Under the pieces are notes generated by a model. That model was not told the DNA's origin, did not search any database, and saw only the letters and a program-made list of their open reading frames with translations. A stretch of DNA of 64,000 nucleotides from Mesobacillus jeotgali (GTDB lineage: Bacteria; Bacillota; Bacilli; Bacillales; Cytobacillaceae). The first letter of the stretch is position 1, and the number at the start of each line of letters is the position of its first letter. The position numbers were made by a program, and so were the translations under genes. Of this stretch, positions 1-64,000 are shown piece after piece. The stretch is from the NCBI RefSeq assembly GCF_031759225.1, contig NZ_CP134494.1, positions 4,214,501 through 4,278,500 of the forward strand, read 5' to 3'.

Positions 1-2376
1 TGCCTGATAATCGCGTAAGACCTTCCAGGCCTTCCCGTCATAGGCATGGAACTTATACAGCTTCTCTGTCCCGCCCGACGCATTAGCTGTCAGGGTGATC
101 GTCTTTCCTGACGGCTGCGGGCTTGGGAGGCTTGCCTGCAGGCTGCTCACCTTGACTGGCGCTACATAGAAGTTGTAGTCGAACCATTTATATGTGTCAT
201 AGTCTTTAGTGGACTGGCTATCCTTCATATGGACACTGATCCGGTAAGTCCCTCCGGCGCGAGGGCTCCATTGAATCGTATTTTCCGGACCGTAATCCTT
301 CAATACTGTCCATTCTTTTCCGTCATATTGGTAAAAACGGTAAAGGGCTTCCTGTACCCCGACTCCCTTAGCTGTAATGGTAACCGTGTTCCCTACAGCC
401 TGCGGACTTGGCCTGTCCGCCTTCAGGCTCGTGATGTCAGGAGGCTGTACTGCCGTGAACTCAAAACCAGCATAATCGTCATATTCATTCGTAGACAAGC
501 TGTCTTTCACGTGGACACTGAACCTGTAGTCCCCTGCCTCAGTCGGAGTCCAGGTTGCCTGGTTGTCTGTGCTATACTCAGAAAGAACTTTCCATTCCTG
601 ACCATCAAAAATCCAGAACTTATACAGCCTGTTTACACCGCCGCTTGCATCAGCCGTGAAAGTCACAGCTGTTCCGACATCTTGTGGGCTTGTCTTTGAT
701 AATGTCACATGATTCAACTTGACTGGTTCCCCTTGGATCGAGTATTCAAGTGTTCCATAGGAGTCATAAGTTTTTGATGAAAATCTATCTTTTACATGGA
801 CACTGAACTTATAGTTCCCTGGCTTCGTCGGAGTCCAAGAAAATGTATTGTCTACAGAATATTCTTTTACAGTAGTCCATTCATTTCCATCGAACATATG
901 GAAACTATAAAGCAATTCACTTCCACCTGTTGCAGTAGCAGTAATATTAATAGTTTTATTAATCGATTGAGGCGACAAAACATCAGGACTTACAGACTGC
1001 ATTTTTACAGGCGGAACGTATACTAAAGAAGAATCATAGTAGAGCCTTGTTCCTGGAAAATAATATGCAAGTATTTCTGCATAAGATTTAGTTTCAGCCA
1101 TCTTATATGCCCCATATTGACTCATTCCAATTCCATGGCCAAAGCCGCCACCATTAACAATAAAGTAATCGCTTCTGGATTTGTTAACGGATTTTATATA
1201 AGGGCTTTTCATTTTTGATGATCCTACAAGACTTCTAATGTCATAGGAACGGTCTCTAAAACTTAATTCATGGATTTTAAGATTACCATTTTCATCCATG
1301 ACGAAAGTATTATTTGACCGGCGTTTTAAAATATATTGGACAGTCAATTCTCCCGTCAATACTTCGGTTCTGCTCGTTAAATTTGTAGTAAAGCTAATAT
1401 CTTTCACTGTCGTAATTTTCATTTCATACTCACTTGGAACGTAAGGGGCATCCCCATATTTATATCTGTCCGAGCTTTGTAAGAAAGACTTAACTTTATT
1501 CATAAACGCCAGATCCTTTTCAGTGACAGTATCCCACCACCCAGCTGGATTCTTCATGTCTCTTCCAGCAAGGCCAATCTGGCTTTTGTATACATTGTAA
1601 TTCCAATCTTTATATGGATTACTGCTTGTTAAGTCGTAGTCATCTTTGCCAAAATTGAAATATGCGAGCGCATTCGTTCCCCAGCTATTTTGGTTAGTAA
1701 GCATCATTCCTCCATTGGAAGAATAGAAAAATGCATTCTGTTTTATAGATGAACCATTGTGTGTAATGATTATGCCCTTTGTATCTTCCACTGCTTTAGT
1801 AGAATTTTCATGCCAGGCATATCCGCCATATACTTGATAGGATATCGTATCATTGATGTTTGTATTATTTAGATATCCTGTTACATAAGTTCTGGCAGCA
1901 ACTGCCTGAGCTTTCAAAGCTTCCATTGGCTTTAGGGCAGACATTTCTTTTGGCACAACACCCTTTAAATAGTCCTCAATAGTCAAAGTATTACGAGGCT
2001 TAATAACTCCTCCACTTTCTGTAAAACTCATCTCACCTAAATAGGAATAACCATTCAAAGATAAATAATGTTTAGTTCCATATACAGTTGGGTAAATAGA
2101 AAATGTTGACCCATAATTTTTGATAAGATGTCCGTTATCGGTATATAAATATAAATCACCATTAACAATCTTTACCTGATAATTTCCTGATAACTCCCGT
2201 TGATCGGCACTAACTATATAATCTCCATAGATTGTAAGATTTATAGTATTTTTGCTAGATAACCCATTTTGTGTAATGTTAACAGAAATCAGTGAATTTG
2301 CCTTGGTACTTATTGGGGAAGATAGTATTAATATTAAAGCAAAAAAAGACACTACCCAGCCGACATGTTTCCTCAA
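1..2376 (-). CDS. SpoIID/LytB-domain cell-wall protein with Y_Y_Y-type repeats (C-terminus cut by window edge)
   Basis: The frame stays open from a TTG start at 2376 to the window edge, 792 codons, so the C-terminus is missing. The start is set by AAGGAGG about 7 bases upstream and is followed directly by a signal peptide. The N-terminal half carries the SpoIID signature (YLKGVVPKEM, then QAVAARTYV, and GGGFGHGIGMSQYGA near residue 440). LytB, the family's best-known wall member, modulates the LytC amidase, while SpoIID is a sporulation-stage peptidoglycan hydrolase. After about residue 455 there are three complete repeats and the start of a fourth, each about 90 residues with a core like LYKFWIFDG..W and YRFSVHVKDS, matching Y_Y_Y-type beta-sandwich repeats. 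A sigma-D-like promoter lies upstream. Family and secretion are clear; whether it enhances an autolysin or cleaves glycan is inference. Confidence 0.85.
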   Translation of the reverse strand, partial: MRKHVGWVVSFFALILILSSPISTKANSLISVNITQNGLSSKNTINLTIYGDYIVSADQRELSGNYQVKIVNGDLYLYTDNGHLIKNYGSTFSIYPTVYGTKHYLSLNGYSYLGEMSFTESGGVIKPRNTLTIEDYLKGVVPKEMSALKPMEALKAQAVAARTYVTGYLNNTNINDTISYQVYGGYAWHENSTKAVEDTKGIIITHNGSSIKQNAFFYSSNGGMMLTNQNSWGTNALAYFNFGKDDYDLTSSNPYKDWNYNVYKSQIGLAGRDMKNPAGWWDTVTEKDLAFMNKVKSFLQSSDRYKYGDAPYVPSEYEMKITTVKDISFTTNLTSRTEVLTGELTVQYILKRRSNNTFVMDENGNLKIHELSFRDRSYDIRSLVGSSKMKSPYIKSVNKSRSDYFIVNGGGFGHGIGMSQYGAYKMAETKSYAEILAYYFPGTRLYYDSSLVYVPPVKMQSVSPDVLSPQSINKTINITATATGGSELLYSFHMFDGNEWTTVKEYSVDNTFSWTPTKPGNYKFSVHVKDRFSSKTYDSYGTLEYSIQGEPVKLNHVTLSKTSPQDVGTAVTFTADASGGVNRLYKFWIFDGQEWKVLSEYSTDNQATWTPTEAGDYRFSVHVKDSLSTNEYDDYAGFEFTAVQPPDITSLKADRPSPQAVGNTVTITAKGVGVQEALYRFYQYDGKEWTVLKDYGPENTIQWSPRAGGTYRISVHMKDSQSTKDYDTYKWFDYNFYVAPVKVSSLQASLPSPQPSGKTITLTANASGGTEKLYKFHAYDGKAWKVLRDYQA

Positions 2377-2490
2377 AATTCTACCTCCTTTTTATTTTCC
2401 ACCCATTCCATGTTATCCCATACCTAGTATTTATGTACAGGACTAAAAAAATGGTAATTAATTGTAAAGTAATTGTTCACTCTTTGTCAT

Positions 2491-2517
2491 GTTTCGGCAA
2501 TATTCCGTAATTTTTTA
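2491..2517 (-). promoter_or_regulatory. Sigma-D-like promoter for the LytB-like gene
   Basis: On the minus strand TAAA (2514-2517) is followed after 15 bases by GCCGAAAC (2491-2498). The sigma-D consensus is TAAA-N15-GCCGATAT, so the match is 10 of 12 with ideal spacing. The leader to the TTG start would be about 110 bases. A sigma-A-like alternative (ATGACA, 18 bases, TACAAT) lies just downstream. In B. subtilis the lytABC operon also uses sigma-D and sigma-A. Confidence 0.55.
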
Positions 2518-2530
2518 TAAAAAACGCAAA

Positions 2531-2564
2531 AAAAGTCCTGATTTCCTTTAAAATCAGGACTTTT
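2531..2564 (-). terminator. Intrinsic terminator of the polymer operon
   Basis: A perfect 14-base inverted repeat (arms 2531-2544 and 2551-2564) starts 4 bases beyond the tuaH-like gene and is flanked by runs of A and T on both sides. It ends the minus-strand operon that finishes at 2568. Confidence 0.85.
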
Positions 2565-2567
2565 TTC

Positions 2568-3740
2568 CTATAATTTGCTATCTAACCCACGGGAATACAA
2601 TTGATTAAATATATTTTTCCAATCTTTTTCTTTTGCTGCTTCTATTCTCTTCTCAATTAATAAAGGATTTCCAATCTCACTAGCAACATCTGTCAGACTA
2701 GAAATAAAATCATCGTTTGTGTCTGAATAAATATAAACGCCCGGTTCTTGATATTTTATTGTAGAAGGTAAATTCATTCCAACAACAGGTTTCCCCGCCG
2801 CAAGAAACTCAAACAATTTCAGCGGAAAAACTGCACGGTTGTAAATAGATTCCTTATAGGGAAGGATGCCGATATCAATGGCTTTCATGTATTCCGGAAC
2901 AATTGCAGGATCAACCTTGCCTAACCAATGAATATTCTGCTCTTTTAACAATTCCTTGAATTCCTCTGAGCCATTTGTTCCATCCGGCCCTATGAAGACA
3001 ATACTCCAATCAGGATAAGTCACTGCCAATTTTTTTACCAGTTCAAAATCAAGCTTCGGTTTGATCCCCCCAAGAAAACCAATAACCGGTTTAGGGAGTG
3101 AAGTAAGACGATGATCACCTGTAACTTGACTTTCATTGAAATTATTAAATTCAACACCGTTTTCCAATACATGCACATCTTTATCGGCAGAAAAAGGGTT
3201 TTTCTTTACAGTCTCATGCAAAAAATCTGACGTGCAAAATATCGAATTACTTTCATTAATAATTCTGTTTTCGGCTGAATGAATGCTCTTTTCTCTCCAC
3301 TTCATGACAAGTGATTGTTTTCCACCTATTGGGGCTGCCCAAAGGTCACTGCAATCATAAACAATTTTATTCCATTTTGTTAACTCAGCAAGTAGCGGGA
3401 AGCCTGGGAACGTGAACCACAGTACATGTTTAAATGTGTTTCGCTCGTTCAAGTAGATTTTCAACTCGTTCAATTTATTCTTATAAAAGGGATCTAGATA
3501 TCTTCCAAATCGAAAAATTCTGGGAGGTAAAATATCAGGGATTTGGTATTCCATGATTCCATTTGGTAACTTTCTGAAACGCTGGTCATTACGAACGGGT
3601 GTTGGACAAACCCAGATTACCTCCTCAGTTTCTTCCTTTTGCCTCAAATATTCTGCGAATCGATGCCGTCTATACCGCAAATCATCCTGGTCCCAAGATC
3701 CCGTTGCTACGACCACGTGTATATATTTTTCCTGAGACAC
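2568..3740 (-). CDS. tuaH: TuaH-like glycosyltransferase
   Basis: A 390-residue GT-B-fold glycosyltransferase. The N-terminus (HVVVATGSW, then DLRYRRHRFAEYLR and EEVIWVCPTP) is the pattern I associate with TuaH of teichuronic acid synthesis. The C-terminal half has the GT4-type donor region (KPVIGFLGGIKPKLD near 225, FPLKLFEFLAAGKPVVG near 310). The start is GTG, with AAGGTGG at suitable distance. It is the last gene of the minus-strand operon, directly before the terminator and after the TuaF-like gene, which is the position tuaH has in B. subtilis. Its acceptor and donor sugar cannot be read from sequence. Confidence 0.75.
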   Translation of the reverse strand: MSQEKYIHVVVATGSWDQDDLRYRRHRFAEYLRQKEETEEVIWVCPTPVRNDQRFRKLPNGIMEYQIPDILPPRIFRFGRYLDPFYKNKLNELKIYLNERNTFKHVLWFTFPGFPLLAELTKWNKIVYDCSDLWAAPIGGKQSLVMKWREKSIHSAENRIINESNSIFCTSDFLHETVKKNPFSADKDVHVLENGVEFNNFNESQVTGDHRLTSLPKPVIGFLGGIKPKLDFELVKKLAVTYPDWSIVFIGPDGTNGSEEFKELLKEQNIHWLGKVDPAIVPEYMKAIDIGILPYKESIYNRAVFPLKLFEFLAAGKPVVGMNLPSTIKYQEPGVYIYSDTNDDFISSLTDVASEIGNPLLIEKRIEAAKEKDWKNIFNQLYSRGLDSKL

Positions 3741-3762
3741 ACTATTACCACCTTATGTAAAA

Positions 3763-4458
3763 TTATTTTTCTCTCAATATTTCAGGGGTTAGAAGTAATA
3801 AAATTGCTGCGACTAGCCCTATAAGAAACCCAAGAATCAATCTATTAACAGGACTGATTGTATTTCCGATTTCTTCAGATACTATTTCAGGGGTATCAGT
3901 AAGAGCAGGTGGCGTCCATGTATTTTTCTTAGTCTCCAATTCAAACAAAAACCTTTGTTTATCAACAATAGCTTCTGAATCTTTGGGTATTCCATTAAGA
4001 TCTTGGATAGTTTCATTCAACAAAGTTAGTTTTGCGTCATAGGCTTGTTCGCTTTTGAACAAAAACTGATTTATTATATCATCAAGAATTTGTTGTGCTC
4101 TTTTTTCGTCTTCATGCTTCACATCTACCCTAATACTGTTTGTGGAAGTTTTTGTTATGATTAAATCTTCTCGAAGTTCGATTTTATCTAGGTCATACTT
4201 GCCTGCTTTTAAAAATCCATTTAAAAACTTACTGCTTCTCATTAATTCAATCGCTAAGGCAGGGTCATTATATTCCTTGGAATCGAACTTACCTAAATAT
4301 ATCTCCGAAGAAGCAGTATATTCTGATGGTGCTTTTTCTTGAAAATTAGGTGTGAGAAAAGATATAGCTGCTGTTAGTACAGGTACCATAACAAAAATTA
4401 ACCAATATTTTTTAAATCTCATAAAAACACTTGTTAAAAAATTTTTTATTATGCTCAT
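3763..4458 (-). CDS. tuaF: TuaF-like Wzz-related membrane protein
   Basis: A 231-residue protein with a membrane helix at about 18-38, an extracytoplasmic region of about 160 residues containing a predicted coiled coil, and a second helix at about 205-226. This is the layout of chain-length (Wzz-type) proteins without a kinase domain, and length and context match TuaF. It overlaps the end of the TuaC-like gene by ATGA, indicating translational coupling. Its likely role is modulating polymer length or the assembly complex; family assignment is better supported than function. Confidence 0.75.
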   Translation of the reverse strand: MSIIKNFLTSVFMRFKKYWLIFVMVPVLTAAISFLTPNFQEKAPSEYTASSEIYLGKFDSKEYNDPALAIELMRSSKFLNGFLKAGKYDLDKIELREDLIITKTSTNSIRVDVKHEDEKRAQQILDDIINQFLFKSEQAYDAKLTLLNETIQDLNGIPKDSEAIVDKQRFLFELETKKNTWTPPALTDTPEIVSEEIGNTISPVNRLILGFLIGLVAAILLLLTPEILREK

Positions 4459-5669
4459 TTTTCCACCCTATTTAGAGTATTTAAGTAAACATCTTTAATT
4501 TTTTTTGCCGCACTGTTCCAATTGTACTCATTCTCTATAAGCGTTCTTGCATTTTCCGCTACTTGCGATCTTTGGGTTGGGTTAAGAAATAGTTGTCTTA
4601 ATATTTCTGTGAGTTCTTCAGTATCTCTTGGTTTCATTAAAAACCCATTCAATCCACTTGTTATATAATCTTCCGGTCCTTCTCCACGGCATGCAATCAC
4701 CGGTTTTGCACATGCCATGGCTTCTATATAGACTATACCAAATGCCTCATTAAAACTAGGTAACGAAAAAACATCACACTCATTCATAATCTCTATTACA
4801 TGATTTGGCTTAAACGCCCCTTTAAATACCACATTTCGTTCAATTCCCAATTTTTTCGCCATTCCTTCAAGTTTTTCCCTCTCTGGACCGTCACCAACAA
4901 CTATATATTGCAAATCAGGGTATTCTGCAACCAACTTTGAAACAGCTACTATATTATCTTGTATCCCTTTTTCAAAATAAAGATTAGAGACACTTAATAA
5001 CCTTGGTCCACTCCCATTAAAATTTGCGTCGGACCTCGCTTTATCTTTCTTGACATTCAGCCATTTCTGACTAACTCCATTGGGAATGATTACTTCATTG
5101 ACTAAAACATCCGGAAAAATTTCAGATTCTAGTTTTTTCAGTTTAGAACTAACATATATAACTTTGCTAGCATGTTCAAGTGTAAATCCTACTTGTTTTT
5201 TACATTCTGAGCTCAGTTTGACTGTTTTTTGTAAATCTTGTCCATGAACAGTCAAAACATAAGGTATACCGATTTCTTTTGAGAGCAGATAAGCCGCAAA
5301 GCCATCAGGAAGTGCCACATGAGCATGAATCATGTCAAACTTCTCTTGTTGATGCATTTTAAGAATTTGTTTTCTTATTGATTTGTACATCAATAAGCCT
5401 GATTTATCGAATGCAATGTTCCTTGGTAATGATAAATACCTGGGATAGGTTACATGGACAGAATCATACACATCACTAAAAGGAATCTCTGCGTACCCTT
5501 TCCACTTTTCGCTTATTCTATTTAATGGAAAGGGGGACAACTTAACAGGTGAGACAACTTTGAGTTCAATATCCAGCTTCTTTAATTCTTTTACCTGCTC
5601 GTGTACAAACGTGCCATAGTATTCTCTTTTTACTGACGGATATAGGTGAGAAATAATAAGGATTTTCAT
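4455..5669 (-). CDS. tuaC: TuaC-like GT4 glycosyltransferase
   Basis: A 404-residue GT-B enzyme with an N-terminal GT4 acceptor domain (MKILIISHLYPS, then YYGTFVHEQVKELKK, and HAHVALPDGFAAYLLS near 115) and a C-terminal Glycos_transf_1 domain. Donor-binding features are GVSQKWL, LLSVSNLYFEKG near 230, and SFNEAFGIVYIEAMACAKPVIA near 310, where the EAFGIVYIE segment is the usual EX7E motif. It resembles TuaC. It lies 5 bases below the Wzy-like gene and overlaps the TuaF-like gene, so it belongs to the same transcript. Confidence 0.8.
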   Translation of the reverse strand: MKILIISHLYPSVKREYYGTFVHEQVKELKKLDIELKVVSPVKLSPFPLNRISEKWKGYAEIPFSDVYDSVHVTYPRYLSLPRNIAFDKSGLLMYKSIRKQILKMHQQEKFDMIHAHVALPDGFAAYLLSKEIGIPYVLTVHGQDLQKTVKLSSECKKQVGFTLEHASKVIYVSSKLKKLESEIFPDVLVNEVIIPNGVSQKWLNVKKDKARSDANFNGSGPRLLSVSNLYFEKGIQDNIVAVSKLVAEYPDLQYIVVGDGPEREKLEGMAKKLGIERNVVFKGAFKPNHVIEIMNECDVFSLPSFNEAFGIVYIEAMACAKPVIACRGEGPEDYITSGLNGFLMKPRDTEELTEILRQLFLNPTQRSQVAENARTLIENEYNWNSAAKKIKDVYLNTLNRVEK

Positions 5670-5674
5670 TACAA

Positions 5675-7090
5675 CTAGCTCCCTTTTCTATTGATCTTAG
5701 ACAAATTTATATAACCAATCGAAAACGCCAGGAGCATCCAATGATAGTTTAAGTTAGAAACCGAGCTAGGACTTATACTTGCGAAAGCAAAAGCGAACAG
5801 TGCGCCTAATAAGGCCTCACTGATCATCTTTGAAACAGGATTTTCCGCTTTTTTATAAAGGTGAAAGATCTTGATGATTATCGATAGATATAAAAGCATA
5901 TATCCAATAAAGATTATAACTCCATTGTTGACCAAGATTTCCAAATACCAATTATGCACATTCAATACATTTTGAGTAGGGTAAATAAAATAATTTTTCA
6001 TATAATACTCAACATTCCCACTGCCTACCCCAAAGCCAAAAGATTCACTTGTAAAGTAAAGTGCATTTTTAATTAGGTTAGTTCTAATACTTACTGAGTT
6101 ATCTGTTGTTTCTTCATTATTTAAAAATGCTGTAGCTGTATCCAATTGAGTGCTAATAAATAGCGTAACAACTCCAATCAATACCATACCTAATATGATT
6201 TTTATTTTAGGTTTTAAAATGACAAAAGTCATTCCAGCAACCGCCAGAAGAACAGCGAGCAGACTCGCCCTAGATTCAGTTACATACATTAGGTACAGAC
6301 TTAAAGCAAGGATAATGAAACCGAGTATTTTCATTAGGTAACTTTTAATATATCTAATAAATGCTATAAGGAAAAACGAACTGACCGCCAAATAACTGGC
6401 ATAATCATTTTGATTATAAAACACAGCAGTTGGAATATGCTTTTTATGTGGAGGCGCATTTAGTATAAAAGATGTGCTAAGATGCTGATGAGTAAGATTA
6501 TTCCACAACCCCACAACAACTAGCATGACTAACATGCCAATCCATAGATAAAAGAATTTTAGATAGTCGCCCTCCCTTTGAAAAAGAAGTACGACGAAAT
6601 AAACCATAAAAACTCCTATACCTAGCAGGAATAAATACCTAACCCCACTGTTAAACGATTTAACCCATGAGAGAGAAATTAAAGAATAAAAAAGCCAGGC
6701 AAGCAAGAAAAGAAGATATCCGTTTACAGAAATAGTTTGAGCATATACCTTCAATTCATTTCTCAAAAGCCTCACAAGAATCAATAAAAATAATATTAGA
6801 AATAGTAGTCTGTATGGAAATATAGAAATAGACCCAATTTTAACTGATAAGAATGCAGCTTGCAAAAATGATAGACCTATTGCAAGAAACAAAAATGATC
6901 GTTCCAAGTCGAAATTATAAACGGACCATTTTCTGAATACTAACAGTAAGAGAATATAACCTGAAGCGAAAGCGGTTAAAGTAATATAGGAATTAATAAG
7001 GTTGAACTTTAAAAAGACCACACTAATCAATGTTAGAAAAAGGATAGAAATTATTTGGTATGGAAGTTTATCATTGTCTAGTAATTTCAT
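5675..7090 (-). CDS. Wzy/TuaE-like polysaccharide polymerase
   Basis: A 471-residue, strongly hydrophobic protein with about 11-12 predicted membrane segments and a long extracytoplasmic loop in the C-terminal half. That loop holds the Wzy_C/O-antigen-ligase hallmark NVHNWYLEILVNNGVI near residue 380, preceded by GFGVGSGNVEYY. It probably polymerises lipid-linked repeat units outside the membrane, as TuaE is thought to do (about 490 residues in B. subtilis). It lies between glycosyltransferase genes of the same operon. Linkage specificity is unknown. Confidence 0.8.
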   Translation of the reverse strand: MKLLDNDKLPYQIISILFLTLISVVFLKFNLINSYITLTAFASGYILLLLVFRKWSVYNFDLERSFLFLAIGLSFLQAAFLSVKIGSISIFPYRLLFLILFLLILVRLLRNELKVYAQTISVNGYLLFLLAWLFYSLISLSWVKSFNSGVRYLFLLGIGVFMVYFVVLLFQREGDYLKFFYLWIGMLVMLVVVGLWNNLTHQHLSTSFILNAPPHKKHIPTAVFYNQNDYASYLAVSSFFLIAFIRYIKSYLMKILGFIILALSLYLMYVTESRASLLAVLLAVAGMTFVILKPKIKIILGMVLIGVVTLFISTQLDTATAFLNNEETTDNSVSIRTNLIKNALYFTSESFGFGVGSGNVEYYMKNYFIYPTQNVLNVHNWYLEILVNNGVIIFIGYMLLYLSIIIKIFHLYKKAENPVSKMISEALLGALFAFAFASISPSSVSNLNYHWMLLAFSIGYINLSKINRKGS

Positions 7091-7112
7091 TTTTTACCCC
7101 CTTCTATCCTGC

Positions 7113-8393
7113 CTAAACCTGTCTCTCTTGGATTTTTTGATTTTCAATAACCTTGATTAGCTGCTCAGCCAGTAAATCAAATCTAAACTGCTCAATATTC
7201 TCAAATGAGAAGCTTTTACTTCTGGATACCAAATCAAGAATGACTTGTTTAATTTCTTGCGGAGAATGTGCTTCAGCCACAATGCCTGAATCAGTGTAAT
7301 CCAATAATCTCTCAAGATTAGAGTTTTTCAACCCTATAGTAAGAATCGGTTTTTTCATTGATAAATACTCATAAAATTTTCCTGTTACTGTACCTAGACC
7401 AGGTCCTGGTATTAATAAAAGAGTATCACTTTCAGCTTGATGCCGCATGCTTTCCAGATAAGGTACAAAACCAACATGTTCAACCCATTCTGCAAGGTTA
7501 TGGTTTTCTACATATTCTTTATAAGAATCATCAAATCCACCGACAAATTTAACTTTAAGCAGTAAGTCTGGATTCTCTATTTTTAGCAAGTGTAATGCCT
7601 GTAAAAAAGTGCCGGGATTTTTCTCCCCATAAAAAGTGCCTGTATGAGTAATGGTAAACTCTTCTTTATTTGTATTGAAAGAATTTATTTCAGGTATATC
7701 ATCAGGATCGTAACCATTGTTAATGACAATGAATTTTTCAGCATATTGAGGATACCTATTTTGAAATTGCTCCTGAAGGGCAGGGGCAACAGAAATTACT
7801 TTTTCAGCTTGTTTAACGACAAACTTTTCCAGCATTGCATTTATTTTATAATGCAGCTTTGTCTTATGGTGAATGAATTCATTGCCAATCCATGGATCAC
7901 GAAAATCAAGGTATAATTTCTTTCCGGTAAACTTACTATACAAAGTACCTGCAATTAAGGAACTAAAGCTTGGCCCCGTAGCAAAACATGCCTCTACTTC
8001 ATCTTTATTCACCGATTTTGCAGCTTTGAATGCAGCAAAAATGCCCCATAAGATGTATTGATCTGGAATAAACAGCCAATCATTAAACACTTTACTTCTT
8101 GGTGAACCTTGCTTTGGTGAATTATTATTAGCAGATGATACCTTTCCAGTACCACGCTTTCTTGGGAATAACTTTCTGGCTAAATCGTATACTAAGGCTG
8201 GCCCAATAAGAGGAACCCGGTGGATAGTATAGTCTTGGTTCTGATCAAATTCATCGGCCTGTTTAATTTTCGGTGCCACCACAATAGGCTCCCACCCGTT
8301 TGCTGGTAAATATTTTACGAATTTAGAAATACGCTTAGTTCCAATTCCTGCTGAAGGCAGAAAAGGGTTAGCGAAAATTAACAATTTCTTCAT
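7113..8393 (-). CDS. GT4 family glycosyltransferase
   Basis: About 426 residues. The N-terminus MKKLLIFANPFLPSAGIGTKR and the SKFVKYLPANGWEPIVVAP pattern are typical of GT4-like enzymes of polysaccharide loci. LDFRDPW near 180, SVAPALQEQF near 215 and TVTGKFYEYLSMKKPIL near 360 mark the acceptor and donor domains. A TTG at 8405 would give a slightly longer product, but the ATG at 8393 has GAGGTG at 6 bases and is preferred. It sits 12 bases after the preceding gene. Substrates cannot be read from sequence. Confidence 0.8.
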   Translation of the reverse strand: MKKLLIFANPFLPSAGIGTKRISKFVKYLPANGWEPIVVAPKIKQADEFDQNQDYTIHRVPLIGPALVYDLARKLFPRKRGTGKVSSANNNSPKQGSPRSKVFNDWLFIPDQYILWGIFAAFKAAKSVNKDEVEACFATGPSFSSLIAGTLYSKFTGKKLYLDFRDPWIGNEFIHHKTKLHYKINAMLEKFVVKQAEKVISVAPALQEQFQNRYPQYAEKFIVINNGYDPDDIPEINSFNTNKEEFTITHTGTFYGEKNPGTFLQALHLLKIENPDLLLKVKFVGGFDDSYKEYVENHNLAEWVEHVGFVPYLESMRHQAESDTLLLIPGPGLGTVTGKFYEYLSMKKPILTIGLKNSNLERLLDYTDSGIVAEAHSPQEIKQVILDLVSRSKSFSFENIEQFRFDLLAEQLIKVIENQKIQERQV

Positions 8394-8405
8394 GCTACAC
8401 CTCAA

Positions 8406-9875
8406 TTAATCCAGCTGTTTTATTATCTGCTTAACAAGATCATAACCTTCTTCATGCTGACTGATTCCAGCTGGTCCAGTCTCATATCCACAAACATTAT
8501 CGATAAAGCTTATTAGCTCAGCCGCGTTTTCCATATAGACAGCTGCATTTTCTTCTATTTCCTCTTTGAAGAGTTCAGCGCCATTTTCATGTGTAACAAC
8601 GCTTTTTTTATTATACTCTTTCGCTTCTTTAACAGTCGAAGACCACTCCGTAACATGGACATCAATCTGTTTTAGCAGATAGGGTAATGGAAGTTCAGTT
8701 GAAAGATCAATCTCGTACTTAACATCAGCAGGGAGACTACCTAGTTTTTTCCTAATATTCGGTTCATCCTCTAGCATATTAGGATGCAGCCTGATGAGCC
8801 ATAACCAAGATGCTGATGAGTCTTTCATAGCTTCTAAAATTATAGAAGGAAACTCCCGTCCCGTTTGTAACGTTACAAGTATCACTTTATCTCTTTTATC
8901 CGGATTGATTTCAGGCAGACCTTGATTTAAGCGGTTTGCAAGTACATTGTCTTGTTTAGTCCATAAGTCAACCCACGGATTACCTCCAACAAAGGCCTTA
9001 TGGATATTCAACTTACTTGACCATTTTTCAATTGCATCTGCGCTATCTTGGTCCCAGCACCAAAAATATTGTGGCAATAGTGAGTAACCATCGGCAGGCA
9101 CCTTAGACCACCGACCATACGCCCTATGCATCGGGCCTTGCACCCCATGTTGAATTTCAATGGAAGGGAGAGCTATTTGTTTGCATGCCAAATTGAAGGC
9201 CATACCCTCCGGGCCATAGTAATATATTAACACACCTATAGCCGCATTATTTTTGATTAATTCCTTTTTAAAAAAGTCCGCCAGAATGATGATCAGGTTA
9301 GTATATTTCACATATGATTCCAACGGCTTAAGACGGATATTATATTTTCCTAAAAAAAGATTTACCTCATCAAATTTCTCTGCCAGGACCTGATTATTTT
9401 TAATCAGATTAATAAACTTAGCCTTAAAACGCAGGTATTCTAAGGATCCCTGGATATTTGTGCTATTGTGATAAGATGGTGACTTGAAATTATTATTAGG
9501 GGTGTACTCCAATATCCTTGAATGAATACCAAATTGATTAAGATTTTCGGCAATGGGATCAACCAAACGGTCATACCAAACCCCGGATACTTTAGTTTTC
9601 ATCATTGAATGCGTTAAAAAAACAACATTATCAGCATGACTGGATTTATTTCCAGTGAAATCTCTATTCCAGGATTGAAGGACCTTTTTCATTTGATTAA
9701 CGGTTGTTTCTTTTTTCTGTGGGGCTGCTGCAGATGAGGCCCCACTATTATGAAGCTTCATAGCCAAATCCAATCTTATTATCGGCCAAATAAGGACATT
9801 ATTGACACTCCATTCATCAACTGGGTATTGTCTCTCAATCTCATTAATAATATCCATATAAATTGAAGGTTTCAT
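8406..9875 (-). CDS. Capsule-type glycosyltransferase; candidate legionaminic (ulosonic) acid transferase
   Basis: A 489-residue soluble protein with no assignable TuaX counterpart. The C-terminal half shows the motif order of GT-B capsule transferases: IEIQHGVQGPMHR near 240, LIRLHPNML near 345 (HP motif) and VTEWSSTVKEA near 415 (SS/T motif). The HP and SS motifs are shared by bacterial sialyl- and Kdo-type transferases and also by CDP-glycerol transferases, so the donor class is not fixed by sequence alone. A predicted CMP-legionaminic acid pathway lies upstream on the same strand, so transfer of that sugar is a reasonable inference. The N-terminal 200 residues resemble nothing I recognise. 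Confidence 0.55.
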   Translation of the reverse strand: MKPSIYMDIINEIERQYPVDEWSVNNVLIWPIIRLDLAMKLHNSGASSAAAPQKKETTVNQMKKVLQSWNRDFTGNKSSHADNVVFLTHSMMKTKVSGVWYDRLVDPIAENLNQFGIHSRILEYTPNNNFKSPSYHNSTNIQGSLEYLRFKAKFINLIKNNQVLAEKFDEVNLFLGKYNIRLKPLESYVKYTNLIIILADFFKKELIKNNAAIGVLIYYYGPEGMAFNLACKQIALPSIEIQHGVQGPMHRAYGRWSKVPADGYSLLPQYFWCWDQDSADAIEKWSSKLNIHKAFVGGNPWVDLWTKQDNVLANRLNQGLPEINPDKRDKVILVTLQTGREFPSIILEAMKDSSASWLWLIRLHPNMLEDEPNIRKKLGSLPADVKYEIDLSTELPLPYLLKQIDVHVTEWSSTVKEAKEYNKKSVVTHENGAELFKEEIEENAAVYMENAAELISFIDNVCGYETGPAGISQHEEGYDLVKQIIKQLD

Positions 9876-9917
9876 GATAGCAGTACACCCTTTTTATTTA
9901 ATCATCCAGAAAAACAA

Positions 9918-11189
9918 TCACTTTTTAAGCCCCCAAGGCATCTTATAAACCCTTTGAGATAATAACCATGTCAAAACAAAGGAGATAAAAAATGCTAAAG
10001 CTGTTCCCTGAGCAGCCCCGATTGGGCCATTCATTTTAATAAACAGGTATGTGAAAACCACATTTAACATGGCTGTAAGGAAAGTAACCCATGCTAAGTA
10101 ACTTGTTTTTTCTGCGTAAAAAATATAATTAGTTACCATTTTATACATTCCATTAAATGCATAACCAATAGCAATCCAAAAAACATACTTGCCCGATTCG
10201 GTGAATTTATCTCCTACAAAGAAAGATAGAAACCACGGCGCAATTAAAGAAAACACTAGAGCCAGTAAAAGAATCCCAACAAAATAGATATAAGTGATCT
10301 TAACAATTCTTATCTTTTCATTATCATCGTCTTTTTTCAGCCTTTCATAAAGCCATGGAACCCATGCTTTATTAAAGGAATCCTGTATGATCCCTATTAT
10401 ATTCCCGAACTGATAACCGACGGCGTAAAGTCCAGTTTCCGCAATACCTACCATATTTGTTATAAAAAAGCGGTCTGTCATCGTAATCAGAAAGGATCCT
10501 AGAGAGTGAGGGATCAATGGCACGCCAAACTTTACCCCATGCATCATATACCGCTTGCTTAACCCCTTTGCAAGCCAGCCATTCTTCCATAGAACATAAA
10601 AAGCAATCAAGGCAAATATGACTGCGGTTATTACTTGTCCTTGAATCCTGCCCTGCCAATCAAATCCCATAAGGACAACAAACCATAAAGATAGCGAAAC
10701 ATTTAGGATTGTATTGGTAATTTGGAATATCCCAAAATATAAAGGCTTTACTTGAACTTGCCATTGGAGAAGAACAACTGCAATAATAAAATGGCAAAAT
10801 GAAACTAACAGCACAGCCCAGAGCCATTCTTTTGGAAAAGCACTGAGAGAAGATATCTGCGGAGCGAATAACACAAAGAATAACCCTACAATAAAAGTAC
10901 TTAGCAGCAATAAATAAAATGAGTTTGCAACATATTTAGGGAAATTTATTTTATCTCTTTCATAATATTGTCTGTTGATCGCCCCATTGATACTCAGGCC
11001 TGTAAATGGACCTATGATGCCTACCAGCACTTGAAACATGGTGACGATTCCATAATCCACCGGTGTCAGATATCTAGTTAATATGGGCATCATTAAAAAA
11101 GGGATTGCCGAATTAATGACTCTGGTACCCGTGTAAATGAAAGAAGCTTTTAAAAGGACGGATCCGGAAAGCTTTTTTAAAAGACTCAT
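9918..11189 (-). CDS. Polysaccharide flippase (Wzx/RfbX-like)
   Basis: A 423-residue integral membrane protein with about 12 predicted helices. It opens with a Wzx-like N-terminus (SFIYTGTRVINSAIPFLMMP, then YLTPVDYGIVTMFQV) and has charged residues inside helices, as in MOP-superfamily flippases. It should move lipid-linked oligosaccharide across the membrane. It is the first gene after the terminator-like hairpin at 11226-11254, so it may head a separately controlled part of the locus. Confidence 0.85.
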   Translation of the reverse strand: MSLLKKLSGSVLLKASFIYTGTRVINSAIPFLMMPILTRYLTPVDYGIVTMFQVLVGIIGPFTGLSINGAINRQYYERDKINFPKYVANSFYLLLLSTFIVGLFFVLFAPQISSLSAFPKEWLWAVLLVSFCHFIIAVVLLQWQVQVKPLYFGIFQITNTILNVSLSLWFVVLMGFDWQGRIQGQVITAVIFALIAFYVLWKNGWLAKGLSKRYMMHGVKFGVPLIPHSLGSFLITMTDRFFITNMVGIAETGLYAVGYQFGNIIGIIQDSFNKAWVPWLYERLKKDDDNEKIRIVKITYIYFVGILLLALVFSLIAPWFLSFFVGDKFTESGKYVFWIAIGYAFNGMYKMVTNYIFYAEKTSYLAWVTFLTAMLNVVFTYLFIKMNGPIGAAQGTALAFFISFVLTWLLSQRVYKMPWGLKK

Positions 11190-11225
11190 AAGTAATTCCT
11201 CTTATCTCTAAAGACTAAAAGACAA

Positions 11226-11254
11226 AAACTTAGGATTGCAAATATCCTAAGTTT
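11226..11254 (-). terminator. Terminator between the legionaminic acid genes and the flippase
   Basis: Perfect 11-base arms (11226-11236 and 11244-11254) with a 7-base loop are followed on the minus strand by TTTTTGTCTTTT. No plus-strand gene needs it. It lies 59 bases after the aminotransferase stop and 37 bases before the flippase start, so it would end or attenuate transcription of the leg genes. Confidence 0.75.
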
Positions 11255-11312
11255 CTCATGACAATAATACGACATTTATTGACAAAAATAAATATAATAC
11301 AATTGGAAAATG

Positions 11313-12464
11313 TTAATTTTTATGTTTTATTAATAGGTCACTCAAAGCCTCAATAACATAATCCTGCTCGGTTTTTGTCAGGCTTGAACCCGAAGGCAGA
11401 CATAGGCCACGCTCAAAAACATGCTTTGAAAAGTCGAAATCATCGTTTTCTTTGTAAAATGGTAAACCTTCAAATAACGGCTGCATATGAAGCGGCTTCC
11501 ATACCGGACGGGTTTCTATATTTTTTGTGTTTAATTTTTCTACAATTTGATGTGGAGTAATATTATAAAGTTGCGGATCAATGGTCAATACAGATAACCA
11601 TCTGGTTGAATAGTATCCTTCAGGCTCTTCCATAAAGTCAATTCCATCAAAGTGAGAAAGTTCAGCTTTGTAATATTCGAAAATTGCCCTTCTAGTTTTA
11701 ACTCTTTCATCCAAAGCTTCGAGCTGTGCTCTCCCTACCCCAGCTAATATATTACTCATGCGATAGTTAAATCCCATTTGGCTATGCTGGTAATGAAGCG
11801 CATTGTCACGAGCCTGGGTAGCAAGGAACCTTGCTTGTCCCAATCCTTCTAGATCATCTGATACAAGCATGCCTCCGCCAGAAGTAGTAATGATCTTATT
11901 ACCATTAAAAGAGAATATTCCATAATTACCAAATGTACCGCTGGATTGTCCTTTATACTTCGCTCCAAGTGATTCAGCCGCATCCTCTATTAAAGGAACA
12001 TCGTATTTCTGGCATAATTTCGATATTGGGTCCATATCAGCACTTTGTCCATATAAATTTACAACAATAACCGCTTTTGGCAATTTGCCTTCTTCTTCTG
12101 CTGCCAGCAAAGCTTTTTCCAGGGCAACAGGAGACATGTTCCACGTCCTTGGTTCAGAATCGATAAAAACTAAATCTGCTCCTTCATATAGGACCGGATT
12201 GGCACTTGCGATAAATGTAAGGCTGGAACAAAATACGCGATCTCCTTTAGTGATGCCAAGGAGTCTAAGCGCAAGATGAATAGCAGCTGTACCTGAACTT
12301 AGAGCTAGTGCACCCTTTGATCCTGTATATGCAATAATATCTTTTTCAAATGCATCTACGTTAGGTCCTAGTGGCGCAATCCAATTTGTTTCGAAAGCCT
12401 CATGGATATATAGTTGTTCTTTCCCACTCATATGTGGAGGTGACAGGAATATTCGTTTTTCCAT
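11313..12464 (-). CDS. EpsN/LegC-like PLP aminotransferase
   Basis: A 383-residue DegT/DnrJ/EryC1-family enzyme very like B. subtilis EpsN (IFLSPPHMSG, NWIAPLGPNV, ALSSGTAAIHLALRLL). The active-site lysine is in SFNGNKIITTSGGGML near residue 190, and the PLP-pocket segment is PLIEDAAESLGA near 160. It is predicted to convert UDP-4-keto-6-deoxy-GlcNAc into the 4-amino sugar, the second step to UDP-diacetylbacillosamine. It is the last of six pathway genes on this strand. A role in making only bacillosamine is possible, but the neighbouring 2-epimerase and synthase favour legionaminic acid. Confidence 0.8.
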   Translation of the reverse strand: MEKRIFLSPPHMSGKEQLYIHEAFETNWIAPLGPNVDAFEKDIIAYTGSKGALALSSGTAAIHLALRLLGITKGDRVFCSSLTFIASANPVLYEGADLVFIDSEPRTWNMSPVALEKALLAAEEEGKLPKAVIVVNLYGQSADMDPISKLCQKYDVPLIEDAAESLGAKYKGQSSGTFGNYGIFSFNGNKIITTSGGGMLVSDDLEGLGQARFLATQARDNALHYQHSQMGFNYRMSNILAGVGRAQLEALDERVKTRRAIFEYYKAELSHFDGIDFMEEPEGYYSTRWLSVLTIDPQLYNITPHQIVEKLNTKNIETRPVWKPLHMQPLFEGLPFYKENDDFDFSKHVFERGLCLPSGSSLTKTEQDYVIEALSDLLIKHKN

Positions 12465-12479
12465 TACATTCTACCTTCT

Positions 12480-13103
12480 TTAATTTAAAGTTTTTATAGG
12501 TCTTGCCGGATTCCCCACTGAGACAGTTTTTGCAGGTAAATTACGGATGACAACACTGCCTGCTCCAACAATGGAATTTCTGCCCACTTTTATCCCCTGG
12601 ATAGCGCAGGCAGCGATTCCAAAATGAACCAATTCAGATAATGCCACATTTCCAGCCAAGTTCGCGCCAGGCGATACATGTGAATAATTTCCGACTACAC
12701 AATCATGGTCAATTGTGGATCCGGTATTGATAATAACATGATTTCCAATTTCAGCTGAATGATTTATAACCGTATTAGCCATAACCACAGTCCCAGAACC
12801 GAGACTTACATTTGATCCTATTATGGCCGAAGGATGGATAGCCTGACCAAAATTAATGTTCAAGCTCTCCAAACCCTTCACAATCCGTTTTCTTGCATGG
12901 TTATCTCCAATGGTGACGATAAACTTAGGATTAACAAACTCTTGAATAATCTTGTCTATTTCATCTATTCTCCCTAAGACTGGATAAGAAGCGAAATTCC
13001 CCATGCGATTATCGTCCAAAAAACCAAATATTTTCTGGTGGGATGAAAGCAATATATCAAGGACAACTTTACTGTGTCCTCCAGCTCCAATTAGAATATA
13101 CAC
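12480..13103 (-). CDS. EpsM/PglD/NeuD-like sugar N-acetyltransferase
   Basis: A 207-residue protein with an N-terminal Rossmann-like lobe (LIGAGGHSKVVLDIL, GFLDDN) and a C-terminal left-handed beta-helix of hexapeptide repeats (residues about 90-200). The catalytic histidine pair is probably in INHSAEIG and STIDHDCVVG. The architecture is that of PglD/EpsM, which acetylate the 4-amino group of UDP-4-amino sugars; NeuD O-acetyltransferases look alike. With the aminotransferase next to it, N-acetylation to UDP-diacetylbacillosamine is the likelier step. The start is GTG. Confidence 0.75.
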   Translation of the reverse strand: MYILIGAGGHSKVVLDILLSSHQKIFGFLDDNRMGNFASYPVLGRIDEIDKIIQEFVNPKFIVTIGDNHARKRIVKGLESLNINFGQAIHPSAIIGSNVSLGSGTVVMANTVINHSAEIGNHVIINTGSTIDHDCVVGNYSHVSPGANLAGNVALSELVHFGIAACAIQGIKVGRNSIVGAGSVVIRNLPAKTVSVGNPARPIKTLN

Positions 13104-13116
13104 CTTCCATCACCCC

Positions 13117-14265
13117 TTAATAGGAGATAATTTTTTCTAAAAGCTTCTGGTTCAACTCTAAATCAGCTAGAACCTTAATAATCCGTTCACTCGTTCTGCC
13201 ATCTCCATATATGTTCTCAACGCCATTCAAGGATGATTTGAAGCTTTCAGATGTAATTTCTTTAAAAGCTTTGACAATCTGCTCTTTATCAGCTGATACA
13301 TTTATTACATTAGCGGATTGTTCACGTCCTCGCTGGCGATCTCCTATGTTCATGACCGGAATTTGAAAAGAAGCCGCTTCAATAATTCCCGAGGAGGAAT
13401 TTCCAACTAAAGAGTTTGCATTCTTTAAAACAGATAGATAATCCAGAGGACTAAAATTATCTATGAACACGAATCTTGGATCTCTGGAATATTTTTTATA
13501 AGCATTTGTGATTTCCTGATTTCCTGCGTCGGAGTTCGGCATTATAACGATGAATTTCTCATTTAATTCCTTCAATGCTTCCATACATTCTTCTATCTGC
13601 GATTGAACACCGGTAAGTTCAGTTGATACAGGGTGAAAAACAAACATTGAATAGGACTTTTGTTCAAATGGGATTTCATATTTGGCAAAGACCTGATCGA
13701 TTGTCGGCAATTCTACACTCTTGATTGTGTCAATCCTCGGTGCACCCACCTGAAAAACTCTCCAGCTATCTTCTCCCATACGCTTGATCCGTTCAGCGCT
13801 GTTTAAGGTTGACGGAAAATGAATATGAGATAGCTTGGTTATAGCATGACGAACAGATTCATCGATAGAGCCAGAAACTTCTCCACCATGGATATGCGCT
13901 ACAACAATATTCAAGTGTGAAGCAGCTATAGAAGCAGCCAGCATTTCCCCTCTATCGCCCAATACTAAGACGATATCAGGTTTTAAGTCTTCAAATGCCT
14001 GTGTCATGCCCATTATTCCGATTCCTATAGACCTTGCCATAGCTCCTTCATTATCATTTTGCAAAAGGATATCTACTTTAGCGGAAATGGGAAACTGGTC
14101 TTTTTCGATTTCTTTTATAGTTTCTCCATAAAAAGGAGACAAGTGCATTCCTGTGGCAAGCAATTGCAGCTCCAATGCCGGGTGGGTCACAATCTTATTT
14201 AGTATTGGCAGATATATGCCATAGTCAGCTCTTGTTCCGGTAACTACACATACTTTTCTTTTCAT
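13117..14265 (-). CDS. legG: Hydrolysing UDP-sugar 2-epimerase (LegG/NeuC-like)
   Basis: A 382-residue NeuC-family GT-B-fold enzyme (VVTGTRADYGIYLPIL at the N-terminus, VLVLGDRGEM near 110, HIHGGEVSGSIDESVRHA near 145, VGNSSSGIIEAASF near 295). In the legionaminic pathway it removes UDP from diacetylbacillosamine and inverts C2, giving 2,4-diacetamido-2,4,6-trideoxymannose. NeuC would use UDP-GlcNAc instead; the dehydratase, aminotransferase and acetyltransferase nearby favour the LegG reaction. It overlaps the synthase gene by ATGA. Confidence 0.8.
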   Translation of the reverse strand: MKRKVCVVTGTRADYGIYLPILNKIVTHPALELQLLATGMHLSPFYGETIKEIEKDQFPISAKVDILLQNDNEGAMARSIGIGIMGMTQAFEDLKPDIVLVLGDRGEMLAASIAASHLNIVVAHIHGGEVSGSIDESVRHAITKLSHIHFPSTLNSAERIKRMGEDSWRVFQVGAPRIDTIKSVELPTIDQVFAKYEIPFEQKSYSMFVFHPVSTELTGVQSQIEECMEALKELNEKFIVIMPNSDAGNQEITNAYKKYSRDPRFVFIDNFSPLDYLSVLKNANSLVGNSSSGIIEAASFQIPVMNIGDRQRGREQSANVINVSADKEQIVKAFKEITSESFKSSLNGVENIYGDGRTSERIIKVLADLELNQKLLEKIISY

Positions 14266-15296
14266 ATCAAATCTTCCCAGGTCAGTGTTTGATCGGCCGA
14301 TAGATTTCTATTTATTTTCTTTCCGATTAACAGTGGCAGATATTTAGGCTCGATTCCCGTGCCTGGCCTCTTAGTCACAATATCGTTTTCGGAAATTACG
14401 TCCCCTTCAACCAAATCTTTAGCAGCTACTAAACTTTTCCGCGCAACTTCCTTTGTATTGATTTCAGACGGCATACACCTTTTAATACCGTCGCCCATGG
14501 AGGCTTCAATATTCCTGATTCCGTCCACCAATTCTTTTAACTCTTGCGGAATGATGGATGCTTTGTGATCTGGACCAGGGAGGTCGCGATCCAGGGTGAA
14601 ATGCTTTTCGACGACCTTGGCACCAAGTGCTACTGCGGCAAAAGAAATTGTGTTTCCTTCAGTATGGTCAGAATATCCCACAATTCTGCCGAACGCATTT
14701 TGAATAGTCCTTATTGCATTTAGATTCACTTCATGATAAGGAGCGGGATAATTCGAAGTGCAATGCAGGATACAAACCTCATTTTCTTTCAAAACATCAA
14801 GTGCATCCTCGATTTCACCCAGGTTTGCCATTCCGGTAGACAAAAGAATCGGGACATTATATTGGCTAAGCTTTTTAAGGAAAGGCAGATTCGTTAAATC
14901 TCCCGAACCGATTTTATATGCATGCACACCAATTTCATTTAAAAATGCCGCACTTTCGTCATCAAAAGGTGTGGAAAGAAATTCAATGCCTTTTCCATCG
15001 CAGTATTCTTTCAACTCTCGGAAATCCTCAAAACGAAGCTCGAGCTTTTTCAGCATTTCCAACTGAGACTCTTGGCTTTGTGTGTTTTCAACCTGGTATT
15101 CTGCTTTAACAGCATTTTTCGACACCAGTTTCTCGCTTTTAAAGGTCTGGAACTTAACAGCATCGGCTCCCGAATCTGCGGCAACATCAATTAGCTTTTT
15201 GGCCATTTGAACGTCACCATTATGGTTAACCCCTACTTCAGCAATAATATAGGTAGGAGAAGATGCGTTGATGATTTTGCTGCCTATCTTAAACAT
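14262..15296 (-). CDS. legI: Legionaminic acid synthase (LegI/NeuB-like)
   Basis: A 344-residue member of the NeuB family: an N-terminal TIM-barrel domain (IIAEVGVNHNGDVQMAKKLI, AVKFQTFKSEKLVS, VGYSDHTEG near 205, VEKHFTLDRDLPGPDHKAS near 235) and a C-terminal SAF/antifreeze-like domain (about 285-344). These enzymes condense phosphoenolpyruvate with a 6-carbon amino sugar to give a 9-carbon ulosonic acid. The substrate (legionaminic rather than neuraminic or pseudaminic precursor) is inferred from the adjacent genes. It lies one base after legF and overlaps legG by 4 bases. Confidence 0.85.
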   Translation of the reverse strand: MFKIGSKIINASSPTYIIAEVGVNHNGDVQMAKKLIDVAADSGADAVKFQTFKSEKLVSKNAVKAEYQVENTQSQESQLEMLKKLELRFEDFRELKEYCDGKGIEFLSTPFDDESAAFLNEIGVHAYKIGSGDLTNLPFLKKLSQYNVPILLSTGMANLGEIEDALDVLKENEVCILHCTSNYPAPYHEVNLNAIRTIQNAFGRIVGYSDHTEGNTISFAAVALGAKVVEKHFTLDRDLPGPDHKASIIPQELKELVDGIRNIEASMGDGIKRCMPSEINTKEVARKSLVAAKDLVEGDVISENDIVTKRPGTGIEPKYLPLLIGKKINRNLSADQTLTWEDLI

Positions 15297-15297
15297 A

Positions 15298-15990
15298 TTA
15301 CATCCTCATTTCTTTCATCAGCAATTCAGCTAGTAAAAAATCAAATCGATCGTCAATATCTACAGAATACTGTTTTTCCATCTGATAGGGATAGACCTCG
15401 TCTCCGTAAATACGATTTTCATCCATGATTTTTTCCCTGGTTGTTATATATATAGCACCGTTCAGCTCGTATACTTTGGTTAAGTCCTGTCTGCGGGTTA
15501 CAGTATCTGAAGTTTCAAGAAAATTGACCAATTGGTTATTGTCAATTTTCTTCACCATGTTTGGATGTGTTTTTGCCTCTGTTACACTGACAACCGGTTT
15601 ACGCCCATTATTTAGAAATATCTTAAAGGCCTCATCGATATGCAGATGATTACGCAAAGGTGATGTTGGCTGCAACAAGACGATATTGTCGATTTTTACA
15701 CGTGAATGCTCTTCAAGCTTTTCAATTGTAAATTTAAGAACATCCAAGGTAGGAGTATCATCAGCGGCCAATTCAAAAGGTCTCATGAAAGGGACCTCTG
15801 CCCCTGCCTCCTTTGAAACTCTTGCAATTTCTTCATCTTCTGTTGAAACCATTACCATGTCAATGTTCCTGCTATTAACTCCACTTTTTATTGAATAAGC
15901 AATAAGAGGAATGTTCAACAAAGGCAGGATATTTTTCCTTTTTAACCCTTTGGACCCCCCTCTTGCCGGTATGATGGCAACTGTCTTCAC
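15298..15990 (-). CDS. legF: CMP-legionaminic acid cytidylyltransferase (LegF/NeuA-like)
   Basis: A 230-residue CMP-sugar synthetase with the nucleotide-binding N-terminus IIPARGGSKGLKRKNI, the QPTSPLR motif near 105 and a C-terminal YSVDIDDRFDFLLAE metal-site segment. It activates the ulosonic acid with CTP, making the donor for transferases. The GTG start has AGGAGAGGTG just upstream. It is 16 bases after legB and one base before legI. Confidence 0.85.
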   Translation of the reverse strand: MKTVAIIPARGGSKGLKRKNILPLLNIPLIAYSIKSGVNSRNIDMVMVSTEDEEIARVSKEAGAEVPFMRPFELAADDTPTLDVLKFTIEKLEEHSRVKIDNIVLLQPTSPLRNHLHIDEAFKIFLNNGRKPVVSVTEAKTHPNMVKKIDNNQLVNFLETSDTVTRRQDLTKVYELNGAIYITTREKIMDENRIYGDEVYPYQMEKQYSVDIDDRFDFLLAELLMKEMRM

Positions 15991-16006
15991 CTTTCACCTC
16001 TCCTTT

Positions 16007-17008
16007 CTAAAATAAAAGGCTCTCCCTGTCCAAAAGCTCACGAATTTCAGTTTTCGTCAGGACTGGTGCATTATGAGATGAATAGGCTTTGGGTTCGCTT
16101 TTTCTAAAACCTTGAGGCGGTTCGTAGTTTTTCGCAAAGTTAGAGTAAATGGCATACATCTTTTCATTTTCAAATGCTCTTTCCGACTCTTCTGCAGTCA
16201 TAAGTTCTTCGTATATCTTTTCACCAGGACGGATTCCCACTTCAACAATCTCACTGCTAGAGGTTCCATACTTTTCTTGATAATCATCCATCAGGACCTC
16301 TGCCAAATCTTTAATATACAAAACAGGCATTTTCAATACATATGTTTCTCCTCCGCTTGAAAGCTCTCCAGCACTCACAACGAGTTTGGCAGCCTGCGGA
16401 ATCGACATCATAAATCTTGTCATTTCCCTGTGGGTGAGTGTAATTGGCTTACCGTTCATAATCTGGTCTTTGAAAAGGGGGATGACGGAGCCTCTAGAAC
16501 CCATCACATTGCCAAAACGAACACAAGAGAAAACTGTTCTCGCATTTCCTTTATAATAACCTGCGGCAGAAATAAGTTTCTCTGATAGCAGTTTAGTTGC
16601 ACCCATCGTATTCATGGGATTAACAACTTTATCTGTACTGATGGAAACCATTTTTTCCACATTATTATTGATCGCTACTTCTATCACATTCTGGGTCCCT
16701 AATACATTTGTTTTTACCGCTTCAAATGGATTATATTCACAGGAAGGGACATGCTTTAATGCAGCAGCATGAAAAATAACATCAACTCCCTGAGCAGCAT
16801 ATTCAAGCCGCTCTTTATCCCGGATGTCACCAATCAAATAGCGGATTTGGGAATACTCATTAAGTTCCTGTTCCATATTAAATTGCTTAGATTCATCCCT
16901 GCTGAATATACGAATAGCCTTTGGATTATAACTTAGCAGCTGGCGGACTATTTCGCTTCCGATAGACCCGGTACCGCCAGTGACCATAATCGTTTTATCT
17001 TTGAACAT
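16007..17008 (-). CDS. legB: UDP-GlcNAc 4,6-dehydratase (LegB-like)
   Basis: A 333-residue short-chain dehydrogenase with the NAD site MVTGGTGSIGSEI at residues 8-20, FSRDESKQF near 36, and the dehydratase motif VSISTDKVVNPMNTMGATK near 120-140, in which the usual Tyr of YxxxK is Met. It lacks the N-terminal membrane part of EpsC/FlaA1-type enzymes. Predicted reaction: UDP-GlcNAc to the 4-keto-6-deoxy sugar, the first step of the pathway completed by the five genes that follow. PseB-type 5-inversion (pseudaminic route) is the main alternative, but no PseG- or PseH-like gene is present. A sigma-D-like promoter ends about 38 bases upstream. Confidence 0.8.
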   Translation of the reverse strand: MFKDKTIMVTGGTGSIGSEIVRQLLSYNPKAIRIFSRDESKQFNMEQELNEYSQIRYLIGDIRDKERLEYAAQGVDVIFHAAALKHVPSCEYNPFEAVKTNVLGTQNVIEVAINNNVEKMVSISTDKVVNPMNTMGATKLLSEKLISAAGYYKGNARTVFSCVRFGNVMGSRGSVIPLFKDQIMNGKPITLTHREMTRFMMSIPQAAKLVVSAGELSSGGETYVLKMPVLYIKDLAEVLMDDYQEKYGTSSSEIVEVGIRPGEKIYEELMTAEESERAFENEKMYAIYSNFAKNYEPPQGFRKSEPKAYSSHNAPVLTKTEIRELLDRESLLF

Positions 17009-17046
17009 TACATCACCTGATTCATTTTATTTTTTCACATTTATTC

Positions 17047-17074
17047 TTATCGGCAGATTCAAAGTTAAGCTTTA
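17047..17074 (-). promoter_or_regulatory. Sigma-D-like promoter for the legionaminic acid genes
   Basis: On the minus strand TAAA (17071-17074) is followed after 16 bases by GCCGATAA (17047-17054), 11 of 12 consensus bases for sigma-D with a spacer one base over the optimum. It lies in the 78-base gap between gtaB and legB, giving a short leader to the legB ATG at 17008. Confidence 0.6.
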
Positions 17075-17086
17075 GAAGAATTTGTT

Positions 17087-17962
17087 TTATAAGCTTTCTG
17101 CTAATTCCTTAATAAATTGTTTTACGTCATCTTTTAAATCCTCACGCTTCAGGCTAAAATCCACTGTGGCTTTGATAAAACCTAGTTTATCACCAACATC
17201 ATAACGTATTCCGTCAAATGAATAGGCAAGGACACCTTCTTGTGTATTTAAGATTTCCAATGCGTCTGTCAATTGAATTTCATTGCCTTTGCCCGGAGGC
17301 AGGGTTTCCAATATATCAAATACAGCAGGGGATAAAACATATCTTCCCATAACGGCAAGATTGGAAGGAGCTTCACTGGTTTTAGGCTTTTCCACAAGTG
17401 ATTCAACTTCAATGATCTTTGAAGGGCCGGCAGTATTTTCAGGAGCCACAATTCCATATTTATCTGTATCTTCCCACTTGACTTCTTGAACCCCAATGAT
17501 GGTTTTTTCATATTCCTCATAAGCATCCAATAACTGCTTTAAACAGGGTGTTTGCGATTCAACTATGTCATCACCCAGCAGGACAGCAAAAGGTTCATTG
17601 CCAATAAACCTTCGAGCAGAGTAAATCGCATGCCCAAGCCCCTTCGGTTCCTTTTGGCGGACATAATGGATATTAACAAGGTTAGAGATGCCCTGAACCA
17701 TTTCAAGTAGATCAAATTTTTCCTTTTGAGCCAATGTTTCTTCAAGCTCATATGATTTGTCAAAGTGATCTTCAATTGCCCTTTTTCCTCTCCCGGTCAC
17801 GACCATTATATCTTCAATACCTGAATGGACTGCTTCCTCGACAATATATTGGATTGTGGGCTTGTCAACAATAGGCAGCATCTCTTTTGGCTGAGCCTTT
17901 GTGGCAGGAAGGAATCTTGTACCCAGTCCTGCTGCCGGGATAATCGCTTTTTTCACTTTCAT
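17087..17962 (-). CDS. gtaB: UTP-glucose-1-phosphate uridylyltransferase (copy 1)
   Basis: About 291 residues, the normal GtaB length. It shows [19 protein letters not shown] (nucleotide and metal site), [23 protein letters not shown] near 130 and VEKP near 190. It makes UDP-glucose, precursor of UDP-galactose and UDP-glucuronate. A TTG at 17977 overlapping the upstream stop would add five residues; the ATG at 17962 with GAGGTG at 7 bases is preferred. A close paralogue lies at 40170-41063. Confidence 0.9.
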
Positions 17963-17973
17963 CTCATCGCACC

Positions 17974-18732
17974 TCAATCTCTATTTTTCATATAACCGTT
18001 CCATGCGTAATTCACAAAATACCATAAAGCAGGCAATAAGCTTAACTTCTCATGCTTTCTGTAAATAATCCAATTTTGCTTTGCTGCTTTCACTTTATTC
18101 CTCGAAATGGATCCTGCTGTTTTACGGTATCTGGCCAAGACTTCATTCAACCCATATGCTATGTGTCCCTTTTTTAAAATAGATAACCATAAAGCGAAAT
18201 CCTGTCTTGTCCTATATAAAGGCATTTGAACTTCGCCAACTTTTTCTCTATCTAATACAACGGTAAGACACCCAATAATCGTGTTCTTCAACAGATATTG
18301 ATAGTTGACTTTCTCAGGAACCTGTACAACCTTCTCGGTTGATTTTCCCAAATCATCCATCACTTCATAACCCGTAAAGGAAAATCCCACGTCTTTCTCA
18401 AGCATAAATGAAATTTGCCGGGTTAGTTTATCGGGCACCCATTGATCATCAGCGTCCAAAAACGCAATAAACCTTCCAGACGAATTATTTATCGCCGTAT
18501 TCCTCGTTACAGCTGCCCCACTATTTTCTGTTAGCTTTATTAATTTAACCCTTGGATCCTGTTTAGCATATTGTTCAACAATTTCAACCGTACGATCCCG
18601 GGAACAATCATCGCAAATAATCATTTCCCAATTTGTATACGATTGATTTAACACTGTCTTAATTGTTTCCTCAATATAATTTTCTGCATTATAACTTGGT
18701 GTAATAATTGATACTAAAGGTTGCTCATTCAT
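17974..18732 (-). CDS. tuaG: TuaG-like family 2 glycosyltransferase
   Basis: About 252 residues of GT-A fold: [20 protein letters not shown] at the N-terminus, [18 protein letters not shown] near 35, the metal-binding AFLDADDQW near 85, and a C-terminal segment with [12 protein letters not shown]. Length and pattern match TuaG. A start at 18780 would add a 16-residue non-conserved tail, so the ATG at 18732 is preferred. It is the first gene of the minus-strand polymer operon, with promoter-like sequence upstream. Confidence 0.75.
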
Positions 18733-19143
18733 ATTTTCACCTGAATCTCCTGTGTTTGTGGCTCTAATTAATAACATCAAATATTATATCAAACTAACCA
18801 TTGATATAAAAACATTATACGACAAAGCTCGAGCAGCAATAAATTTCATAATAAAACAACTTCAACATCTGGTACAAAAAGACCACTAAATGTAATTTTA
18901 CTCTTTAGACACTGTAATACAATGAATATCTTCTTACTATCTCTTTAAATTAATATTGCAATTTTTCAGTTTGCCGATGTGGTTGTAACACCCATAGTAT
19001 AACTGCTCCATTCTATTTACAACCCGCTTCCTCTCCTGCTCTTTAAATAGTTCACACTTCAAACAAAAATAAACATTTTTTTACTTATTTATTTTTGATA
19101 TGATAGAGAGCAGAATGTTTTTGAAGAATTTGGGGGTAACAAA
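18733..19143. other. Divergent intergenic region between the polymer operon and the LCP gene
   Basis: There is no credible coding frame. It contains two perfect TATAAT boxes on the minus strand (18783-18788 and 18814-18819) for the polymer operon. For the LCP gene on the plus strand there is an AT-rich stretch with TATGAT near 19098 and a GGGGG ribosome site just before its ATG. Confidence 0.6.
18814..18842 (-). promoter_or_regulatory. Candidate sigma-A promoter of the polymer operon
   Basis: A perfect minus-strand TATAAT (18814-18819) has a weak -35 candidate TTATTG 17 bases upstream (18837-18842). The position, about 80 bases before the TuaG-like start, is suitable, but the -35 match is poor. 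Confidence 0.4.
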
Positions 19144-20070
19144 ATGAGATCAGAAAAAAAGAAAAAGAGAAAGTGGCTCAGGGTTCTCGGTTTCATTGTT
19201 TTATTATTAGTCATTGGTTTAGGCGTATATGCTTTTACTGTCTATAATTCATTAACGAATGCAATAGATACTATGCATCAGCCTATTGATCGCAAAAAGT
19301 CAGAGAAAAGAGAAAAACCTGTCACTCTAGAAGATAAAGAGCCTTTTTCTGTGCTGATGATGGGTGTGGATGAGCGTGAGGGTGATAGAGGCCGATCTGA
19401 TAGTTTAATAGTTCTTACAGTGAACCCGAATACGAAAACCACTAAAATGCTAAGTATCCCACGAGATACAAGGACAGAGATTATTGGTAAAGGCTTTGAT
19501 GATAAAGTAAATCACGCCTACGCTTTTGGCGGTGTTGAGATGGCTATGGATACTGTCGAAAACTTCCTGGACATACCGATTGATTATTATCTGCAAATAA
19601 ATATGGAAAGCTTTCAAGATATCGTGGATGCCGTTGGCGGGGTAACCGTTAATAATACACTTGATTTCACATACGAGGGTGTCCACTTTCCTAAAGGCGA
19701 GCTCCATTTGAGCGGTGAAAAGGCGCTTAAATATACACGCATGAGGTATGAAGATCCGCGCGGCGACTTCGGACGCCAATCAAGGCAGCGACAAATTATT
19801 CAAGGAGTAATCAACAAGGGAGCCAGTTTCTCTTCTCTTACGAAGTTTGATGAAATTTTTGGTGCATTAGGGAAAAATATTAAAACTAACCTTACGTTCG
19901 ATGAAATGGTTGATATCCAAAAGAATTATAAAGATGCCGCAAAGGATATTACTCAAACGGAGATAAAAGGAAGCGGAACTAAGATTAATAAAGTTTATTA
20001 TTTCATAGTACCCGAAGATGAAAAGCAGCAATTGCAGCAGGATCTTAAATCACATCTTGAATTAAATTAA
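19144..20070 (+). CDS. LytR-CpsA-Psr (LCP) family wall-polymer transferase
   Basis: A 308-residue protein with a basic N-terminus, one membrane anchor (about 14-34) and an extracytoplasmic LCP domain: FSVLMMGVDEREGDRGRSDS near 70, LSIPRDTRTEI near 100, and YTRMRYEDPRGDFGRQSRQRQ near 200. The Asp and Arg residues in these motifs bind the pyrophosphate of the lipid carrier. LCP enzymes (TagTUV in B. subtilis) attach wall teichoic acid and other glycopolymers to peptidoglycan. Placement next to the polymer operon, divergently transcribed, suggests it anchors that polymer. Confidence 0.9.
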   Translation: MRSEKKKKRKWLRVLGFIVLLLVIGLGVYAFTVYNSLTNAIDTMHQPIDRKKSEKREKPVTLEDKEPFSVLMMGVDEREGDRGRSDSLIVLTVNPNTKTTKMLSIPRDTRTEIIGKGFDDKVNHAYAFGGVEMAMDTVENFLDIPIDYYLQINMESFQDIVDAVGGVTVNNTLDFTYEGVHFPKGELHLSGEKALKYTRMRYEDPRGDFGRQSRQRQIIQGVINKGASFSSLTKFDEIFGALGKNIKTNLTFDEMVDIQKNYKDAAKDITQTEIKGSGTKINKVYYFIVPEDEKQQLQQDLKSHLELN

Positions 20071-20084
20071 CGGAAAACTTTTTA

Positions 20085-20123
20085 TACACCTCATACCCAG
20101 AAACCGGGTATGGGGTGTTTTTA
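20085..20123 (+). terminator. Terminator after the LCP gene
   Basis: An inverted repeat (ACACC.CATACCC pairing with GGGTATG.GGTGT) is followed by TTTTT, starting 15 bases after the LCP stop codon. Confidence 0.85.
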
Positions 20124-20286
20124 TTAAGGCAGTTTTCGCATTGTTTATTCCATTTTTTTAATAATGTTTCCCCTCAAATAAATAAGTTATTTATACCTAT
20201 CAATATTCCAAAATTCGACATAAACTTGCACCATTAACCCTTATAATATGCATAGAAATTAATTTTTAGAGGGAAGAGTGGAATGA

Positions 20287-23200
20287 ATGAAAAAGAACAA
20301 CAGAGTGCTGAGTACAACAATTGCATTATTGCTATTTTTCCTCCCTGTAACTGCCGCTTACGGGGAAGGACAATCTCAAAGCAATGATACAACGAAATTA
20401 GTTGATACATTGAGAGCCGAAAATACACCTAAACTCGAAGAAGGACAAGGCCAATCATTTTCTTATGATCCCGCTGATTACCCGCTGGTATCCGAAGGAA
20501 GCCATGCCGGAACATTGAAAGATCAATTTAACGCGGAGCACAGAATTACTTATTTGACAACTGCTGAGAATACGGATCCTGGCAAAATGGAGATTCAATT
20601 AACCTATGAATCTGATGAGCCCGTATATAAAGACGCTCTCCTTACCATTGAATTTTTTACTCAAACTGAAAATATCCTTTCCATTTTAGGAGCAGTTGAC
20701 TTTGATACATACGGAGAAACGGGCTTACATTTATCTTCAATACTAAATAAAGATTTTTTTGCAGACCAGCAATATATTTTTATGAGATTGGGAGTCTCTG
20801 CTGATTACGATGACCCTTATTACTCAGATACATTACTGTTTAAAGTCGCAAATCCCTTTTACAAGCCTAGTATGGATGATCCAAATAAATTCGTGCTGGT
20901 AAGCAATGAATCGGTCGATGGAGATCTGACACAATACACCGGGCAATTTAAGATGAATAATTTTAAATTTTCCTTTGATAGAAATTTAAGCGAAGAGGCA
21001 TATAAGGTTGATGCAAAAAAGCCCTTTGATTTAAGCATGAACAAAGATAAAAAAGTGAATGCCTTTTCTAAATTGTCCACCTATCAGATTGGACAAACCA
21101 AAGATTTTTGGGTGTACAATTTTGAGACAGGTGCTGATTATCAACTTAACGCGACTCTTATGTATTCAGGTGCAAAAACAAATGTCTGGGTTAACAAAAA
21201 TCAGATTACTTCCCAAGAGGCTGAAAGTATCGGAAGGGAATTTGACCAAAAAATCCACCCTGCCGTCACGGATAATTTCGCAGCGGAATCAGATGTAGAC
21301 AGCAATGGTAAAATCAATATCCTAACCTATGATATCCAGGACGGATACCAGGATTCAGGAGCATATATAGGGGGGTATTTCAATCCAGGGGACCTATTCG
21401 ATATTCCATATTCGAACAAAACAGAAATTTTCTATATCGATACCTACCCTGCGATGGATGCTGATTTCCAAAGAGATGTAACAAAGTCATTTACAACTCT
21501 GGCCCATGAGTTTCAGCACATGGTCAACTTTAACCAAACTGTATTCATAGAAGGCAGCGAAAAACAAATGGACGTTTGGCTGGATGAAGCTTTGGCAATG
21601 GCTGCAGAACAGGTATACTCCGGCAGGGTTCTATCAGACCGGATTGATTACTATAATTATTCAAGCTCAATCGCCAATGGACATTCTTTATTATACTGGG
21701 ACTACGATGGTGATGTCCTGGCAAACTATGCTTTATCCTATCTGTTCGGACAATATGTTAAAATCCAATCGAATATTGGGGATCCAGTTTTTAATGAGAT
21801 TTTAACAGACAAGAATAATGACTATCTGGCAGTTGAAAATGTGATTAAAAAATACATTGACCCAACTATGTCCTTCGGCAAGTTCATGACAAATTTCCGG
21901 ACTGCTTTATTGCTAAAAAAAAGTTCAGGGCTTCATGGCTTCAAAGGAATTACTGAATTTAACCAGCTGAAACCAAAGTTATACAGCGGCACATCCAAAA
22001 ACCTTCGGGGCGGGGGAGCAGTAGTTAAACCCGTTTCATCACAGGACGAACTAACAATCCCTGTCGACAAAGAATCGGATATATCATATTTGTTCATCGA
22101 CCTAAATGAAACTGGCGAAACGGACCTCACTCCTCCTGCTGTGCCTGTCGTATATCCGGTAAGTGATAAGGATCTTGCTGTTAAAGGAACTGCTGAACCA
22201 GGATCTGCCGTCCATGTATACAACGGCAGCTCTCTAGTTAGCCATACTTTTGCAAATAACACAGACGGAAGTTTTACAGCCAGTTTAACGGCTGCCCAGA
22301 AAGCAGGTACGATTCTAACTATCCGTTCTGTTGATAAAGCAGGCAATATAAGTGAAGCAACACAAGTAACCGTATTGGATAAAACAGCTCCAGCCGCCCC
22401 TATCGTCAACCAAGTGAGGGATTATGATAAGAAAATCAACGGGAAATCAGAGGCCGGTTCAAGAATAGCAGTAAAAAGCGGAAGTGTTGTTATTGGCAAT
22501 GCCACTGTAGATCAATACGGAAACTATTCTGTAACATTAAAGTCAGCGCAAAAAGCCGGGACTAAACTCTCTGTAACCGCTGCTGATAAAGCCGGAAATA
22601 TCAGTGGGACAACAATCGTTACAGTGTTAGATAAAACAGCACCAGTCAATACAATAGTAAATGAAGTAAGGGATTATGATAAGAAGATCATTGGCAAGGC
22701 AGAACCTAGTTCAAAAATTACGATCAAATCAGGTAAAAAAGTTTTAGGATACGCCATTACCAGTAAATATGGAAACTTCTCAGTCACATTAAGAGCAGCG
22801 CAAAAAGCCGGAACCATCCTATCAGTTACAGCTGCAGATAAAGCAGGTAACGTAAGCAAGCCCATCCAGGTAACAGTAAAGGATAAAACTCCTCCAGCGA
22901 TGGCAAAAGTTAATGAGTTAAGGGATTTTGACAAAAAGATAACTGGGAAAGCAGAAGCGTATTCAAAAATCATTGTCAAATCCGGAAAAAATATATTAGG
23001 ATATGCCAATGCCGACAAATATGGAAAGTTTACGTTAAAGTTTAAAAAATCACTTAAAGCGGGTACTGCATTAACTGTAAGTGCCAGGGATAAGTCGGGC
23101 AACGTAAGTAAGCCTGCGTATATCAAGGTGAAAGACAAAACGGCTCCTAAAAATCCAATTGTCAATAAAGTTACTTACCGCTCAACGAGTGTTAGCGGTA

Positions 23201-23388
23201 AGACTGAACTTTACGCAACTATTTTCATTAAATCAGGCAATAAAGTGATTGGTTCTGCAAAGGCAAGCAGAACAGGAATATACAAAATCAAAATAGCTAA
23301 ACAGAAAGCAGGCAAGATTTTATATGCTTATGCAAAAGACCCTTCCGGGAATGTAAGTAAGGGAACTAAGATTGTTGTTAAAAGATAA
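20287..23388 (+). CDS. Secreted M30-like zinc metalloprotease with five Ig-like repeats
   Basis: A 1033-residue protein with a signal peptide at about 1-26. The central part carries TLAHEFQHMVNFNQ near residue 405 (HExxH zinc motif), followed about 30 residues on by VWLDEALAMAAEQ, whose Glu could be the third ligand. This arrangement is that of the hyicolysin (M30) type. From about residue 613 to the end there are five tandem repeats of about 83 residues with the core DKTAP...VN.VRDYDKKI.GKAE and a closing DKAGNVS, matching bacterial Ig-like (Big) domains. These probably bind or space the protein at the wall. The same module recurs in genes at 50638 and 54245. A TATAAT lies at 20242-20247. 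The substrate is unknown. Confidence 0.75.
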   Translation: MKKNNRVLSTTIALLLFFLPVTAAYGEGQSQSNDTTKLVDTLRAENTPKLEEGQGQSFSYDPADYPLVSEGSHAGTLKDQFNAEHRITYLTTAENTDPGKMEIQLTYESDEPVYKDALLTIEFFTQTENILSILGAVDFDTYGETGLHLSSILNKDFFADQQYIFMRLGVSADYDDPYYSDTLLFKVANPFYKPSMDDPNKFVLVSNESVDGDLTQYTGQFKMNNFKFSFDRNLSEEAYKVDAKKPFDLSMNKDKKVNAFSKLSTYQIGQTKDFWVYNFETGADYQLNATLMYSGAKTNVWVNKNQITSQEAESIGREFDQKIHPAVTDNFAAESDVDSNGKINILTYDIQDGYQDSGAYIGGYFNPGDLFDIPYSNKTEIFYIDTYPAMDADFQRDVTKSFTTLAHEFQHMVNFNQTVFIEGSEKQMDVWLDEALAMAAEQVYSGRVLSDRIDYYNYSSSIANGHSLLYWDYDGDVLANYALSYLFGQYVKIQSNIGDPVFNEILTDKNNDYLAVENVIKKYIDPTMSFGKFMTNFRTALLLKKSSGLHGFKGITEFNQLKPKLYSGTSKNLRGGGAVVKPVSSQDELTIPVDKESDISYLFIDLNETGETDLTPPAVPVVYPVSDKDLAVKGTAEPGSAVHVYNGSSLVSHTFANNTDGSFTASLTAAQKAGTILTIRSVDKAGNISEATQVTVLDKTAPAAPIVNQVRDYDKKINGKSEAGSRIAVKSGSVVIGNATVDQYGNYSVTLKSAQKAGTKLSVTAADKAGNISGTTIVTVLDKTAPVNTIVNEVRDYDKKIIGKAEPSSKITIKSGKKVLGYAITSKYGNFSVTLRAAQKAGTILSVTAADKAGNVSKPIQVTVKDKTPPAMAKVNELRDFDKKITGKAEAYSKIIVKSGKNILGYANADKYGKFTLKFKKSLKAGTALTVSARDKSGNVSKPAYIKVKDKTAPKNPIVNKVTYRSTSVSGKTELYATIFIKSGNKVIGSAKASRTGIYKIKIAKQKAGKILYAYAKDPSGNVSKGTKIVVKR

Positions 23389-23431
23389 ATAAGAAGGTCA
23401 GAAAACCAGTTGTTTCCTGCCCTTCTTATTT
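23387..23431 (+). terminator. Terminator after the metalloprotease-like gene
   Basis: Eleven-base arms AAATAAGAAGG / CCTTCTTATTT (23387-23397 and 23421-23431) overlap the stop codon. The T tract is short, so efficiency is uncertain. Confidence 0.6.
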
Positions 23432-23460
23432 ACAAATCCAGGGTTTGCTCATACAAAATG

Positions 23461-23490
23461 GAGAGGGAGCGATCTTATCGCTCCCTCTCC
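23461..23490 (-). terminator. Terminator after the WlbC-like gene
   Basis: A perfect 13-base inverted repeat (GAGAGGGAGCGAT pairing with ATCGCTCCCTCTC) lies just beyond the stop of the minus-strand aminotransferase gene. It also has ATTTTT on the plus side, so it may work in both directions. Confidence 0.8.
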
Positions 23491-23497
23491 ATTTTTA

Positions 23498-24625
23498 TCA
23501 TTTTAAATATCCCTCAATGGCTTCGCAAACAGCTTGGATTTCCTCGTCGGTAATATAAGGATGCATAGGAAGGGAAAGAACGATATCACATAATTCATTG
23601 GTTACTTCAAAGTCCTTGTCCTCAAAAGGCAAATATGAGAAAGCACCCTGTCTGTGCATCGGTTTAACATAATAAATCATGCTAGGAATGCCCTGCTCTT
23701 TAAGGTGGGCTTGCAATCCATCACGCTGCTCCTTATTTTTCAGCTTGATGGTGTATTGGGCAAAACTTGAATAATATCCTTCTGGGATCACTGGCACTTC
23801 AACAAGTCCGGACAGCTTTTCATTATAAAGACGATATACCCTGTTTACACCTTCTAGCTCATGATTAATAAAGGCTTCAAGTTTCACTTTCAATATAGCA
23901 GCTTGGATTGTATCAAGCCTGGAGTTTATCCCAATCCTTACATTGTCGTATTTATCTTCACCTTTGCCATGAATTTTCAAGGATTTTAGCAATCCGGCTA
24001 ACTCATCGTCATTGGTGAAAATTGCTCCGCCATCTCCGTAACATCCCAGAGGCTTAGCCGGGAAGAACGAGGTCGTGGCAGCATCCCCAAAACTGCATGC
24101 TCTTTTACCATTGATATTCCCGCCAAAACCCTGGGCGCCATCTTCTAATATTTTCAGATTATATTTCTCAGCAATTTTCTCGATCTGGCTGAAATTTGCC
24201 GGAAGACCGAAAAGGTCAACAGGAATAATTACTTTTGGAGTTAATTTTCCTTCTTCAATCGTTTTGATAATCGCTTTCTCTAATTTTAATGGATCGATAT
24301 TGAAGGTTTCTCTGTCGACATCCACAAAGACAGGAGTCGCCCCTCTAAAGGATACAACTTCTCCAGTAGAAAAGAAGGTGAAATCAGGAACATAAACTGC
24401 GTCCCCTCCTTTAATATCCCATGCCATCATCAATAAAGTCATGGCCTCTGTACCATTGGCACAAGTTATGCAGTGATTCACACCGACAAAATCTGCTAAC
24501 TGTTCTTCCAGCTGATTTACCTCTTTACCGCCAATGAAATTTGCATTAGAAATAACATTGAAAATGGCTGAATCAATTTCCGGCTTATATTTTTCATACT
24601 GGGCTTTTAAATCTCGAAATTCCAT
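23498..24625 (-). CDS. WlbC/WbpE-like PLP aminotransferase
   Basis: About 375 residues of the DegT/DnrJ/EryC1 family: FRDLKAQYEKYKPEIDSAI at the N-terminus, GGKEVNQLEEQLADFVG, CANGTEAM near 60, LEDGAQGFGG near 160 and SFFPAKPLGCYGDGGA near 185 with the PLP lysine. The sequence type matches the 3-aminotransferases acting on UDP-2-acetamido-3-oxo-glucuronate (WbpE/WlbC). The upstream acetyltransferase and dehydrogenase complete that pathway block. A GTG at 24643 gives six more residues, but the ATG at 24625 is preferred. Confidence 0.75.
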   Translation of the reverse strand: MEFRDLKAQYEKYKPEIDSAIFNVISNANFIGGKEVNQLEEQLADFVGVNHCITCANGTEAMTLLMMAWDIKGGDAVYVPDFTFFSTGEVVSFRGATPVFVDVDRETFNIDPLKLEKAIIKTIEEGKLTPKVIIPVDLFGLPANFSQIEKIAEKYNLKILEDGAQGFGGNINGKRACSFGDAATTSFFPAKPLGCYGDGGAIFTNDDELAGLLKSLKIHGKGEDKYDNVRIGINSRLDTIQAAILKVKLEAFINHELEGVNRVYRLYNEKLSGLVEVPVIPEGYYSSFAQYTIKLKNKEQRDGLQAHLKEQGIPSMIYYVKPMHRQGAFSYLPFEDKDFEVTNELCDIVLSLPMHPYITDEEIQAVCEAIEGYLK

Positions 24626-24643
24626 AAAATCAGTCCCTGTCAC

Positions 24644-25222
24644 TTAAATGTTTTTTGCATTTGACTTCTCTTTTAAAACACCATCAAGCAGAAGGTACTC
24701 TCTACCACACTCGTTGCACTCCAGCTTATCTTTTAAGATTTCGCCGCATTCACAGGCCCAGCCTATTTGTTTAGCTGGGATGCCTGCCATTAAAGCATAA
24801 TCCGCCACATCCTTGGTAACTACAGCTCCTGAAGCAATCATCGCCCATCGTCCTATTGTGTTGCCACAGACAATTGTGGCATTTGCCCCTATTGAAGCAC
24901 CATATTTAACAAGTGTCCTTTTATAGCCCGCAGGTCCTTTTGGATATTTACTGCGCGGTGTTAGATCATTTGTAAAGACCATGGAAGGCCCGCAAAAAAC
25001 GTAATCTTCTAATTCAACACCCTCATAGACAGACACGTTATTTTGAATTTTTACGCCATTGCCGATCTTGACATTATTTGAAACATTGACATTCTGACCC
25101 AATGAGCAGTTTTCCCCGATCTCTGCTCCTGTGTGGATATGACAGAAATGCCACACTTTAGTTCCGTTACCGACTTTTACGTTTTCATCGATATAGCTGC
25201 TTGGATGAACAAAATGGGTCAT
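24644..25222 (-). CDS. WlbB/WbpD-like N-acetyltransferase with C-terminal zinc-ribbon-like tail
   Basis: A 192-residue left-handed beta-helix acetyltransferase: hexapeptide repeats from HPSSYIDENVKVGNGTKVWH through GASIGANATIVCGNTIGRWA. It matches WbpD/WlbB, which acetylate the 3-amino group of UDP-GlcNAc3NA. After residue 155 there is an added tail with CECGE and CNECG, two CxC/CxxC pairs spaced like a small zinc ribbon. It overlaps the downstream end of the dehydrogenase gene by ATGA, so the three genes form one operon. Confidence 0.75.
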   Translation of the reverse strand: MTHFVHPSSYIDENVKVGNGTKVWHFCHIHTGAEIGENCSLGQNVNVSNNVKIGNGVKIQNNVSVYEGVELEDYVFCGPSMVFTNDLTPRSKYPKGPAGYKRTLVKYGASIGANATIVCGNTIGRWAMIASGAVVTKDVADYALMAGIPAKQIGWACECGEILKDKLECNECGREYLLLDGVLKEKSNAKNI

Positions 25223-26301
25223 CTGTTAAACCTTCCTTTGAAATCCATGGTACTGCAATTTTCAAGAGGGAACTTGACACTTTTACCTTCTGCGGCAGAT
25301 TTATAAATCGCTAGAACAAGTTCTAAAGCCCTTTTTCCGTCTTCCGCTGTTACATAAGGTTCTCTGTCATTCTGGATTGCATCAACTACGTCAGCATAAA
25401 GAGGATTATGTCCGAAACCGTATACATTCGGAGGGTTTTCCTGATATTTTTCTTTCACCTCTTCCGGGTTGTCCAAATGATCAGCAAACTGCCATTCCTC
25501 AATAAGATTGACTGACTTACCCCCTGCCTTGATTGTTCCTTTTTCCCCAAAAATATAGAGGGTTTCTTCAAGATTGGTAGGATAAATATTGGTTGTTCCT
25601 TCAACAATCCCGTAACTCCCATTCGCAAATTTAATCAAAGCAATCCCTAAGTCTTCTGCTTCAATATTCTCATGCTTTAAGTTGTCAGTCATGCCAACTA
25701 CTTCAGTTATTTCATTTCCCATCATCCATCTCAGCAAATCAATGTTATGAATACACTGATTCATGAGCGCTCCGCCGTCTTGTTCCCAGGTTCCACGCCA
25801 AGGGGCTTGCTTGTAGTAGTCTTCTCCCCTGTTCCAACGGATATGGGCAGCTCCGTGAAGCAATCTTCCAAAACGGTCTTCTTCGACAGCTTCTCTAATT
25901 TTTTGAATAGATTTATTGAATCGATTTTGATGACAAGCGCTAACTTTCACATTTTTTTCTTTAGCCCGCTCAATAATCTGATCCGCTTCTTTAAGTGATA
26001 AAGCAATTGGTTTCTCAATAATCAAATGGCTTCCCGCTTCAATGCAATCCAATGCAATTTGGCCATGATTTCCGCTCTCAGTACAGATCGCAATCAAATC
26101 CGGCTGCTCATTCTTCAAGAGCTCATGATAGTCTGTATACTGAGGTGTAGATGATGGAAGGTTGAATTTGTTTATTTTATCCTCTATATTCTCTTTTACT
26201 ATGTCACACAATCCTACGATTTCCAGATTATTTTCTAAAGCAGCTGCGATATGATTGGGAGAAATTCTCCCACAACCAATCAATGCAAATTTCAAGCTCA
26301 T
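25219..26301 (-). CDS. WlbA/WbpB-like Gfo/Idh/MocA dehydrogenase
   Basis: A 360-residue NAD-dependent oxidoreductase: FALIGCGRISPNHIAAALEN at the N-terminus, then EKPIALSLKEADQII near 95 with the conserved EKP. The catalytic segment GGALMNQCIHNIDLLRWMMG near 175 follows. The family and gene order fit oxidation of UDP-GlcNAc-uronate at C3 (WlbA/WbpB), which feeds the aminotransferase two genes on. GGAGG stands just before the ATG, and a good sigma-A promoter lies about 130 bases upstream. Confidence 0.75.
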   Translation of the reverse strand: MSLKFALIGCGRISPNHIAAALENNLEIVGLCDIVKENIEDKINKFNLPSSTPQYTDYHELLKNEQPDLIAICTESGNHGQIALDCIEAGSHLIIEKPIALSLKEADQIIERAKEKNVKVSACHQNRFNKSIQKIREAVEEDRFGRLLHGAAHIRWNRGEDYYKQAPWRGTWEQDGGALMNQCIHNIDLLRWMMGNEITEVVGMTDNLKHENIEAEDLGIALIKFANGSYGIVEGTTNIYPTNLEETLYIFGEKGTIKAGGKSVNLIEEWQFADHLDNPEEVKEKYQENPPNVYGFGHNPLYADVVDAIQNDREPYVTAEDGKRALELVLAIYKSAAEGKSVKFPLENCSTMDFKGRFNR

Positions 26302-26432
26302 ATCAAATCCTCCTATATTGGTAAAATGAACGTTTTATTTTTCAATTCCTTCGGTTTTTAATGGATTTGCACCACAATACTTCATTGCTTGATATTATCG
26401 TCTGATAACATTTATATCGCTATCGAATATTA

Positions 26433-26462
26433 ATTATATAATGTTACGCACCAGCATGTAAA
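26433..26462 (-). promoter_or_regulatory. Sigma-A promoter of the wlbABC-like operon
   Basis: On the minus strand TTTACA (26457-26462) and a perfect TATAAT (26433-26438) are separated by 18 bases. They lie about 130 bases upstream of the dehydrogenase start. Confidence 0.6.
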
Positions 26463-26583
26463 CAATATCGCGAATCACCGATCATGATTAGTAAGTCTTA
26501 AATGCCCTCACTTCTAAAATCATTGACACAAAGTAGGCCTTGAAATAGTTTAATATTCAGTTACTTACAGCCTGGAGGAAATT

Positions 26584-26897
26584 CTGCCTACATATAACTA
26601 CAGAATTGATGCAGTAAAACTTTTCAGTATTATAGCGGTTGTACTCATTTATTTTTCTGCAGTATTACCCAGCAAAGACCTTGCTACAATTATTATATTT
26701 ACCGTCATGCATTAGTCATATCCGTGCCTTTCTTCTTCTTGATACTTTTTAGCTTCAAAGGAATGTATTTGGCGTTCAGTTTATTATACATATTTATTAA
26801 CATCGTCTTTGCTCTGCTCGATAGGCTGATACTGAAGGCTTCTTTTTTGAGATCCTTAAAAACCTATCTAGCAGTTTTTCAATTGTTAACTTGCTAA
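26584..26897 (+). pseudogene. Acyltransferase 3 family remnant
   Basis: GGAGG at 26574-26578 is followed by CTG where an ATG would be expected, then by a frame reading YRIDAVKLFSIIAVVLIYFS, the usual start of acyltransferase 3 (OafA-like) membrane proteins. The frame stops near 26713. A second frame continues with ALVISVPFFFLILFSF and a few more hydrophobic residues to a stop at 26895. Only about 105 of the usual 330-plus residues remain, so it is a degraded and internally deleted gene. A terminator follows at 26962. Confidence 0.55.
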
Positions 26898-26961
26898 ACA
26901 GAACAATCGGCTCTACCATTTGTGGTTCTTAACCGAGATGGTTTTTGCGAGTTTACTAACT

Positions 26962-26994
26962 ATCTCCTTGTATGAAGCAGGGAGATTTTTTATT
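26962..26994 (+). terminator. Terminator after the acyltransferase remnant
   Basis: ATCTCC pairs with GGAGAT across a 13-base loop, followed by TTTTTATTTT. The short stem makes it a moderate candidate. Confidence 0.5.
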
Positions 26995-27010
26995 TTATAT
27001 AATTTTCGTA

Positions 27011-27352
27011 TCACTTTTCCAAAATCCTATCACCTTTGCTATTGGGTTGAGAGGTAACGTTAAATTCTAAATCATGCTCCGTTTCATTAAAAATTTGATG
27101 AGGAGCAAGAGGTGGAATCTGAATGCCTTCCATGGGATGCAGCAGCACACGACCACCATTCACTTCTATTGTTGCAACACCAGAAAGGATAAAGAAGAAC
27201 TGACGTGAAGACTGATGAAAATGCCTTACTTCAGAAGTATTAGGTGGCATTCGTTCTTGAATGATGCTTAAATCATTCGTTTCAACTAGGTACCAGCCAT
27301 CACAATGATCACCCCATATATAATGTTTTGCATTGAACTTACTCTTCTTCAT
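27011..27352 (-). CDS. Small single-domain cupin protein
   Basis: A 113-residue protein made of one cupin barrel: EVRHFHQSSRQFFFILSGVA near residue 41 (first motif with the HxH pair) and LAPHQIFNETEHDLEFNV near 80 (second motif with His). Such proteins are usually metal-binding and may act as isomerases, small-molecule sensors or be of unknown function. It is a monocistronic minus-strand gene between the acyltransferase remnant and the plus-strand membrane/nuclease pair. No substrate can be inferred. Confidence 0.75.
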   Translation of the reverse strand: MKKSKFNAKHYIWGDHCDGWYLVETNDLSIIQERMPPNTSEVRHFHQSSRQFFFILSGVATIEVNGGRVLLHPMEGIQIPPLAPHQIFNETEHDLEFNVTSQPNSKGDRILEK

Positions 27353-27517
27353 TCGTTTCTAACACCTCTAATTATGTTTAATTAGTAACATTTCTTTTTC
27401 CATAAAGAGGAAAACATCAACCTGTAAAATATTTCATATCCATGTCGATATTTCATATATAGTAGTTGATTCCATTACTATCAAGCCAAAAATTTCACAA
27501 CGAGAGTGGTGTTCATA

Positions 27518-28429
27518 ATGAATGGTTATTCGATGGCAGAATCCTTATTAGTTATGCAAAGTGAAGCGTTAAAATTCAACTTTGCTTTGCTGCATGATTC
27601 AAATATCATGAAGATGCTCCTTCCATTCGCAAAAGAAAAAATAAGTGGAAGCAGCAAGTCTGAGATTATGGAAATGGTAAAGAAGGAGGCAGATAAATAT
27701 CGCTATACTCCTGTTAACCATGTTAGGCGTAATCTCATTCTTGAGCTTTCAAATATCTACGGGATTCCTGACCGAAGACTAAAAACCAGACAGGATGCTG
27801 CAGAGCAATGCGATAGAATTATCCAAGCAATGTATTCGCAAATGGTGCAAAACAATAAAAAATTCGCAGTTTTTTTGCATGCCCATACAGAAAAAACCAA
27901 ATTAGAAAAAATCATTACATTTCAAATGTATAGCCTAATTGATTCTATTAGCGGAAAGCAAATGACAGCTGCGCAAATGAAACAAGTTGGCGATTCTTTA
28001 GAGGATTTTTTAACGGACCTTCCCGAACAACAACAGAAACAGGTTGCAGACAAACTTGGTATCAATCATATAACCAGTCAAACAATGCAACAGTTAATTG
28101 CAACAAACGGGACAGCAGCCGTTTTTGCCGTTATTGTCCAAGTAGCGGGATTTGCTTTTTACACTACCTTAACCTCTGTAGTGGCAGGAATATTCGGCCT
28201 GGTAGGAATAACTCTCCCCTTTGCCGTGTATGTAACTTTAACTTCTGCCGTTGCCGTTTTGACCAACCCACTGTTCATTATACCTGTACTTCTGATTGGA
28301 GGTGGAGGCTTACTCAATTGGCAGAACGTAAAAATGAAAAAAGCAATTGCTCCTGTTGTATTAATGCAAATCATGGTTATGGGAGACCAACATGCCGAGG
28401 CTAAATGGGAAGCATTTTTGGATGAATAA
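27518..28429 (+). CDS. Unrecognised membrane protein, YaaW-like in layout, first gene of a two-gene module
   Basis: About 303 residues. The first ~195 are soluble, charged and largely helical (for example SGSSKSEIMEMVKKEADKYR near 45, and PEQQQKQVADKLGINHIT near 180). Residues about 205-275 are almost entirely hydrophobic with three membrane-spanning stretches, ending in a GGGGLL turn and a short amphipathic tail. The layout recalls the UPF0174/YaaW proteins, but I cannot confirm homology by eye. The ATG at 27518 is chosen over a GTG at 27506. It overlaps the next gene, so the two products are made together. Confidence 0.6.
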   Translation: MNGYSMAESLLVMQSEALKFNFALLHDSNIMKMLLPFAKEKISGSSKSEIMEMVKKEADKYRYTPVNHVRRNLILELSNIYGIPDRRLKTRQDAAEQCDRIIQAMYSQMVQNNKKFAVFLHAHTEKTKLEKIITFQMYSLIDSISGKQMTAAQMKQVGDSLEDFLTDLPEQQQKQVADKLGINHITSQTMQQLIATNGTAAVFAVIVQVAGFAFYTTLTSVVAGIFGLVGITLPFAVYVTLTSAVAVLTNPLFIIPVLLIGGGGLLNWQNVKMKKAIAPVVLMQIMVMGDQHAEAKWEAFLDE

Positions 28430-29699
28430 ATCTCAATGGGAACTATTCGTTCATTTTTGGGAGAATGGGAAATATGAGGAAGCTGTAGAGGTACAACTGG
28501 AAAGTGAGCCACGGGGTGGCTTAAATGTTGTTGACAAGCTGTTTCGATCACAAGGAATAAACTCTTCTGCAACTATCGCAGGTTTCTCCTTTATGGATAT
28601 TCTATATGATTATTTCATGATTAACCCAGCTGTAATGGACGCTATTGATTTTGCAAGAAGTGAGGATTTAGCCAGTTTTTTTACTTTCCAGCAATTTGCG
28701 GCAGGTTTTGATTTTGACAACGCCGGGGAGTTAACTAGATTAAAAGGTTATACAGCAGAACAATTAGTAGCTTTAGAGTTACAAGGGAAAGGGCATGACG
28801 TCAGCTTCCCTGAAGCTTCTAACCAAGCTGGTTTTGATTTAATCGTTGATGGACAACCATTTCAAGTTAAATGTCTTGGCACACCAGGAGGGGTCTATGA
28901 ACATTTTCGGGCTTACCCTGATTTACCTGTATTAGTAAATCGCGAATTGATTCCATCACTTGCTGATCACCCTCTGGTTTATGGGACAGATGTTTCCAAC
29001 CAAACTGTAGAAGTAATTACACGATCGACTCTTAAACATGCAGCAGAATTTACGGAACTTGATATCCCAATGATTACTCTGGGAATTTCTAGCCTTACTA
29101 ATGGTTATAAGGTAATCAGAGGTGGAATCAGTACACGAATAGCCGGTCTAAATATTGCAAATGAAACTGCTGCCAGAGGCGCTGGTGCTCTGGCAGGAAA
29201 AGGTATCGGTTTAGTTTTAGGTCCTCTATTTGGCCCTGCAGGTACAGTAGTTTTGCCCATGATGCTTGGTATGGCAGGAGGCTATAGCGGCAAAAAGCTG
29301 ACAAAATACATTAAGCAGCTTTATACACAAAAGGAACGTGATTTGGTATTTAATCACTTAGGAATTCTGATTGGCAAAGTACTACAAGCATTTCCTAAAA
29401 AAGAAACAATTAAAGAATCCAAATTCCAAGAAGCTAATACTCTTATAAAAAAACACCCTACATTGCGATTCTTAACGGGGGCATTCACAGAGAAACATAA
29501 AGAAAAACTGGCCTATTTAATTAATAAAAAGCAGGAGTTAAACAACTATCAGGAAAAAGTCAAACAACAAGCCATAGACTTAGAATCAGATGTACCCCAT
29601 ATTCTCGATACCATTCTTAAAAGCCAGGTTCACCCTTCTCTTTTCCAGAAGGAATTAACAACATTCGGAGAAAGCTATAATAATTTAAAAAAGATATAA
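28392..29699 (+). CDS. PD-(D/E)XK-nuclease-like protein with membrane segment, second gene of the module
   Basis: A 435-residue protein. Residues about 118-165 hold a restriction-endonuclease-like core: GYTAEQLVALEL with Glu, then AGFDLIVDGQPFQVKCLG, giving D149 and Q158-V-K160, the D-(D/E/Q)xK catalytic pattern. Residues about 260-300 are glycine-rich and hydrophobic (KGIGLVLGPLFGPAGTVVLP), suggesting a membrane hairpin. The last 130 residues are charged and helical. The start at 28392 has GGGAGA at good distance; an ATG at 28422 overlapping the previous stop is equally possible. I know no described system with this pair. Confidence 0.65.
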   Translation: MPRLNGKHFWMNKSQWELFVHFWENGKYEEAVEVQLESEPRGGLNVVDKLFRSQGINSSATIAGFSFMDILYDYFMINPAVMDAIDFARSEDLASFFTFQQFAAGFDFDNAGELTRLKGYTAEQLVALELQGKGHDVSFPEASNQAGFDLIVDGQPFQVKCLGTPGGVYEHFRAYPDLPVLVNRELIPSLADHPLVYGTDVSNQTVEVITRSTLKHAAEFTELDIPMITLGISSLTNGYKVIRGGISTRIAGLNIANETAARGAGALAGKGIGLVLGPLFGPAGTVVLPMMLGMAGGYSGKKLTKYIKQLYTQKERDLVFNHLGILIGKVLQAFPKKETIKESKFQEANTLIKKHPTLRFLTGAFTEKHKEKLAYLINKKQELNNYQEKVKQQAIDLESDVPHILDTILKSQVHPSLFQKELTTFGESYNNLKKI

Positions 29700-29846
29700 A
29701 ACGACTAGACTTTGATGCCAATCCCCTTTAAGCAGGCCTTCAAGAAAGATATACGAAGAACCTAACTTTGAGGGGAATACTTTTATATTCTGAGAGACAA
29801 TGATATTCAATTGTATAATAGAACTGATGATTCCAAGTTCTAATAC

Positions 29847-30695
29847 CTACTCTTCCGATGAACATGAAGCAATTAGGTTTTCTGCCCACTTAACAATTTC
29901 AGGATTACCGCTGATAAATAGCTCCTGATCCCCCATTCCTCTTTGCTGGACTTCTAAGGTCCCTTTATTAGTTTCATTCCATAGAGAAAAGCCACATTTA
30001 AAGCTACCTCGTTCACTTTTAAAACATGCTGGCAGCTCCCATAAGGACCTCTTTTTTGATCCTTTCTTTGTAAGTACCAGCGATTCATCATAATCAAAAA
30101 CACCCCACCCAGCTTTATCCTTGTAGGTAGAAAATTTTCCAGTTGCGGTGTAAATAGCATTCCTCTTTTGGTCATAATCAGCCCTATCTCTATAATGAGG
30201 ATGATACTTCACCCAGGAAGGGATCGTATGGATGCTATTCAGATCATACACTTCTTCTACTTCCAGATATCCATAAATCATATGGATATTTGGAGCATTT
30301 TGTCTATATACCCAGGATCCATTGACTCGCCAGGCTTCTTTAAACCATCCAAAGAAGAGAAAAATATCACCTTTACCTACGTTTTGATTTCTCAAGTTTG
30401 CCTGTGAAGTCCCACTCTGCCCAAATGTCCCCCTCCATTCAGATGGTCTATGAACAATAATTGACCGCCTAATATCCGGATCCACATGTCCTTCCAAATG
30501 CCCCTTGATTCCTAAGTCCTGCATAATCTTCAAGTAGCTTTCAGTCTCGGAAAATGTTAAATTCCTATAAAAATCATTGGATCCTGCAAGAGGAATCGGT
30601 AATGACATAAGCCTATCACCAAGAATTGGGCTAGGTTTCCCTCCAGAACTACTATCAAACCCTTTCCTGCTTAGTATCACTTTTCTCACCACCAA
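29847..30695 (-). CDS. Nmad3-like (nucleotide modification associated domain 3) protein
   Basis: A 282-residue protein whose N-terminus (VILSRKGFDSSSGGKPSPIL, then LMSLPIP) matches the hallmark of the Nmad3 family as I know it. Further conserved-looking segments are GHLEGHVDPDIR near 65, FGQSGTSQANLRNQNVGKGDIFLFFGWF near 90-117, and a C-terminal segment with LWELPACF. The family was defined by association with DNA-base-modifying enzymes; its activity is not established. The start may be TTG 30695 or GTG 30692, since GGAG lies just upstream. It is convergent with the nuclease-like gene, 147 bases away. Confidence 0.7.
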   Translation of the reverse strand: MVVRKVILSRKGFDSSSGGKPSPILGDRLMSLPIPLAGSNDFYRNLTFSETESYLKIMQDLGIKGHLEGHVDPDIRRSIIVHRPSEWRGTFGQSGTSQANLRNQNVGKGDIFLFFGWFKEAWRVNGSWVYRQNAPNIHMIYGYLEVEEVYDLNSIHTIPSWVKYHPHYRDRADYDQKRNAIYTATGKFSTYKDKAGWGVFDYDESLVLTKKGSKKRSLWELPACFKSERGSFKCGFSLWNETNKGTLEVQQRGMGDQELFISGNPEIVKWAENLIASCSSEE

Positions 30696-31289
30696 ACCAT
30701 CTCCATCTACTTCGAATCTGTTTTTTCAATGATACTAATTCGGTATAAAATGTCATAATCCTTTCCTTAATATTAGGACAGATCATAAAAGTTCTAGCTT
30801 CTTGTAACCACCTATAGCGCTGTAATAAAACTTCTATCCATCGCTTAAGAATAGTTTTGGGTTATGTTAGTAGGGTGACTATATTTTTATAGGGCAGAAA
30901 CATTCTATTTTACGGAGTATCAAATACTCCACCTAAGAAAATGAAGGAGCCAGATAAATTAAAAAGAAAGATAAAACTCTTTATTTAAAATCTTCAAGTC
31001 TGAAATACCACTTACCTTTCGGATACAACCGACACAGCCAGTTAACATCATCCGAATAGTGTTTACGAGAAAAAATGATTCATGATTGAGTAAACCAGAA
31101 CATATAATTTTAAGACAAGCTCCTCCATTTTTAGTATTAAAACTGGGAATTTAACAGTTTATATCACTGTGTTTTGTCTACTATTGTCATAGATTCAAGA
31201 TATTTGAGGATAAAAAAGGAAGTTATTTTGAAGGTTATTCTTTTAAAAAAGGGGAATAATAATTAAAAAAACGGTCAGGAAGTGATTGT
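30696..31289. other. Intergenic region without intact gene
   Basis: AT-rich sequence. It holds a 7-base palindrome GGAGTATcaaATACTCC at 30914-30930 and a short coding-like tail on the minus strand (30981-31082, listed separately). Otherwise I see nothing recognisable. Confidence 0.5.
30981..31082 (-). pseudogene. Short coding-like fragment of unknown origin
   Basis: A minus-strand frame without start codon reads HYSDDVNWLCRLYPKGKWYF followed by RLEDFK and a stop. The composition looks like a real protein C-terminus, but I do not recognise the family. It is probably the relic of a deleted gene. Confidence 0.25.
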
Positions 31290-31400
31290 ATGAACCGTGA
31301 GGGAAACTTTGCATTAGGTTTTTCATGGGGGATCTCACTAAGTATACCGCTTTGGATTTCTATAATTGGTTGGATTAAACTGCTTCTAAAAGTGCTATAA
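31290..31400 (+). CDS. Small hydrophobic membrane peptide, 36 residues
   Basis: An ATG with AGGAAGTG about 6 bases upstream starts a 36-codon frame: MNREGNFALGFSWGISLSI, then PLWISIIGWIKLLLKVL. After a polar N-terminus almost everything is hydrophobic with three Trp residues, so a single membrane helix is expected. A strong terminator follows 21 bases after the stop, making a compact monocistronic unit. The function is unknown; small membrane proteins of this kind are common in Bacillus and usually missed by annotation. Confidence 0.6.
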   Translation: MNREGNFALGFSWGISLSIPLWISIIGWIKLLLKVL

Positions 31401-31421
31401 ATTTGATTAGATAATATACTT

Positions 31422-31454
31422 GCCCCAGATGAAAACTTACATCTGGGGCTTTTT
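31422..31454 (+). terminator. Terminator after the small membrane peptide gene
   Basis: GCCCCAGATG pairs perfectly with CATCTGGGGC across 8 bases, followed by TTTTT. Its T tract is on the plus side, so it serves the 36-codon gene rather than galE. Confidence 0.85.
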
Positions 31455-31475
31455 GATTTAAATCATAATTAACGT

Positions 31476-32441
31476 CTAGTTATGTTTATGGAACTCCCAC
31501 GCGGTCTTAATAATTTCTTTCAGGTTCCGCCTGGCCTTCCATCCCAATTCTTTGTTTATCCTTTCAGATGAGGCAACCAACCTTGCTGGATCACCCGGAC
31601 GCCTTTCGCTAATGACGACATTCGCGTTTTTACCAGTAACCTTTTCGCACATGTCGATGACTTCTTTAACGGAATAGCCCTGACCATTTCCGAGATTATA
31701 CGTTGCTGTTTTATTTTTGCCATCCAGCAATGATGTAAGGGCAAGAATATGGGCCTCTGCCAAATCAGTGACGTGGATATAATCGCGGATGCAAGTTCCG
31801 TCCGGGGTATCGTAATCATCACCAAATACAGAAATTTGGTCCCTCTGCCCTAACAAATGTTGAAGGATGATAGGGATTAAGTGAGTTTCCGGATCATGTT
31901 TTTCACCGATTTTCCCTGATACATGTGCACCAGCGGCATTGAAGTACCTTAAGACAACATAATTCAATCCATAAGCGGAAGAGAAATTCTCTAAAATGCG
32001 TTCCACCATTAATTTTGACTCACCATAAGGATTGATTGGATTTGTCGGAGTATTTTCCTCAATGATATCAACGCTTGGAATGCCATATGTGGCAGCAGTT
32101 GAGGAAAAGATAAAGTTCTTTACATTATACTTAAGCATTACCTTTAACAATGTTAATGTTGCAGCGACATTATTTTGATAGTATTTTAACGGGTCCTTCA
32201 CCGACTCACCAACCAGGCTATTAGCAGCAAAATGCATGACAGCTTTAATTGGGTACGCAGAAAACACCGCTTCTAAATCTTCTTCATCTCCAAGATCACC
32301 CAGGATAAAGACTGCACGAGAATCAACTGAATCCTTGAATCCAGTCGATAAATTATCTAAGACGACTACTTCTTGTTTTTCTACTAATTCTTTTACTAGA
32401 TGACTCCCAATGTAGCCAGCACCGCCAACAACTAAAATCAT
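31476..32441 (-). CDS. galE: UDP-glucose 4-epimerase
   Basis: A 321-residue extended SDR enzyme: NAD site VGGAGYIGSHL at residues 4-14, DNLSTG near 31, FSSTAATYG near 115, and catalytic YGESK near 143. It interconverts UDP-glucose and UDP-galactose (and possibly the GlcNAc forms), supplying the polymer loci. It lies 11 bases after the phosphoglucomutase fragment on the same strand. Confidence 0.9.
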   Translation of the reverse strand: MILVVGGAGYIGSHLVKELVEKQEVVVLDNLSTGFKDSVDSRAVFILGDLGDEEDLEAVFSAYPIKAVMHFAANSLVGESVKDPLKYYQNNVAATLTLLKVMLKYNVKNFIFSSTAATYGIPSVDIIEENTPTNPINPYGESKLMVERILENFSSAYGLNYVVLRYFNAAGAHVSGKIGEKHDPETHLIPIILQHLLGQRDQISVFGDDYDTPDGTCIRDYIHVTDLAEAHILALTSLLDGKNKTATYNLGNGQGYSVKEVIDMCEKVTGKNANVVISERRPGDPARLVASSERINKELGWKARRNLKEIIKTAWEFHKHN

Positions 32442-32452
32442 ATATTTTCTCC

Positions 32453-32878
32453 TTATGATAAAATTTCTTTCACCTTCGACATTACCGTTTTCTTCAAACC
32501 TTCTAGTTTACTTTGACTGGCTTGAAGTGTTTCAGCCTTCACTCCAAAGTAGAATTTAGCTTTAGGTTCTGTACCTGATGGACGCAGGCAAAACCAGGAA
32601 CCGTCAGCTAAATGATATTTAAGAACGTTGAATTTTGGCAGTTCAATTTCGCTTATTGTTCCCATTTCAAGCTTTTCACCTTTTAAATAATCTTCAACAG
32701 TTACTACTTCAATTCCTGCCATCTCTTTTAAGGTTTCTTCCCGGAAATAATTCATAAGCTTTACGATTTTCTCTGCTCCATCCTTCCCTTTAAGGGTAAT
32801 AGATTCCAGGTCCTCTTGATAAAAAACGCACTTATCGAAAAGCTCCAGTAAGCCTTCATACACCGTTTTTCCTTCTGC
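32453..32878 (-). pseudogene. pgcA: C-terminal fragment of phosphoglucomutase/phosphomannomutase
   Basis: About 140 codons match only the end of an alpha-phosphohexomutase of the PgcA type: KTVYEGLLELFDKCVFYQED at the front and the phosphate-binding loop LRPSGTEPKAKFYFGV near the end. Full-length PgcA has about 580 residues, so roughly three quarters, including the active-site serine and metal loop, are absent. An in-frame stop lies at 32879-32881, and the ugd terminator follows within 30 bases. A GTG at 32863 could still start a 136-residue product, but it could not be catalytic. Confidence 0.8.
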
Positions 32879-32907
32879 TAATCAGACTTAAAAATTTCTA
32901 TGTTAAA

Positions 32908-32933
32908 AACCCCCTTCTCTAAAGAAGGGGGTT
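32908..32933 (-). terminator. Terminator after ugd
   Basis: AACCCCCTTCT pairs with AGAAGGGGGTT over a 4-base loop, followed on the minus strand by TTT and AT-rich sequence. It lies 13 bases past the ugd stop. Confidence 0.85.
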
Positions 32934-32946
32934 CATTTATCCTAAA

Positions 32947-34269
32947 TCAGCAGTTTGAATATTCTTCTGCATTAATCGATTCTCGGCCAACAGAATCATA
33001 AATCACCTTTGCCTTTGCAGCATCTTTAAGCCTGTAGCAGTTCCTGCCATCCAACACAATAGGCGTCTTCATCAATTCAGCATACTTGGTTAAATCAAAG
33101 TTTTTCACTTCATCCCATTCGGTAAAGATAAAGCATACATCTGCATCCTTGATGGTATCCTCGATGGTTTCGCAGTAGGTCACATCATCAGGATGAAGCT
33201 TCTTAAAGTTTTTGGCACCAACCGGATCCCATGCTTTAACATTTGCTCCATCTTCCAGCATAAGAGGAATGTTCACCAGTGTCGGTGCTTCCCTTAAATC
33301 ATCTGTTCCTGGTTTAAATGTAAGACCAAGAACGGCAACATTTAAATCCTTGAAGCTATCAAAGTATTTACGGGATTTTTTAATTAGCTTAAGCTTTTGA
33401 TTTTCATTGACATCAATCGCTGCCTTTACTGTCTTTAGTTCATAATCATGAAAGTTCGCCAGCCAGTGAAGCGCTTTTGTATCTTTCGGGAAACAAGAGC
33501 CTCCATAACCGATCCCTGCATTCAGGAAGCGATTTCCTATTCGTGTATCGTATCCCATTCCAAGTGCTACATCTTCAATGTCCGCTCCGATGATTTCACA
33601 AAGGTTGGCAATTTCATTGATAAACGAAATTTTCAATGCCAGGAAGTCATTTGAGGCATACTTGATCATTTCGGCACTCTTTCGGTTTGTTACGATGATT
33701 GGAGCATCAAAGCCTTTATATACTTCTCTTAATACCTTACCAGCAAACTCTTCTTCAACACCTACAACGATCCTTGATGCATGCAGCGTGTCTTTGACTG
33801 CTGAGCCCTGAGCCAAGAATTCAGGATTGGAAGCAACATAGACATTCACATCATTCTTCAGGCTGCTTTTAATGATTTCTTCAATCTTATCATTTGTGCC
33901 GATCGGTACAGTTGACTTCACGACCACTACACAATCTTTTTCAATGCTTTCCGCAATTTGTTCCGCCACTCCATATACATAGGACAAATTAGCAGAACCA
34001 TCCTTTTTCTCAGGAGTTCCAACACCAATAAAGATAACATCGGCATCTTTATAAGCCTGCTGGTAGTCCGTCGTAAAATGAAGCTTCTCCATGTTTTTCT
34101 TCATCAACTCTTCAAGGCCTGGTTCATAGATAGGGGAGACTCCATCGCGCATAAGAGCCACTTTGTCTTCATCTATATCTACACAAGTAACAGAATGGCC
34201 ATTTTCCGCCAGGCAGACTCCTGTAACCAAACCTACATATCCCGTTCCTGCAACTGCTATTTTCATCAT
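32947..34269 (-). CDS. ugd: UDP-glucose 6-dehydrogenase (Ugd/TuaD/YwqF type)
   Basis: A 440-residue three-domain dehydrogenase: NAD site VAGTGYVGLVTGVCLAENGH at the N-terminus, GVGTPEKKDG near 85, VKSTVPIGT near 120, and catalytic cysteine in YGGSCFPKDTKAL near 260. It makes UDP-glucuronate for teichuronic-type polymers. ATGATG at 34269/34266 leaves the start ambiguous by one residue. It is on the same strand as galE but separated from it by a terminator. It might also accept UDP-GlcNAc for the WlbABC-like pathway, which lacks its own dehydrogenase; that is speculation. Confidence 0.88.
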   Translation of the reverse strand: MMKIAVAGTGYVGLVTGVCLAENGHSVTCVDIDEDKVALMRDGVSPIYEPGLEELMKKNMEKLHFTTDYQQAYKDADVIFIGVGTPEKKDGSANLSYVYGVAEQIAESIEKDCVVVVKSTVPIGTNDKIEEIIKSSLKNDVNVYVASNPEFLAQGSAVKDTLHASRIVVGVEEEFAGKVLREVYKGFDAPIIVTNRKSAEMIKYASNDFLALKISFINEIANLCEIIGADIEDVALGMGYDTRIGNRFLNAGIGYGGSCFPKDTKALHWLANFHDYELKTVKAAIDVNENQKLKLIKKSRKYFDSFKDLNVAVLGLTFKPGTDDLREAPTLVNIPLMLEDGANVKAWDPVGAKNFKKLHPDDVTYCETIEDTIKDADVCFIFTEWDEVKNFDLTKYAELMKTPIVLDGRNCYRLKDAAKAKVIYDSVGRESINAEEYSNC

Positions 34270-34946
34270 TATTCACCTTCAATACAAAATTAGATTGCAT
34301 ATTTCGTCATCACTCTTCATATTTTAATGAATTATGACTAAAAAATACATTATAAAATATTATCTAAAAAGGAATAGAGGATACTGTTAATATTCCCACC
34401 ATTTCGTCGAGTGGGTTACTGAATGTTTTTCTGTACACATACACAGATTCCTTAATCCAGTCAATCGATGTTTCCTCCACGTTATATTTCTGAAATACAC
34501 TCCAGCTCATTGTCTCACATAATTCAATTTTTTTCAGGTATTTGAGTGTGAACAACACTTATGACCGTTAAAATTCTTATTTCATATAAAAAGTAATCAT
34601 TACTATTAATGAAAATAAAATTGAGATGATAAGTCCTATTTTACTAGCGGATGTTTTGTTTTACAATTGGGGAACTTATATATGTAGTTGTTAGCAGACT
34701 AAACAGAAATATTAATGGGATTGCTTATACACATTGAAAAACTATTCTATAATTATACTCTGAAATTCACTAAAAGCCCCTAAAAATCAATGATTAAGGG
34801 CTATTTAGTCAAAAAATACATTTCTATTTGTATATGAGAAATTCTAATTTGTTCATAATATATTCCAGTTCTGGCTTTTCTCCATAACTTAGATTTCAAT
34901 TACTCATGATACTCTTATATTCTTTGTTTATGCTTTTATTAAAATA
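34270..34946. other. Intergenic region between ugd and the capsule operon
   Basis: Very AT-rich. A 64-codon minus-strand frame at 34364-34558 has protein-like composition, but I see no ribosome site and recognise no relative. An imperfect hairpin at 34775-34802 (AGCCC/GGGCT), with TTTT on the minus side, may terminate the capsule operon that ends at 34947. Nothing else stands out. Confidence 0.45.
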
Positions 34947-35435
34947 TCAATTCTCAGTTATTAATCTTTCTAACTTATTATTAAACTCTTCTGTATTTGA
35001 TATCCATCCCCGTGAGTAAGTTGAGCTTACCTCATTAAAGTCAACAATAACCTTTTCTAATTCAGTTTCACAGTATGCTGGAATAATCTTCTTTTTTTCG
35101 CTCATTCTTTTCGTAAAAAGAATTTGATGATTATCAACATGCTCGTTATATTCAGGATTCCTAGGAAACACTATTGGTAATTTCCCTGCAGAAAGTCCCA
35201 TTATTATGCTCCCAGGCCCGCCATGGGTAATAAACAAATTACAACTTTCGCTATAATCCTTCATTTCCTCAAATGTTAACATAGGTTTATACTGGCAATT
35301 TTTAATTGGATAAGTAGAATATCCAGACTGAATAAAAACCTCGTCCTTAATAATGTTATTACCCTTTAATTCATCTATAGTTTTTACTAACCTATCTAGT
35401 TGTTGTTCATGAGTACCAACAGTAACAAAAATCAC
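34947..35435 (-). CDS. Alg13-like glycosyltransferase subunit (PssE/Cps14G type)
   Basis: A 162-residue protein equal to the C-terminal, nucleotide-sugar-binding half of a GT28-type enzyme: IFVTVGTHEQQLDRLVKTID at the N-terminus and FITHGGPGSIIMGLSAGKLP near 73. It overlaps the Alg14-like gene by 4 bases. In this split arrangement (Alg13/Alg14, Cps14G/Cps14F, PssE/PssD) the two halves form one membrane-associated transferase, often adding Gal or GlcA. Confidence 0.85.
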   Translation of the reverse strand: MIFVTVGTHEQQLDRLVKTIDELKGNNIIKDEVFIQSGYSTYPIKNCQYKPMLTFEEMKDYSESCNLFITHGGPGSIIMGLSAGKLPIVFPRNPEYNEHVDNHQILFTKRMSEKKKIIPAYCETELEKVIVDFNEVSSTYSRGWISNTEEFNNKLERLITEN

Positions 35436-35881
35436 AATATCCCTCCTAAAAACTTGCCTTTAGGATAAAATTTACGCTGTTCTTCCCATTGAATAATAAA
35501 ATGATCAGAAACTGGGTAAACTAATTTTCCTGTTAATGTAGGACTATCTATTCTATCAAAGACTTCTATGTATATTGTTTTTATTTTTAGCAATTTACCA
35601 ATATAAAAAAAGGGTATAGCAGATGCAGCACCTGTCGAGACAATCAAGTCCGGTTTTTCTTTTTTTAGAATTCTCCATGCTAACCATGTATTCTTTAGTA
35701 AATTTTTTGCGTTTCTATTAGTTGGAAAGTAGCACCAATACTTTATTTCGTCTTTTAATAGTGACCTACTATCAGCCTTGTCAAAAGTTACCCAAAATCT
35801 CTCATGTTTTTCCCATATTTGTTTTATTAAGAATAATTGAGCTAAATGACCACCACTCGATCCAACAAGTGCTATCTTCAT
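35432..35881 (-). CDS. Alg14-like glycosyltransferase subunit (PssD/Cps14F type)
   Basis: A 149-residue partner of the preceding product: KIALVGSSGGHLAQLFLIKQ at the N-terminus, FWVTFDKADSRSLL near 29, VSTGAASAIPFFYIGKLLKI near 82 with a probable membrane-contact helix, and EVFDRIDSPTLTGKLVYPVS near 105. It should hold the acceptor side and recruit the Alg13-like subunit to the membrane. It overlaps both neighbours by 4 bases, a tight operon. Confidence 0.85.
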   Translation of the reverse strand: MKIALVGSSGGHLAQLFLIKQIWEKHERFWVTFDKADSRSLLKDEIKYWCYFPTNRNAKNLLKNTWLAWRILKKEKPDLIVSTGAASAIPFFYIGKLLKIKTIYIEVFDRIDSPTLTGKLVYPVSDHFIIQWEEQRKFYPKGKFLGGIL

Positions 35882-37194
35882 TCTAATTCTCCTTTTGTGT
35901 GTTTTGATATATTGCTATATATTAAAGAAATATTAAAAAAGTATAAAAAAGCTACTATTTGAGGTGCATCTATATCTTCCGTAACCATCCAAAGAGTAAA
36001 GCTTATAAAATTAAATCCGACAACCTTCCAAATTATTAAATTTTCATTCTTAAATATATGAATTTTTTTATACCAAATAAATAAAGTGATCGATAAAAAA
36101 GCAAATAGTGTAAAAAAACCTAAAGATCCAGTTTTCATTAATACACCTATAAAAGTTGAATGTGAGCCAATTGGTATTGGTATACCAGGCTCCTCAAATT
36201 TTACTCCAGTGCCAATTATAGGGTTTTGATAGAAATATGAAAGTGCTTTCTCGTATACATATCCTCTTAAATCACTCGAACCTTCTCTAGATTGAATAAT
36301 TTGATTCAATAAATTCTCGAATTTACTGAAAAGTATAACAGGTACAAGCAAAACCATGCATAGTAGAACAATTTTTAATAAAAATTTTTTGTTTTTTTTG
36401 CTAAATAAAAAATAAAAAAAGAATAGGCATATCAAAGTTGTGATAATTACTGTTCTAGATAAAGAAAAGACCAATGGTATTGATATAATGACGTACTCAA
36501 AAATCATTTTTATTGATAATCTTTTCCTCTTATTAGTTTTATGATAATAATACGTAAAGGATAAAATAAAACTTGTGGTAATTCCTAAAGCTGTTGGATA
36601 CAAGTTAAATAAACTCAACCGCGGGAATGTTGACCCTAACATATAATCAGTTCTTATTAAATTTATTAATGAAGAAGATTTTATAATATTTGGAGCATTC
36701 GCCAAGAAAAATTGACCAAATAATGAATTGATATAGTATACCTTAAGATCTATCGCATACCATAATATAATTAGAAAAAGTCCCAAATATCCGCTAAATA
36801 GACCAAAGTTCCTTATTGATTTTGACAATTTTCGGAAATAACTCACTTCAAGATTACTATTATAAACTGCTAGAATAATAAAAAAGCCCATTAGCCAAAA
36901 ACTAAAATTATAAAATGAACCTACTACTCGTTGTATAGGCTCGTTAATTGAATTTATCATTAACGATACCCCATAAGTAGCAATAAAAAAGAAGAGCATT
37001 ATAATAGACCACGAAATTCTTAATTCACTCTTCCCTTTTGATAAAAATAATGTTCTAGCCAGAAAATAGAAAGCAAATGCATGGAATATAAATACTTTTA
37101 TTCCCAATAAAGACCATATGGGAATGGAAACAATAGCAATAGTTACCAACTGCATTGGAAAGGTTGGTTTATAGTTATTAGAAAGGGAATACAT
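35878..37194 (-). CDS. Wzy-like polysaccharide polymerase
   Basis: A 438-residue hydrophobic protein with about 11 predicted membrane segments and an extracytoplasmic segment carrying PIIGTGVKFEEPGIPIPIGS followed by HSTFIGVLMKTGSLG near 335-360, which is Wzy/ligase-like. It is the probable polymerase of the second polysaccharide locus and overlaps the Alg14-like gene by 4 bases. Sequence similarity to the first locus polymerase is low, so the two loci should make different polymers. Confidence 0.75.
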   Translation of the reverse strand: MYSLSNNYKPTFPMQLVTIAIVSIPIWSLLGIKVFIFHAFAFYFLARTLFLSKGKSELRISWSIIMLFFFIATYGVSLMINSINEPIQRVVGSFYNFSFWLMGFFIILAVYNSNLEVSYFRKLSKSIRNFGLFSGYLGLFLIILWYAIDLKVYYINSLFGQFFLANAPNIIKSSSLINLIRTDYMLGSTFPRLSLFNLYPTALGITTSFILSFTYYYHKTNKRKRLSIKMIFEYVIISIPLVFSLSRTVIITTLICLFFFYFLFSKKNKKFLLKIVLLCMVLLVPVILFSKFENLLNQIIQSREGSSDLRGYVYEKALSYFYQNPIIGTGVKFEEPGIPIPIGSHSTFIGVLMKTGSLGFFTLFAFLSITLFIWYKKIHIFKNENLIIWKVVGFNFISFTLWMVTEDIDAPQIVAFLYFFNISLIYSNISKHTKGELE

Positions 37195-37196
37195 AA

Positions 37197-38246
37197 TTAC
37201 TCCTTTAATAGTCCTTTTAATTCACTCATTTTTGTAGGAGTCTTTATATTAAAGTCAATGGACTCAAAAAAAATATTATAAAGTTCACCCTTTAAGTTAG
37301 TCATTTTATATAGTGATAAAATTTCATTTTTCCAACCCATCATTATTTTAGGTGTCAATAAAGCTGTAGAATTTATCCCAATTAACTTCGAATCCTTATT
37401 TATTTCGTTATTTAGAATTAATAATTCAATCGGAACTCCTCGTGCATCTATACAATAATTTTTACTTAATTCTTGAATTTCTATGTCTCTTGGGTGGACT
37501 TTTATAATATATTGTGTTTCATATTGAGTCTTAAGAATATCAAAAATCTTTTTCTTCAATATTTTTTTCTCTCTATCTTTAAATGGCTGGTCAATGAATA
37601 TCATTTTTTTATTCTTGTAAATTTCACTAGGGGTATAATTAAAGATTCTATTTAACACGGTAATATCGTAATCATAAAAAAATACATTATCCATTTGGAA
37701 TATATTTTTTTTATTTATTCCAATTGCTCCTTTTGGATAGAAAAATCCAAAAAAATCCACATTTGCTCCGGAGAGTATGTTCCTTCTTGGAAGTGATTTT
37801 GATATAAGATTTCTCATTTTTTCTTTTCTTGTGGAAAAATTAATATAGGTACCTACTCCATCTTCAATGAAAAACACTTCAGGTTTTTCATTAAAACTAT
37901 ATGACCTAGAAAAGAAGTATTTACTAAAGTAACTAAAAGTAAAAAATGATAAACGATTATACTGCTTAAAATTTATTCTTTCTTCCCAGTCCTTTTCTAT
38001 TTTTTGTTTATACTTCTTATGTTTTCTTCGTTCATATAAACTCATATATGAGAGCTTTTTATCCGTGATGAAGTATACATTTTCAAAAAGATTCTCTTTT
38101 TTTATGTTGTGATATATCTCTTCAGAGTTGGGAAAATGATCAGAAATATATATATCATTAGAGAACCCTTTATAATGATTTTTAATAAGATGGTAACTTA
38201 ATATAATGTGATATGGGGTACAACATACAAATGCATTTTTTTTCAT
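37197..38246 (-). CDS. GT52-like (sialyltransferase-type) glycosyltransferase
   Basis: About 349 residues. KNAFVCCTPYHIILSYHLI at the N-terminus recalls family GT52. All three motifs of bacterial GT-B sialyltransferases appear in order: FIEDGVGTYINF near 150 (D/E-D/E-G), IIKVHPRDIEI near 265 (HP) and GINSTALLTPKI near 305 (S/T). A CMP-activated ulosonic acid is therefore a credible donor, and the window encodes a predicted CMP-legionaminic acid pathway. The ATG at 38246 with GGAG 8 bases upstream is chosen over an upstream start at 38327 that would overlap the flippase. Confidence 0.65.
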   Translation of the reverse strand: MKKNAFVCCTPYHIILSYHLIKNHYKGFSNDIYISDHFPNSEEIYHNIKKENLFENVYFITDKKLSYMSLYERRKHKKYKQKIEKDWEERINFKQYNRLSFFTFSYFSKYFFSRSYSFNEKPEVFFIEDGVGTYINFSTRKEKMRNLISKSLPRRNILSGANVDFFGFFYPKGAIGINKKNIFQMDNVFFYDYDITVLNRIFNYTPSEIYKNKKMIFIDQPFKDREKKILKKKIFDILKTQYETQYIIKVHPRDIEIQELSKNYCIDARGVPIELLILNNEINKDSKLIGINSTALLTPKIMMGWKNEILSLYKMTNLKGELYNIFFESIDFNIKTPTKMSELKGLLKE

Positions 38247-38247
38247 A

Positions 38248-39489
38248 TTAATACTCCAATTTACTATATTTCTTTCTAATACCAAACAAAAGAGCAAAAG
38301 AAAGGATGCCAGATATGGTTGCACCATTTATACCAATAGTAGGAATCAAAATAATATTGCCAAATATAGAGACTACTGAACTTATCACCGTCGTAAATAA
38401 GATTTTTCTTTCCTTATTTTGTGCGTATAATTCATAATGTGACAATTGAGCAAAAATAATAAAAACCATTTGTATTAACATTAAATAAAACAGCGGTTCA
38501 CTATCTACTAGTTTGGAATCCTTTATAATAATCAAAGACACTTTCATAGCTATAGTTGCAAATATGGCCAACGATACCATCGATAGGATACTTAACTTAT
38601 ACATTCGTTTTATTAAGGTTTGATATTCCTTTATTTTTCCATTCGCAAAATACTCAACTGCCTTTGGGTATAGAAACATACCTACACTTGTAAACACAAA
38701 TACCGGAAGGATATTAGAAATATTATAAAAGAAAGTATAAATCCCTAGTTGTTCCTTACCTAAAAAATAGTTAATGATAAATCTATCAAAGAATTCTATT
38801 ATTTTTAAGAAAATAGTAGAAATAAAAAAAGGAATAGAAGCCTTTATACCTTTTTTTATTAAATCAAAATTCAAGCTGGATAACTTTAGAATTTGAAAAT
38901 CACGATAAATTCTCGAGAATAAATAAAATGATAGGAATAAAGATAGTGACGATCCAATTAACCAACAGTATAAAACAAATTCAATATTCCTAGCATTCTC
39001 TAGAAACACTAGGAATATTATTGCAATAATCCCCCACATCCCACTTCTAGAAAATAATAGAAAGTTAGCTGTTAAAGGGCGGCCAAAAATGATGAATAAA
39101 CGATATAGCTCCTGAGATAAATGTTCTATGAAAAGCAGGACGGTAAATAGAATTAGAATTTTAAGATCCCAATGTAATAAAGCATGAATAAAAAGCATAG
39201 AAATTAATATAATAAAATAGATAAAAATATAAAATAAAAATTGATTAAATAATATTTCATTTAAATTCTTTTTATCTTTTAATATCACTCTATTTGCAAA
39301 CATATAAAAATCAAATCCAACTAGAATAACACCCAGAATAATTGAAGTATTCACTAAAGAATAGGTGCCTAGTTCTTCGATGCTAATATACTGAGCAATA
39401 ATAAATGTTAATAAAAATCTCGAACCAATAGTTAGTCCTCGAAGAAAAATATTAATTAAACTATTCAATTTCATCTTTTTAATATGCAT
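38248..39489 (-). CDS. Polysaccharide flippase (Wzx-like), second locus
   Basis: A 413-residue protein with about 12 predicted helices, MOP-superfamily type: SRFLLTFIIAQYISIEELGT near 21 and FDRFIINYFLGKEQLGIYTF near 233. It should export lipid-linked repeat units of the second polymer. It overlaps the end of the initiating-transferase gene by 11 bases and touches the GT52-like gene. Confidence 0.8.
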   Translation of the reverse strand: MHIKKMKLNSLINIFLRGLTIGSRFLLTFIIAQYISIEELGTYSLVNTSIILGVILVGFDFYMFANRVILKDKKNLNEILFNQFLFYIFIYFIILISMLFIHALLHWDLKILILFTVLLFIEHLSQELYRLFIIFGRPLTANFLLFSRSGMWGIIAIIFLVFLENARNIEFVLYCWLIGSSLSLFLSFYLFSRIYRDFQILKLSSLNFDLIKKGIKASIPFFISTIFLKIIEFFDRFIINYFLGKEQLGIYTFFYNISNILPVFVFTSVGMFLYPKAVEYFANGKIKEYQTLIKRMYKLSILSMVSLAIFATIAMKVSLIIIKDSKLVDSEPLFYLMLIQMVFIIFAQLSHYELYAQNKERKILFTTVISSVVSIFGNIILIPTIGINGATISGILSFALLFGIRKKYSKLEY

Positions 39490-40150
39490 CCTTTGAACCT
39501 AAAAGAACTAGGACAGTTTTAAAGAGAATTTTTAAATCAAATAATATAGAACGTTTTTCAATATACTTAATATCTAATTCAACCATTTGATGAAATCCAA
39601 GACTATTTCGACCGCTAACCTGCCATAATCCTGTACACCCTGGTGTAACCAATAAGCGCTGTCTATCATATTTTGAATACATCTCGACTTCTCTTGGAAG
39701 CGGGGGCCTAGGGCCTACTAGACTCATTTCACCTTTCAATACATTGAATAATTGTGGGAGCTCATCAATGCTTGTTTTCCTGATGAAGCGCCCAATCTTC
39801 GTTACCCGTGGGTCTTCTTTCATCTTGAACATTGCTCCAGATACTTCATTATATTTGAGCAGTTCATTTAGTTTTTCTTCGGCATCCGAGACCATTGACC
39901 GGAATTTGAACATTTTAAATTCTTTCCCGTTTAGGCCAACTCTTTTTTGCGTAAAGAATATAGGTCCCTTAGGATCTTCTATTTTTATTAAAACGGCGAC
40001 TATTATGAACAAAAAGCTTAAAATGAGTATTCCTGTGGATGCGCCAACAATGTCTATTAATCTTTTACTATATAAATAGAAAACAGATTCTTCTTTAACG
40101 GCACATTGATCCTCTGAATAAGAGTATTCTTTTTGAATAAAATTGGACAT
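39479..40150 (-). CDS. Initiating undecaprenyl-phosphate sugar transferase (TuaA/EpsL-like)
   Basis: About 223 residues. A membrane hairpin (about 30-55) is followed by the bacterial sugar transferase domain: IFFTQKRVGLNGKEFKMFKF, KTSIDELPQLFNVLKGEMSL, VGPRPPLP and TPGCTGLWQVSGRN. It starts each repeat unit by placing a sugar phosphate on undecaprenyl phosphate. The ATG at 40150 follows GAAGGAAGGG at suitable distance and is preferred to 40195, which would overlap gtaB. The first polymer locus has no such gene, so this enzyme may serve both. Confidence 0.88.
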   Translation of the reverse strand: MSNFIQKEYSYSEDQCAVKEESVFYLYSKRLIDIVGASTGILILSFLFIIVAVLIKIEDPKGPIFFTQKRVGLNGKEFKMFKFRSMVSDAEEKLNELLKYNEVSGAMFKMKEDPRVTKIGRFIRKTSIDELPQLFNVLKGEMSLVGPRPPLPREVEMYSKYDRQRLLVTPGCTGLWQVSGRNSLGFHQMVELDIKYIEKRSILFDLKILFKTVLVLLGSKDAY

Positions 40151-40169
40151 TAGTAACCCTTCCTTCACT

Positions 40170-41063
40170 TTATAGCTTTGCCAGATCTTTGTCATAAATG
40201 GAAACTAGTTCTTTTAAGTACTCCATTACATCATGCTGCAGATCTTCATGCTGTAAAGCAAACTCAATCGTGGTCTTGATAAAGCCAATCTTTTCACCAA
40301 CATCATATCGTTTACCTTCAAAATCATAAGCAAATACTCTTTGAATCTGGTTAAGCTGCTGGATGGCATCGGTCAACTGAATTTCTCCGCCTGCTCCTTT
40401 TTCCTGCTTGTCCAGGAACATAAAAATTTCCGGAGTCAGAATGTAACGGCCCATGATGGCAAGATTGGATGGTGCTGTTCCTTGTGCAGGCTTCTCTACG
40501 AAGTTATTTACCTGATAACGGCGCCCTTCTTGTGATAACGGATCAATAATTCCATAACGGTGCGTCTCATCATCAGGAACCGTCTGTACACCAATGACGG
40601 AAGACAGGGTTTCTTCATATTGATTAATTAGTTGTTTTAATCCTGGTGTATTGCTTTGAACGATATCATCGCCCAGCAATACAGCGAACGGCTCGTCACC
40701 AATAAAATTCCGCGCGCACCAGACAGCATGCCCGAGTCCTTTTGGTTCTTTCTGTCTTATGTAGTGAATATCTGCCAGGTTTGTAGAGTAGCGGACTCTT
40801 TCAAGCAAGTCCAGCTTGCCTTTTTCCTGTAAATTCTGTTCCAGTTCAGGTGCAAAATCGAAATGGTCCTCAATCGCGCGCTTTCCCTTCCCTGTGACAA
40901 TGATAATGTCTTCTATTCCTGATTCAATTGCTTCCTCTACTATGTATTGAATGGTCGGCTTGTCGACGATTGGCAGCATTTCCTTTGGCATTGCTTTTGT
41001 TGCTGGTAAAAATCTAGTTCCTAGTCCAGCGGCGGGTATAATGGCTTTTCTTACCTTTTTCAT
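40170..41063 (-). CDS. gtaB: UTP-glucose-1-phosphate uridylyltransferase (copy 2)
   Basis: A 297-residue GtaB with [43 protein letters not shown] near 130 and NFVEKPAQG near 190. GGGGGA stands before the ATG. It is a paralogue of the gene at 17087-17962, clearly related but with many substitutions, so it is not a recent duplication. It supplies UDP-glucose within the second locus, next to the initiating transferase. Confidence 0.9.
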
Positions 41064-41137
41064 GTAATTTCCCCCATAACTATTTTGATTTCCTAAATTT
41101 CGCTTTTAACGACTAAAGCGTGATGGCCAAAAAATAA

Positions 41138-41185
41138 ATATCTAATGAAAACACACATGTCTTTACATGCACTTTCATTAGATAT
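41138..41185. repeat. Long inverted repeat upstream of gtaB copy 2
   Basis: Two perfect 13-base arms (ATATCTAATGAAA and its complement) enclose a 22-base centre that itself contains ATGT-cttt-ACAT. It lies 75 bases upstream of gtaB, where an operator, an RNA hairpin or a weak terminator (T run at 41192) would fit. Confidence 0.6.
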
Positions 41186-41227
41186 CTAATTGTTTTTTAA
41201 AAATTAGTTAAATTTTGGGCATCCAAC

Positions 41228-41345
41228 CCACCCTCACACCACACTATCGATAACCGAAGTATCTAAGGAGTACATCATTGTATCCCACAGCATGGCCGAG
41301 TGCCTCCGTGGGTAACGGACAGGAGACATCGCCGGTCAGAAGTAC
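41228..41345. other. Structured, GC-richer insert of unknown nature
   Basis: This stretch is visibly richer in G and C than its surroundings and contains nested pairings (CCCAC with GTGGG; GTCAG with CTGAC). On the minus strand it could also be read as the tail LLTGDVSCPLPTEALGHAVG followed by YNDVLLRYFGYR and a stop. I cannot tell whether it is a structured RNA, an intergenic repeat or a gene relic. With the inverted repeat it fills the 330-base gap between gtaB and ywqE. Confidence 0.35.
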
Positions 41346-41393
41346 TGACAAATATGTATATTAACTCTGGGTGGCCTGGTAGTTTTATTCTCC

Positions 41394-42158
41394 TTAAAAT
41401 ATTCCGAGGAATTTTTTCTTCTTGATTGGCTCGGGAGTATCTCTGTATACATTTTGGTTATGAATAAGCAGCTCAGCGTTTTCCTGGAAAAGGTAAACGA
41501 AGTCCACTCCATATTTCGCATGTATTAAGTCCATGGTTTCTTGCATCTTAAAGCCACGTGTATCGATATTATGAGCGTCTGAAGCGATGAAGTGTGTCAA
41601 ATTGGCTTCGATTAGCTGAAAGGAAAAGTTCTTGATTCTTTTCCCAAAATAACCACTTAAGCTGGAAGCCGTGACTTGAGATAATGCGCCTTTTTTCACA
41701 AGGTTATAAAAAACATCGGGGCGTTCGATGATTTCCTGGTTTCTCTCTGGATGTACAATAATGGGGATGATCCCTTTTAATTGCAATTCGAATACTAGCT
41801 TTTCTGTATATCTCGGAACGTGTCCGGATGGCAGCTCGATGAATAGGTATTGAGAATGGTTCAATGGCAGGATTTCACCTTTCTCTAAATCCTCGACAAT
41901 TTCTCCGTAAATCCTTACTTCCTGACCAGGAAGAATAGCCAAAGGAATTCTTTCATCCTGAAGCTTCCCATTTAAATCTAGTACCCTCTCAATGATTGAA
42001 TCTCTATTGTTGTCGTATTTGCTATTTTTATGGTGAGGAGTGGCGATGATGGTATGAATTCCTTCATTTACCGCTTTACGAGCCATCTCGATGCTGTCAT
42101 TTATACATGATGATCCATCGTCAATTCCGGGTAATATGTGACAATGTATGTCAATCAT
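41394..42158 (-). CDS. ywqE: PHP-family tyrosine-protein phosphatase (YwqE/CpsB-like)
   Basis: A 254-residue metal-dependent phosphatase: IDIHCHILPGIDDGSSCIND at the N-terminus, IIATPHHKNSKYDN near 38, IVHPERNQEII near 135, and ASDAHNIDTRGF near 192, the metal ligands of the PHP fold. It dephosphorylates the BY-kinase encoded upstream and so controls polysaccharide assembly. It is separated from that gene by 131 bases. Confidence 0.88.
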   Translation of the reverse strand: MIDIHCHILPGIDDGSSCINDSIEMARKAVNEGIHTIIATPHHKNSKYDNNRDSIIERVLDLNGKLQDERIPLAILPGQEVRIYGEIVEDLEKGEILPLNHSQYLFIELPSGHVPRYTEKLVFELQLKGIIPIIVHPERNQEIIERPDVFYNLVKKGALSQVTASSLSGYFGKRIKNFSFQLIEANLTHFIASDAHNIDTRGFKMQETMDLIHAKYGVDFVYLFQENAELLIHNQNVYRDTPEPIKKKKFLGIF

Positions 42159-42289
42159 CGACCAATCTCCTTCCAGTAAATTGTTAAATTAATAGGACTT
42201 TCTTATCGTACCATATTTACCCTCTACGGTAAACGGGGGGAATTTGTCGAATACCGTCGTTTTGTCATGTTATTTTTTACCATAAATGT

Positions 42290-42994
42290 CTATTTTACAC
42301 CGTAATAGTAGTATTGGGCGGAATTATCGATCTTCTTATTATTCAATACCACACCCATTAGCTTTGCCTTTGCTGATGTTAAAAGTTCTTTTGATTTCAT
42401 GGCCTGTTCGATTTCTGTCGTTTCACTTCCGACCACTAAAATAGTACCTTCACACTGATTCGCCAAAATTTGTGCATCGGTTACCGCTAGGACAGGTGGC
42501 GTATCAAATAATATGAAATCATAGTCTTTCTGGGCATTGTCCAGGAATGCCTTCATTGCTCTCGATCCCAACAATTCAGAAGGGTTAGGCGGAATCGGAC
42601 CACTTGGAAGAACTAACAGGTTTGCCACATCGGTTAGCTTGACTGCCTCTGATAACGGCATTTGATTCGTAAGTACACTTGTAAGGCCGGTTGTATTTGT
42701 AAGATTGAATGTATAATGAACAGTTGGCTTTCTTAAATCCGCGTCGACAAGCAGTACGGATTTCCCCTGCTGTGCAAACACAACGGCAAGATTGGCCACG
42801 GTAGTTGATTTTCCTTCACCAGGTCCTGAGGAAGTCACCATTAATGTACTGACTTCTTGATCGACAGATGAGAACTGTATATTTGTCCTGATTGTCCGAT
42901 ACTGTTCTGAAATTGGCGACTTCGGATCATTCTTGGTAACCAGCTTCCGTTTATTGTCCAAAATCATTTTCTTTGTTTTTTTATTTATTGGCAT
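42290..42994 (-). CDS. ywqD: Bacterial tyrosine kinase (YwqD/CpsD-like)
   Basis: A 234-residue BY-kinase: TSSGPGEGKSTTVANLA (Walker A) near 55, SVLLVDADLRKP (Walker A') near 80, FILFDTPPVLAV (Walker B) near 160, and a C-terminal tyrosine cluster YYYYG for autophosphorylation. It works with the membrane activator encoded 9 bases upstream. In B. subtilis YwqD also phosphorylates UDP-glucose dehydrogenases, and a matching ugd lies in the same region. Confidence 0.9.
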   Translation of the reverse strand: MPINKKTKKMILDNKRKLVTKNDPKSPISEQYRTIRTNIQFSSVDQEVSTLMVTSSGPGEGKSTTVANLAVVFAQQGKSVLLVDADLRKPTVHYTFNLTNTTGLTSVLTNQMPLSEAVKLTDVANLLVLPSGPIPPNPSELLGSRAMKAFLDNAQKDYDFILFDTPPVLAVTDAQILANQCEGTILVVGSETTEIEQAMKSKELLTSAKAKLMGVVLNNKKIDNSAQYYYYGVK

Positions 42995-43003
42995 GTCCTC
43001 ACC

Positions 43004-43723
43004 TCAAATTCTCGCTTTTCTTTCTGTACGTTTTTCCATATCCCTCGTATCAGATATTGTTGTAATAGCCCCTAAAACTGGAAGTTCCAGGATCTTCTCG
43101 ATATCCTGTTCAGTCTTGATTGTATTATCAAAGTATTCTAATAGAAATGCCAGTCCCACCCCTGCCATTAAGCCGACGACTAAAGCAATCGCAATATTTA
43201 ACAGCGGTTTTGGCTTTATCGGAGATTGCTTTTCTCCTACAGTGGCTTTTGCGAGAATGCTGACATTGTCAACATTCATAATGTTCGAGATTTCCCTGGT
43301 GAAGATTTCAGCTGTTTTGTTGGCAATTTCAGCCGCCTGGTTAGCATTAGGATCTTGGACAGAAATATTGACAACCTGTGAATTCTTTTCACTTGCAACA
43401 TTGATTTTTCCGTTTAATTCAGCCGTTGTCATATTAAGATCTAATTCATTAATCACTAGATCAAGAATAGCCGGGCTTTTAATAATGACGTTATATGTAT
43501 TAATTAATTGCAGATTCGTTTGCACTTCGTTGTAGTTATACATACTTTGTTCATTTTTGGACTGGTTTACCAATAGCTGTGTTGAAGCCTGGTAGATTGG
43601 AGTTAGTAGAAAGTAACTGATGATTCCACTTACCAGTATGGCCAATAGAGTAATAGTCAAAATAAGATTCATTCTTTTTCTCAGCGTTTGCAACAACTCT
43701 TTTAAACTAATTGTTTCTTCCAT
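43004..43723 (-). CDS. ywqC: Wzz-type polysaccharide co-polymerase / kinase activator (YwqC-like)
   Basis: About 239 residues with membrane helices near 20-40 and 175-195 and a Wzz domain between them (LTPIYQASTQLLVNQS near 48, NISVQDPNANQAAEIAN near 110, PIKPKPLLNIAIALVVGLMA before the second helix). The cytoplasmic C-terminal tail activates the adjacent kinase. GGAGG 5 bases before the ATG at 43723 supports this start over 43762. Confidence 0.88.
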   Translation of the reverse strand: MEETISLKELLQTLRKRMNLILTITLLAILVSGIISYFLLTPIYQASTQLLVNQSKNEQSMYNYNEVQTNLQLINTYNVIIKSPAILDLVINELDLNMTTAELNGKINVASEKNSQVVNISVQDPNANQAAEIANKTAEIFTREISNIMNVDNVSILAKATVGEKQSPIKPKPLLNIAIALVVGLMAGVGLAFLLEYFDNTIKTEQDIEKILELPVLGAITTISDTRDMEKRTERKARI

Positions 43724-43954
43724 ATTCTCCTCCACTGTATCTGAAAAATTAATTAGAACCATAACACATATTGTTGTAAAATTTGACGTTTATTGTCATA
43801 ATTTTAATAAGCTTGTAATTTTTCTTCCTTATCCTTTCATTATTTAACAATATTTTTCAGGTAATTGGAAGAAAAACTTTGCTATTGGAAATATTTATAT
43901 GTTTTTGTTTTACTAATATTGGGTATGTGAATCTCTTTTTTGGAGGATGAATGA

Positions 43955-44740
43955 ATGAAAGCTTTTTTAACAACCATTCTCGCAGTACTTTGCGCAGTTG
44001 TAGTAATATGGGGTAATTTGCACTGGAATGAAAAAAATGTTTTGTCTGGCAGTAAGAGGCTAGAGCAACCGACAAATACTGACTCAGAAACAACACAAAC
44101 CGAGTCTAGCGGCTTTGAAGAATTAATAAAACTCACCGGTAATTGGCCTGCTGAATCTCAAGAAACCTTCAAAAGCGCTTTAGAAGACAATAGGCCATTT
44201 AAAATTTTGATCATTGGTTCTGAAGCAATCGGCCCAGAAGGAATTGGCTGGGCATCTTTAACAAAGAATAATATTATGGAAGCTTACGGCTCTGATTTTG
44301 TATCTGTTGAAATCTTTGATTACCCTGACAGTACAAAGCAATTTGCTCAAGAAGGGGTGTCTAAGCTTGCAGAGGCAAAGGCTGATATCATCCTTTTTGA
44401 ACCATTTACTTTGACAGATAATGATGAGCTTAAAATCGAAGATTCGATTGGTTATATAGAACAAATCATGGATGGCGTAAAAGAAGCTAATCCCCAAACT
44501 GTGTTTATACTTCAGCCGCCCAATCCAATTTTTGGCCCAAGATATTACGCAACACAGGTTGAAGGGTTAAGGGAATTTGCCGAGACAAAGGAAATTGAAT
44601 ATCTCGATCATTGGGATGCGTGGCCGGACACTTCCAGTGAGGAGATAAAAAAATATGTAGAGGACAGCACCAATCTCCCTACTGCTGAAGGCCATCAATT
44701 GTGGAGTGAATTTATCTCTAATTATTTCATCAAAAAATAA
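43955..44740 (+). CDS. Exported SGNH/GDSL-hydrolase-like protein
   Basis: A 261-residue protein with an N-terminal signal anchor (about 3-22), a Ser/Thr/Glu-rich linker (about 35-55) and an SGNH-like domain: KILIIGSEAIGPEGIGWASL near 88 (nucleophile serine of block I), FILQPPNPIFGPRYYATQVE near 190, and LPTAEGHQLWSEF near 245 (block V His). The usual Asp before the His is not obvious, so activity is uncertain. It is divergent from the ywqCDE operon; relatives beside capsule loci often de-esterify or acetylate surface glycans. TTGGAGG precedes the ATG. Confidence 0.7.
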   Translation: MKAFLTTILAVLCAVVVIWGNLHWNEKNVLSGSKRLEQPTNTDSETTQTESSGFEELIKLTGNWPAESQETFKSALEDNRPFKILIIGSEAIGPEGIGWASLTKNNIMEAYGSDFVSVEIFDYPDSTKQFAQEGVSKLAEAKADIILFEPFTLTDNDELKIEDSIGYIEQIMDGVKEANPQTVFILQPPNPIFGPRYYATQVEGLREFAETKEIEYLDHWDAWPDTSSEEIKKYVEDSTNLPTAEGHQLWSEFISNYFIKK

Positions 44741-44748
44741 TTTACTTA

Positions 44749-44775
44749 ATGCATCCATTTTGGATGCATTTTTCA
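44749..44775 (+). terminator. Terminator after the SGNH-like gene
   Basis: ATGCATCCA pairs with TGGATGCAT over a short loop, followed by TTTTTCATTT. Confidence 0.8.
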
Positions 44776-44828
44776 TTTATACACATAGGCATAAAGAAGC
44801 ATTGCATTTTTCCAGAAAGAATTCTATT

Positions 44829-44854
44829 TACATCGATAGATTAACAGCCGATAA
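44829..44854 (+). promoter_or_regulatory. Sigma-D-like promoter for the LytD-like gene
   Basis: TACA (44829-44832), 14 bases, then GCCGATAA (44847-44854): 10 of 12 sigma-D consensus bases. The leader to the ATG at 44941 is about 80 bases. B. subtilis lytD is a known sigma-D gene. Confidence 0.55.
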
Positions 44855-44940
44855 GAATGATAGATGGACATATTGGTATAAGGCCATTAACTTTCCCCTG
44901 TTGCATACCACGGACATACTATCAGATCGGGAGTGAATAA

Positions 44941-47343
44941 ATGAACAAGTTCGGAAAAGTGCTGATTTTGTCAACAAGTATATTAATAGGGGGGAACTCT
45001 GCTCCAATAGAAGCTATTAATGCGGAAGCGGCTGTTGTGAACAGGATTAATAAAACCACTTACCAGACAATCTCAAATCTCAATATGCGGGCAGGAGCTG
45101 GGACTCATTTTAAAGTATTACTAACCATACCAAAGGGTCAGAGGGTTATGGCAACAGAACGCTCCGGGAATTGGTTTAAGGTCTCATATTCATATAGTGA
45201 TAAAGGAAAGAAGGTCACAAAGACAGGATGGGTCACTGGTTCGTACCTTAAAGTTGTAACCTCAGGGTCCAATTCAGGGACATTGCAAGCCCAGGCAGTT
45301 GGCATCACAAAGATGGCTAAAACTACGTATAAAACAACTTCCAACTTGAATATCCGGACAGGAGACGGCCTGAAATACAAGGTTGTCAAAACAGTGCCTA
45401 AGGGAGGAATCGTTACTTCCTCCGAACGCAAAGGCAGCTGGTATAAGGTTGTATACAGTTACTCATACAAGGGTAAAAAAGTAACTGTGTCTGGTTGGGC
45501 TGCCAGCAGCTATCTAAAAGAGTATTATCAATATCAAACAATTAAAGGAACGTATTTGAACACCATGAGGACAACTGGACTCTATCCTTCACCTGATACA
45601 AAAAAGAAACCTTTATTTACCTCTGGAAGCAGCAATGGTTTCTATACAAACCAAAAGGTCATTAACAGTACAGGACAAACTTGGTATCGTGTGTCTTATA
45701 AAGGAAAAGCGGTATACCTGCCGGCAGGCAATATAGCTGTCATTTCTGCATCGTCCTTTGCTAAAACTGATTTTCTCACAAACAAGGAAACTTACTTACT
45801 ATCAGGCATGGGGAATGTTTATACTAAGTTATTAAAAATCCCAAAAAATATTAAGCTTTCTTCCAATGTAAAAGTGGGAAATTGGTATAAGGTTTCTTAT
45901 GGCGGAAAAACAGGATTCATTCTTGCTGCTGATCTATCAAAGTACACTCCGCCTAAGCCGGCTCCTGCTCCTGCTCCCGCTCCGGCAGAATTGCCTGAAG
46001 CAGCAGAACCTAGTCAGCCGGCTTCTCCAGTGGACAGTCCTGAAACAATGGAGCCTGGGCAATCAGCACCTGAGCAGGACCCACAAACCGATTTGGTTGA
46101 AACTACAATCAGCGGGAAGACTTATGTTACGACTTCCGCTTTGAATTTCAGAAAGTCAGCAGGAACTGATTCAGAAATACTAGCTGTTGTTCCAAATTCG
46201 ACGTTTGTATTCCCTACGCATAAGGTGTCCAATGGATGGTATAAAGTTTCGTATAATGAAAAGTCAGGATATCTCTCAGGAGATTTTATAAAAGAAGTCA
46301 TCACCGGAGACCCCATGCATCGGGATGGCTATCAATTCATTGACTTAAGGAAACCTTCAAAAGTAACGGCTGTCCATATTGATCAATATATCAGCAATAA
46401 TCTAAAGGGCCGTTCAAGTGTACTTGCTGGTAAAGGGCAAGCATTCATCAATGCTGGAAACAAATACGGTGTGAACGCACTCTATCTAGCGGCACATGCC
46501 ATTCATGAAAGCGGATTTGGAACCTCCAATATTTCACTAGGAAAATATAATTTGTTCGGCTTCGGAGCTTTTGATGCAACTCCTTTCATCGGGGCCGTCC
46601 GCTTCGAATCAGTTGAACAAAACATTGATTATATCGCACAGGAAATGAAGGCTACTTACCTCAATCTACAAAACTGGAAATACAAAGGAGCCTATTTAGG
46701 ATTCACTACAAGAAGTGTGGCTGGAAACGCCAGAATTGATAGTAACAGCACCGGCATGAACTTTTATTATGCAAGTGATGTAAAGTGGGGCCAGAAAATT
46801 GCCTCCCATATGCAAAATATCCTGCCATACAATAAGGTTGACTATGACCAGGCAGCTGTAAACAGCGTCATGTTCTCATTTCCATCAAGGCCAGCTGGGA
46901 TGGACGCCTTCCCTGCCGGCACCCTGGCCATTGCTAAAAAGGATATGAAGCTGACCAGCCAGAAAGGAAGCACAACCCTGGCTGTAACATTAAAGAAGGA
47001 TACTGTATTTGAAATAATTGAGAAGCATAATGATTATTGGGTCAAAGTGAAGGCTGACAATAAAGATTACTGGACGAACGATATCAAATTTGACCGCTAC
47101 AGGGAATTTATATCAGTCAAGAATCTTGGCAGGGTGAACGTCAGTTCTTTGAATGTCCGACCAACTGCCTCCACTGCATTGGCCCCTATTGGCTCTTTCA
47201 AGTTAAATGAGTATGTACACCTATTGCCTGATGCATCTGGAAATCCTGTCATGAATAGCACAAATACTTGGTACAATGTAAGGCTTGCTGACGGAAAGAC
47301 TGGTTGGGTAAGTGCTTCATACATCATTCAGGAATTAAAATAA
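44941..47343 (+). CDS. lytD: Secreted endo-beta-N-acetylglucosaminidase with SH3 domains (LytD-like)
   Basis: An 800-residue autolysin with a signal peptide at about 1-30. SH3b domains are at about 40-110 and 125-195, and two weaker wall-binding units at about 200-340. A Pro/Ala-rich linker spans about 340-390, and another SH3 domain about 395-455. The GH73 catalytic domain is at about 470-640 with the catalytic glutamate in LAAHAIHESGFGTS, and two more SH3-like units end the protein. GH73 enzymes cut the glycan strand. Length and layout are close to LytD, although LytD has its repeats arranged differently. It has a sigma-D-like promoter and a terminator of its own. Confidence 0.85.
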   Translation: MNKFGKVLILSTSILIGGNSAPIEAINAEAAVVNRINKTTYQTISNLNMRAGAGTHFKVLLTIPKGQRVMATERSGNWFKVSYSYSDKGKKVTKTGWVTGSYLKVVTSGSNSGTLQAQAVGITKMAKTTYKTTSNLNIRTGDGLKYKVVKTVPKGGIVTSSERKGSWYKVVYSYSYKGKKVTVSGWAASSYLKEYYQYQTIKGTYLNTMRTTGLYPSPDTKKKPLFTSGSSNGFYTNQKVINSTGQTWYRVSYKGKAVYLPAGNIAVISASSFAKTDFLTNKETYLLSGMGNVYTKLLKIPKNIKLSSNVKVGNWYKVSYGGKTGFILAADLSKYTPPKPAPAPAPAPAELPEAAEPSQPASPVDSPETMEPGQSAPEQDPQTDLVETTISGKTYVTTSALNFRKSAGTDSEILAVVPNSTFVFPTHKVSNGWYKVSYNEKSGYLSGDFIKEVITGDPMHRDGYQFIDLRKPSKVTAVHIDQYISNNLKGRSSVLAGKGQAFINAGNKYGVNALYLAAHAIHESGFGTSNISLGKYNLFGFGAFDATPFIGAVRFESVEQNIDYIAQEMKATYLNLQNWKYKGAYLGFTTRSVAGNARIDSNSTGMNFYYASDVKWGQKIASHMQNILPYNKVDYDQAAVNSVMFSFPSRPAGMDAFPAGTLAIAKKDMKLTSQKGSTTLAVTLKKDTVFEIIEKHNDYWVKVKADNKDYWTNDIKFDRYREFISVKNLGRVNVSSLNVRPTASTALAPIGSFKLNEYVHLLPDASGNPVMNSTNTWYNVRLADGKTGWVSASYIIQELK

Positions 47344-47353
47344 TATTGATTAG

Positions 47354-47382
47354 AAGGCTTGCCGATCTGGCAGGCCTTTTAT
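47354..47382 (+). terminator. Terminator after the LytD-like gene
   Basis: AAGGC.TGCC pairs with GGCA.GCCTT around GATCT, followed by TTTTATG, 10 bases past the stop. Confidence 0.75.
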
Positions 47383-47411
47383 GATTTAAAGATCTCCTAC
47401 CAAACAAAAAA

Positions 47412-47431
47412 ACCTCAGTATTCCCTGAGGT
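47412..47431 (-). terminator. Terminator after the amidase gene
   Basis: ACCTCAG pairs with CTGAGGT; on the minus strand eight T residues follow directly. It lies 20 bases beyond the amidase stop. Confidence 0.85.
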
Positions 47432-47451
47432 CCAAAAACATCCTTTACTAT

Positions 47452-48678
47452 TTATCTTTGCAGGAAATACATGAACAATCCATTGTATATTCCGGTCGCT
47501 GCTTTCTGTTGATAAGTAGAAGTAGCAACTAGCTTTTCCTCGTATGGGTTTGAAAGGAAGCCAAGTTCCACTAGAGCAGCCGGCCTTCTATTTTCACGAA
47601 TGACATGATAATTGCCATATCTGGCTCCCATGTTCCTGAGCTTCGTCGAAGATACAAGACTGCTTTGAATCGACCTTGCCAATGGAGCATCTTTGTATCC
47701 ATTATAATAAAAGGTCATAACTCCTGTACTGGTTGGAGAGTAAGCATTATAATGCAAACTGATAAAAGCATCTGAGTTGTAATAATTACTGATATTTACT
47801 CGTTGCGCAAGACTTAAATAGACATCTGTTTTTCTAGTGAAGATAACCTTTGCCCCAGCTTTTTGCAAACGAGGAGCCAGTTCAAGAGCGGAAGTTAGCG
47901 TCAAAGTCTTTTCTAGATAGCTTCTTCCCCTTGTACCACTATCATATCCGCCATGCCCCGCATCCAGCACAATGACTTTTCCCTTTAAGACTGATGCAGG
48001 ATCACGAACAAGTGATGCGTGTAACCACCCAATTGTTCCATTGAGTTTCCTTACCTGGATCCAATCACCTTTCACTGCCAATTTATCAACGAAGGTGCCT
48101 GCAGGTTCAGTAGATAAGATAGCATAGTTTGTTCCAGGTCCCTTACGCAGATTGCTGTTCACCTTCATGACCAGTTTTTCATACGAAGCAGTCCTAACAA
48201 TGACTGGCTTCTGGGATGAAACGTATGATGAATGTACCCAGCCATATTTACGGATAGAAGGCACATAGACTTTATACCAGCTGCCATCCTTGCCATAAAC
48301 AGTAAGGGATGTAGCTTTCGACAAAGTTCCAAGGATTTTCCCTGATGGTGCACTTCGTAAATACAAGTTTGTTGCGGTGACATAGCCTGTCCACCTTACT
48401 GATGTCAAAAATTTAGAAGAAACCCAGCCGGTAGTCGTTTTATAGACTATTCTTGACCAGCCATTTTTCTGTCCTAAAACAGTAACAACCTGACTTTTCA
48501 ATAGTTTCCCTTTAATGGAATAGGCTGTACCTGGCTGAGACCGGACATTTAGCACATCAGCATTCACCTTGGCCTGATAAGTGTATGCTGCCTCTGTGCT
48601 GTTGGCCTGAAACGAAAAAATAAGAGAAAAGAGAACCAGAAAACTTAGAAGTATTTTACCAAATGAAGCAACTTTCAT
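47452..48678 (-). CDS. N-acetylmuramoyl-L-alanine amidase with SH3 domains
   Basis: About 408 residues: signal peptide (about 1-31), three SH3b domains (about 35-95, 105-165, 175-230) and a C-terminal Amidase_3 domain. The zinc ligands appear as VLDAGHGGYDSGT near 240, SYLEKTLTLTSA near 258 and AFISLHYNAY near 305, and the catalytic Glu in LVELGFLSNPYE near 370. It cleaves the lactyl-peptide bond of peptidoglycan. The ATG at 48678 after GGTGGGG is preferred to an upstream ATG at 48798, whose extra 40 residues precede an obvious signal peptide. No sigma-D site is visible here, unlike its neighbours. Confidence 0.9.
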   Translation of the reverse strand: MKVASFGKILLSFLVLFSLIFSFQANSTEAAYTYQAKVNADVLNVRSQPGTAYSIKGKLLKSQVVTVLGQKNGWSRIVYKTTTGWVSSKFLTSVRWTGYVTATNLYLRSAPSGKILGTLSKATSLTVYGKDGSWYKVYVPSIRKYGWVHSSYVSSQKPVIVRTASYEKLVMKVNSNLRKGPGTNYAILSTEPAGTFVDKLAVKGDWIQVRKLNGTIGWLHASLVRDPASVLKGKVIVLDAGHGGYDSGTRGRSYLEKTLTLTSALELAPRLQKAGAKVIFTRKTDVYLSLAQRVNISNYYNSDAFISLHYNAYSPTSTGVMTFYYNGYKDAPLARSIQSSLVSSTKLRNMGARYGNYHVIRENRRPAALVELGFLSNPYEEKLVATSTYQQKAATGIYNGLFMYFLQR

Positions 48679-48990
48679 TTTTCCCCACCTTTTGTCTAAT
48701 TTTGTCTTATTATGAAAAGTCTCTTCCACTATAAACCAAGTATGTAAGTAATTTGAGGGTATAAAGGCCCTATTTACATTTATGGGATAAATTAACAAAA
48801 GTGTGATGTCAAATAAAAAACCTTATCGCAAACATTATAGAGGTTGTGGGTATCCAAATAATTGATTGAGTTCCAAACTAACTTCCATATATTGTTATTA
48901 ATCCGTTTAATGTAATTTCCAATCCACTCGATTTCTTGCTTAAACATTTAATCGATAAGACTAAATATGATTATTTTAGAAGAATAAAAT

Positions 48991-49033
48991 AGGGGAACCA
49001 CTCTCATCGCTCCCCTTATCAGACCGTACGTGC
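48991..49033 (-). mobile_element. Relic of a group II intron 3' end (domains V-VI)
   Basis: On the minus strand GCACGTACGGTCTG is the classical 3' arm of intron domain V, followed by a hairpin AGGGGA...TCCCCT that resembles domain VI. The 5' arm of domain V and the rest of the intron, including any reverse transcriptase, are missing, so it is a deletion remnant. The hairpin might now act as a terminator. Confidence 0.45.
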
Positions 49034-49070
49034 TTTTTTAAGGCATAGGGATTCCTAATTGTTTAAATTA

Positions 49071-49104
49071 ATAAGAGCCCCTCTCAATTGAGACGGGCTC
49101 TTAT
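49071..49104 (-). terminator. Terminator after the acyltransferase gene
   Basis: ATAAGAGCCC and GGGCTCTTAT form a 10-base stem with an inner TCTC/GAGA pairing, 6 bases beyond the minus-strand stop at 49110. The T tract is weak (TTATTAATTT). Confidence 0.6.
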
Positions 49105-49109
49105 AGTGT

Positions 49110-50129
49110 CTAAGAAGCGGTTTTCTTAGATTTTAACAGTGATATGATTTTTATTTTTCCAAATAGCAATTTTTCAATATAGTAAAATGCAACACCAAAG
49201 ATTAAGCAAAGGAAGATATTTATAAATGCTAATTTAGTTGGCGGATATCCATACAGGATGCGCATTGTCGGAAACGGCTGGAAAGCCCAGAAGTAAACCA
49301 TCTGAGTTAAAAAAATGTGGTAAGACGCTTCACCTATAGTTTTCATAACTTTAGCAGCTATTGAACTAGCCGTATTTTTCAATCGACTAAGTCCAAAAAT
49401 AACAAGGGCATATGGCCAGAAATATGCGTATACGTTCTGACTCGACCAGTTGGGTTGTACTGCTGGTTTAAAACCATAGTAATGAACAGCTGTTATATAT
49501 ACTAAGCTGACGAATGTGCCAATTTCGAACCATTTATTCCAATTTGGTTTAAATGCCATATATACTCCAAGCCCAATAATGAAGATATAACGTAAAAATA
49601 TAAAACGATAAATTTCATTAGGCATATATGAATAGTAGGCATAGAGCTCAAAAGCAAAATTAATAATGAATGTGCCAATAAGCATATTCATAGGATTACG
49701 TTTTGCCCATAAATATAGCAGCGGTAAACCGAATACCACTTGTAGAATCAAGGGAATAAAATAACTTCCAGGCCCCCATCCTCCCTGAATAAAAGTCAGA
49801 AATACTTCTTTAATCTTCAATACATGCCCAGAACTACTAACTAGGACATACAATTGAAATATCCATACAATAGTGAATGGGATTAATAAACGCTTTAAAC
49901 GTTTTGCAATTTGATCTAAAGAATAAAAATAAATAAGATTAGTTATTTTTTTTCGTTCAAAACTGTTAACTAAATTTAAACCTGTGAGTAATAGAAACAC
50001 AGGAACTGCTTGTAAAATATGATATGGGCCCAAAATAGAATTTTCATAATCCGTTTTAAAGCTGTGCAATAAAATTACTGAGATGATAGCCATTGCCTTT
50101 AAATAATCTATACGTAAGTCTCTTCCCAT
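49110..50129 (-). CDS. Acyltransferase 3 family membrane protein
   Basis: A 339-residue protein with about 10 predicted membrane segments and the family start RDLRIDYLKAMAIISVILLH, in which the final His is catalytic in relatives. GPYHILQAVPVFLLLTGLNL near 35 and FLTQMVYFWAF near 278 are also typical. Such proteins O-acetylate or succinylate exported sugars, but related ones have other substrates. It is monocistronic, with hairpin sequences on both sides. Confidence 0.8.
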   Translation of the reverse strand: MGRDLRIDYLKAMAIISVILLHSFKTDYENSILGPYHILQAVPVFLLLTGLNLVNSFERKKITNLIYFYSLDQIAKRLKRLLIPFTIVWIFQLYVLVSSSGHVLKIKEVFLTFIQGGWGPGSYFIPLILQVVFGLPLLYLWAKRNPMNMLIGTFIINFAFELYAYYSYMPNEIYRFIFLRYIFIIGLGVYMAFKPNWNKWFEIGTFVSLVYITAVHYYGFKPAVQPNWSSQNVYAYFWPYALVIFGLSRLKNTASSIAAKVMKTIGEASYHIFLTQMVYFWAFQPFPTMRILYGYPPTKLAFINIFLCLIFGVAFYYIEKLLFGKIKIISLLKSKKTAS

Positions 50130-50637
50130 GGTGATCCTCCATATTTATTCGTTCAAACACAATTTTAATAGTACCATAAAAAACCCTTCTTATTCGAAAG
50201 TTATTTACATTTACAACTAGTAAATTAACACCTTATTTGACTATAAAACGGAAAATTAAACTGATGTGGAAACTCTCTGAAGCGAAAAAACCTGAAGAAC
50301 TTGTATTGTTCTTGATAAAAGAGAGGAGTGACAGATATCTTACAAGGACTTGATTAGTTTGATTGAGGATGTAAGAGAGGATATTACTGAAAAAAATTGG
50401 AAAGTAGAATATATATAAATGGATGACCTTTTGCATTTCCTTCAGGCCATAACTCTCGATACCGACCTAGATTGTCTTCCCAAGCTATCAGTCTTCTTAG
50501 GGGATGAACTTTCACCATCTGTAATTCAAACTTCCATTATCCATTAACACTTCAGTGTTATCTAGTACTAAAAAGAAGTAAAGGACGCTGACTTGGCCAG
50601 CGTCCCCGTCGCATATAAAGCCACAGCATATTTATGG
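50130..50637. other. Intergenic region with a possible gene relic
   Basis: On the plus strand a startless frame around 50332-50418 reads SYKDLISLIEDVREDITEK followed by NWKVEYI and a stop. It is protein-like but not recognised. Apart from this and a terminator at 50583 nothing is visible. Confidence 0.35.
50583..50605 (-). terminator. Terminator after the C39 peptidase gene
   Basis: GGACGCTG pairs with CAGCGTCC, 32 bases beyond the stop of the minus-strand gene, followed by TTTACTTCTTTTTA on that strand. Confidence 0.65.
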
Positions 50638-52295
50638 TTAATAATAGCTGATGGCCTGCTTTCCAAATTGGGTCCAGCCTTCAATGAATTGTTTCTTCAA
50701 TCTTTTTTTATTTTTCATCCCATCAAGCGGATCATTAAAGTAAACATACTTGCTGTCGTAACCTGTAATAAGAACTGAGTGTTCCTTCATCGTTATTCTA
50801 ATCGGACCTTGAGGAGTATACCATGTCTGCCAGTATTTTCTTGGTACATGGCTGAACCAGCTTGTATTGATGACCCATACCGGACGGCCAGCACCAACAT
50901 AGTCCAAAACAGAGTCAAATGACTGTCCAGATAGGTTTACGATTCTGCCTGGCATGTATTTATTCGCCAACTCTGCTACCGGCTTATTAAATACTCCAAA
51001 GCCTGGTTTGCTGAAGGTATACATATTGCCTACAAATCCATAGTTTGGATTCCCAAAATACTTTTTGCCATTTGAATATCTGTAAATAGTAGGATCCTTC
51101 TTTACTTGTTTCGCAAGCGTCATTTTGTTCGCTTTTACCCCTGCCTGATTCAGCATCATCGCAAGACTAGTAACCTCACAGCCTCTTGGAAGCTCGGGCA
51201 TCTGTTTAATTAGCGGAGCATGCATCAATTTTTTGGCTGGCCTTTTTTGGTTGGCCACTGCCACCTGAATCTTAGGACTTTGATTTCCCGCAGAATCCTT
51301 TGCGTAAAATGAAAGTTTAGAGTTAGCAGCTTGCAAAGGTACTTTTATCGAGAACCTTCCCTGCGAGTTAAGTTTGATCGTTTTGAATTTTTTATTATTC
51401 TTATAGATGTAAAGGGTAGATTTGCCTTCTGCACTTCCCGTGATTACAAACGACTTATTGGTTTTTTATTAACCCTAGGGGCTGCGGGCGGAATCTTATC
51501 GGCCACCTTTACGGTCACGATGCCACTTTTGCTTTTGTACCGGTCTGCTGTGGCATAGACTGATACCACGGTTCCTGCCGATAATGGTTTTTTATTGGGT
51601 AAATACCTTTTAAAATAACCAGTAGAATAAGCTCGTACAGTATAACGCGATTTTCCTATCATTATGTTTACTTCACTATACGGTTCAGCATAGCCGGATA
51701 TATAATTCGTTTTATTTGTCACTGTATTTACTTTTGGCTTGCTCGGTGCAGCTGAAGCAATTACTTGTGCCGACCCTACATTCTTTATCCCGTCAATCAG
51801 TGCAACAACTTTCACCGTGCTTTTATATTTAAGCAAAGGTGACGGTTTAAATTCAAATGTACCATCTGCCTTGTTGAATCTCTTCAGTGAAAGACCCTTC
51901 CCATTCGCACTCGCTGTAATTGTTGCTCCTGGAACTGTTTGTCCGGAAACAACTTTTCTTTTATCTTCAATTTTATTTAAAACAGCCGGAGTGTATACTG
52001 TGTCGGTAGTCACCCCTGTACTTTCAGCCTTCAAAGTAAGCTTACTGTTTCCTGAAATCTGCTGGGAAAAATTAATTTTTAAAGTATTATTTACAGCCTT
52101 TCCTTGTCCTAAGAGGTATTCGCCACTAAAAACCGATATCGTATCTTCTCCAAGATAAGTTCCTAATATATAGTTAGAACCTATTTCCTTCACAACAATT
52201 TCATTTGGTTCTTCTGCGAATGCAGAATTGCCTATCAAAAGAATAAGAAAAAATGATAAGCATAGAATTATGTATTTTTTTGTCAAATTTACCAA
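50638..52295 (-). pseudogene. Secreted Ig-like / C39-family peptidase gene broken by a one-base deletion
   Basis: The upstream frame (52295-51444) has a signal peptide and several beta-sandwich repeats with the ADKIPPAAPRVN linker also seen at 20287 and 54245. It runs into a stop just after the six-A tract at 51462-51467. Adding one A restores VNKKTNKSFVITGSAEGKS and joins the downstream frame. That frame completes the last repeat and holds a papain-like C39-type peptidase: LPRGCEVTSLAMML (Cys), TMKEHSVLITGYD (His), VYFNDPLDG (Asp). The intact product would have about 553 residues. Either this is a real frameshift, a homopolymer assembly error, or slippage restores some product. Confidence 0.8.
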
Positions 52296-52467
52296 CCTCC
52301 CCTTTTAAATTTATGGCAAAATTTTCATAAACACAAGATAATTTTATGATTTTACTATAATTTTAAAATTAGAGAATCCTTTTTCTATCGTTTTTAATAA
52401 TTTTGGTACTTTTTCCAGTATTTTAATATATTATAGTAAATATTACTCATTCGCGGAGGGACAAGGT

Positions 52468-54201
52468 TTGCAGAAATTTAAAGTAATATTTTTATCATTC
52501 GTATTCTTCTTTGCTAGCTTTTCTTTCAAACTAGAGGCAAATGCCGAAACTGGTATTGTTAACCCCTATAAGGTTTACACTTATAACCAAATGGTATCGG
52601 ACATTAATAAACTTAAACGAACCTATCCAGATTTGATTGAGGTGAAAATCATCGGTAAATCTGAATACGGACGAAACTTGTATGCAGTATCAATAGGAAA
52701 AGGACAAGCTACCTTATTTGTGAATGGTTCCCACCATGCACGCGAGTGGTTAACAACTACATTAAACATGTATATGATAGACCAATACGCACAGGCCTAT
52801 AAAAGGAATCAAAAGATTAAAGGATATAACGCGAGGACCATCTTAAATTCTACTACTATTTGGTTTATTCCAATGGTGAATCCAGATGGTGTGACACTTC
52901 AGCAGCAGGGATTAAAGGCTTTTCCGGCAAAGTATCAACGTTCCCTGATCAAGATGAATGAAGGAAGCAAAAATTTCAAGCGCTGGAAAGCAAACGGTAA
53001 GGGAGTAGACTTAAACCGGCAATATAACGCAGGATGGAAGGCTATCAAAAGTCCTACAGCTCCTTCTTATAAGAACTATAAAGGAAAGGCACCTGAAAGT
53101 GCAGCTGAAACAAAGGCCGTTCTTCGTTTTGTTTCTTCGATAAACCTTGAAATGGCTTTATCCTACCACAGTAGCGGGAAAATATTGTTCTGGAATTACA
53201 AGCAAAATAAAACAGATTATTACCGTGATCTTTCCTATGCAAAAACAATTGGAAAAATGACGGGATACCGCTTAGTTTATCCTGGTAAGAACCCATCCGG
53301 AGGTGGATTTACTGATTGGTTCATTCAAACCAAGAAACGCCCTGCCTTCACCCCGGAGATTTCAAGATCTGTATATGAAACAAGTCCTCCCCTCTCGGAG
53401 TTCAGCGGAGCATGGAAGGAAAACCAGGCAGTCGGCTTATATACTGCCAATGAAAGCTTCAAGCTGTATGATTTACGAATGAAACAGGAGACCGACAAGC
53501 TTGCTGGCCAATTAAGCAAGCTTCAAGCGAAGGCCCAAGGACTACGAACCTATTATTATTTAAATATTAAACAGGCTAAGGATTTGAAAATTGATAGAGG
53601 ATTTAAAGCTCTATACGACACAATTAACAAAGAAACTGCTTCACTCGAACGACAAGCTGCCAAGCTTCCTGCAAAGCACAAAGCAAGACTGGCAGGTTAT
53701 TTTAAGAATATCAACACTTACAGAAGTCACTCAAAACTTTTCATTGATGGAGTGACCGCCGGTGATAAGCTATTAAAAACCAACCAGGAGTATGATAAAA
53801 TCTTCGCAGCTGGAAAGTTTGATGCTGTGACCTTCAGTAAGCATGCAGCGCTGTTGAAAGAAACTGGCGCAGTGGAAAAAACGGTCAATAAAATGTATGG
53901 AAAAAATGTTATTTCTCTTGCAAAGAATAAATATATCATTCCAGCCAAGAATACAGCCGAGAACACGAAGCTTGAATTGGATCGTTACACATTAACCAGA
54001 GAAATTCAGGCACAAGTTGCAAAAGGGGAAATTGATACTGCCAAGAGTAATTTAGCTAAACTCGAAGCACTGGAACTGAAGAGTAAAAGGTTGAAAGAAA
54101 CGTACCCTGCAAAATATAAGTTATATCCACTGGCAGAAAAAAGACTGACCGAGTTGAAAGCTGGGATATTGGAAGCTTTGCCTGCAGAACAGGCTCAATA
54201 A
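52468..54201 (+). CDS. Secreted M14 zinc carboxypeptidase
   Basis: A 577-residue protein with a signal peptide (about 1-26). The M14 domain (about 35-330) has the zinc motif GSHHAREW (His90, Glu93), GVDLNRQY near 190 for substrate carboxylate binding, LSYHSSGKI near 235 (third zinc His) and FTPEISRS near 305 (catalytic Glu). The last 230 residues are charged, helical and probably coiled-coil, of unknown role. The start is TTG with GCGGAGGG 7 bases upstream. It may trim wall peptides or scavenge peptides. Confidence 0.88.
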   Translation: MQKFKVIFLSFVFFFASFSFKLEANAETGIVNPYKVYTYNQMVSDINKLKRTYPDLIEVKIIGKSEYGRNLYAVSIGKGQATLFVNGSHHAREWLTTTLNMYMIDQYAQAYKRNQKIKGYNARTILNSTTIWFIPMVNPDGVTLQQQGLKAFPAKYQRSLIKMNEGSKNFKRWKANGKGVDLNRQYNAGWKAIKSPTAPSYKNYKGKAPESAAETKAVLRFVSSINLEMALSYHSSGKILFWNYKQNKTDYYRDLSYAKTIGKMTGYRLVYPGKNPSGGGFTDWFIQTKKRPAFTPEISRSVYETSPPLSEFSGAWKENQAVGLYTANESFKLYDLRMKQETDKLAGQLSKLQAKAQGLRTYYYLNIKQAKDLKIDRGFKALYDTINKETASLERQAAKLPAKHKARLAGYFKNINTYRSHSKLFIDGVTAGDKLLKTNQEYDKIFAAGKFDAVTFSKHAALLKETGAVEKTVNKMYGKNVISLAKNKYIIPAKNTAENTKLELDRYTLTREIQAQVAKGEIDTAKSNLAKLEALELKSKRLKETYPAKYKLYPLAEKRLTELKAGILEALPAEQAQ

Positions 54202-54205
54202 AAAA

Positions 54206-54238
54206 GGTGAGACCCTCTTATTTATACGGGGTCTCACC
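54206..54238. terminator. Bidirectional terminator between convergent genes
   Basis: GGTGAGACCC pairs perfectly with GGGTCTCACC, flanked by five A residues and TTTTGTTTATTTT, so it can end both the carboxypeptidase gene and the minus-strand gene finishing at 54245. Confidence 0.85.
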
Positions 54239-54244
54239 TTTTGT

Positions 54245-57097
54245 TTATTTTACCTTTACATAAGTTACCTTACTCTTGTTCCTCGCTTTATCAATAGCAT
54301 AGACACTTAAGGTTGTTCCTCTTTTTTGCGGCTTGATTTTCACCTTGAAATAGCCCTTGGAATCTGTAATTGACTTTCCGACATAAGATTTCCCTTTAAA
54401 AATATAGACAGTGCTGTATTTTTCCGTTTTTCCCTTTACAACCGTTGTGCGGTAGGTAATAGTATTGACAGCCGGCTGTCTCGGTGGAGTCTTATCGATT
54501 ACTGACTTATAAAGAGTTTTACTAAAGTTGCCTGACGGATCCTTAGAAACAATACTAATTTTCGCACCTGCAGTTTGTTTGGTTATTTTAATTGTAAATT
54601 TGCCTGTTGATCCCGTTTTTGACGAACCCAAAACCTTTGAACCAATTCTAGCATAAACCGTCACGTTTGGTACGGTTTTTCCAGTGATAACTGTATGGCT
54701 GTCGTAAATGGAGTTCGCTGTCGGAATTGGAGGCGCCACTCTGTCAATATTCGTTATTTTTATTGATTTAACCGCTGTGTTTCCAACAGTGTCCTCCACT
54801 ACAAAGGTGTAGGTTCCGTTGTTGGCGACAGGAAATATCGCGTTGGAGCATTAACATATGATCCATTCGGCAATTTAATGCGCTTTACTTTAATATTATC
54901 TGAAGTGCTAACTGCAATCTTTATCGTTCCTCTGGTCGGCGTCGTGACGCTCGGGAGCAAAGATATCTTTGGCAACTCTTTATCAATATTTCCTACTGTA
55001 ATTGATTTTTTACTGATGTTTCCAGCTCTATCTTCTACCTGGAAATGATATGTGCCATTTTTTATTACTGTAAATGTCGCTTTATTCCCTAGGATTACAG
55101 TATTGTTAGGTAGAATAATCTGTTTTACACCATTTTCATCCGAAGATGTAATGGAAATTGAAATATTACTTCTTGTCTTGCTCTGGATGTTTGGAGTTAA
55201 CATGATTTCTGGTCCACGTTTATCAATGTTGGTGACTCTGATAGAGGCAGGGGTTGTGTTTCCTGATGTGTCTTCCACCACAAATTCATATAATCCGTTT
55301 TCAAATACTTGATAGGCAGCTTTTGAATCTAATACATATTCTCCGTTTGGAAGCTTTATTCTCTTTACCGAAAAATTATCGCTGCTTTCCAGCAGTAGAG
55401 AAATATTCTTATTTGTAATAGAAGTTATGTCTTGTTTTAGCAGGGTAACAACGGGAGCTTTGTTGTCTATGACTTGAACGAAAAATTCTCTTTCCACGTC
55501 AAATGGATTTGTTCTTCCTTCACTTCTTGCCATTACCTTGAAAGAATATCCTCCAGGCGAAGTTGGTTTCCAAACAAAGCTATAATTCAAATTATAGTCT
55601 TGCAGTGTTTTCCAACTTCCATTTTCATTAATTAGGAACTTATATTGAGCATTTAACCCATCTCTCGCACTTGCATTCAGGACATATTTATCCGGTGCTA
55701 AACTGGTATCTACCTCAACGGTAACTCTGTCTACTGGTGGTACAAATGTTTTGAAATTTATAAGAATTTCCTGGCTTAACTGCATTCCAAAATAACCTGT
55801 TAGGGCACCTTGCCCGATTCTTAAAGTATATGAGGAATTTTCTTTGAGCTTATTCGGGAAAATTGTAACCTCATTATCATATGAGTTAATTATGACTGGT
55901 ACTTTCCCTTCAGAACCAACAATGCTGATTTTGGTCTTATCAGCTATTTCAACAGGATGGTTAAAAAGCAGGCTGAATTCTCCACCTGTATGAATATCTG
56001 TGGCACCAAGATAAAATTCCTCCCACTCATAGTCTCCATATTCACCAAGGTATTTGTTCGCTCCATCAACTAAAGAAAAAGGTTCAGGACTGTAGTCGTT
56101 TATATACTCTAAATAATATTTTTCCGGATTCATTAAAGACCGACACCAATCCACCATTATGATAATGAAGATTTTCTATATCTTTATCTGTCTTGATCGA
56201 ATAAAGGTACTCATCAGAGTTATACCTATAAACATCAATGCCTCCGTCCACATTCGCACCAAAGGCTAAATCATCAACCAAACTGAAGGCAAAGTCCTTA
56301 TATTCCCGGCCAAGTTCAAAATTATAAAGCATATCTCCAGAACTTATTTGTGATAGTCCAAAAACAACTCCGCTATTATTATACATATTCTCACCATCAG
56401 GAGAGACCTTGGCAAAAGGCTCTAAGTCATATGCTCCATGGTAGGGGGAATCATATTGACTAATCACTGCCCCGTCTCTTACTTCGTGGGCCGTGACATC
56501 ACGCGGGCTAACTTTCGTTGATATTGAATAAACCTTTGACATTTCCTCATTGTAATATAAATAAGATTCACTAGAGATATTTGTAGTGGAGGCTGTTTTC
56601 TCAGTTTGATCATAGATTGAATAAACTTTAATTTTTTCTCGCTGACCAGAACCAGGAGATATAAAAATATATCCCTGTTTGTCAATGACTACATCGTAGG
56701 GGTCAATCTCCACATCTATCAAATTTGATAAAGTAAACGTTTCGGTATCTACTTCAGCAATCCCACCTGAATATGGTCCAAAATTATAACGGTCATGGCT
56801 CATTTTATGCTGTGTAACGTAAAGCTTGCCATTGAACAAGTCCAGTCTTTCTGCAGGGTATGGAAGGGAAAGAGTTGTTTTTACACCAGTTTCATAGTTA
56901 ACTGCATAAAGTGTTTTGCTTCCGATTTTTGTCATATAAACAATCGGCCGGTTTGGATTCAATGCAGTATCATTCGGTTTAAAACCTAACAGGATAGGAG
57001 CGCCTTCCGCGTTAGCTTTTGATAAGAATAGTAAATTACTAGAAAAGGACGAGAAGCACAGGATTACAGCAATAAAGTAAATGATTAACCTTTTCAT
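54245..57097 (-). pseudogene. Secreted propeller-like / Ig-like repeat protein gene with two frameshifts
   Basis: Three minus-strand frames are pieces of one gene of about 950 codons. The first (57097-56084) has a signal peptide and repeats typical of a YVTN/WD-like propeller (SKTLYAVNYETGVKTTLSLP). It breaks at the five-T run 56119-56123, where removing one base leads into the second frame. The second (to 54799) has a Big_5-like region and repeats with VKRIKLPNGEYV and VEDTSGNTT. It breaks near 54839-54843, where adding one base restores APTAIFPVANNGTYTFVVED. The last frame holds two Ig-like modules like those at 20287. The function may be adhesion or wall binding. Inactivation may be real or an assembly artefact. 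Confidence 0.75.
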
Positions 57098-57125
57098 TTG
57101 ATGATCCCCCTGGAATTATTTTTGC

Positions 57126-58823
57126 TTAAATATTGCTTCCTTTGTTCTTAATATAGCCTTTGCGTCCAAGAAAATTGATTTCATAATAGCCATTTTCCAA
57201 TTTTACATAGCTAACCTTTTGGTTCTTTGATATTTTGCCTATTATATCTGCTGAATTTCCATTTTGGCTGCTGTAAACCGCCTCTTCCTGGTCTAATAAA
57301 ATGGAACCTTTAACCGGAAGCTTGGCAGCCGAGTTGTTGATCCGGGCGTTAAAAATCGGAGTTGCTGCTGTTTTTTTAATGTAAGCTACGCCGGTTCCTA
57401 TTTCTCCTTGAATAAATGGCCCTGCTCCTATTGATTTCGCCATAAAGATTTGTCCTTTTTTCAACTTACCCATATGGACATACACGCCGTTTCTGAAAGT
57501 AAAGATTTCTGCATTCTCCTGTTTGACTTCAAAATATTTAATTGAAGATGTGTACTGAAGATTTAGCAGATTCTTATGAATATAGCCCATCCGATTACCG
57601 ATTAATAAAGAATAATAGTCTCCGGATTGCGAGTATATATTTATTGAAGTTCCTTTATTTACATATAATAGTACTTTTCCTTTAGTATCAGGCTTATTTA
57701 GAACCTTGGTGTAACCCTTCGCAACAACCAGGCCGTTACTCTTTAAAGACCCATTTGTAAAACCCTTGGTCGGCTGATTTAGATATGCATAGACATCTGT
57801 TTTTCGAAGGTAACCTTTTTTACCCCCTAATTGAATTTCATACCAATCGACTTTATCAGCAGAAATTTTAAATGATTCTCCTCTGGTAAGAGAACCTATC
57901 TTTGTTTCATTGGAAGCTGGGATAGGATAAACAGCCGTTGTTCGTTTAGTTTTCACATAGTAAACCTTATTTTTAATTTTATGATGCTTAAATACAATTG
58001 AAGCGATATCCGCAATCACCTTTTGCGACTTTGTGTAAGATAAGTTATTGGTCATTACAGCAAGTGCGAACGGATTTTTATCGTAGATAATCCCTATATC
58101 ATTATAAATTCTGGACATAGGAATCATTCCAACTTTATGAGCAACTGGAACACCTTTAACTCCTCGCGGAATCGTTGTGTTGTAATCCGTTTTCTTTAGG
58201 TAATCCACGAGCTCTTTACCAAGTGGATTTGTCCTGGAGAAGGTATATAAGCGGTTGGCGTACACGACTAAGTCAGTGGAAGACGTTATGTTTTGTCCAC
58301 CTGGATAAGCATTCTTTCCGCCAACCTTTTTCATATAGGCAATAAAATTGTTCTTGCCGACTCTCTCACGAAGCATGATAAACGCAATATTATCGCTATG
58401 TATCATGGACTTTTTGACCAAATCCCTAATTGAGTATTTCGTTCCGAACCTTTGTTTCTGGATAACTCCGCTGCCTCCATAGTAATGGTGGCGTTTGTAG
58501 GTCAATTTTTCGTTTAGGTTGATTTTTTTAGCAGCAGCCAGTTCCATTACATATAGAGCTAAAGGCAATTTAATCGTACTTGCTGCCTTTCTTGCACTTG
58601 TACTATTAAGCTTAAATTCTTCTCCTGTCGTTAAGTCCCTATAATGGAGAGTGATAGTACCTCCGGATTTCTTTATGTATTGCTTCAACTCTTTTGATAC
58701 ATTGTTATTGAAGGTTTGATAAGCACTTATTGTTGCCGCCTGGGCAATTTGGGCCGGCAGAACTGATGGTAATAACACCAATAAACTCAACAATGCAATT
58801 AATATTTTTTTTATAAAAGACAC
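57126..58823 (-). CDS. Secreted class A beta-lactamase-like serine hydrolase with SH3-like repeats
   Basis: A 565-residue protein: signal peptide (about 1-29), a serine-hydrolase domain (about 35-285) and four or more SH3-like units (about 290-565, each ending in a GxxGYI/GYL-type strand). The catalytic landmarks are S82-T-I-K85, S143-D-N145 and H229-K-V-G232 (KTG equivalent). I see no Glu at the position of the class A Glu166, so it is probably not a real beta-lactamase but a penicillin-binding or peptidase-like wall enzyme. It is 28 bases upstream of the propeller/Ig-like gene, so probably co-transcribed with it. Confidence 0.8.
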   Translation of the reverse strand: MSFIKKILIALLSLLVLLPSVLPAQIAQAATISAYQTFNNNVSKELKQYIKKSGGTITLHYRDLTTGEEFKLNSTSARKAASTIKLPLALYVMELAAAKKINLNEKLTYKRHHYYGGSGVIQKQRFGTKYSIRDLVKKSMIHSDNIAFIMLRERVGKNNFIAYMKKVGGKNAYPGGQNITSSTDLVVYANRLYTFSRTNPLGKELVDYLKKTDYNTTIPRGVKGVPVAHKVGMIPMSRIYNDIGIIYDKNPFALAVMTNNLSYTKSQKVIADIASIVFKHHKIKNKVYYVKTKRTTAVYPIPASNETKIGSLTRGESFKISADKVDWYEIQLGGKKGYLRKTDVYAYLNQPTKGFTNGSLKSNGLVVAKGYTKVLNKPDTKGKVLLYVNKGTSINIYSQSGDYYSLLIGNRMGYIHKNLLNLQYTSSIKYFEVKQENAEIFTFRNGVYVHMGKLKKGQIFMAKSIGAGPFIQGEIGTGVAYIKKTAATPIFNARINNSAAKLPVKGSILLDQEEAVYSSQNGNSADIIGKISKNQKVSYVKLENGYYEINFLGRKGYIKNKGSNI

Positions 58824-58906
58824 TTCTTCTCCCCCTGGAAACGATTAGCCTATTAATCTTATTTTAAAATATTCTCAATAGTAAATATATAGAATTTTAT
58901 ACAACT

Positions 58907-58936
58907 GAAAGACATGACCTAATTATCATGCCTTTC
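58907..58936 (-). terminator. Possible terminator after the subtilase gene
   Basis: GAAAG.CATGA pairs with TCATG.CTTTC with one mismatch, 8 bases beyond the stop, with only a weak T tract. Confidence 0.35.
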
Positions 58937-58944
58937 AATTAATT

Positions 58945-61900
58945 TTACTCCTCAATATCAAAGGAATAGACATTCCCTAACGAGTCTTTATACTCTAAAA
59001 CATAATATTTTGCTTCATTTTGAGGCTTAATATATTTTACATAATTGGTTCCAGGTTTTAATTCAAATTCTTTTCGGTCAAGCAACTCACCCATATATAT
59101 TGAATCATATACCTTTATAGATAGTTTAATTGAATCTGATACGGCGATTTGAAGGTTTAGCTGTTTATTAATACTGGAATTCTCACTATCGGGAATAAAT
59201 GAGTATTCTTGTGACTGCAGCCATGGCGGATTCTCCCGATTTGTCATTTTCCCCTGTACCACCCTCTCATTTCCATTAGAATGCCTGCCCCTAATCGTAT
59301 AAAAGTATACATCTCCATACTCATACCAGCCATTGACATCGAATCCATCCCATTTAAATGTGTTTATTCCTTGCAGAGCCGATGAATTAGTGGAAATCGT
59401 TCTTATCTTCTGTTTAGAAGAATTCAAAACCTCTATTGTTACCATTGCTGGCTTGGACAAGTGATAATACACCTCACTCGCGACTTCTTCCCAGGCAAAC
59501 AATTGAACAATGGATGGGGCAACGATTTCAACATACTCATAGGCGACTGCAATGTTGCCAACGTACTGGCTTGTTTGTTTATATTTATCAGTAAAAGTGA
59601 TTTTGAATTGATATTGCCCGTCGGCTAAATAGGTTCCGGATTGGTTTTTCCCATCATAGATAAAAGAATGGGACCCTTTGTGTTTATAAGAACCTGACTG
59701 AACTGTTCGGAGAATTTTTCCGTCTTTTACTATCTGGATGGTGACATATCCTTGTTTGCTTATGTTATAGGATACGGACAAATTTGTTTTGGACTGGTAA
59801 CGAATATTCAGCGAAGACTTTACTATTGGCTTTAGCCAGTCCTGAAGAGTAAAGACGCTACTCTTCATAATTGACTTGTTTCCTGTAGCATCTCTGTACT
59901 CGACATAGAACTTAAATTTCCCTTCAGCTGCGAATTGCCCTTTGTCATTTTTCCCATCCCAATATAAAGAAGAAATTCCCCGCTGGTAAATTTGTTCAGA
60001 CTTGATTTCTCTGACCCTCACTCCATTATCTGTTGTGATATAGGCACTTACATAGGCAGATTCTTTAAGGTCGATTTTAGCGAGGGGTTTTGTTTTGCCA
60101 TCCATCTTTAATAGTGAAGAGCTAAGACTCATTTTCCCAGCAGGCTTAATGGAGTCCACCTTAACGGACACTTTTCTGGTTGCCCCTTTCCCTTTCCTTG
60201 AGTCAACCACTGACATCACAAGGGTATAGGATCCATCACGAACCTTCTTGCCTTTATTATCCTTTCCTTCCCATATAATCATTTTCCTTCCAGATGATAA
60301 GGATTTATTGTACATAAACCTTTTAATTTCCTTTTTATTTCGATCATAAAGAATCGCTGTCACCTTCGAGCCCATGTTTAGTTCATAAGGAAGCCTTAGT
60401 TTTCCATTGGCCGCAGGTGAAAATTGAGAAGAAGATGTTACTTTGATAGATGGAGTAGCCTTGTTAATTGTTTTAACATTAGCAGCTTTGTAAATAGTCT
60501 TTTTTCCGTTTGTAACCTTTGCCACTACTTTATATATTCCATTTGGAACAAATGCTCCATTTTCCTGTTTGCCATCCCAAACCGCCGTTACTTTTCCGCC
60601 CTTCCATTTTTTATTGGTAACAAGCTTCCTAAGAAGCGTTCCTTTGGAATTTTGGATATAGAGCGAAACAGATGTCCCACCTTGAGCATAAACGGAAATT
60701 GTATTTTTATTAAGACCAGTCATTGTGAACTCAGGCATTGACAACTTAAGACTATAGACAGGATTTGGTGTGCTGCTCAATGCTTTATAAGCATCCACCC
60801 TCCCATTTCCGTATAGATAGTCCCACCCTTGATTTCCGAGATCTGCGGATGACTTTTTTAAGATATTTTCAACCTGTGCAGGTGTCAAAAATGGATTCTT
60901 AGATAAAACTAATGCTGCTACACCAGATACAACAGGTGCCGCCATTGATGTACCGCTCATATTTCTATAGGAACTACCTGCTACTGTTGAGTAAATATCC
61001 ACCCCAGGAGCTGAGAAATCTATATACGAACCATAATTGGAAAACTGAGTGATCTGGTCACTGGCATCTGTAGCACTCACGCCAAGTACGGATTGCAATG
61101 CTGCCGGGTAGGTATCAGTGGATGAATCATCATTTCCAGCAGCCGCTATCACCGTAACACCTTTGGTATATGCGTAATGAATTGCATAATCCAGGGCGTA
61201 ACTGTAATTAATACTTCCAAGACTTAAATTGATAATGTCCGCTTTATGGTCAACTGCATAATAAATTCCATCAACAACATTAAAAATATCGGCAGCATCC
61301 CCGTTGAACACACTAACAGGCATTATTTTTACGTTTGGCGCGATGCCTGCAATGCCAGTCTTATTAATCGTAGCTGCAATAATTCCGGCTACATGCGTTC
61401 CATGGTCGTCCGGTAGGATAGATGTGCTTCCTCTCACAACATCATATGGATAAATGATTTTTCCTTTCAAATCAGGATGACTTGTCTGTACTCCTCCGTC
61501 AACAACTGCTACCGTTACAAGCGATGAGCCCTTGCTAACATCCCATGCTTTTGGCATTTGTATTTTTTTTAAATACCATTGTTTGCTGTAATTTGGATCA
61601 GAAGGAGTGAACTTAGAATCAATCTGGTAATTTGGTTCAACATATTCAACTTTTTTGTATTTTAAGAGCTTTTCAGCCACAAAAGTTAGTTCAGCTTTAC
61701 CAGGTACTTCAACTAAGGTGAAGTCTCCTCTTTTAAGATGGGAGATCCCTTTCATTTTAAGGGCCTCCAGGAGAAGTTCTTTTTCTTCGGATGTGGCTTC
61801 GGACTTGAATTTAATAATTAACTCATTGCTTTCAAAGTCTTTATTTTCATCAAATAAGACTTCGGTATTATACTTTGAGATTTTGGGTTTTATTTCTTCT

Positions 61901-61968
61901 GCATAACCCTCCGAAGCTAACAGAAGCAAAAAGGAAAGTGTGACCAGAATTCCGCTTATGATTCTCAT
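58945..61968 (-). CDS. Secreted subtilisin-like serine protease with FlgD-type Ig repeats
   Basis: A 1007-residue protein: signal peptide (about 1-23), an inhibitor-like propeptide (about 45-115, NELIIKFKSEATSEEKELLL) and an S8 domain (about 125-400). The triad lies in VAVVDGGVQTSHPD (Asp), PDDHGTHVAGI (His) and NMSGTSMAAPVVSG (Ser). Then come five or so repeats of about 100 residues with a core such as WDGKNDKGQFAAEGKFKFYV, the FlgD Ig-like fold. A long C-terminal extension like this suggests surface retention. A near-perfect sigma-D promoter lies upstream, and the ATG follows AAGGGAG. Confidence 0.88.
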   Translation of the reverse strand: MRIISGILVTLSFLLLLASEGYAEEIKPKISKYNTEVLFDENKDFESNELIIKFKSEATSEEKELLLEALKMKGISHLKRGDFTLVEVPGKAELTFVAEKLLKYKKVEYVEPNYQIDSKFTPSDPNYSKQWYLKKIQMPKAWDVSKGSSLVTVAVVDGGVQTSHPDLKGKIIYPYDVVRGSTSILPDDHGTHVAGIIAATINKTGIAGIAPNVKIMPVSVFNGDAADIFNVVDGIYYAVDHKADIINLSLGSINYSYALDYAIHYAYTKGVTVIAAAGNDDSSTDTYPAALQSVLGVSATDASDQITQFSNYGSYIDFSAPGVDIYSTVAGSSYRNMSGTSMAAPVVSGVAALVLSKNPFLTPAQVENILKKSSADLGNQGWDYLYGNGRVDAYKALSSTPNPVYSLKLSMPEFTMTGLNKNTISVYAQGGTSVSLYIQNSKGTLLRKLVTNKKWKGGKVTAVWDGKQENGAFVPNGIYKVVAKVTNGKKTIYKAANVKTINKATPSIKVTSSSQFSPAANGKLRLPYELNMGSKVTAILYDRNKKEIKRFMYNKSLSSGRKMIIWEGKDNKGKKVRDGSYTLVMSVVDSRKGKGATRKVSVKVDSIKPAGKMSLSSSLLKMDGKTKPLAKIDLKESAYVSAYITTDNGVRVREIKSEQIYQRGISSLYWDGKNDKGQFAAEGKFKFYVEYRDATGNKSIMKSSVFTLQDWLKPIVKSSLNIRYQSKTNLSVSYNISKQGYVTIQIVKDGKILRTVQSGSYKHKGSHSFIYDGKNQSGTYLADGQYQFKITFTDKYKQTSQYVGNIAVAYEYVEIVAPSIVQLFAWEEVASEVYYHLSKPAMVTIEVLNSSKQKIRTISTNSSALQGINTFKWDGFDVNGWYEYGDVYFYTIRGRHSNGNERVVQGKMTNRENPPWLQSQEYSFIPDSENSSINKQLNLQIAVSDSIKLSIKVYDSIYMGELLDRKEFELKPGTNYVKYIKPQNEAKYYVLEYKDSLGNVYSFDIEE

Positions 61969-62003
61969 GGTGATTCTCCCTTAACAGTATTTTACATATT
62001 ATA

Positions 62004-62030
62004 TTATCGGCCATTTAAACTATTAATTTA
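62004..62030 (-). promoter_or_regulatory. Sigma-D-like promoter for the subtilase gene
   Basis: Minus strand: TAAA (62027-62030), 15 bases, GCCGATAA (62004-62011). Eleven of 12 bases match the sigma-D consensus with optimal spacing, about 35-45 bases before the subtilase ATG. A TATAAT directly after it could add a sigma-A start. Confidence 0.65.
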
Positions 62031-62166
62031 TACGTACGTTTCCCTTTCGGCCCTTTTGTTGCAATTAATTAAAATGTTAACTGTCTATATCATTTCTCAT
62101 ATGACATTTTCATTAAAATATTGTAAATATTATGGTATTATGAAGTAAAACTTTCTGGGGGAACTA

Positions 62167-64000
62167 ATGATAAAAAAATCATTTTACAATATAATAAGAA
62201 ACCCTTTTCTTATTTTTTCTGTTATTTCATTTTTAAAAGTTTATAGTTTACGAATCGCAATTTTTGATGACTTTAATCCATTTACTGCCTTATTTTTTGA
62301 AATGAGTTTTATTCTTATCCTTTTATCTATTGGAGAACTTTTTTTCCCAAAAAGTAAGCTAGTATTCTATATTATCTTAGACATCTTGCTTTCAAGTGTC
62401 ATTGTTGGGATTCTGACTTTTCATGCCTATTTTGGTACCATTCCAACCTATCATAATTTATTGCAGGCAAATCAGCTAGGTGCCGTTAAAGATAGCGTGG
62501 CTGTACTGCTTAATCCTTTGTTTTTGCTCTATTACGTTGATATTTTGCTAATCATGCTAACTATAATAATCTTGCGATTTAAAAATAGGTCTATTACTTT
62601 AATGCAAAATAGTAAAAGGAAGATTGGAATTGTACTCGTAACAGCATGTTCAATTTTCTTTGGGCTAATCTTTATAAATTCAGATACTCGCCTCTGGGAT
62701 TCTATTACTGTATCGCATAACAACGGCATTTTTACTTATCAAGCTCTAGAAGTCCAGGGAGCATTACTAAAACCTCAGGATAAGGAATTTGATATAAACA
62801 ACAAGAAAATAGCAGACTTAATAGGTATTAATATTGTAGAAGAAAGCAATAAAAAAGGATACAAAGTAGCAGAAGGACAAAATTTGGTTATGATTCAGTT
62901 GGAATCTTTCCAGGATTTCGTTGTTAATCTTGCTGTAAATGGCGAGGAAATAACACCAAACCTAAATAAACTTATAAAGGAAAGCACTTACTATCCAAAT
63001 GTTTATCAGCAAATTGGAGCTGGAAACACTTCAGATGCTGAATTCATAGTAAATACTTCTTTATATCCAATTGGCAACCAAGCTACATCAGAAGTGTACG
63101 GCAACAAAAAATATCCCAGCCTTCCTCGCCTTTTAAAGGCAAGGGGTTATGAGACTTTAACACTACATGCTGACGATATTAACTTTTGGAACCGTTCTGA
63201 ACTCTATCCTTCCCTAGGATTTGAAAAATACTATGATGAGAGTCATATTGGAAGAAAAGATGTTGTTGGCATGGGAACATCTGACGAAGTTTTTTATGAC
63301 AAAACGCTTGATGTTTTAAGTAAATTGAGGGAAAAGAACCAAAGTTTTTATGCTCACGTTATTGCTCTTTCTAGTCATACTCCTTTTGAGCTGCCAGAGG
63401 ACAAAATCCAGCTCCAACTGCCAAAAAAATATGAAGAAACCTTAACAGGTAATTATTTAACATCCATTCATTATGCAGATATGGCCTTAGGGCAATTCAT
63501 TGAGGGGTTAAAGGAAAGAGGTATTTGGGATAACTCACTAGTGGTTGTATATGGTGACCATTCCGGAGTTCATGGTTCCCTTAAGAAACCTGTAGATAAT
63601 ACACTATTGAAGGATCTTCTGGGAAGTGACTATAACATCACTGAAAGATTTAATATCCCCTTAGTCACGCATTACGGAGGACAAAAGAAAGGCGAAATTA
63701 TCACTACCACCGGCGGACAGATCGATGTTTTACCTACTATCGCCAACTTACTGGGTCTGCCGATCAATGACATGATTCACTTCGGCAGTGACCTTGCCAA
63801 CATTGATAATAACCTGATTGGTATGCGATATTATATGGTGTCTGGCTCATATATTACTAATGAAGAAATGCTCGCCATTGATTCTAAAAGAGAAAATAAT
63901 TATATCTATGATTTACAATCACGAGCATTAGAAAAAACAAGCACATTAGATAAGGACAGGCAAGAAAAAACCAATAATGTTCAATTGATAATGGAAATGT
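62167..64000 (+). CDS. LTA synthase family membrane sulfatase-like protein (cut by window end)
   Basis: An ATG at 62167 with GGGGGAA upstream opens a frame that runs to the window edge, 611 codons. Five N-terminal membrane helices (about 10-180) precede an extracytoplasmic sulfatase-fold domain with the metal and nucleophile sites of LtaS: MIQLESFQDF (Glu), GAGNTSDAEF (catalytic Thr), ALSSHTPFEL and VVYGDHSGVHG (Asp-His). LtaS-type enzymes transfer glycerol phosphate from phosphatidylglycerol to build lipoteichoic acid; Bacillus has several paralogues, and I cannot tell which this is. Confidence 0.88.
   Translation, partial: MIKKSFYNIIRNPFLIFSVISFLKVYSLRIAIFDDFNPFTALFFEMSFILILLSIGELFFPKSKLVFYIILDILLSSVIVGILTFHAYFGTIPTYHNLLQANQLGAVKDSVAVLLNPLFLLYYVDILLIMLTIIILRFKNRSITLMQNSKRKIGIVLVTACSIFFGLIFINSDTRLWDSITVSHNNGIFTYQALEVQGALLKPQDKEFDINNKKIADLIGINIVEESNKKGYKVAEGQNLVMIQLESFQDFVVNLAVNGEEITPNLNKLIKESTYYPNVYQQIGAGNTSDAEFIVNTSLYPIGNQATSEVYGNKKYPSLPRLLKARGYETLTLHADDINFWNRSELYPSLGFEKYYDESHIGRKDVVGMGTSDEVFYDKTLDVLSKLREKNQSFYAHVIALSSHTPFELPEDKIQLQLPKKYEETLTGNYLTSIHYADMALGQFIEGLKERGIWDNSLVVVYGDHSGVHGSLKKPVDNTLLKDLLGSDYNITERFNIPLVTHYGGQKKGEIITTTGGQIDVLPTIANLLGLPINDMIHFGSDLANIDNNLIGMRYYMVSGSYITNEEMLAIDSKRENNYIYDLQSRALEKTSTLDKDRQEKTNNVQLIMEM

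Follow-up and report, generated by a model that had tools for sequence, protein, structure and literature searches.

Which surface structure is served by a legionaminic acid (Leg) operon that lies among wall-polymer genes and starts behind a sigma-D-type promoter box? The question was raised by a stretch of 64,000 nucleotides from Mesobacillus jeotgali (the window, to whose numbering all positions refer), in which a sequence-only reading had recognized a self-contained unit that may serve motile cells.

The unit consists of six genes at 11313-17008, all on the minus strand. In the order of transcription, they encode a LegB-like UDP-GlcNAc 4,6-dehydratase of the short CapD/PseB type (16007-17008), a LegF-like CMP-nonulosonic acid synthetase with a CTP_transf_3 domain (15298-15990), LegI, a NeuB-type synthase with a SAF domain (14262-15296), LegG, a NeuC-type hydrolysing 2-epimerase (13117-14265), a NeuD/PglD-type N-acetyltransferase in the LegH role (12480-13103) and a LegC-type PLP aminotransferase (11313-12464). 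LegI (TIGR03569, 483 bits, cut-off 400), LegG (TIGR03568, 469 bits, cut-off 236) and NeuD (TIGR03570, 223 bits, cut-off 161) passed the curated cut-offs. LegC (TIGR04181, 377 bits, cut-off 420), LegB (PseB, 356 bits, cut-off 408) and LegF (PseF, 173 bits, cut-off 206) scored below theirs, and LegB and LegF were therefore assigned by family and context. The nearest solved structures were SpsE for LegI and a hydrolysing GDP/UDP-diacetylbacillosamine 2-epimerase for LegG. A dehydratase, an aminotransferase, an acetyltransferase, a hydrolysing 2-epimerase, a NeuB-type synthase and a CMP transferase are present in this single unit, and the families fit the earlier claim that the genes cover every step from UDP-GlcNAc to CMP-legionaminic acid. 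LegB would dehydrate UDP-GlcNAc at C4/C6, followed by amination (LegC), acetylation (NeuD), hydrolysing 2-epimerisation (LegG), condensation with PEP (LegI) and CMP activation (LegF).

At the level of protein families, and at that level only, the six genes can be said to produce CMP-legionaminic acid or a close stereoisomer. The NeuC-type LegG argues for Leg as the product. The active site of LegB (TDK...M-x3-K) matches the TDK-xn-M-x3-K pattern of PglF in a published motif table (PMC8987622). Its methionine was dropped as proof of C5 retention, because it is also found in 5-epimerising dehydratases of the CapE/FnlA type. In a NeuB profile search, legI was the sole full NeuB-type gene of the genome. 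A second match of 34 bits resembled weak matches in all 16 genomes of that search, and we take it to be a DAHP-synthase-type relative.

A potential user of the sugar is encoded 40 kb from the operon. Near hag there is a gene for an MptE-like Maf flagellin glycosyltransferase, so that the genome has both a maf by the flagellin gene and a NeuB-type synthase. No sugar-synthesis genes were found next to maf or hag between hag and fliD, and the stretch from flaG to p886 gave no significant match when searched for what might be left of a Leg cluster. Two related genomes (G099 and G089) have the same hag-orf173-maf-p886-flaG block, but carrying a Leg cluster that is missing here. Their proteins were 83-84% (Hag), 56-58% (Maf) and 70-72% (p886) identical to those of M. 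jeotgali, and LegB and LegC of G099 exceeded the curated cut-offs. In a Maf tree of 25 rows, the M. jeotgali protein grouped with those of G049, G099 and G089 (support 100/100), all three of which are encoded beside or near Leg clusters. In the remainder of the tree, Leg- and Pse-associated rows were mixed, so that the sugar cannot in general be told from the descent of a Maf. A NeuB-family match was found in all 13 genomes with a strong Maf, this one included, and in 4 of the 48 others (61 genomes; Fisher p = 3.6e-10, which is optimistic, as the genomes are related). The congener G014 had two Mafs; its single full NeuB-type gene belonged to a Pse cluster that lies away from the flagellar locus and has no box.

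The surroundings of the operon point to the cell wall. As claimed before, it lies inside a Tua-like wall-polymer locus, with a Wzx-type flippase (9918-11189), a TuaE-like polymerase (5675-7090; 327 bits, below the cut-off of 400) and glycosyltransferases alongside, all three in agreement with a Wzx/Wzy system. A sugar nucleotidyltransferase gene (17087-17977) is directly upstream of legB; a 62% identical relative adjoins the Pse cluster of G014. It is preceded by a family 2 glycosyltransferase gene (17974-18780), the first of a unit running towards legB. A protein of 489 aa without family (8406-9875) has IQHG, RLHP and SS motifs, which suggest a GT-B transferase and, speculatively, a candidate user of CMP-Leg in the polymer. 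Neither sequence nor a three-row profile gave a solved relative for it, and it had few homologues, one of which showed only sub-threshold matches to capsule-type transferases. A single-sequence structure model was useless (pLDDT 34), and with such matches the transferase idea stays weak. These genes, like those just named, are on the minus strand.

A wall role for the operon is likely, and one could go further and assume that it serves nothing but the polymer, wall or capsular, made by its locus, with a coincidental box and an orphan Maf that is inactive or acts on another sugar. Besides the flippase, polymerase and glycosyltransferases, this would agree with the polysaccharide settings in which related operons were found (Gracilibacillus kekensis L136 and G036 L120, the latter genome without Maf). 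We consider it unlikely, given the NeuB-family match in every strong-Maf genome and the Leg association of the closest Mafs. G. kekensis was also considered as another clean example of this operon feeding an orphan Maf, and was rejected: its genome carries two NeuB-type genes, the second at 297 bits, and the Maf shows no more than 25% identity.

The sigma-D-type box, TAAA-N16-GCCGATAA, was confirmed directly 5' of the first gene, at 17074-17047 on the minus strand (TAAA 17074-17071, GCCGATAA 17054-17047). It is a perfect match (12/12), 38 nt ahead of the legB ATG, with an expected transcription start near 17040, and fits at promoter distance the consensus TAAA-N13..16-GCCGATAW (PMC3865298). 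Elsewhere the consensus spacing is given as N15 (PMC5200910). The bare pattern is common, which favors a coincidental box: TAAA-N14..17-GCCGATAA had 8 matches in the genome and 5 in a reversed control, a looser form had 72 in both, and a further perfect box lies within a nearby glycosyltransferase gene (3208-3181). Raw motif counts, showing no genome-wide excess, were discarded, and the argument was built on position and on a comparison of flagellar with other genes in relatives' loci (see below). Perfect sites of the form TAAA-N14..16-GCCGATAW numbered 13 genome-wide (the 8 with GCCGATAA and 5 more ending in T). Seven of these end at most 100 nt before the start of a gene on the same strand, where about 0.27 would be expected by chance in a first-order model with an estimated 4,700 genes. 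The legB box is thus significant by its position, though not rare as a pattern, and is unlikely to be a chance occurrence, which also speaks against a purely polymer-directed operon. Genes behind perfect promoter-position boxes include flgM, cheV and a chemoreceptor gene.

The sequence-only reading had asked for conservation of the box, and here it failed. Among 94 genes of relatives that best matched one of the six enzymes, none had a box of at least 11/12 within 150 nt, and the scanned first genes of related sugar operons had none either. Most of the 94 genes sit inside operons, where no box is expected. For legB of G099 and G089, which is separated from hag and maf by an adhesin gene, not even a box of 9/12 was found in 300 nt. 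LegI searches did not find the operon in any of the congeners covered, nor at this locus in another species.

At its 3' end the operon has a good candidate for the intrinsic terminator that had been proposed directly after the last gene. A hairpin of 13 pairs (3 G-C) followed by a T-run lies at 11256-11224 on the minus strand; it has a folding energy of -14.3 kcal/mol (z = -4.1), and none of 200 shuffles was equally stable. Over the whole scan, terminator-like sites (2, shuffle mean 6.4) and promoter-like sites (27, shuffle mean 24.2) showed no excess. "Self-contained" is only partly correct: the operon has its own box and 3' hairpin, but nothing terminator-like was found between the stop of the nucleotidyltransferase gene (17087) and legB. 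No Rfam RNA was detected before legB, and its leader did not fold better than shuffles.

The open 5' border allows for an operon that feeds the flagellin Maf, but is transcribed from a promoter of the wall locus further upstream, the box being unused. An extended -10 promoter-like site, from the scan without overall excess, lies at 18810-18783 ahead of the family 2 glycosyltransferase gene, and G014 apparently works in this way, with its Pse cluster lacking a box. We rate this as rather improbable. The 12/12 box stands at promoter distance and shares its N16 spacing with the boxes of cheV and the chemoreceptor gene. Moreover, in the relatives' loci, boxes of at least 11/12 were found ahead of 19 of 86 flagellar genes and of none of 225 other genes. 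A point against sigma-D use is that the boxes of flgM, hag and flaG in this genome have N15.

The orphan maf, the only full NeuB-type gene, the synteny with G099 and G089, the Maf grouping and the type of genes behind such boxes all support the suspected role in motile cells, and the operon probably supplies the flagellum-decorating Maf encoded 40 kb away. The reading we favor, with some confidence, is that flagellin and probably the wall polymer draw on a single CMP-Leg supply, which sigma-D boosts. The promoter just before legB would drive the operon while flagella are made, with basal expression probably coming from read-through of the upstream wall-polymer genes. The Maf would use cytoplasmic CMP-Leg and place Leg on flagellin before export, as suggested by its ancestry, the synteny and the Aeromonas caviae model (see below). 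Part of the pool probably feeds the neighboring Wzx/TuaE-type polymer. The operon would thereby stand in for the different, GDP-type Leg cluster found between maf and flaG in two related genomes and absent here.

Bacillus subtilis forms Leg late in sporulation, through its sps genes, and couples it to the crust (PMC7439481). With SpsE as the nearest solved relative of LegI, the spore surface could be a destination here too. We regard this as very improbable, as the box indicates sigma-D rather than a late sporulation factor and the genome has an orphan Maf. The systems share a Bacillus making CMP-Leg, and differ in the sps enzymes, the late timing and the spore crust.

Where the arrangement in M. 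jeotgali came from can be proposed tentatively, at somewhat less than even confidence. The Leg clusters of G099, G089 and G049, which adjoin Mafs of the same clade, are of the GDP type, with a LegB of TIGR04180 type (tested for G099) and a PtmE-like nucleotidyltransferase, while the window operon has the short CapD/PseB-type LegB and no PtmE-like nucleotidyltransferase inside. The flagellar cluster between maf and flaG would have been lost, and a wall-locus operon of another biochemical type would have gained a sigma-D promoter and come to supply the orphan Maf. A single CMP-Leg pool, larger in motile cells, would then go to both flagellin and the wall polymer. If so, this is an example of flagellin glycosylation relocated and rewired: another Leg gene set replaced the pathway and acquired a promoter, and cell wall and flagellum share one sugar supply. 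The motility state would then alter the wall polymer as well.

Maf-dependent islands of Campylobacter, Geobacillus and Clostridium likewise combine CMP-nonulosonic acid genes with a Maf by the flagellin gene. Those of Geobacillus sit between the flagellin gene and flaG (PMC5109656), and in some Clostridium species such genes are outside the usual flagellar region, yet near Maf or flagellin genes (PMC13317340). Here, in contrast, the sugar genes and maf are 40 kb apart, the former lying in a wall-polymer locus behind a sigma-D-type promoter of their own. In Aeromonas caviae, CMP-Pse is common to the LPS O-antigen (Lst) and flagellin (Maf), and pathway mutants lost both motility and an O-antigen band (PMC4065374, PMC3658858). 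M. jeotgali may similarly have one activated sugar pool with two users. A. caviae is Gram-negative and uses Pse, and the available excerpts of these two papers do not mention a sigma-28-type promoter on the sugar genes.

In a search mostly outside the subscription literature, we found no paper on a nonulosonic acid pathway under sigma-D/sigma-28. The excerpts of PMC10083409 mention nonulosonic acid/flagellin glycosylation and sigma-D/sigma-28, but separately. The operon is a simple test case for such control. A Gram-positive parallel is Clostridium difficile, in which SigD positively controls the flagellar glycosylation genes CD0241-CD0244 (PMC3865298). These are counted among the flagellar genes, and the glycan is a different one, GlcNAc with phosphorylated N-methyl-threonine (PMC4441256). 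The leg genes of G049 come after hag-orf-maf, all on the same strand and with a hag box in front, and are likely under sigma-D through co-transcription.

The genome of Mesobacillus jeotgali is a single contig of 4.63 Mb, in which the window occupies bases 4214501–4278500. On the minus strand of the window, legB, legF, legI, legG, neuD and legC (11313–17008) follow one another without large gaps. LegI, LegG and NeuD exceeded the NCBIfam cut-offs, LegB, LegC and LegF matched the expected families with scores under them, and the expected Pfam domains were present, confirming the leg operon recognized in the sequence-only reading. The best solved relatives of LegG were hydrolysing GDP/UDP-diacetylbacillosamine 2-epimerases. 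LegB was of the short CapD/PseB type and had the TDK...M-x3-K signature, given for the retaining enzyme PglF in PMC8987622. Because the identical Met occurs in CapE/FnlA-type enzymes, including one named a 5-epimerase, legionaminic acid (Leg) is the likely rather than the proven product of the operon.

The genome had a single gene for the flagellin glycosyltransferase Maf (PF01973, 115 bits), which was separated from the preceding hag by a 173 aa gene and lay ~40 kb from the operon. PF01973 had no match in the B. subtilis control genome. The stretch from hag to fliD was devoid of a sugar pathway and contained just that 173 aa gene, maf, flaG and, on the opposite strand, p886, encoding a VWA/TIG surface protein. 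The only full NeuB-type gene of the genome was legI (334 bits); a second match of the NeuB profile reached 34 bits, and similarly weak matches occurred in all 16 genomes searched.

Among 61 genomes (M. jeotgali and 60 relatives), PF01973 was found in 17 at E ≤ 0.001 and in 15 over the family cut-off. In 13 of those 15 it scored >100 bits, and all 13 had a NeuB-family match, on the same contig and ~13 kb or less from Maf in eight. The other two, G017 and G022, had PF01973 matches of 46–66 bits in open frames of 264–301 aa, and no NeuB-family match. A strong PF01973 match was lacking in 48 genomes, 4 of which had NeuB. The Fisher p value was 3.6e-10 for the strong Maf set and 3.2e-8 with G017 and G022 kept, both optimistic because the genomes are related.

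In two relatives (G099 and G089), the flagellar locus itself carried a Leg cluster, in the order hag-orf173-maf-p886-legB-legC-legG-legI-neuD-PtmE-like-legF, with flaG-fliD slightly further on. Their Maf and p886 were 56–58% and 70–72% identical to those of M. jeotgali, and LegB and LegC of G099 exceeded the curated cut-offs. The block was the same in M. jeotgali except that it lacked the Leg cluster, of which no remnant was found there, compatible with a loss in M. jeotgali or a gain in G099/G089 alike. Maximum-likelihood analysis of 25 Maf rows gave a tree in which the M. jeotgali Maf grouped at 100/100 with those of G049, G099 and G089, all beside or near Leg clusters. Elsewhere in the tree, rows associated with Leg and with pseudaminic acid (Pse), as we labelled them from gene content, were intermixed, so this clade is suggestive, not decisive. 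The 173 aa gene between hag and maf (L032:9513–10034, minus strand, in the flagellar locus) had no Pfam family. Relatives of it stood at the equivalent position in the three other genomes of the Maf clade (G099, G089 and G049), and its product is possibly a Maf partner or chaperone.

The sigma-D-like box noted directly before legB was borne out as a predicted TAAA-N16-GCCGATAA at 17074–17047 (minus strand), 38 nt before the ATG. The bare pattern was not rare, with 8 genome matches vs 5 for a reversed control, and a looser pattern gave 72 vs 72. TAAA-N14..16-GCCGATAW had 13 sites in the genome (8 ending in A, 5 in T). Seven of these ended 35–76 nt upstream of a same-strand gene start, where a first-order model trained on 82 upstream regions expected ~0.27 sites within 100 nt of 4,700 gene starts (our own estimate of gene number). 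The genes were flgM, cheV (CheW plus receiver domain; N16), a chemoreceptor with an MCP signalling domain (N16), a MHYT-GGDEF-EAL gene, a divIC-like septum gene (perfect box, G000:C1:73607–73633, locus L001, 76 nt before the gene), legB, and a secreted S8 protease carrying FlgD-type Ig domains (58945–61968; 12/12 box with N15 at 62030–62004, minus strand, 35 nt). Five of the remaining six sites lay within open frames and one 167 nt before a pilM/ftsA-like gene. It is the position of the box that is unusual, the bare pattern alone being common. The boxes of flgM, hag and flaG have N15 spacing, and the doubt this raised is answered by N16 at cheV and the chemoreceptor.

In 23 loci of relatives, boxes matching 11/12 or better, with the TAAA intact and within 150 nt, stood before 19 of the 86 genes that had flagellar-locus homology vs 0 of 225 others; the genes were mechanically picked open frames of at least 150 aa, so that some true flagellar boxes were missed. 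As maf, hag or NeuB genes had been the basis for choosing the loci, the 225 others are no random sample but mostly genes for sugars and the surface, and neighbours of these genes. An 11/12 box at 27425–27451 (plus strand) lay ~54 nt before the overlapping genes 27506–28429 and 28392–29699, both without a Pfam family, so such boxes in the window extend beyond the known motility genes. A perfect box at 3208–3181 (minus strand) sat within a glycosyltransferase gene, presumably by chance, which cautions against relying on the motif alone.

The earlier suggestion that the operon serves motile cells is now better supported than from the window sequence alone, chiefly by the orphan Maf and the other genes with the same box, and this role remains putative. 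Flagellin glycosylation genes of C. difficile are under SigD control (PMC3865298), and Leg synthesis is reported for B. subtilis spores (PMC7439481). A literature search pairing sigma-D/sigma-28 with such sugars, in a collection lacking most subscription papers, yielded no description of a nonulosonic acid pathway controlled by sigma-D in the papers that were checked.

The wall-polymer setting also held: next to the operon are genes for a Wzx flippase, a TuaE-like polymerase and several glycosyltransferases. The operon was described as self-contained, which stands for its own box and for the predicted terminator, a strong hairpin directly after legC, and not for its upstream side. There, read-through from the wall-polymer genes is likely, because no terminator-like site was found between the end of the nucleotidyltransferase gene (17087) and legB. 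The unit including that gene is headed by an extended -10 site that resembles a promoter; the same scan gave no overall excess of promoter-like sites. A model for A. caviae has CMP-Pse common to O-antigen and flagellin (PMC4065374), and mutants of that pathway are reported to lose motility and an O-antigen band (PMC3658858).

A 489 aa protein of the locus (8406–9875) could be assigned to no family. Its motifs IQHG, RLHP and SS are, we presume, reminiscent of GT-B sialyltransferase-like enzymes. Its only homologue among 193 family genomes lay in a flagellar island (G116), between two NeuB-family genes, a position that would be consistent with a role in flagellin glycans in addition to one in wall polymer. 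A 397-genome order sample gave one more distant homologue (22–23%), adjoining Wzx. An epsC RNA element (RF01735, 99.8 bits) was found at 41334–41216 (minus strand), upstream of a minus-strand gene run starting at 41063.

Gracilibacillus kekensis had the same leg gene order (50–70% identity), immediately preceded by a Wzx-type gene and a further gene. Its Maf was of another kind (25% identical), without adjoining sugar genes, and its genome had a second NeuB-type gene. In G036 a related operon adjoined glycosyltransferase-type genes, and the genome had no Maf. In the congener G014, which had two Mafs, the sole full NeuB-type gene belonged to a Pse cluster ~70 kb away, adjoining a relative of the window's nucleotidyltransferase. 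These comparisons suggest that in this genus Maf may usually be supplied by genes outside the flagellar locus. The box was not conserved, with none found before the G. kekensis operon or at the G014 Pse cluster; among the genomes compared, the predicted leg-operon box is a feature of M. jeotgali alone.

The perfect N14 box before the MHYT-GGDEF-EAL gene (L244:1522–1547, plus strand, GCCGATAT, 41 nt before the gene) hints that sigma-D and c-di-GMP turnover may be connected. A c-di-GMP-I riboswitch (Rfam RF01051, 70.9 bits; L032:4533–4616, plus strand) was found in the flagellar locus, ~30 kb beyond the window; it lay between flaG and p886 and preceded the latter, which suggests an adhesin under c-di-GMP control beside maf and hag.
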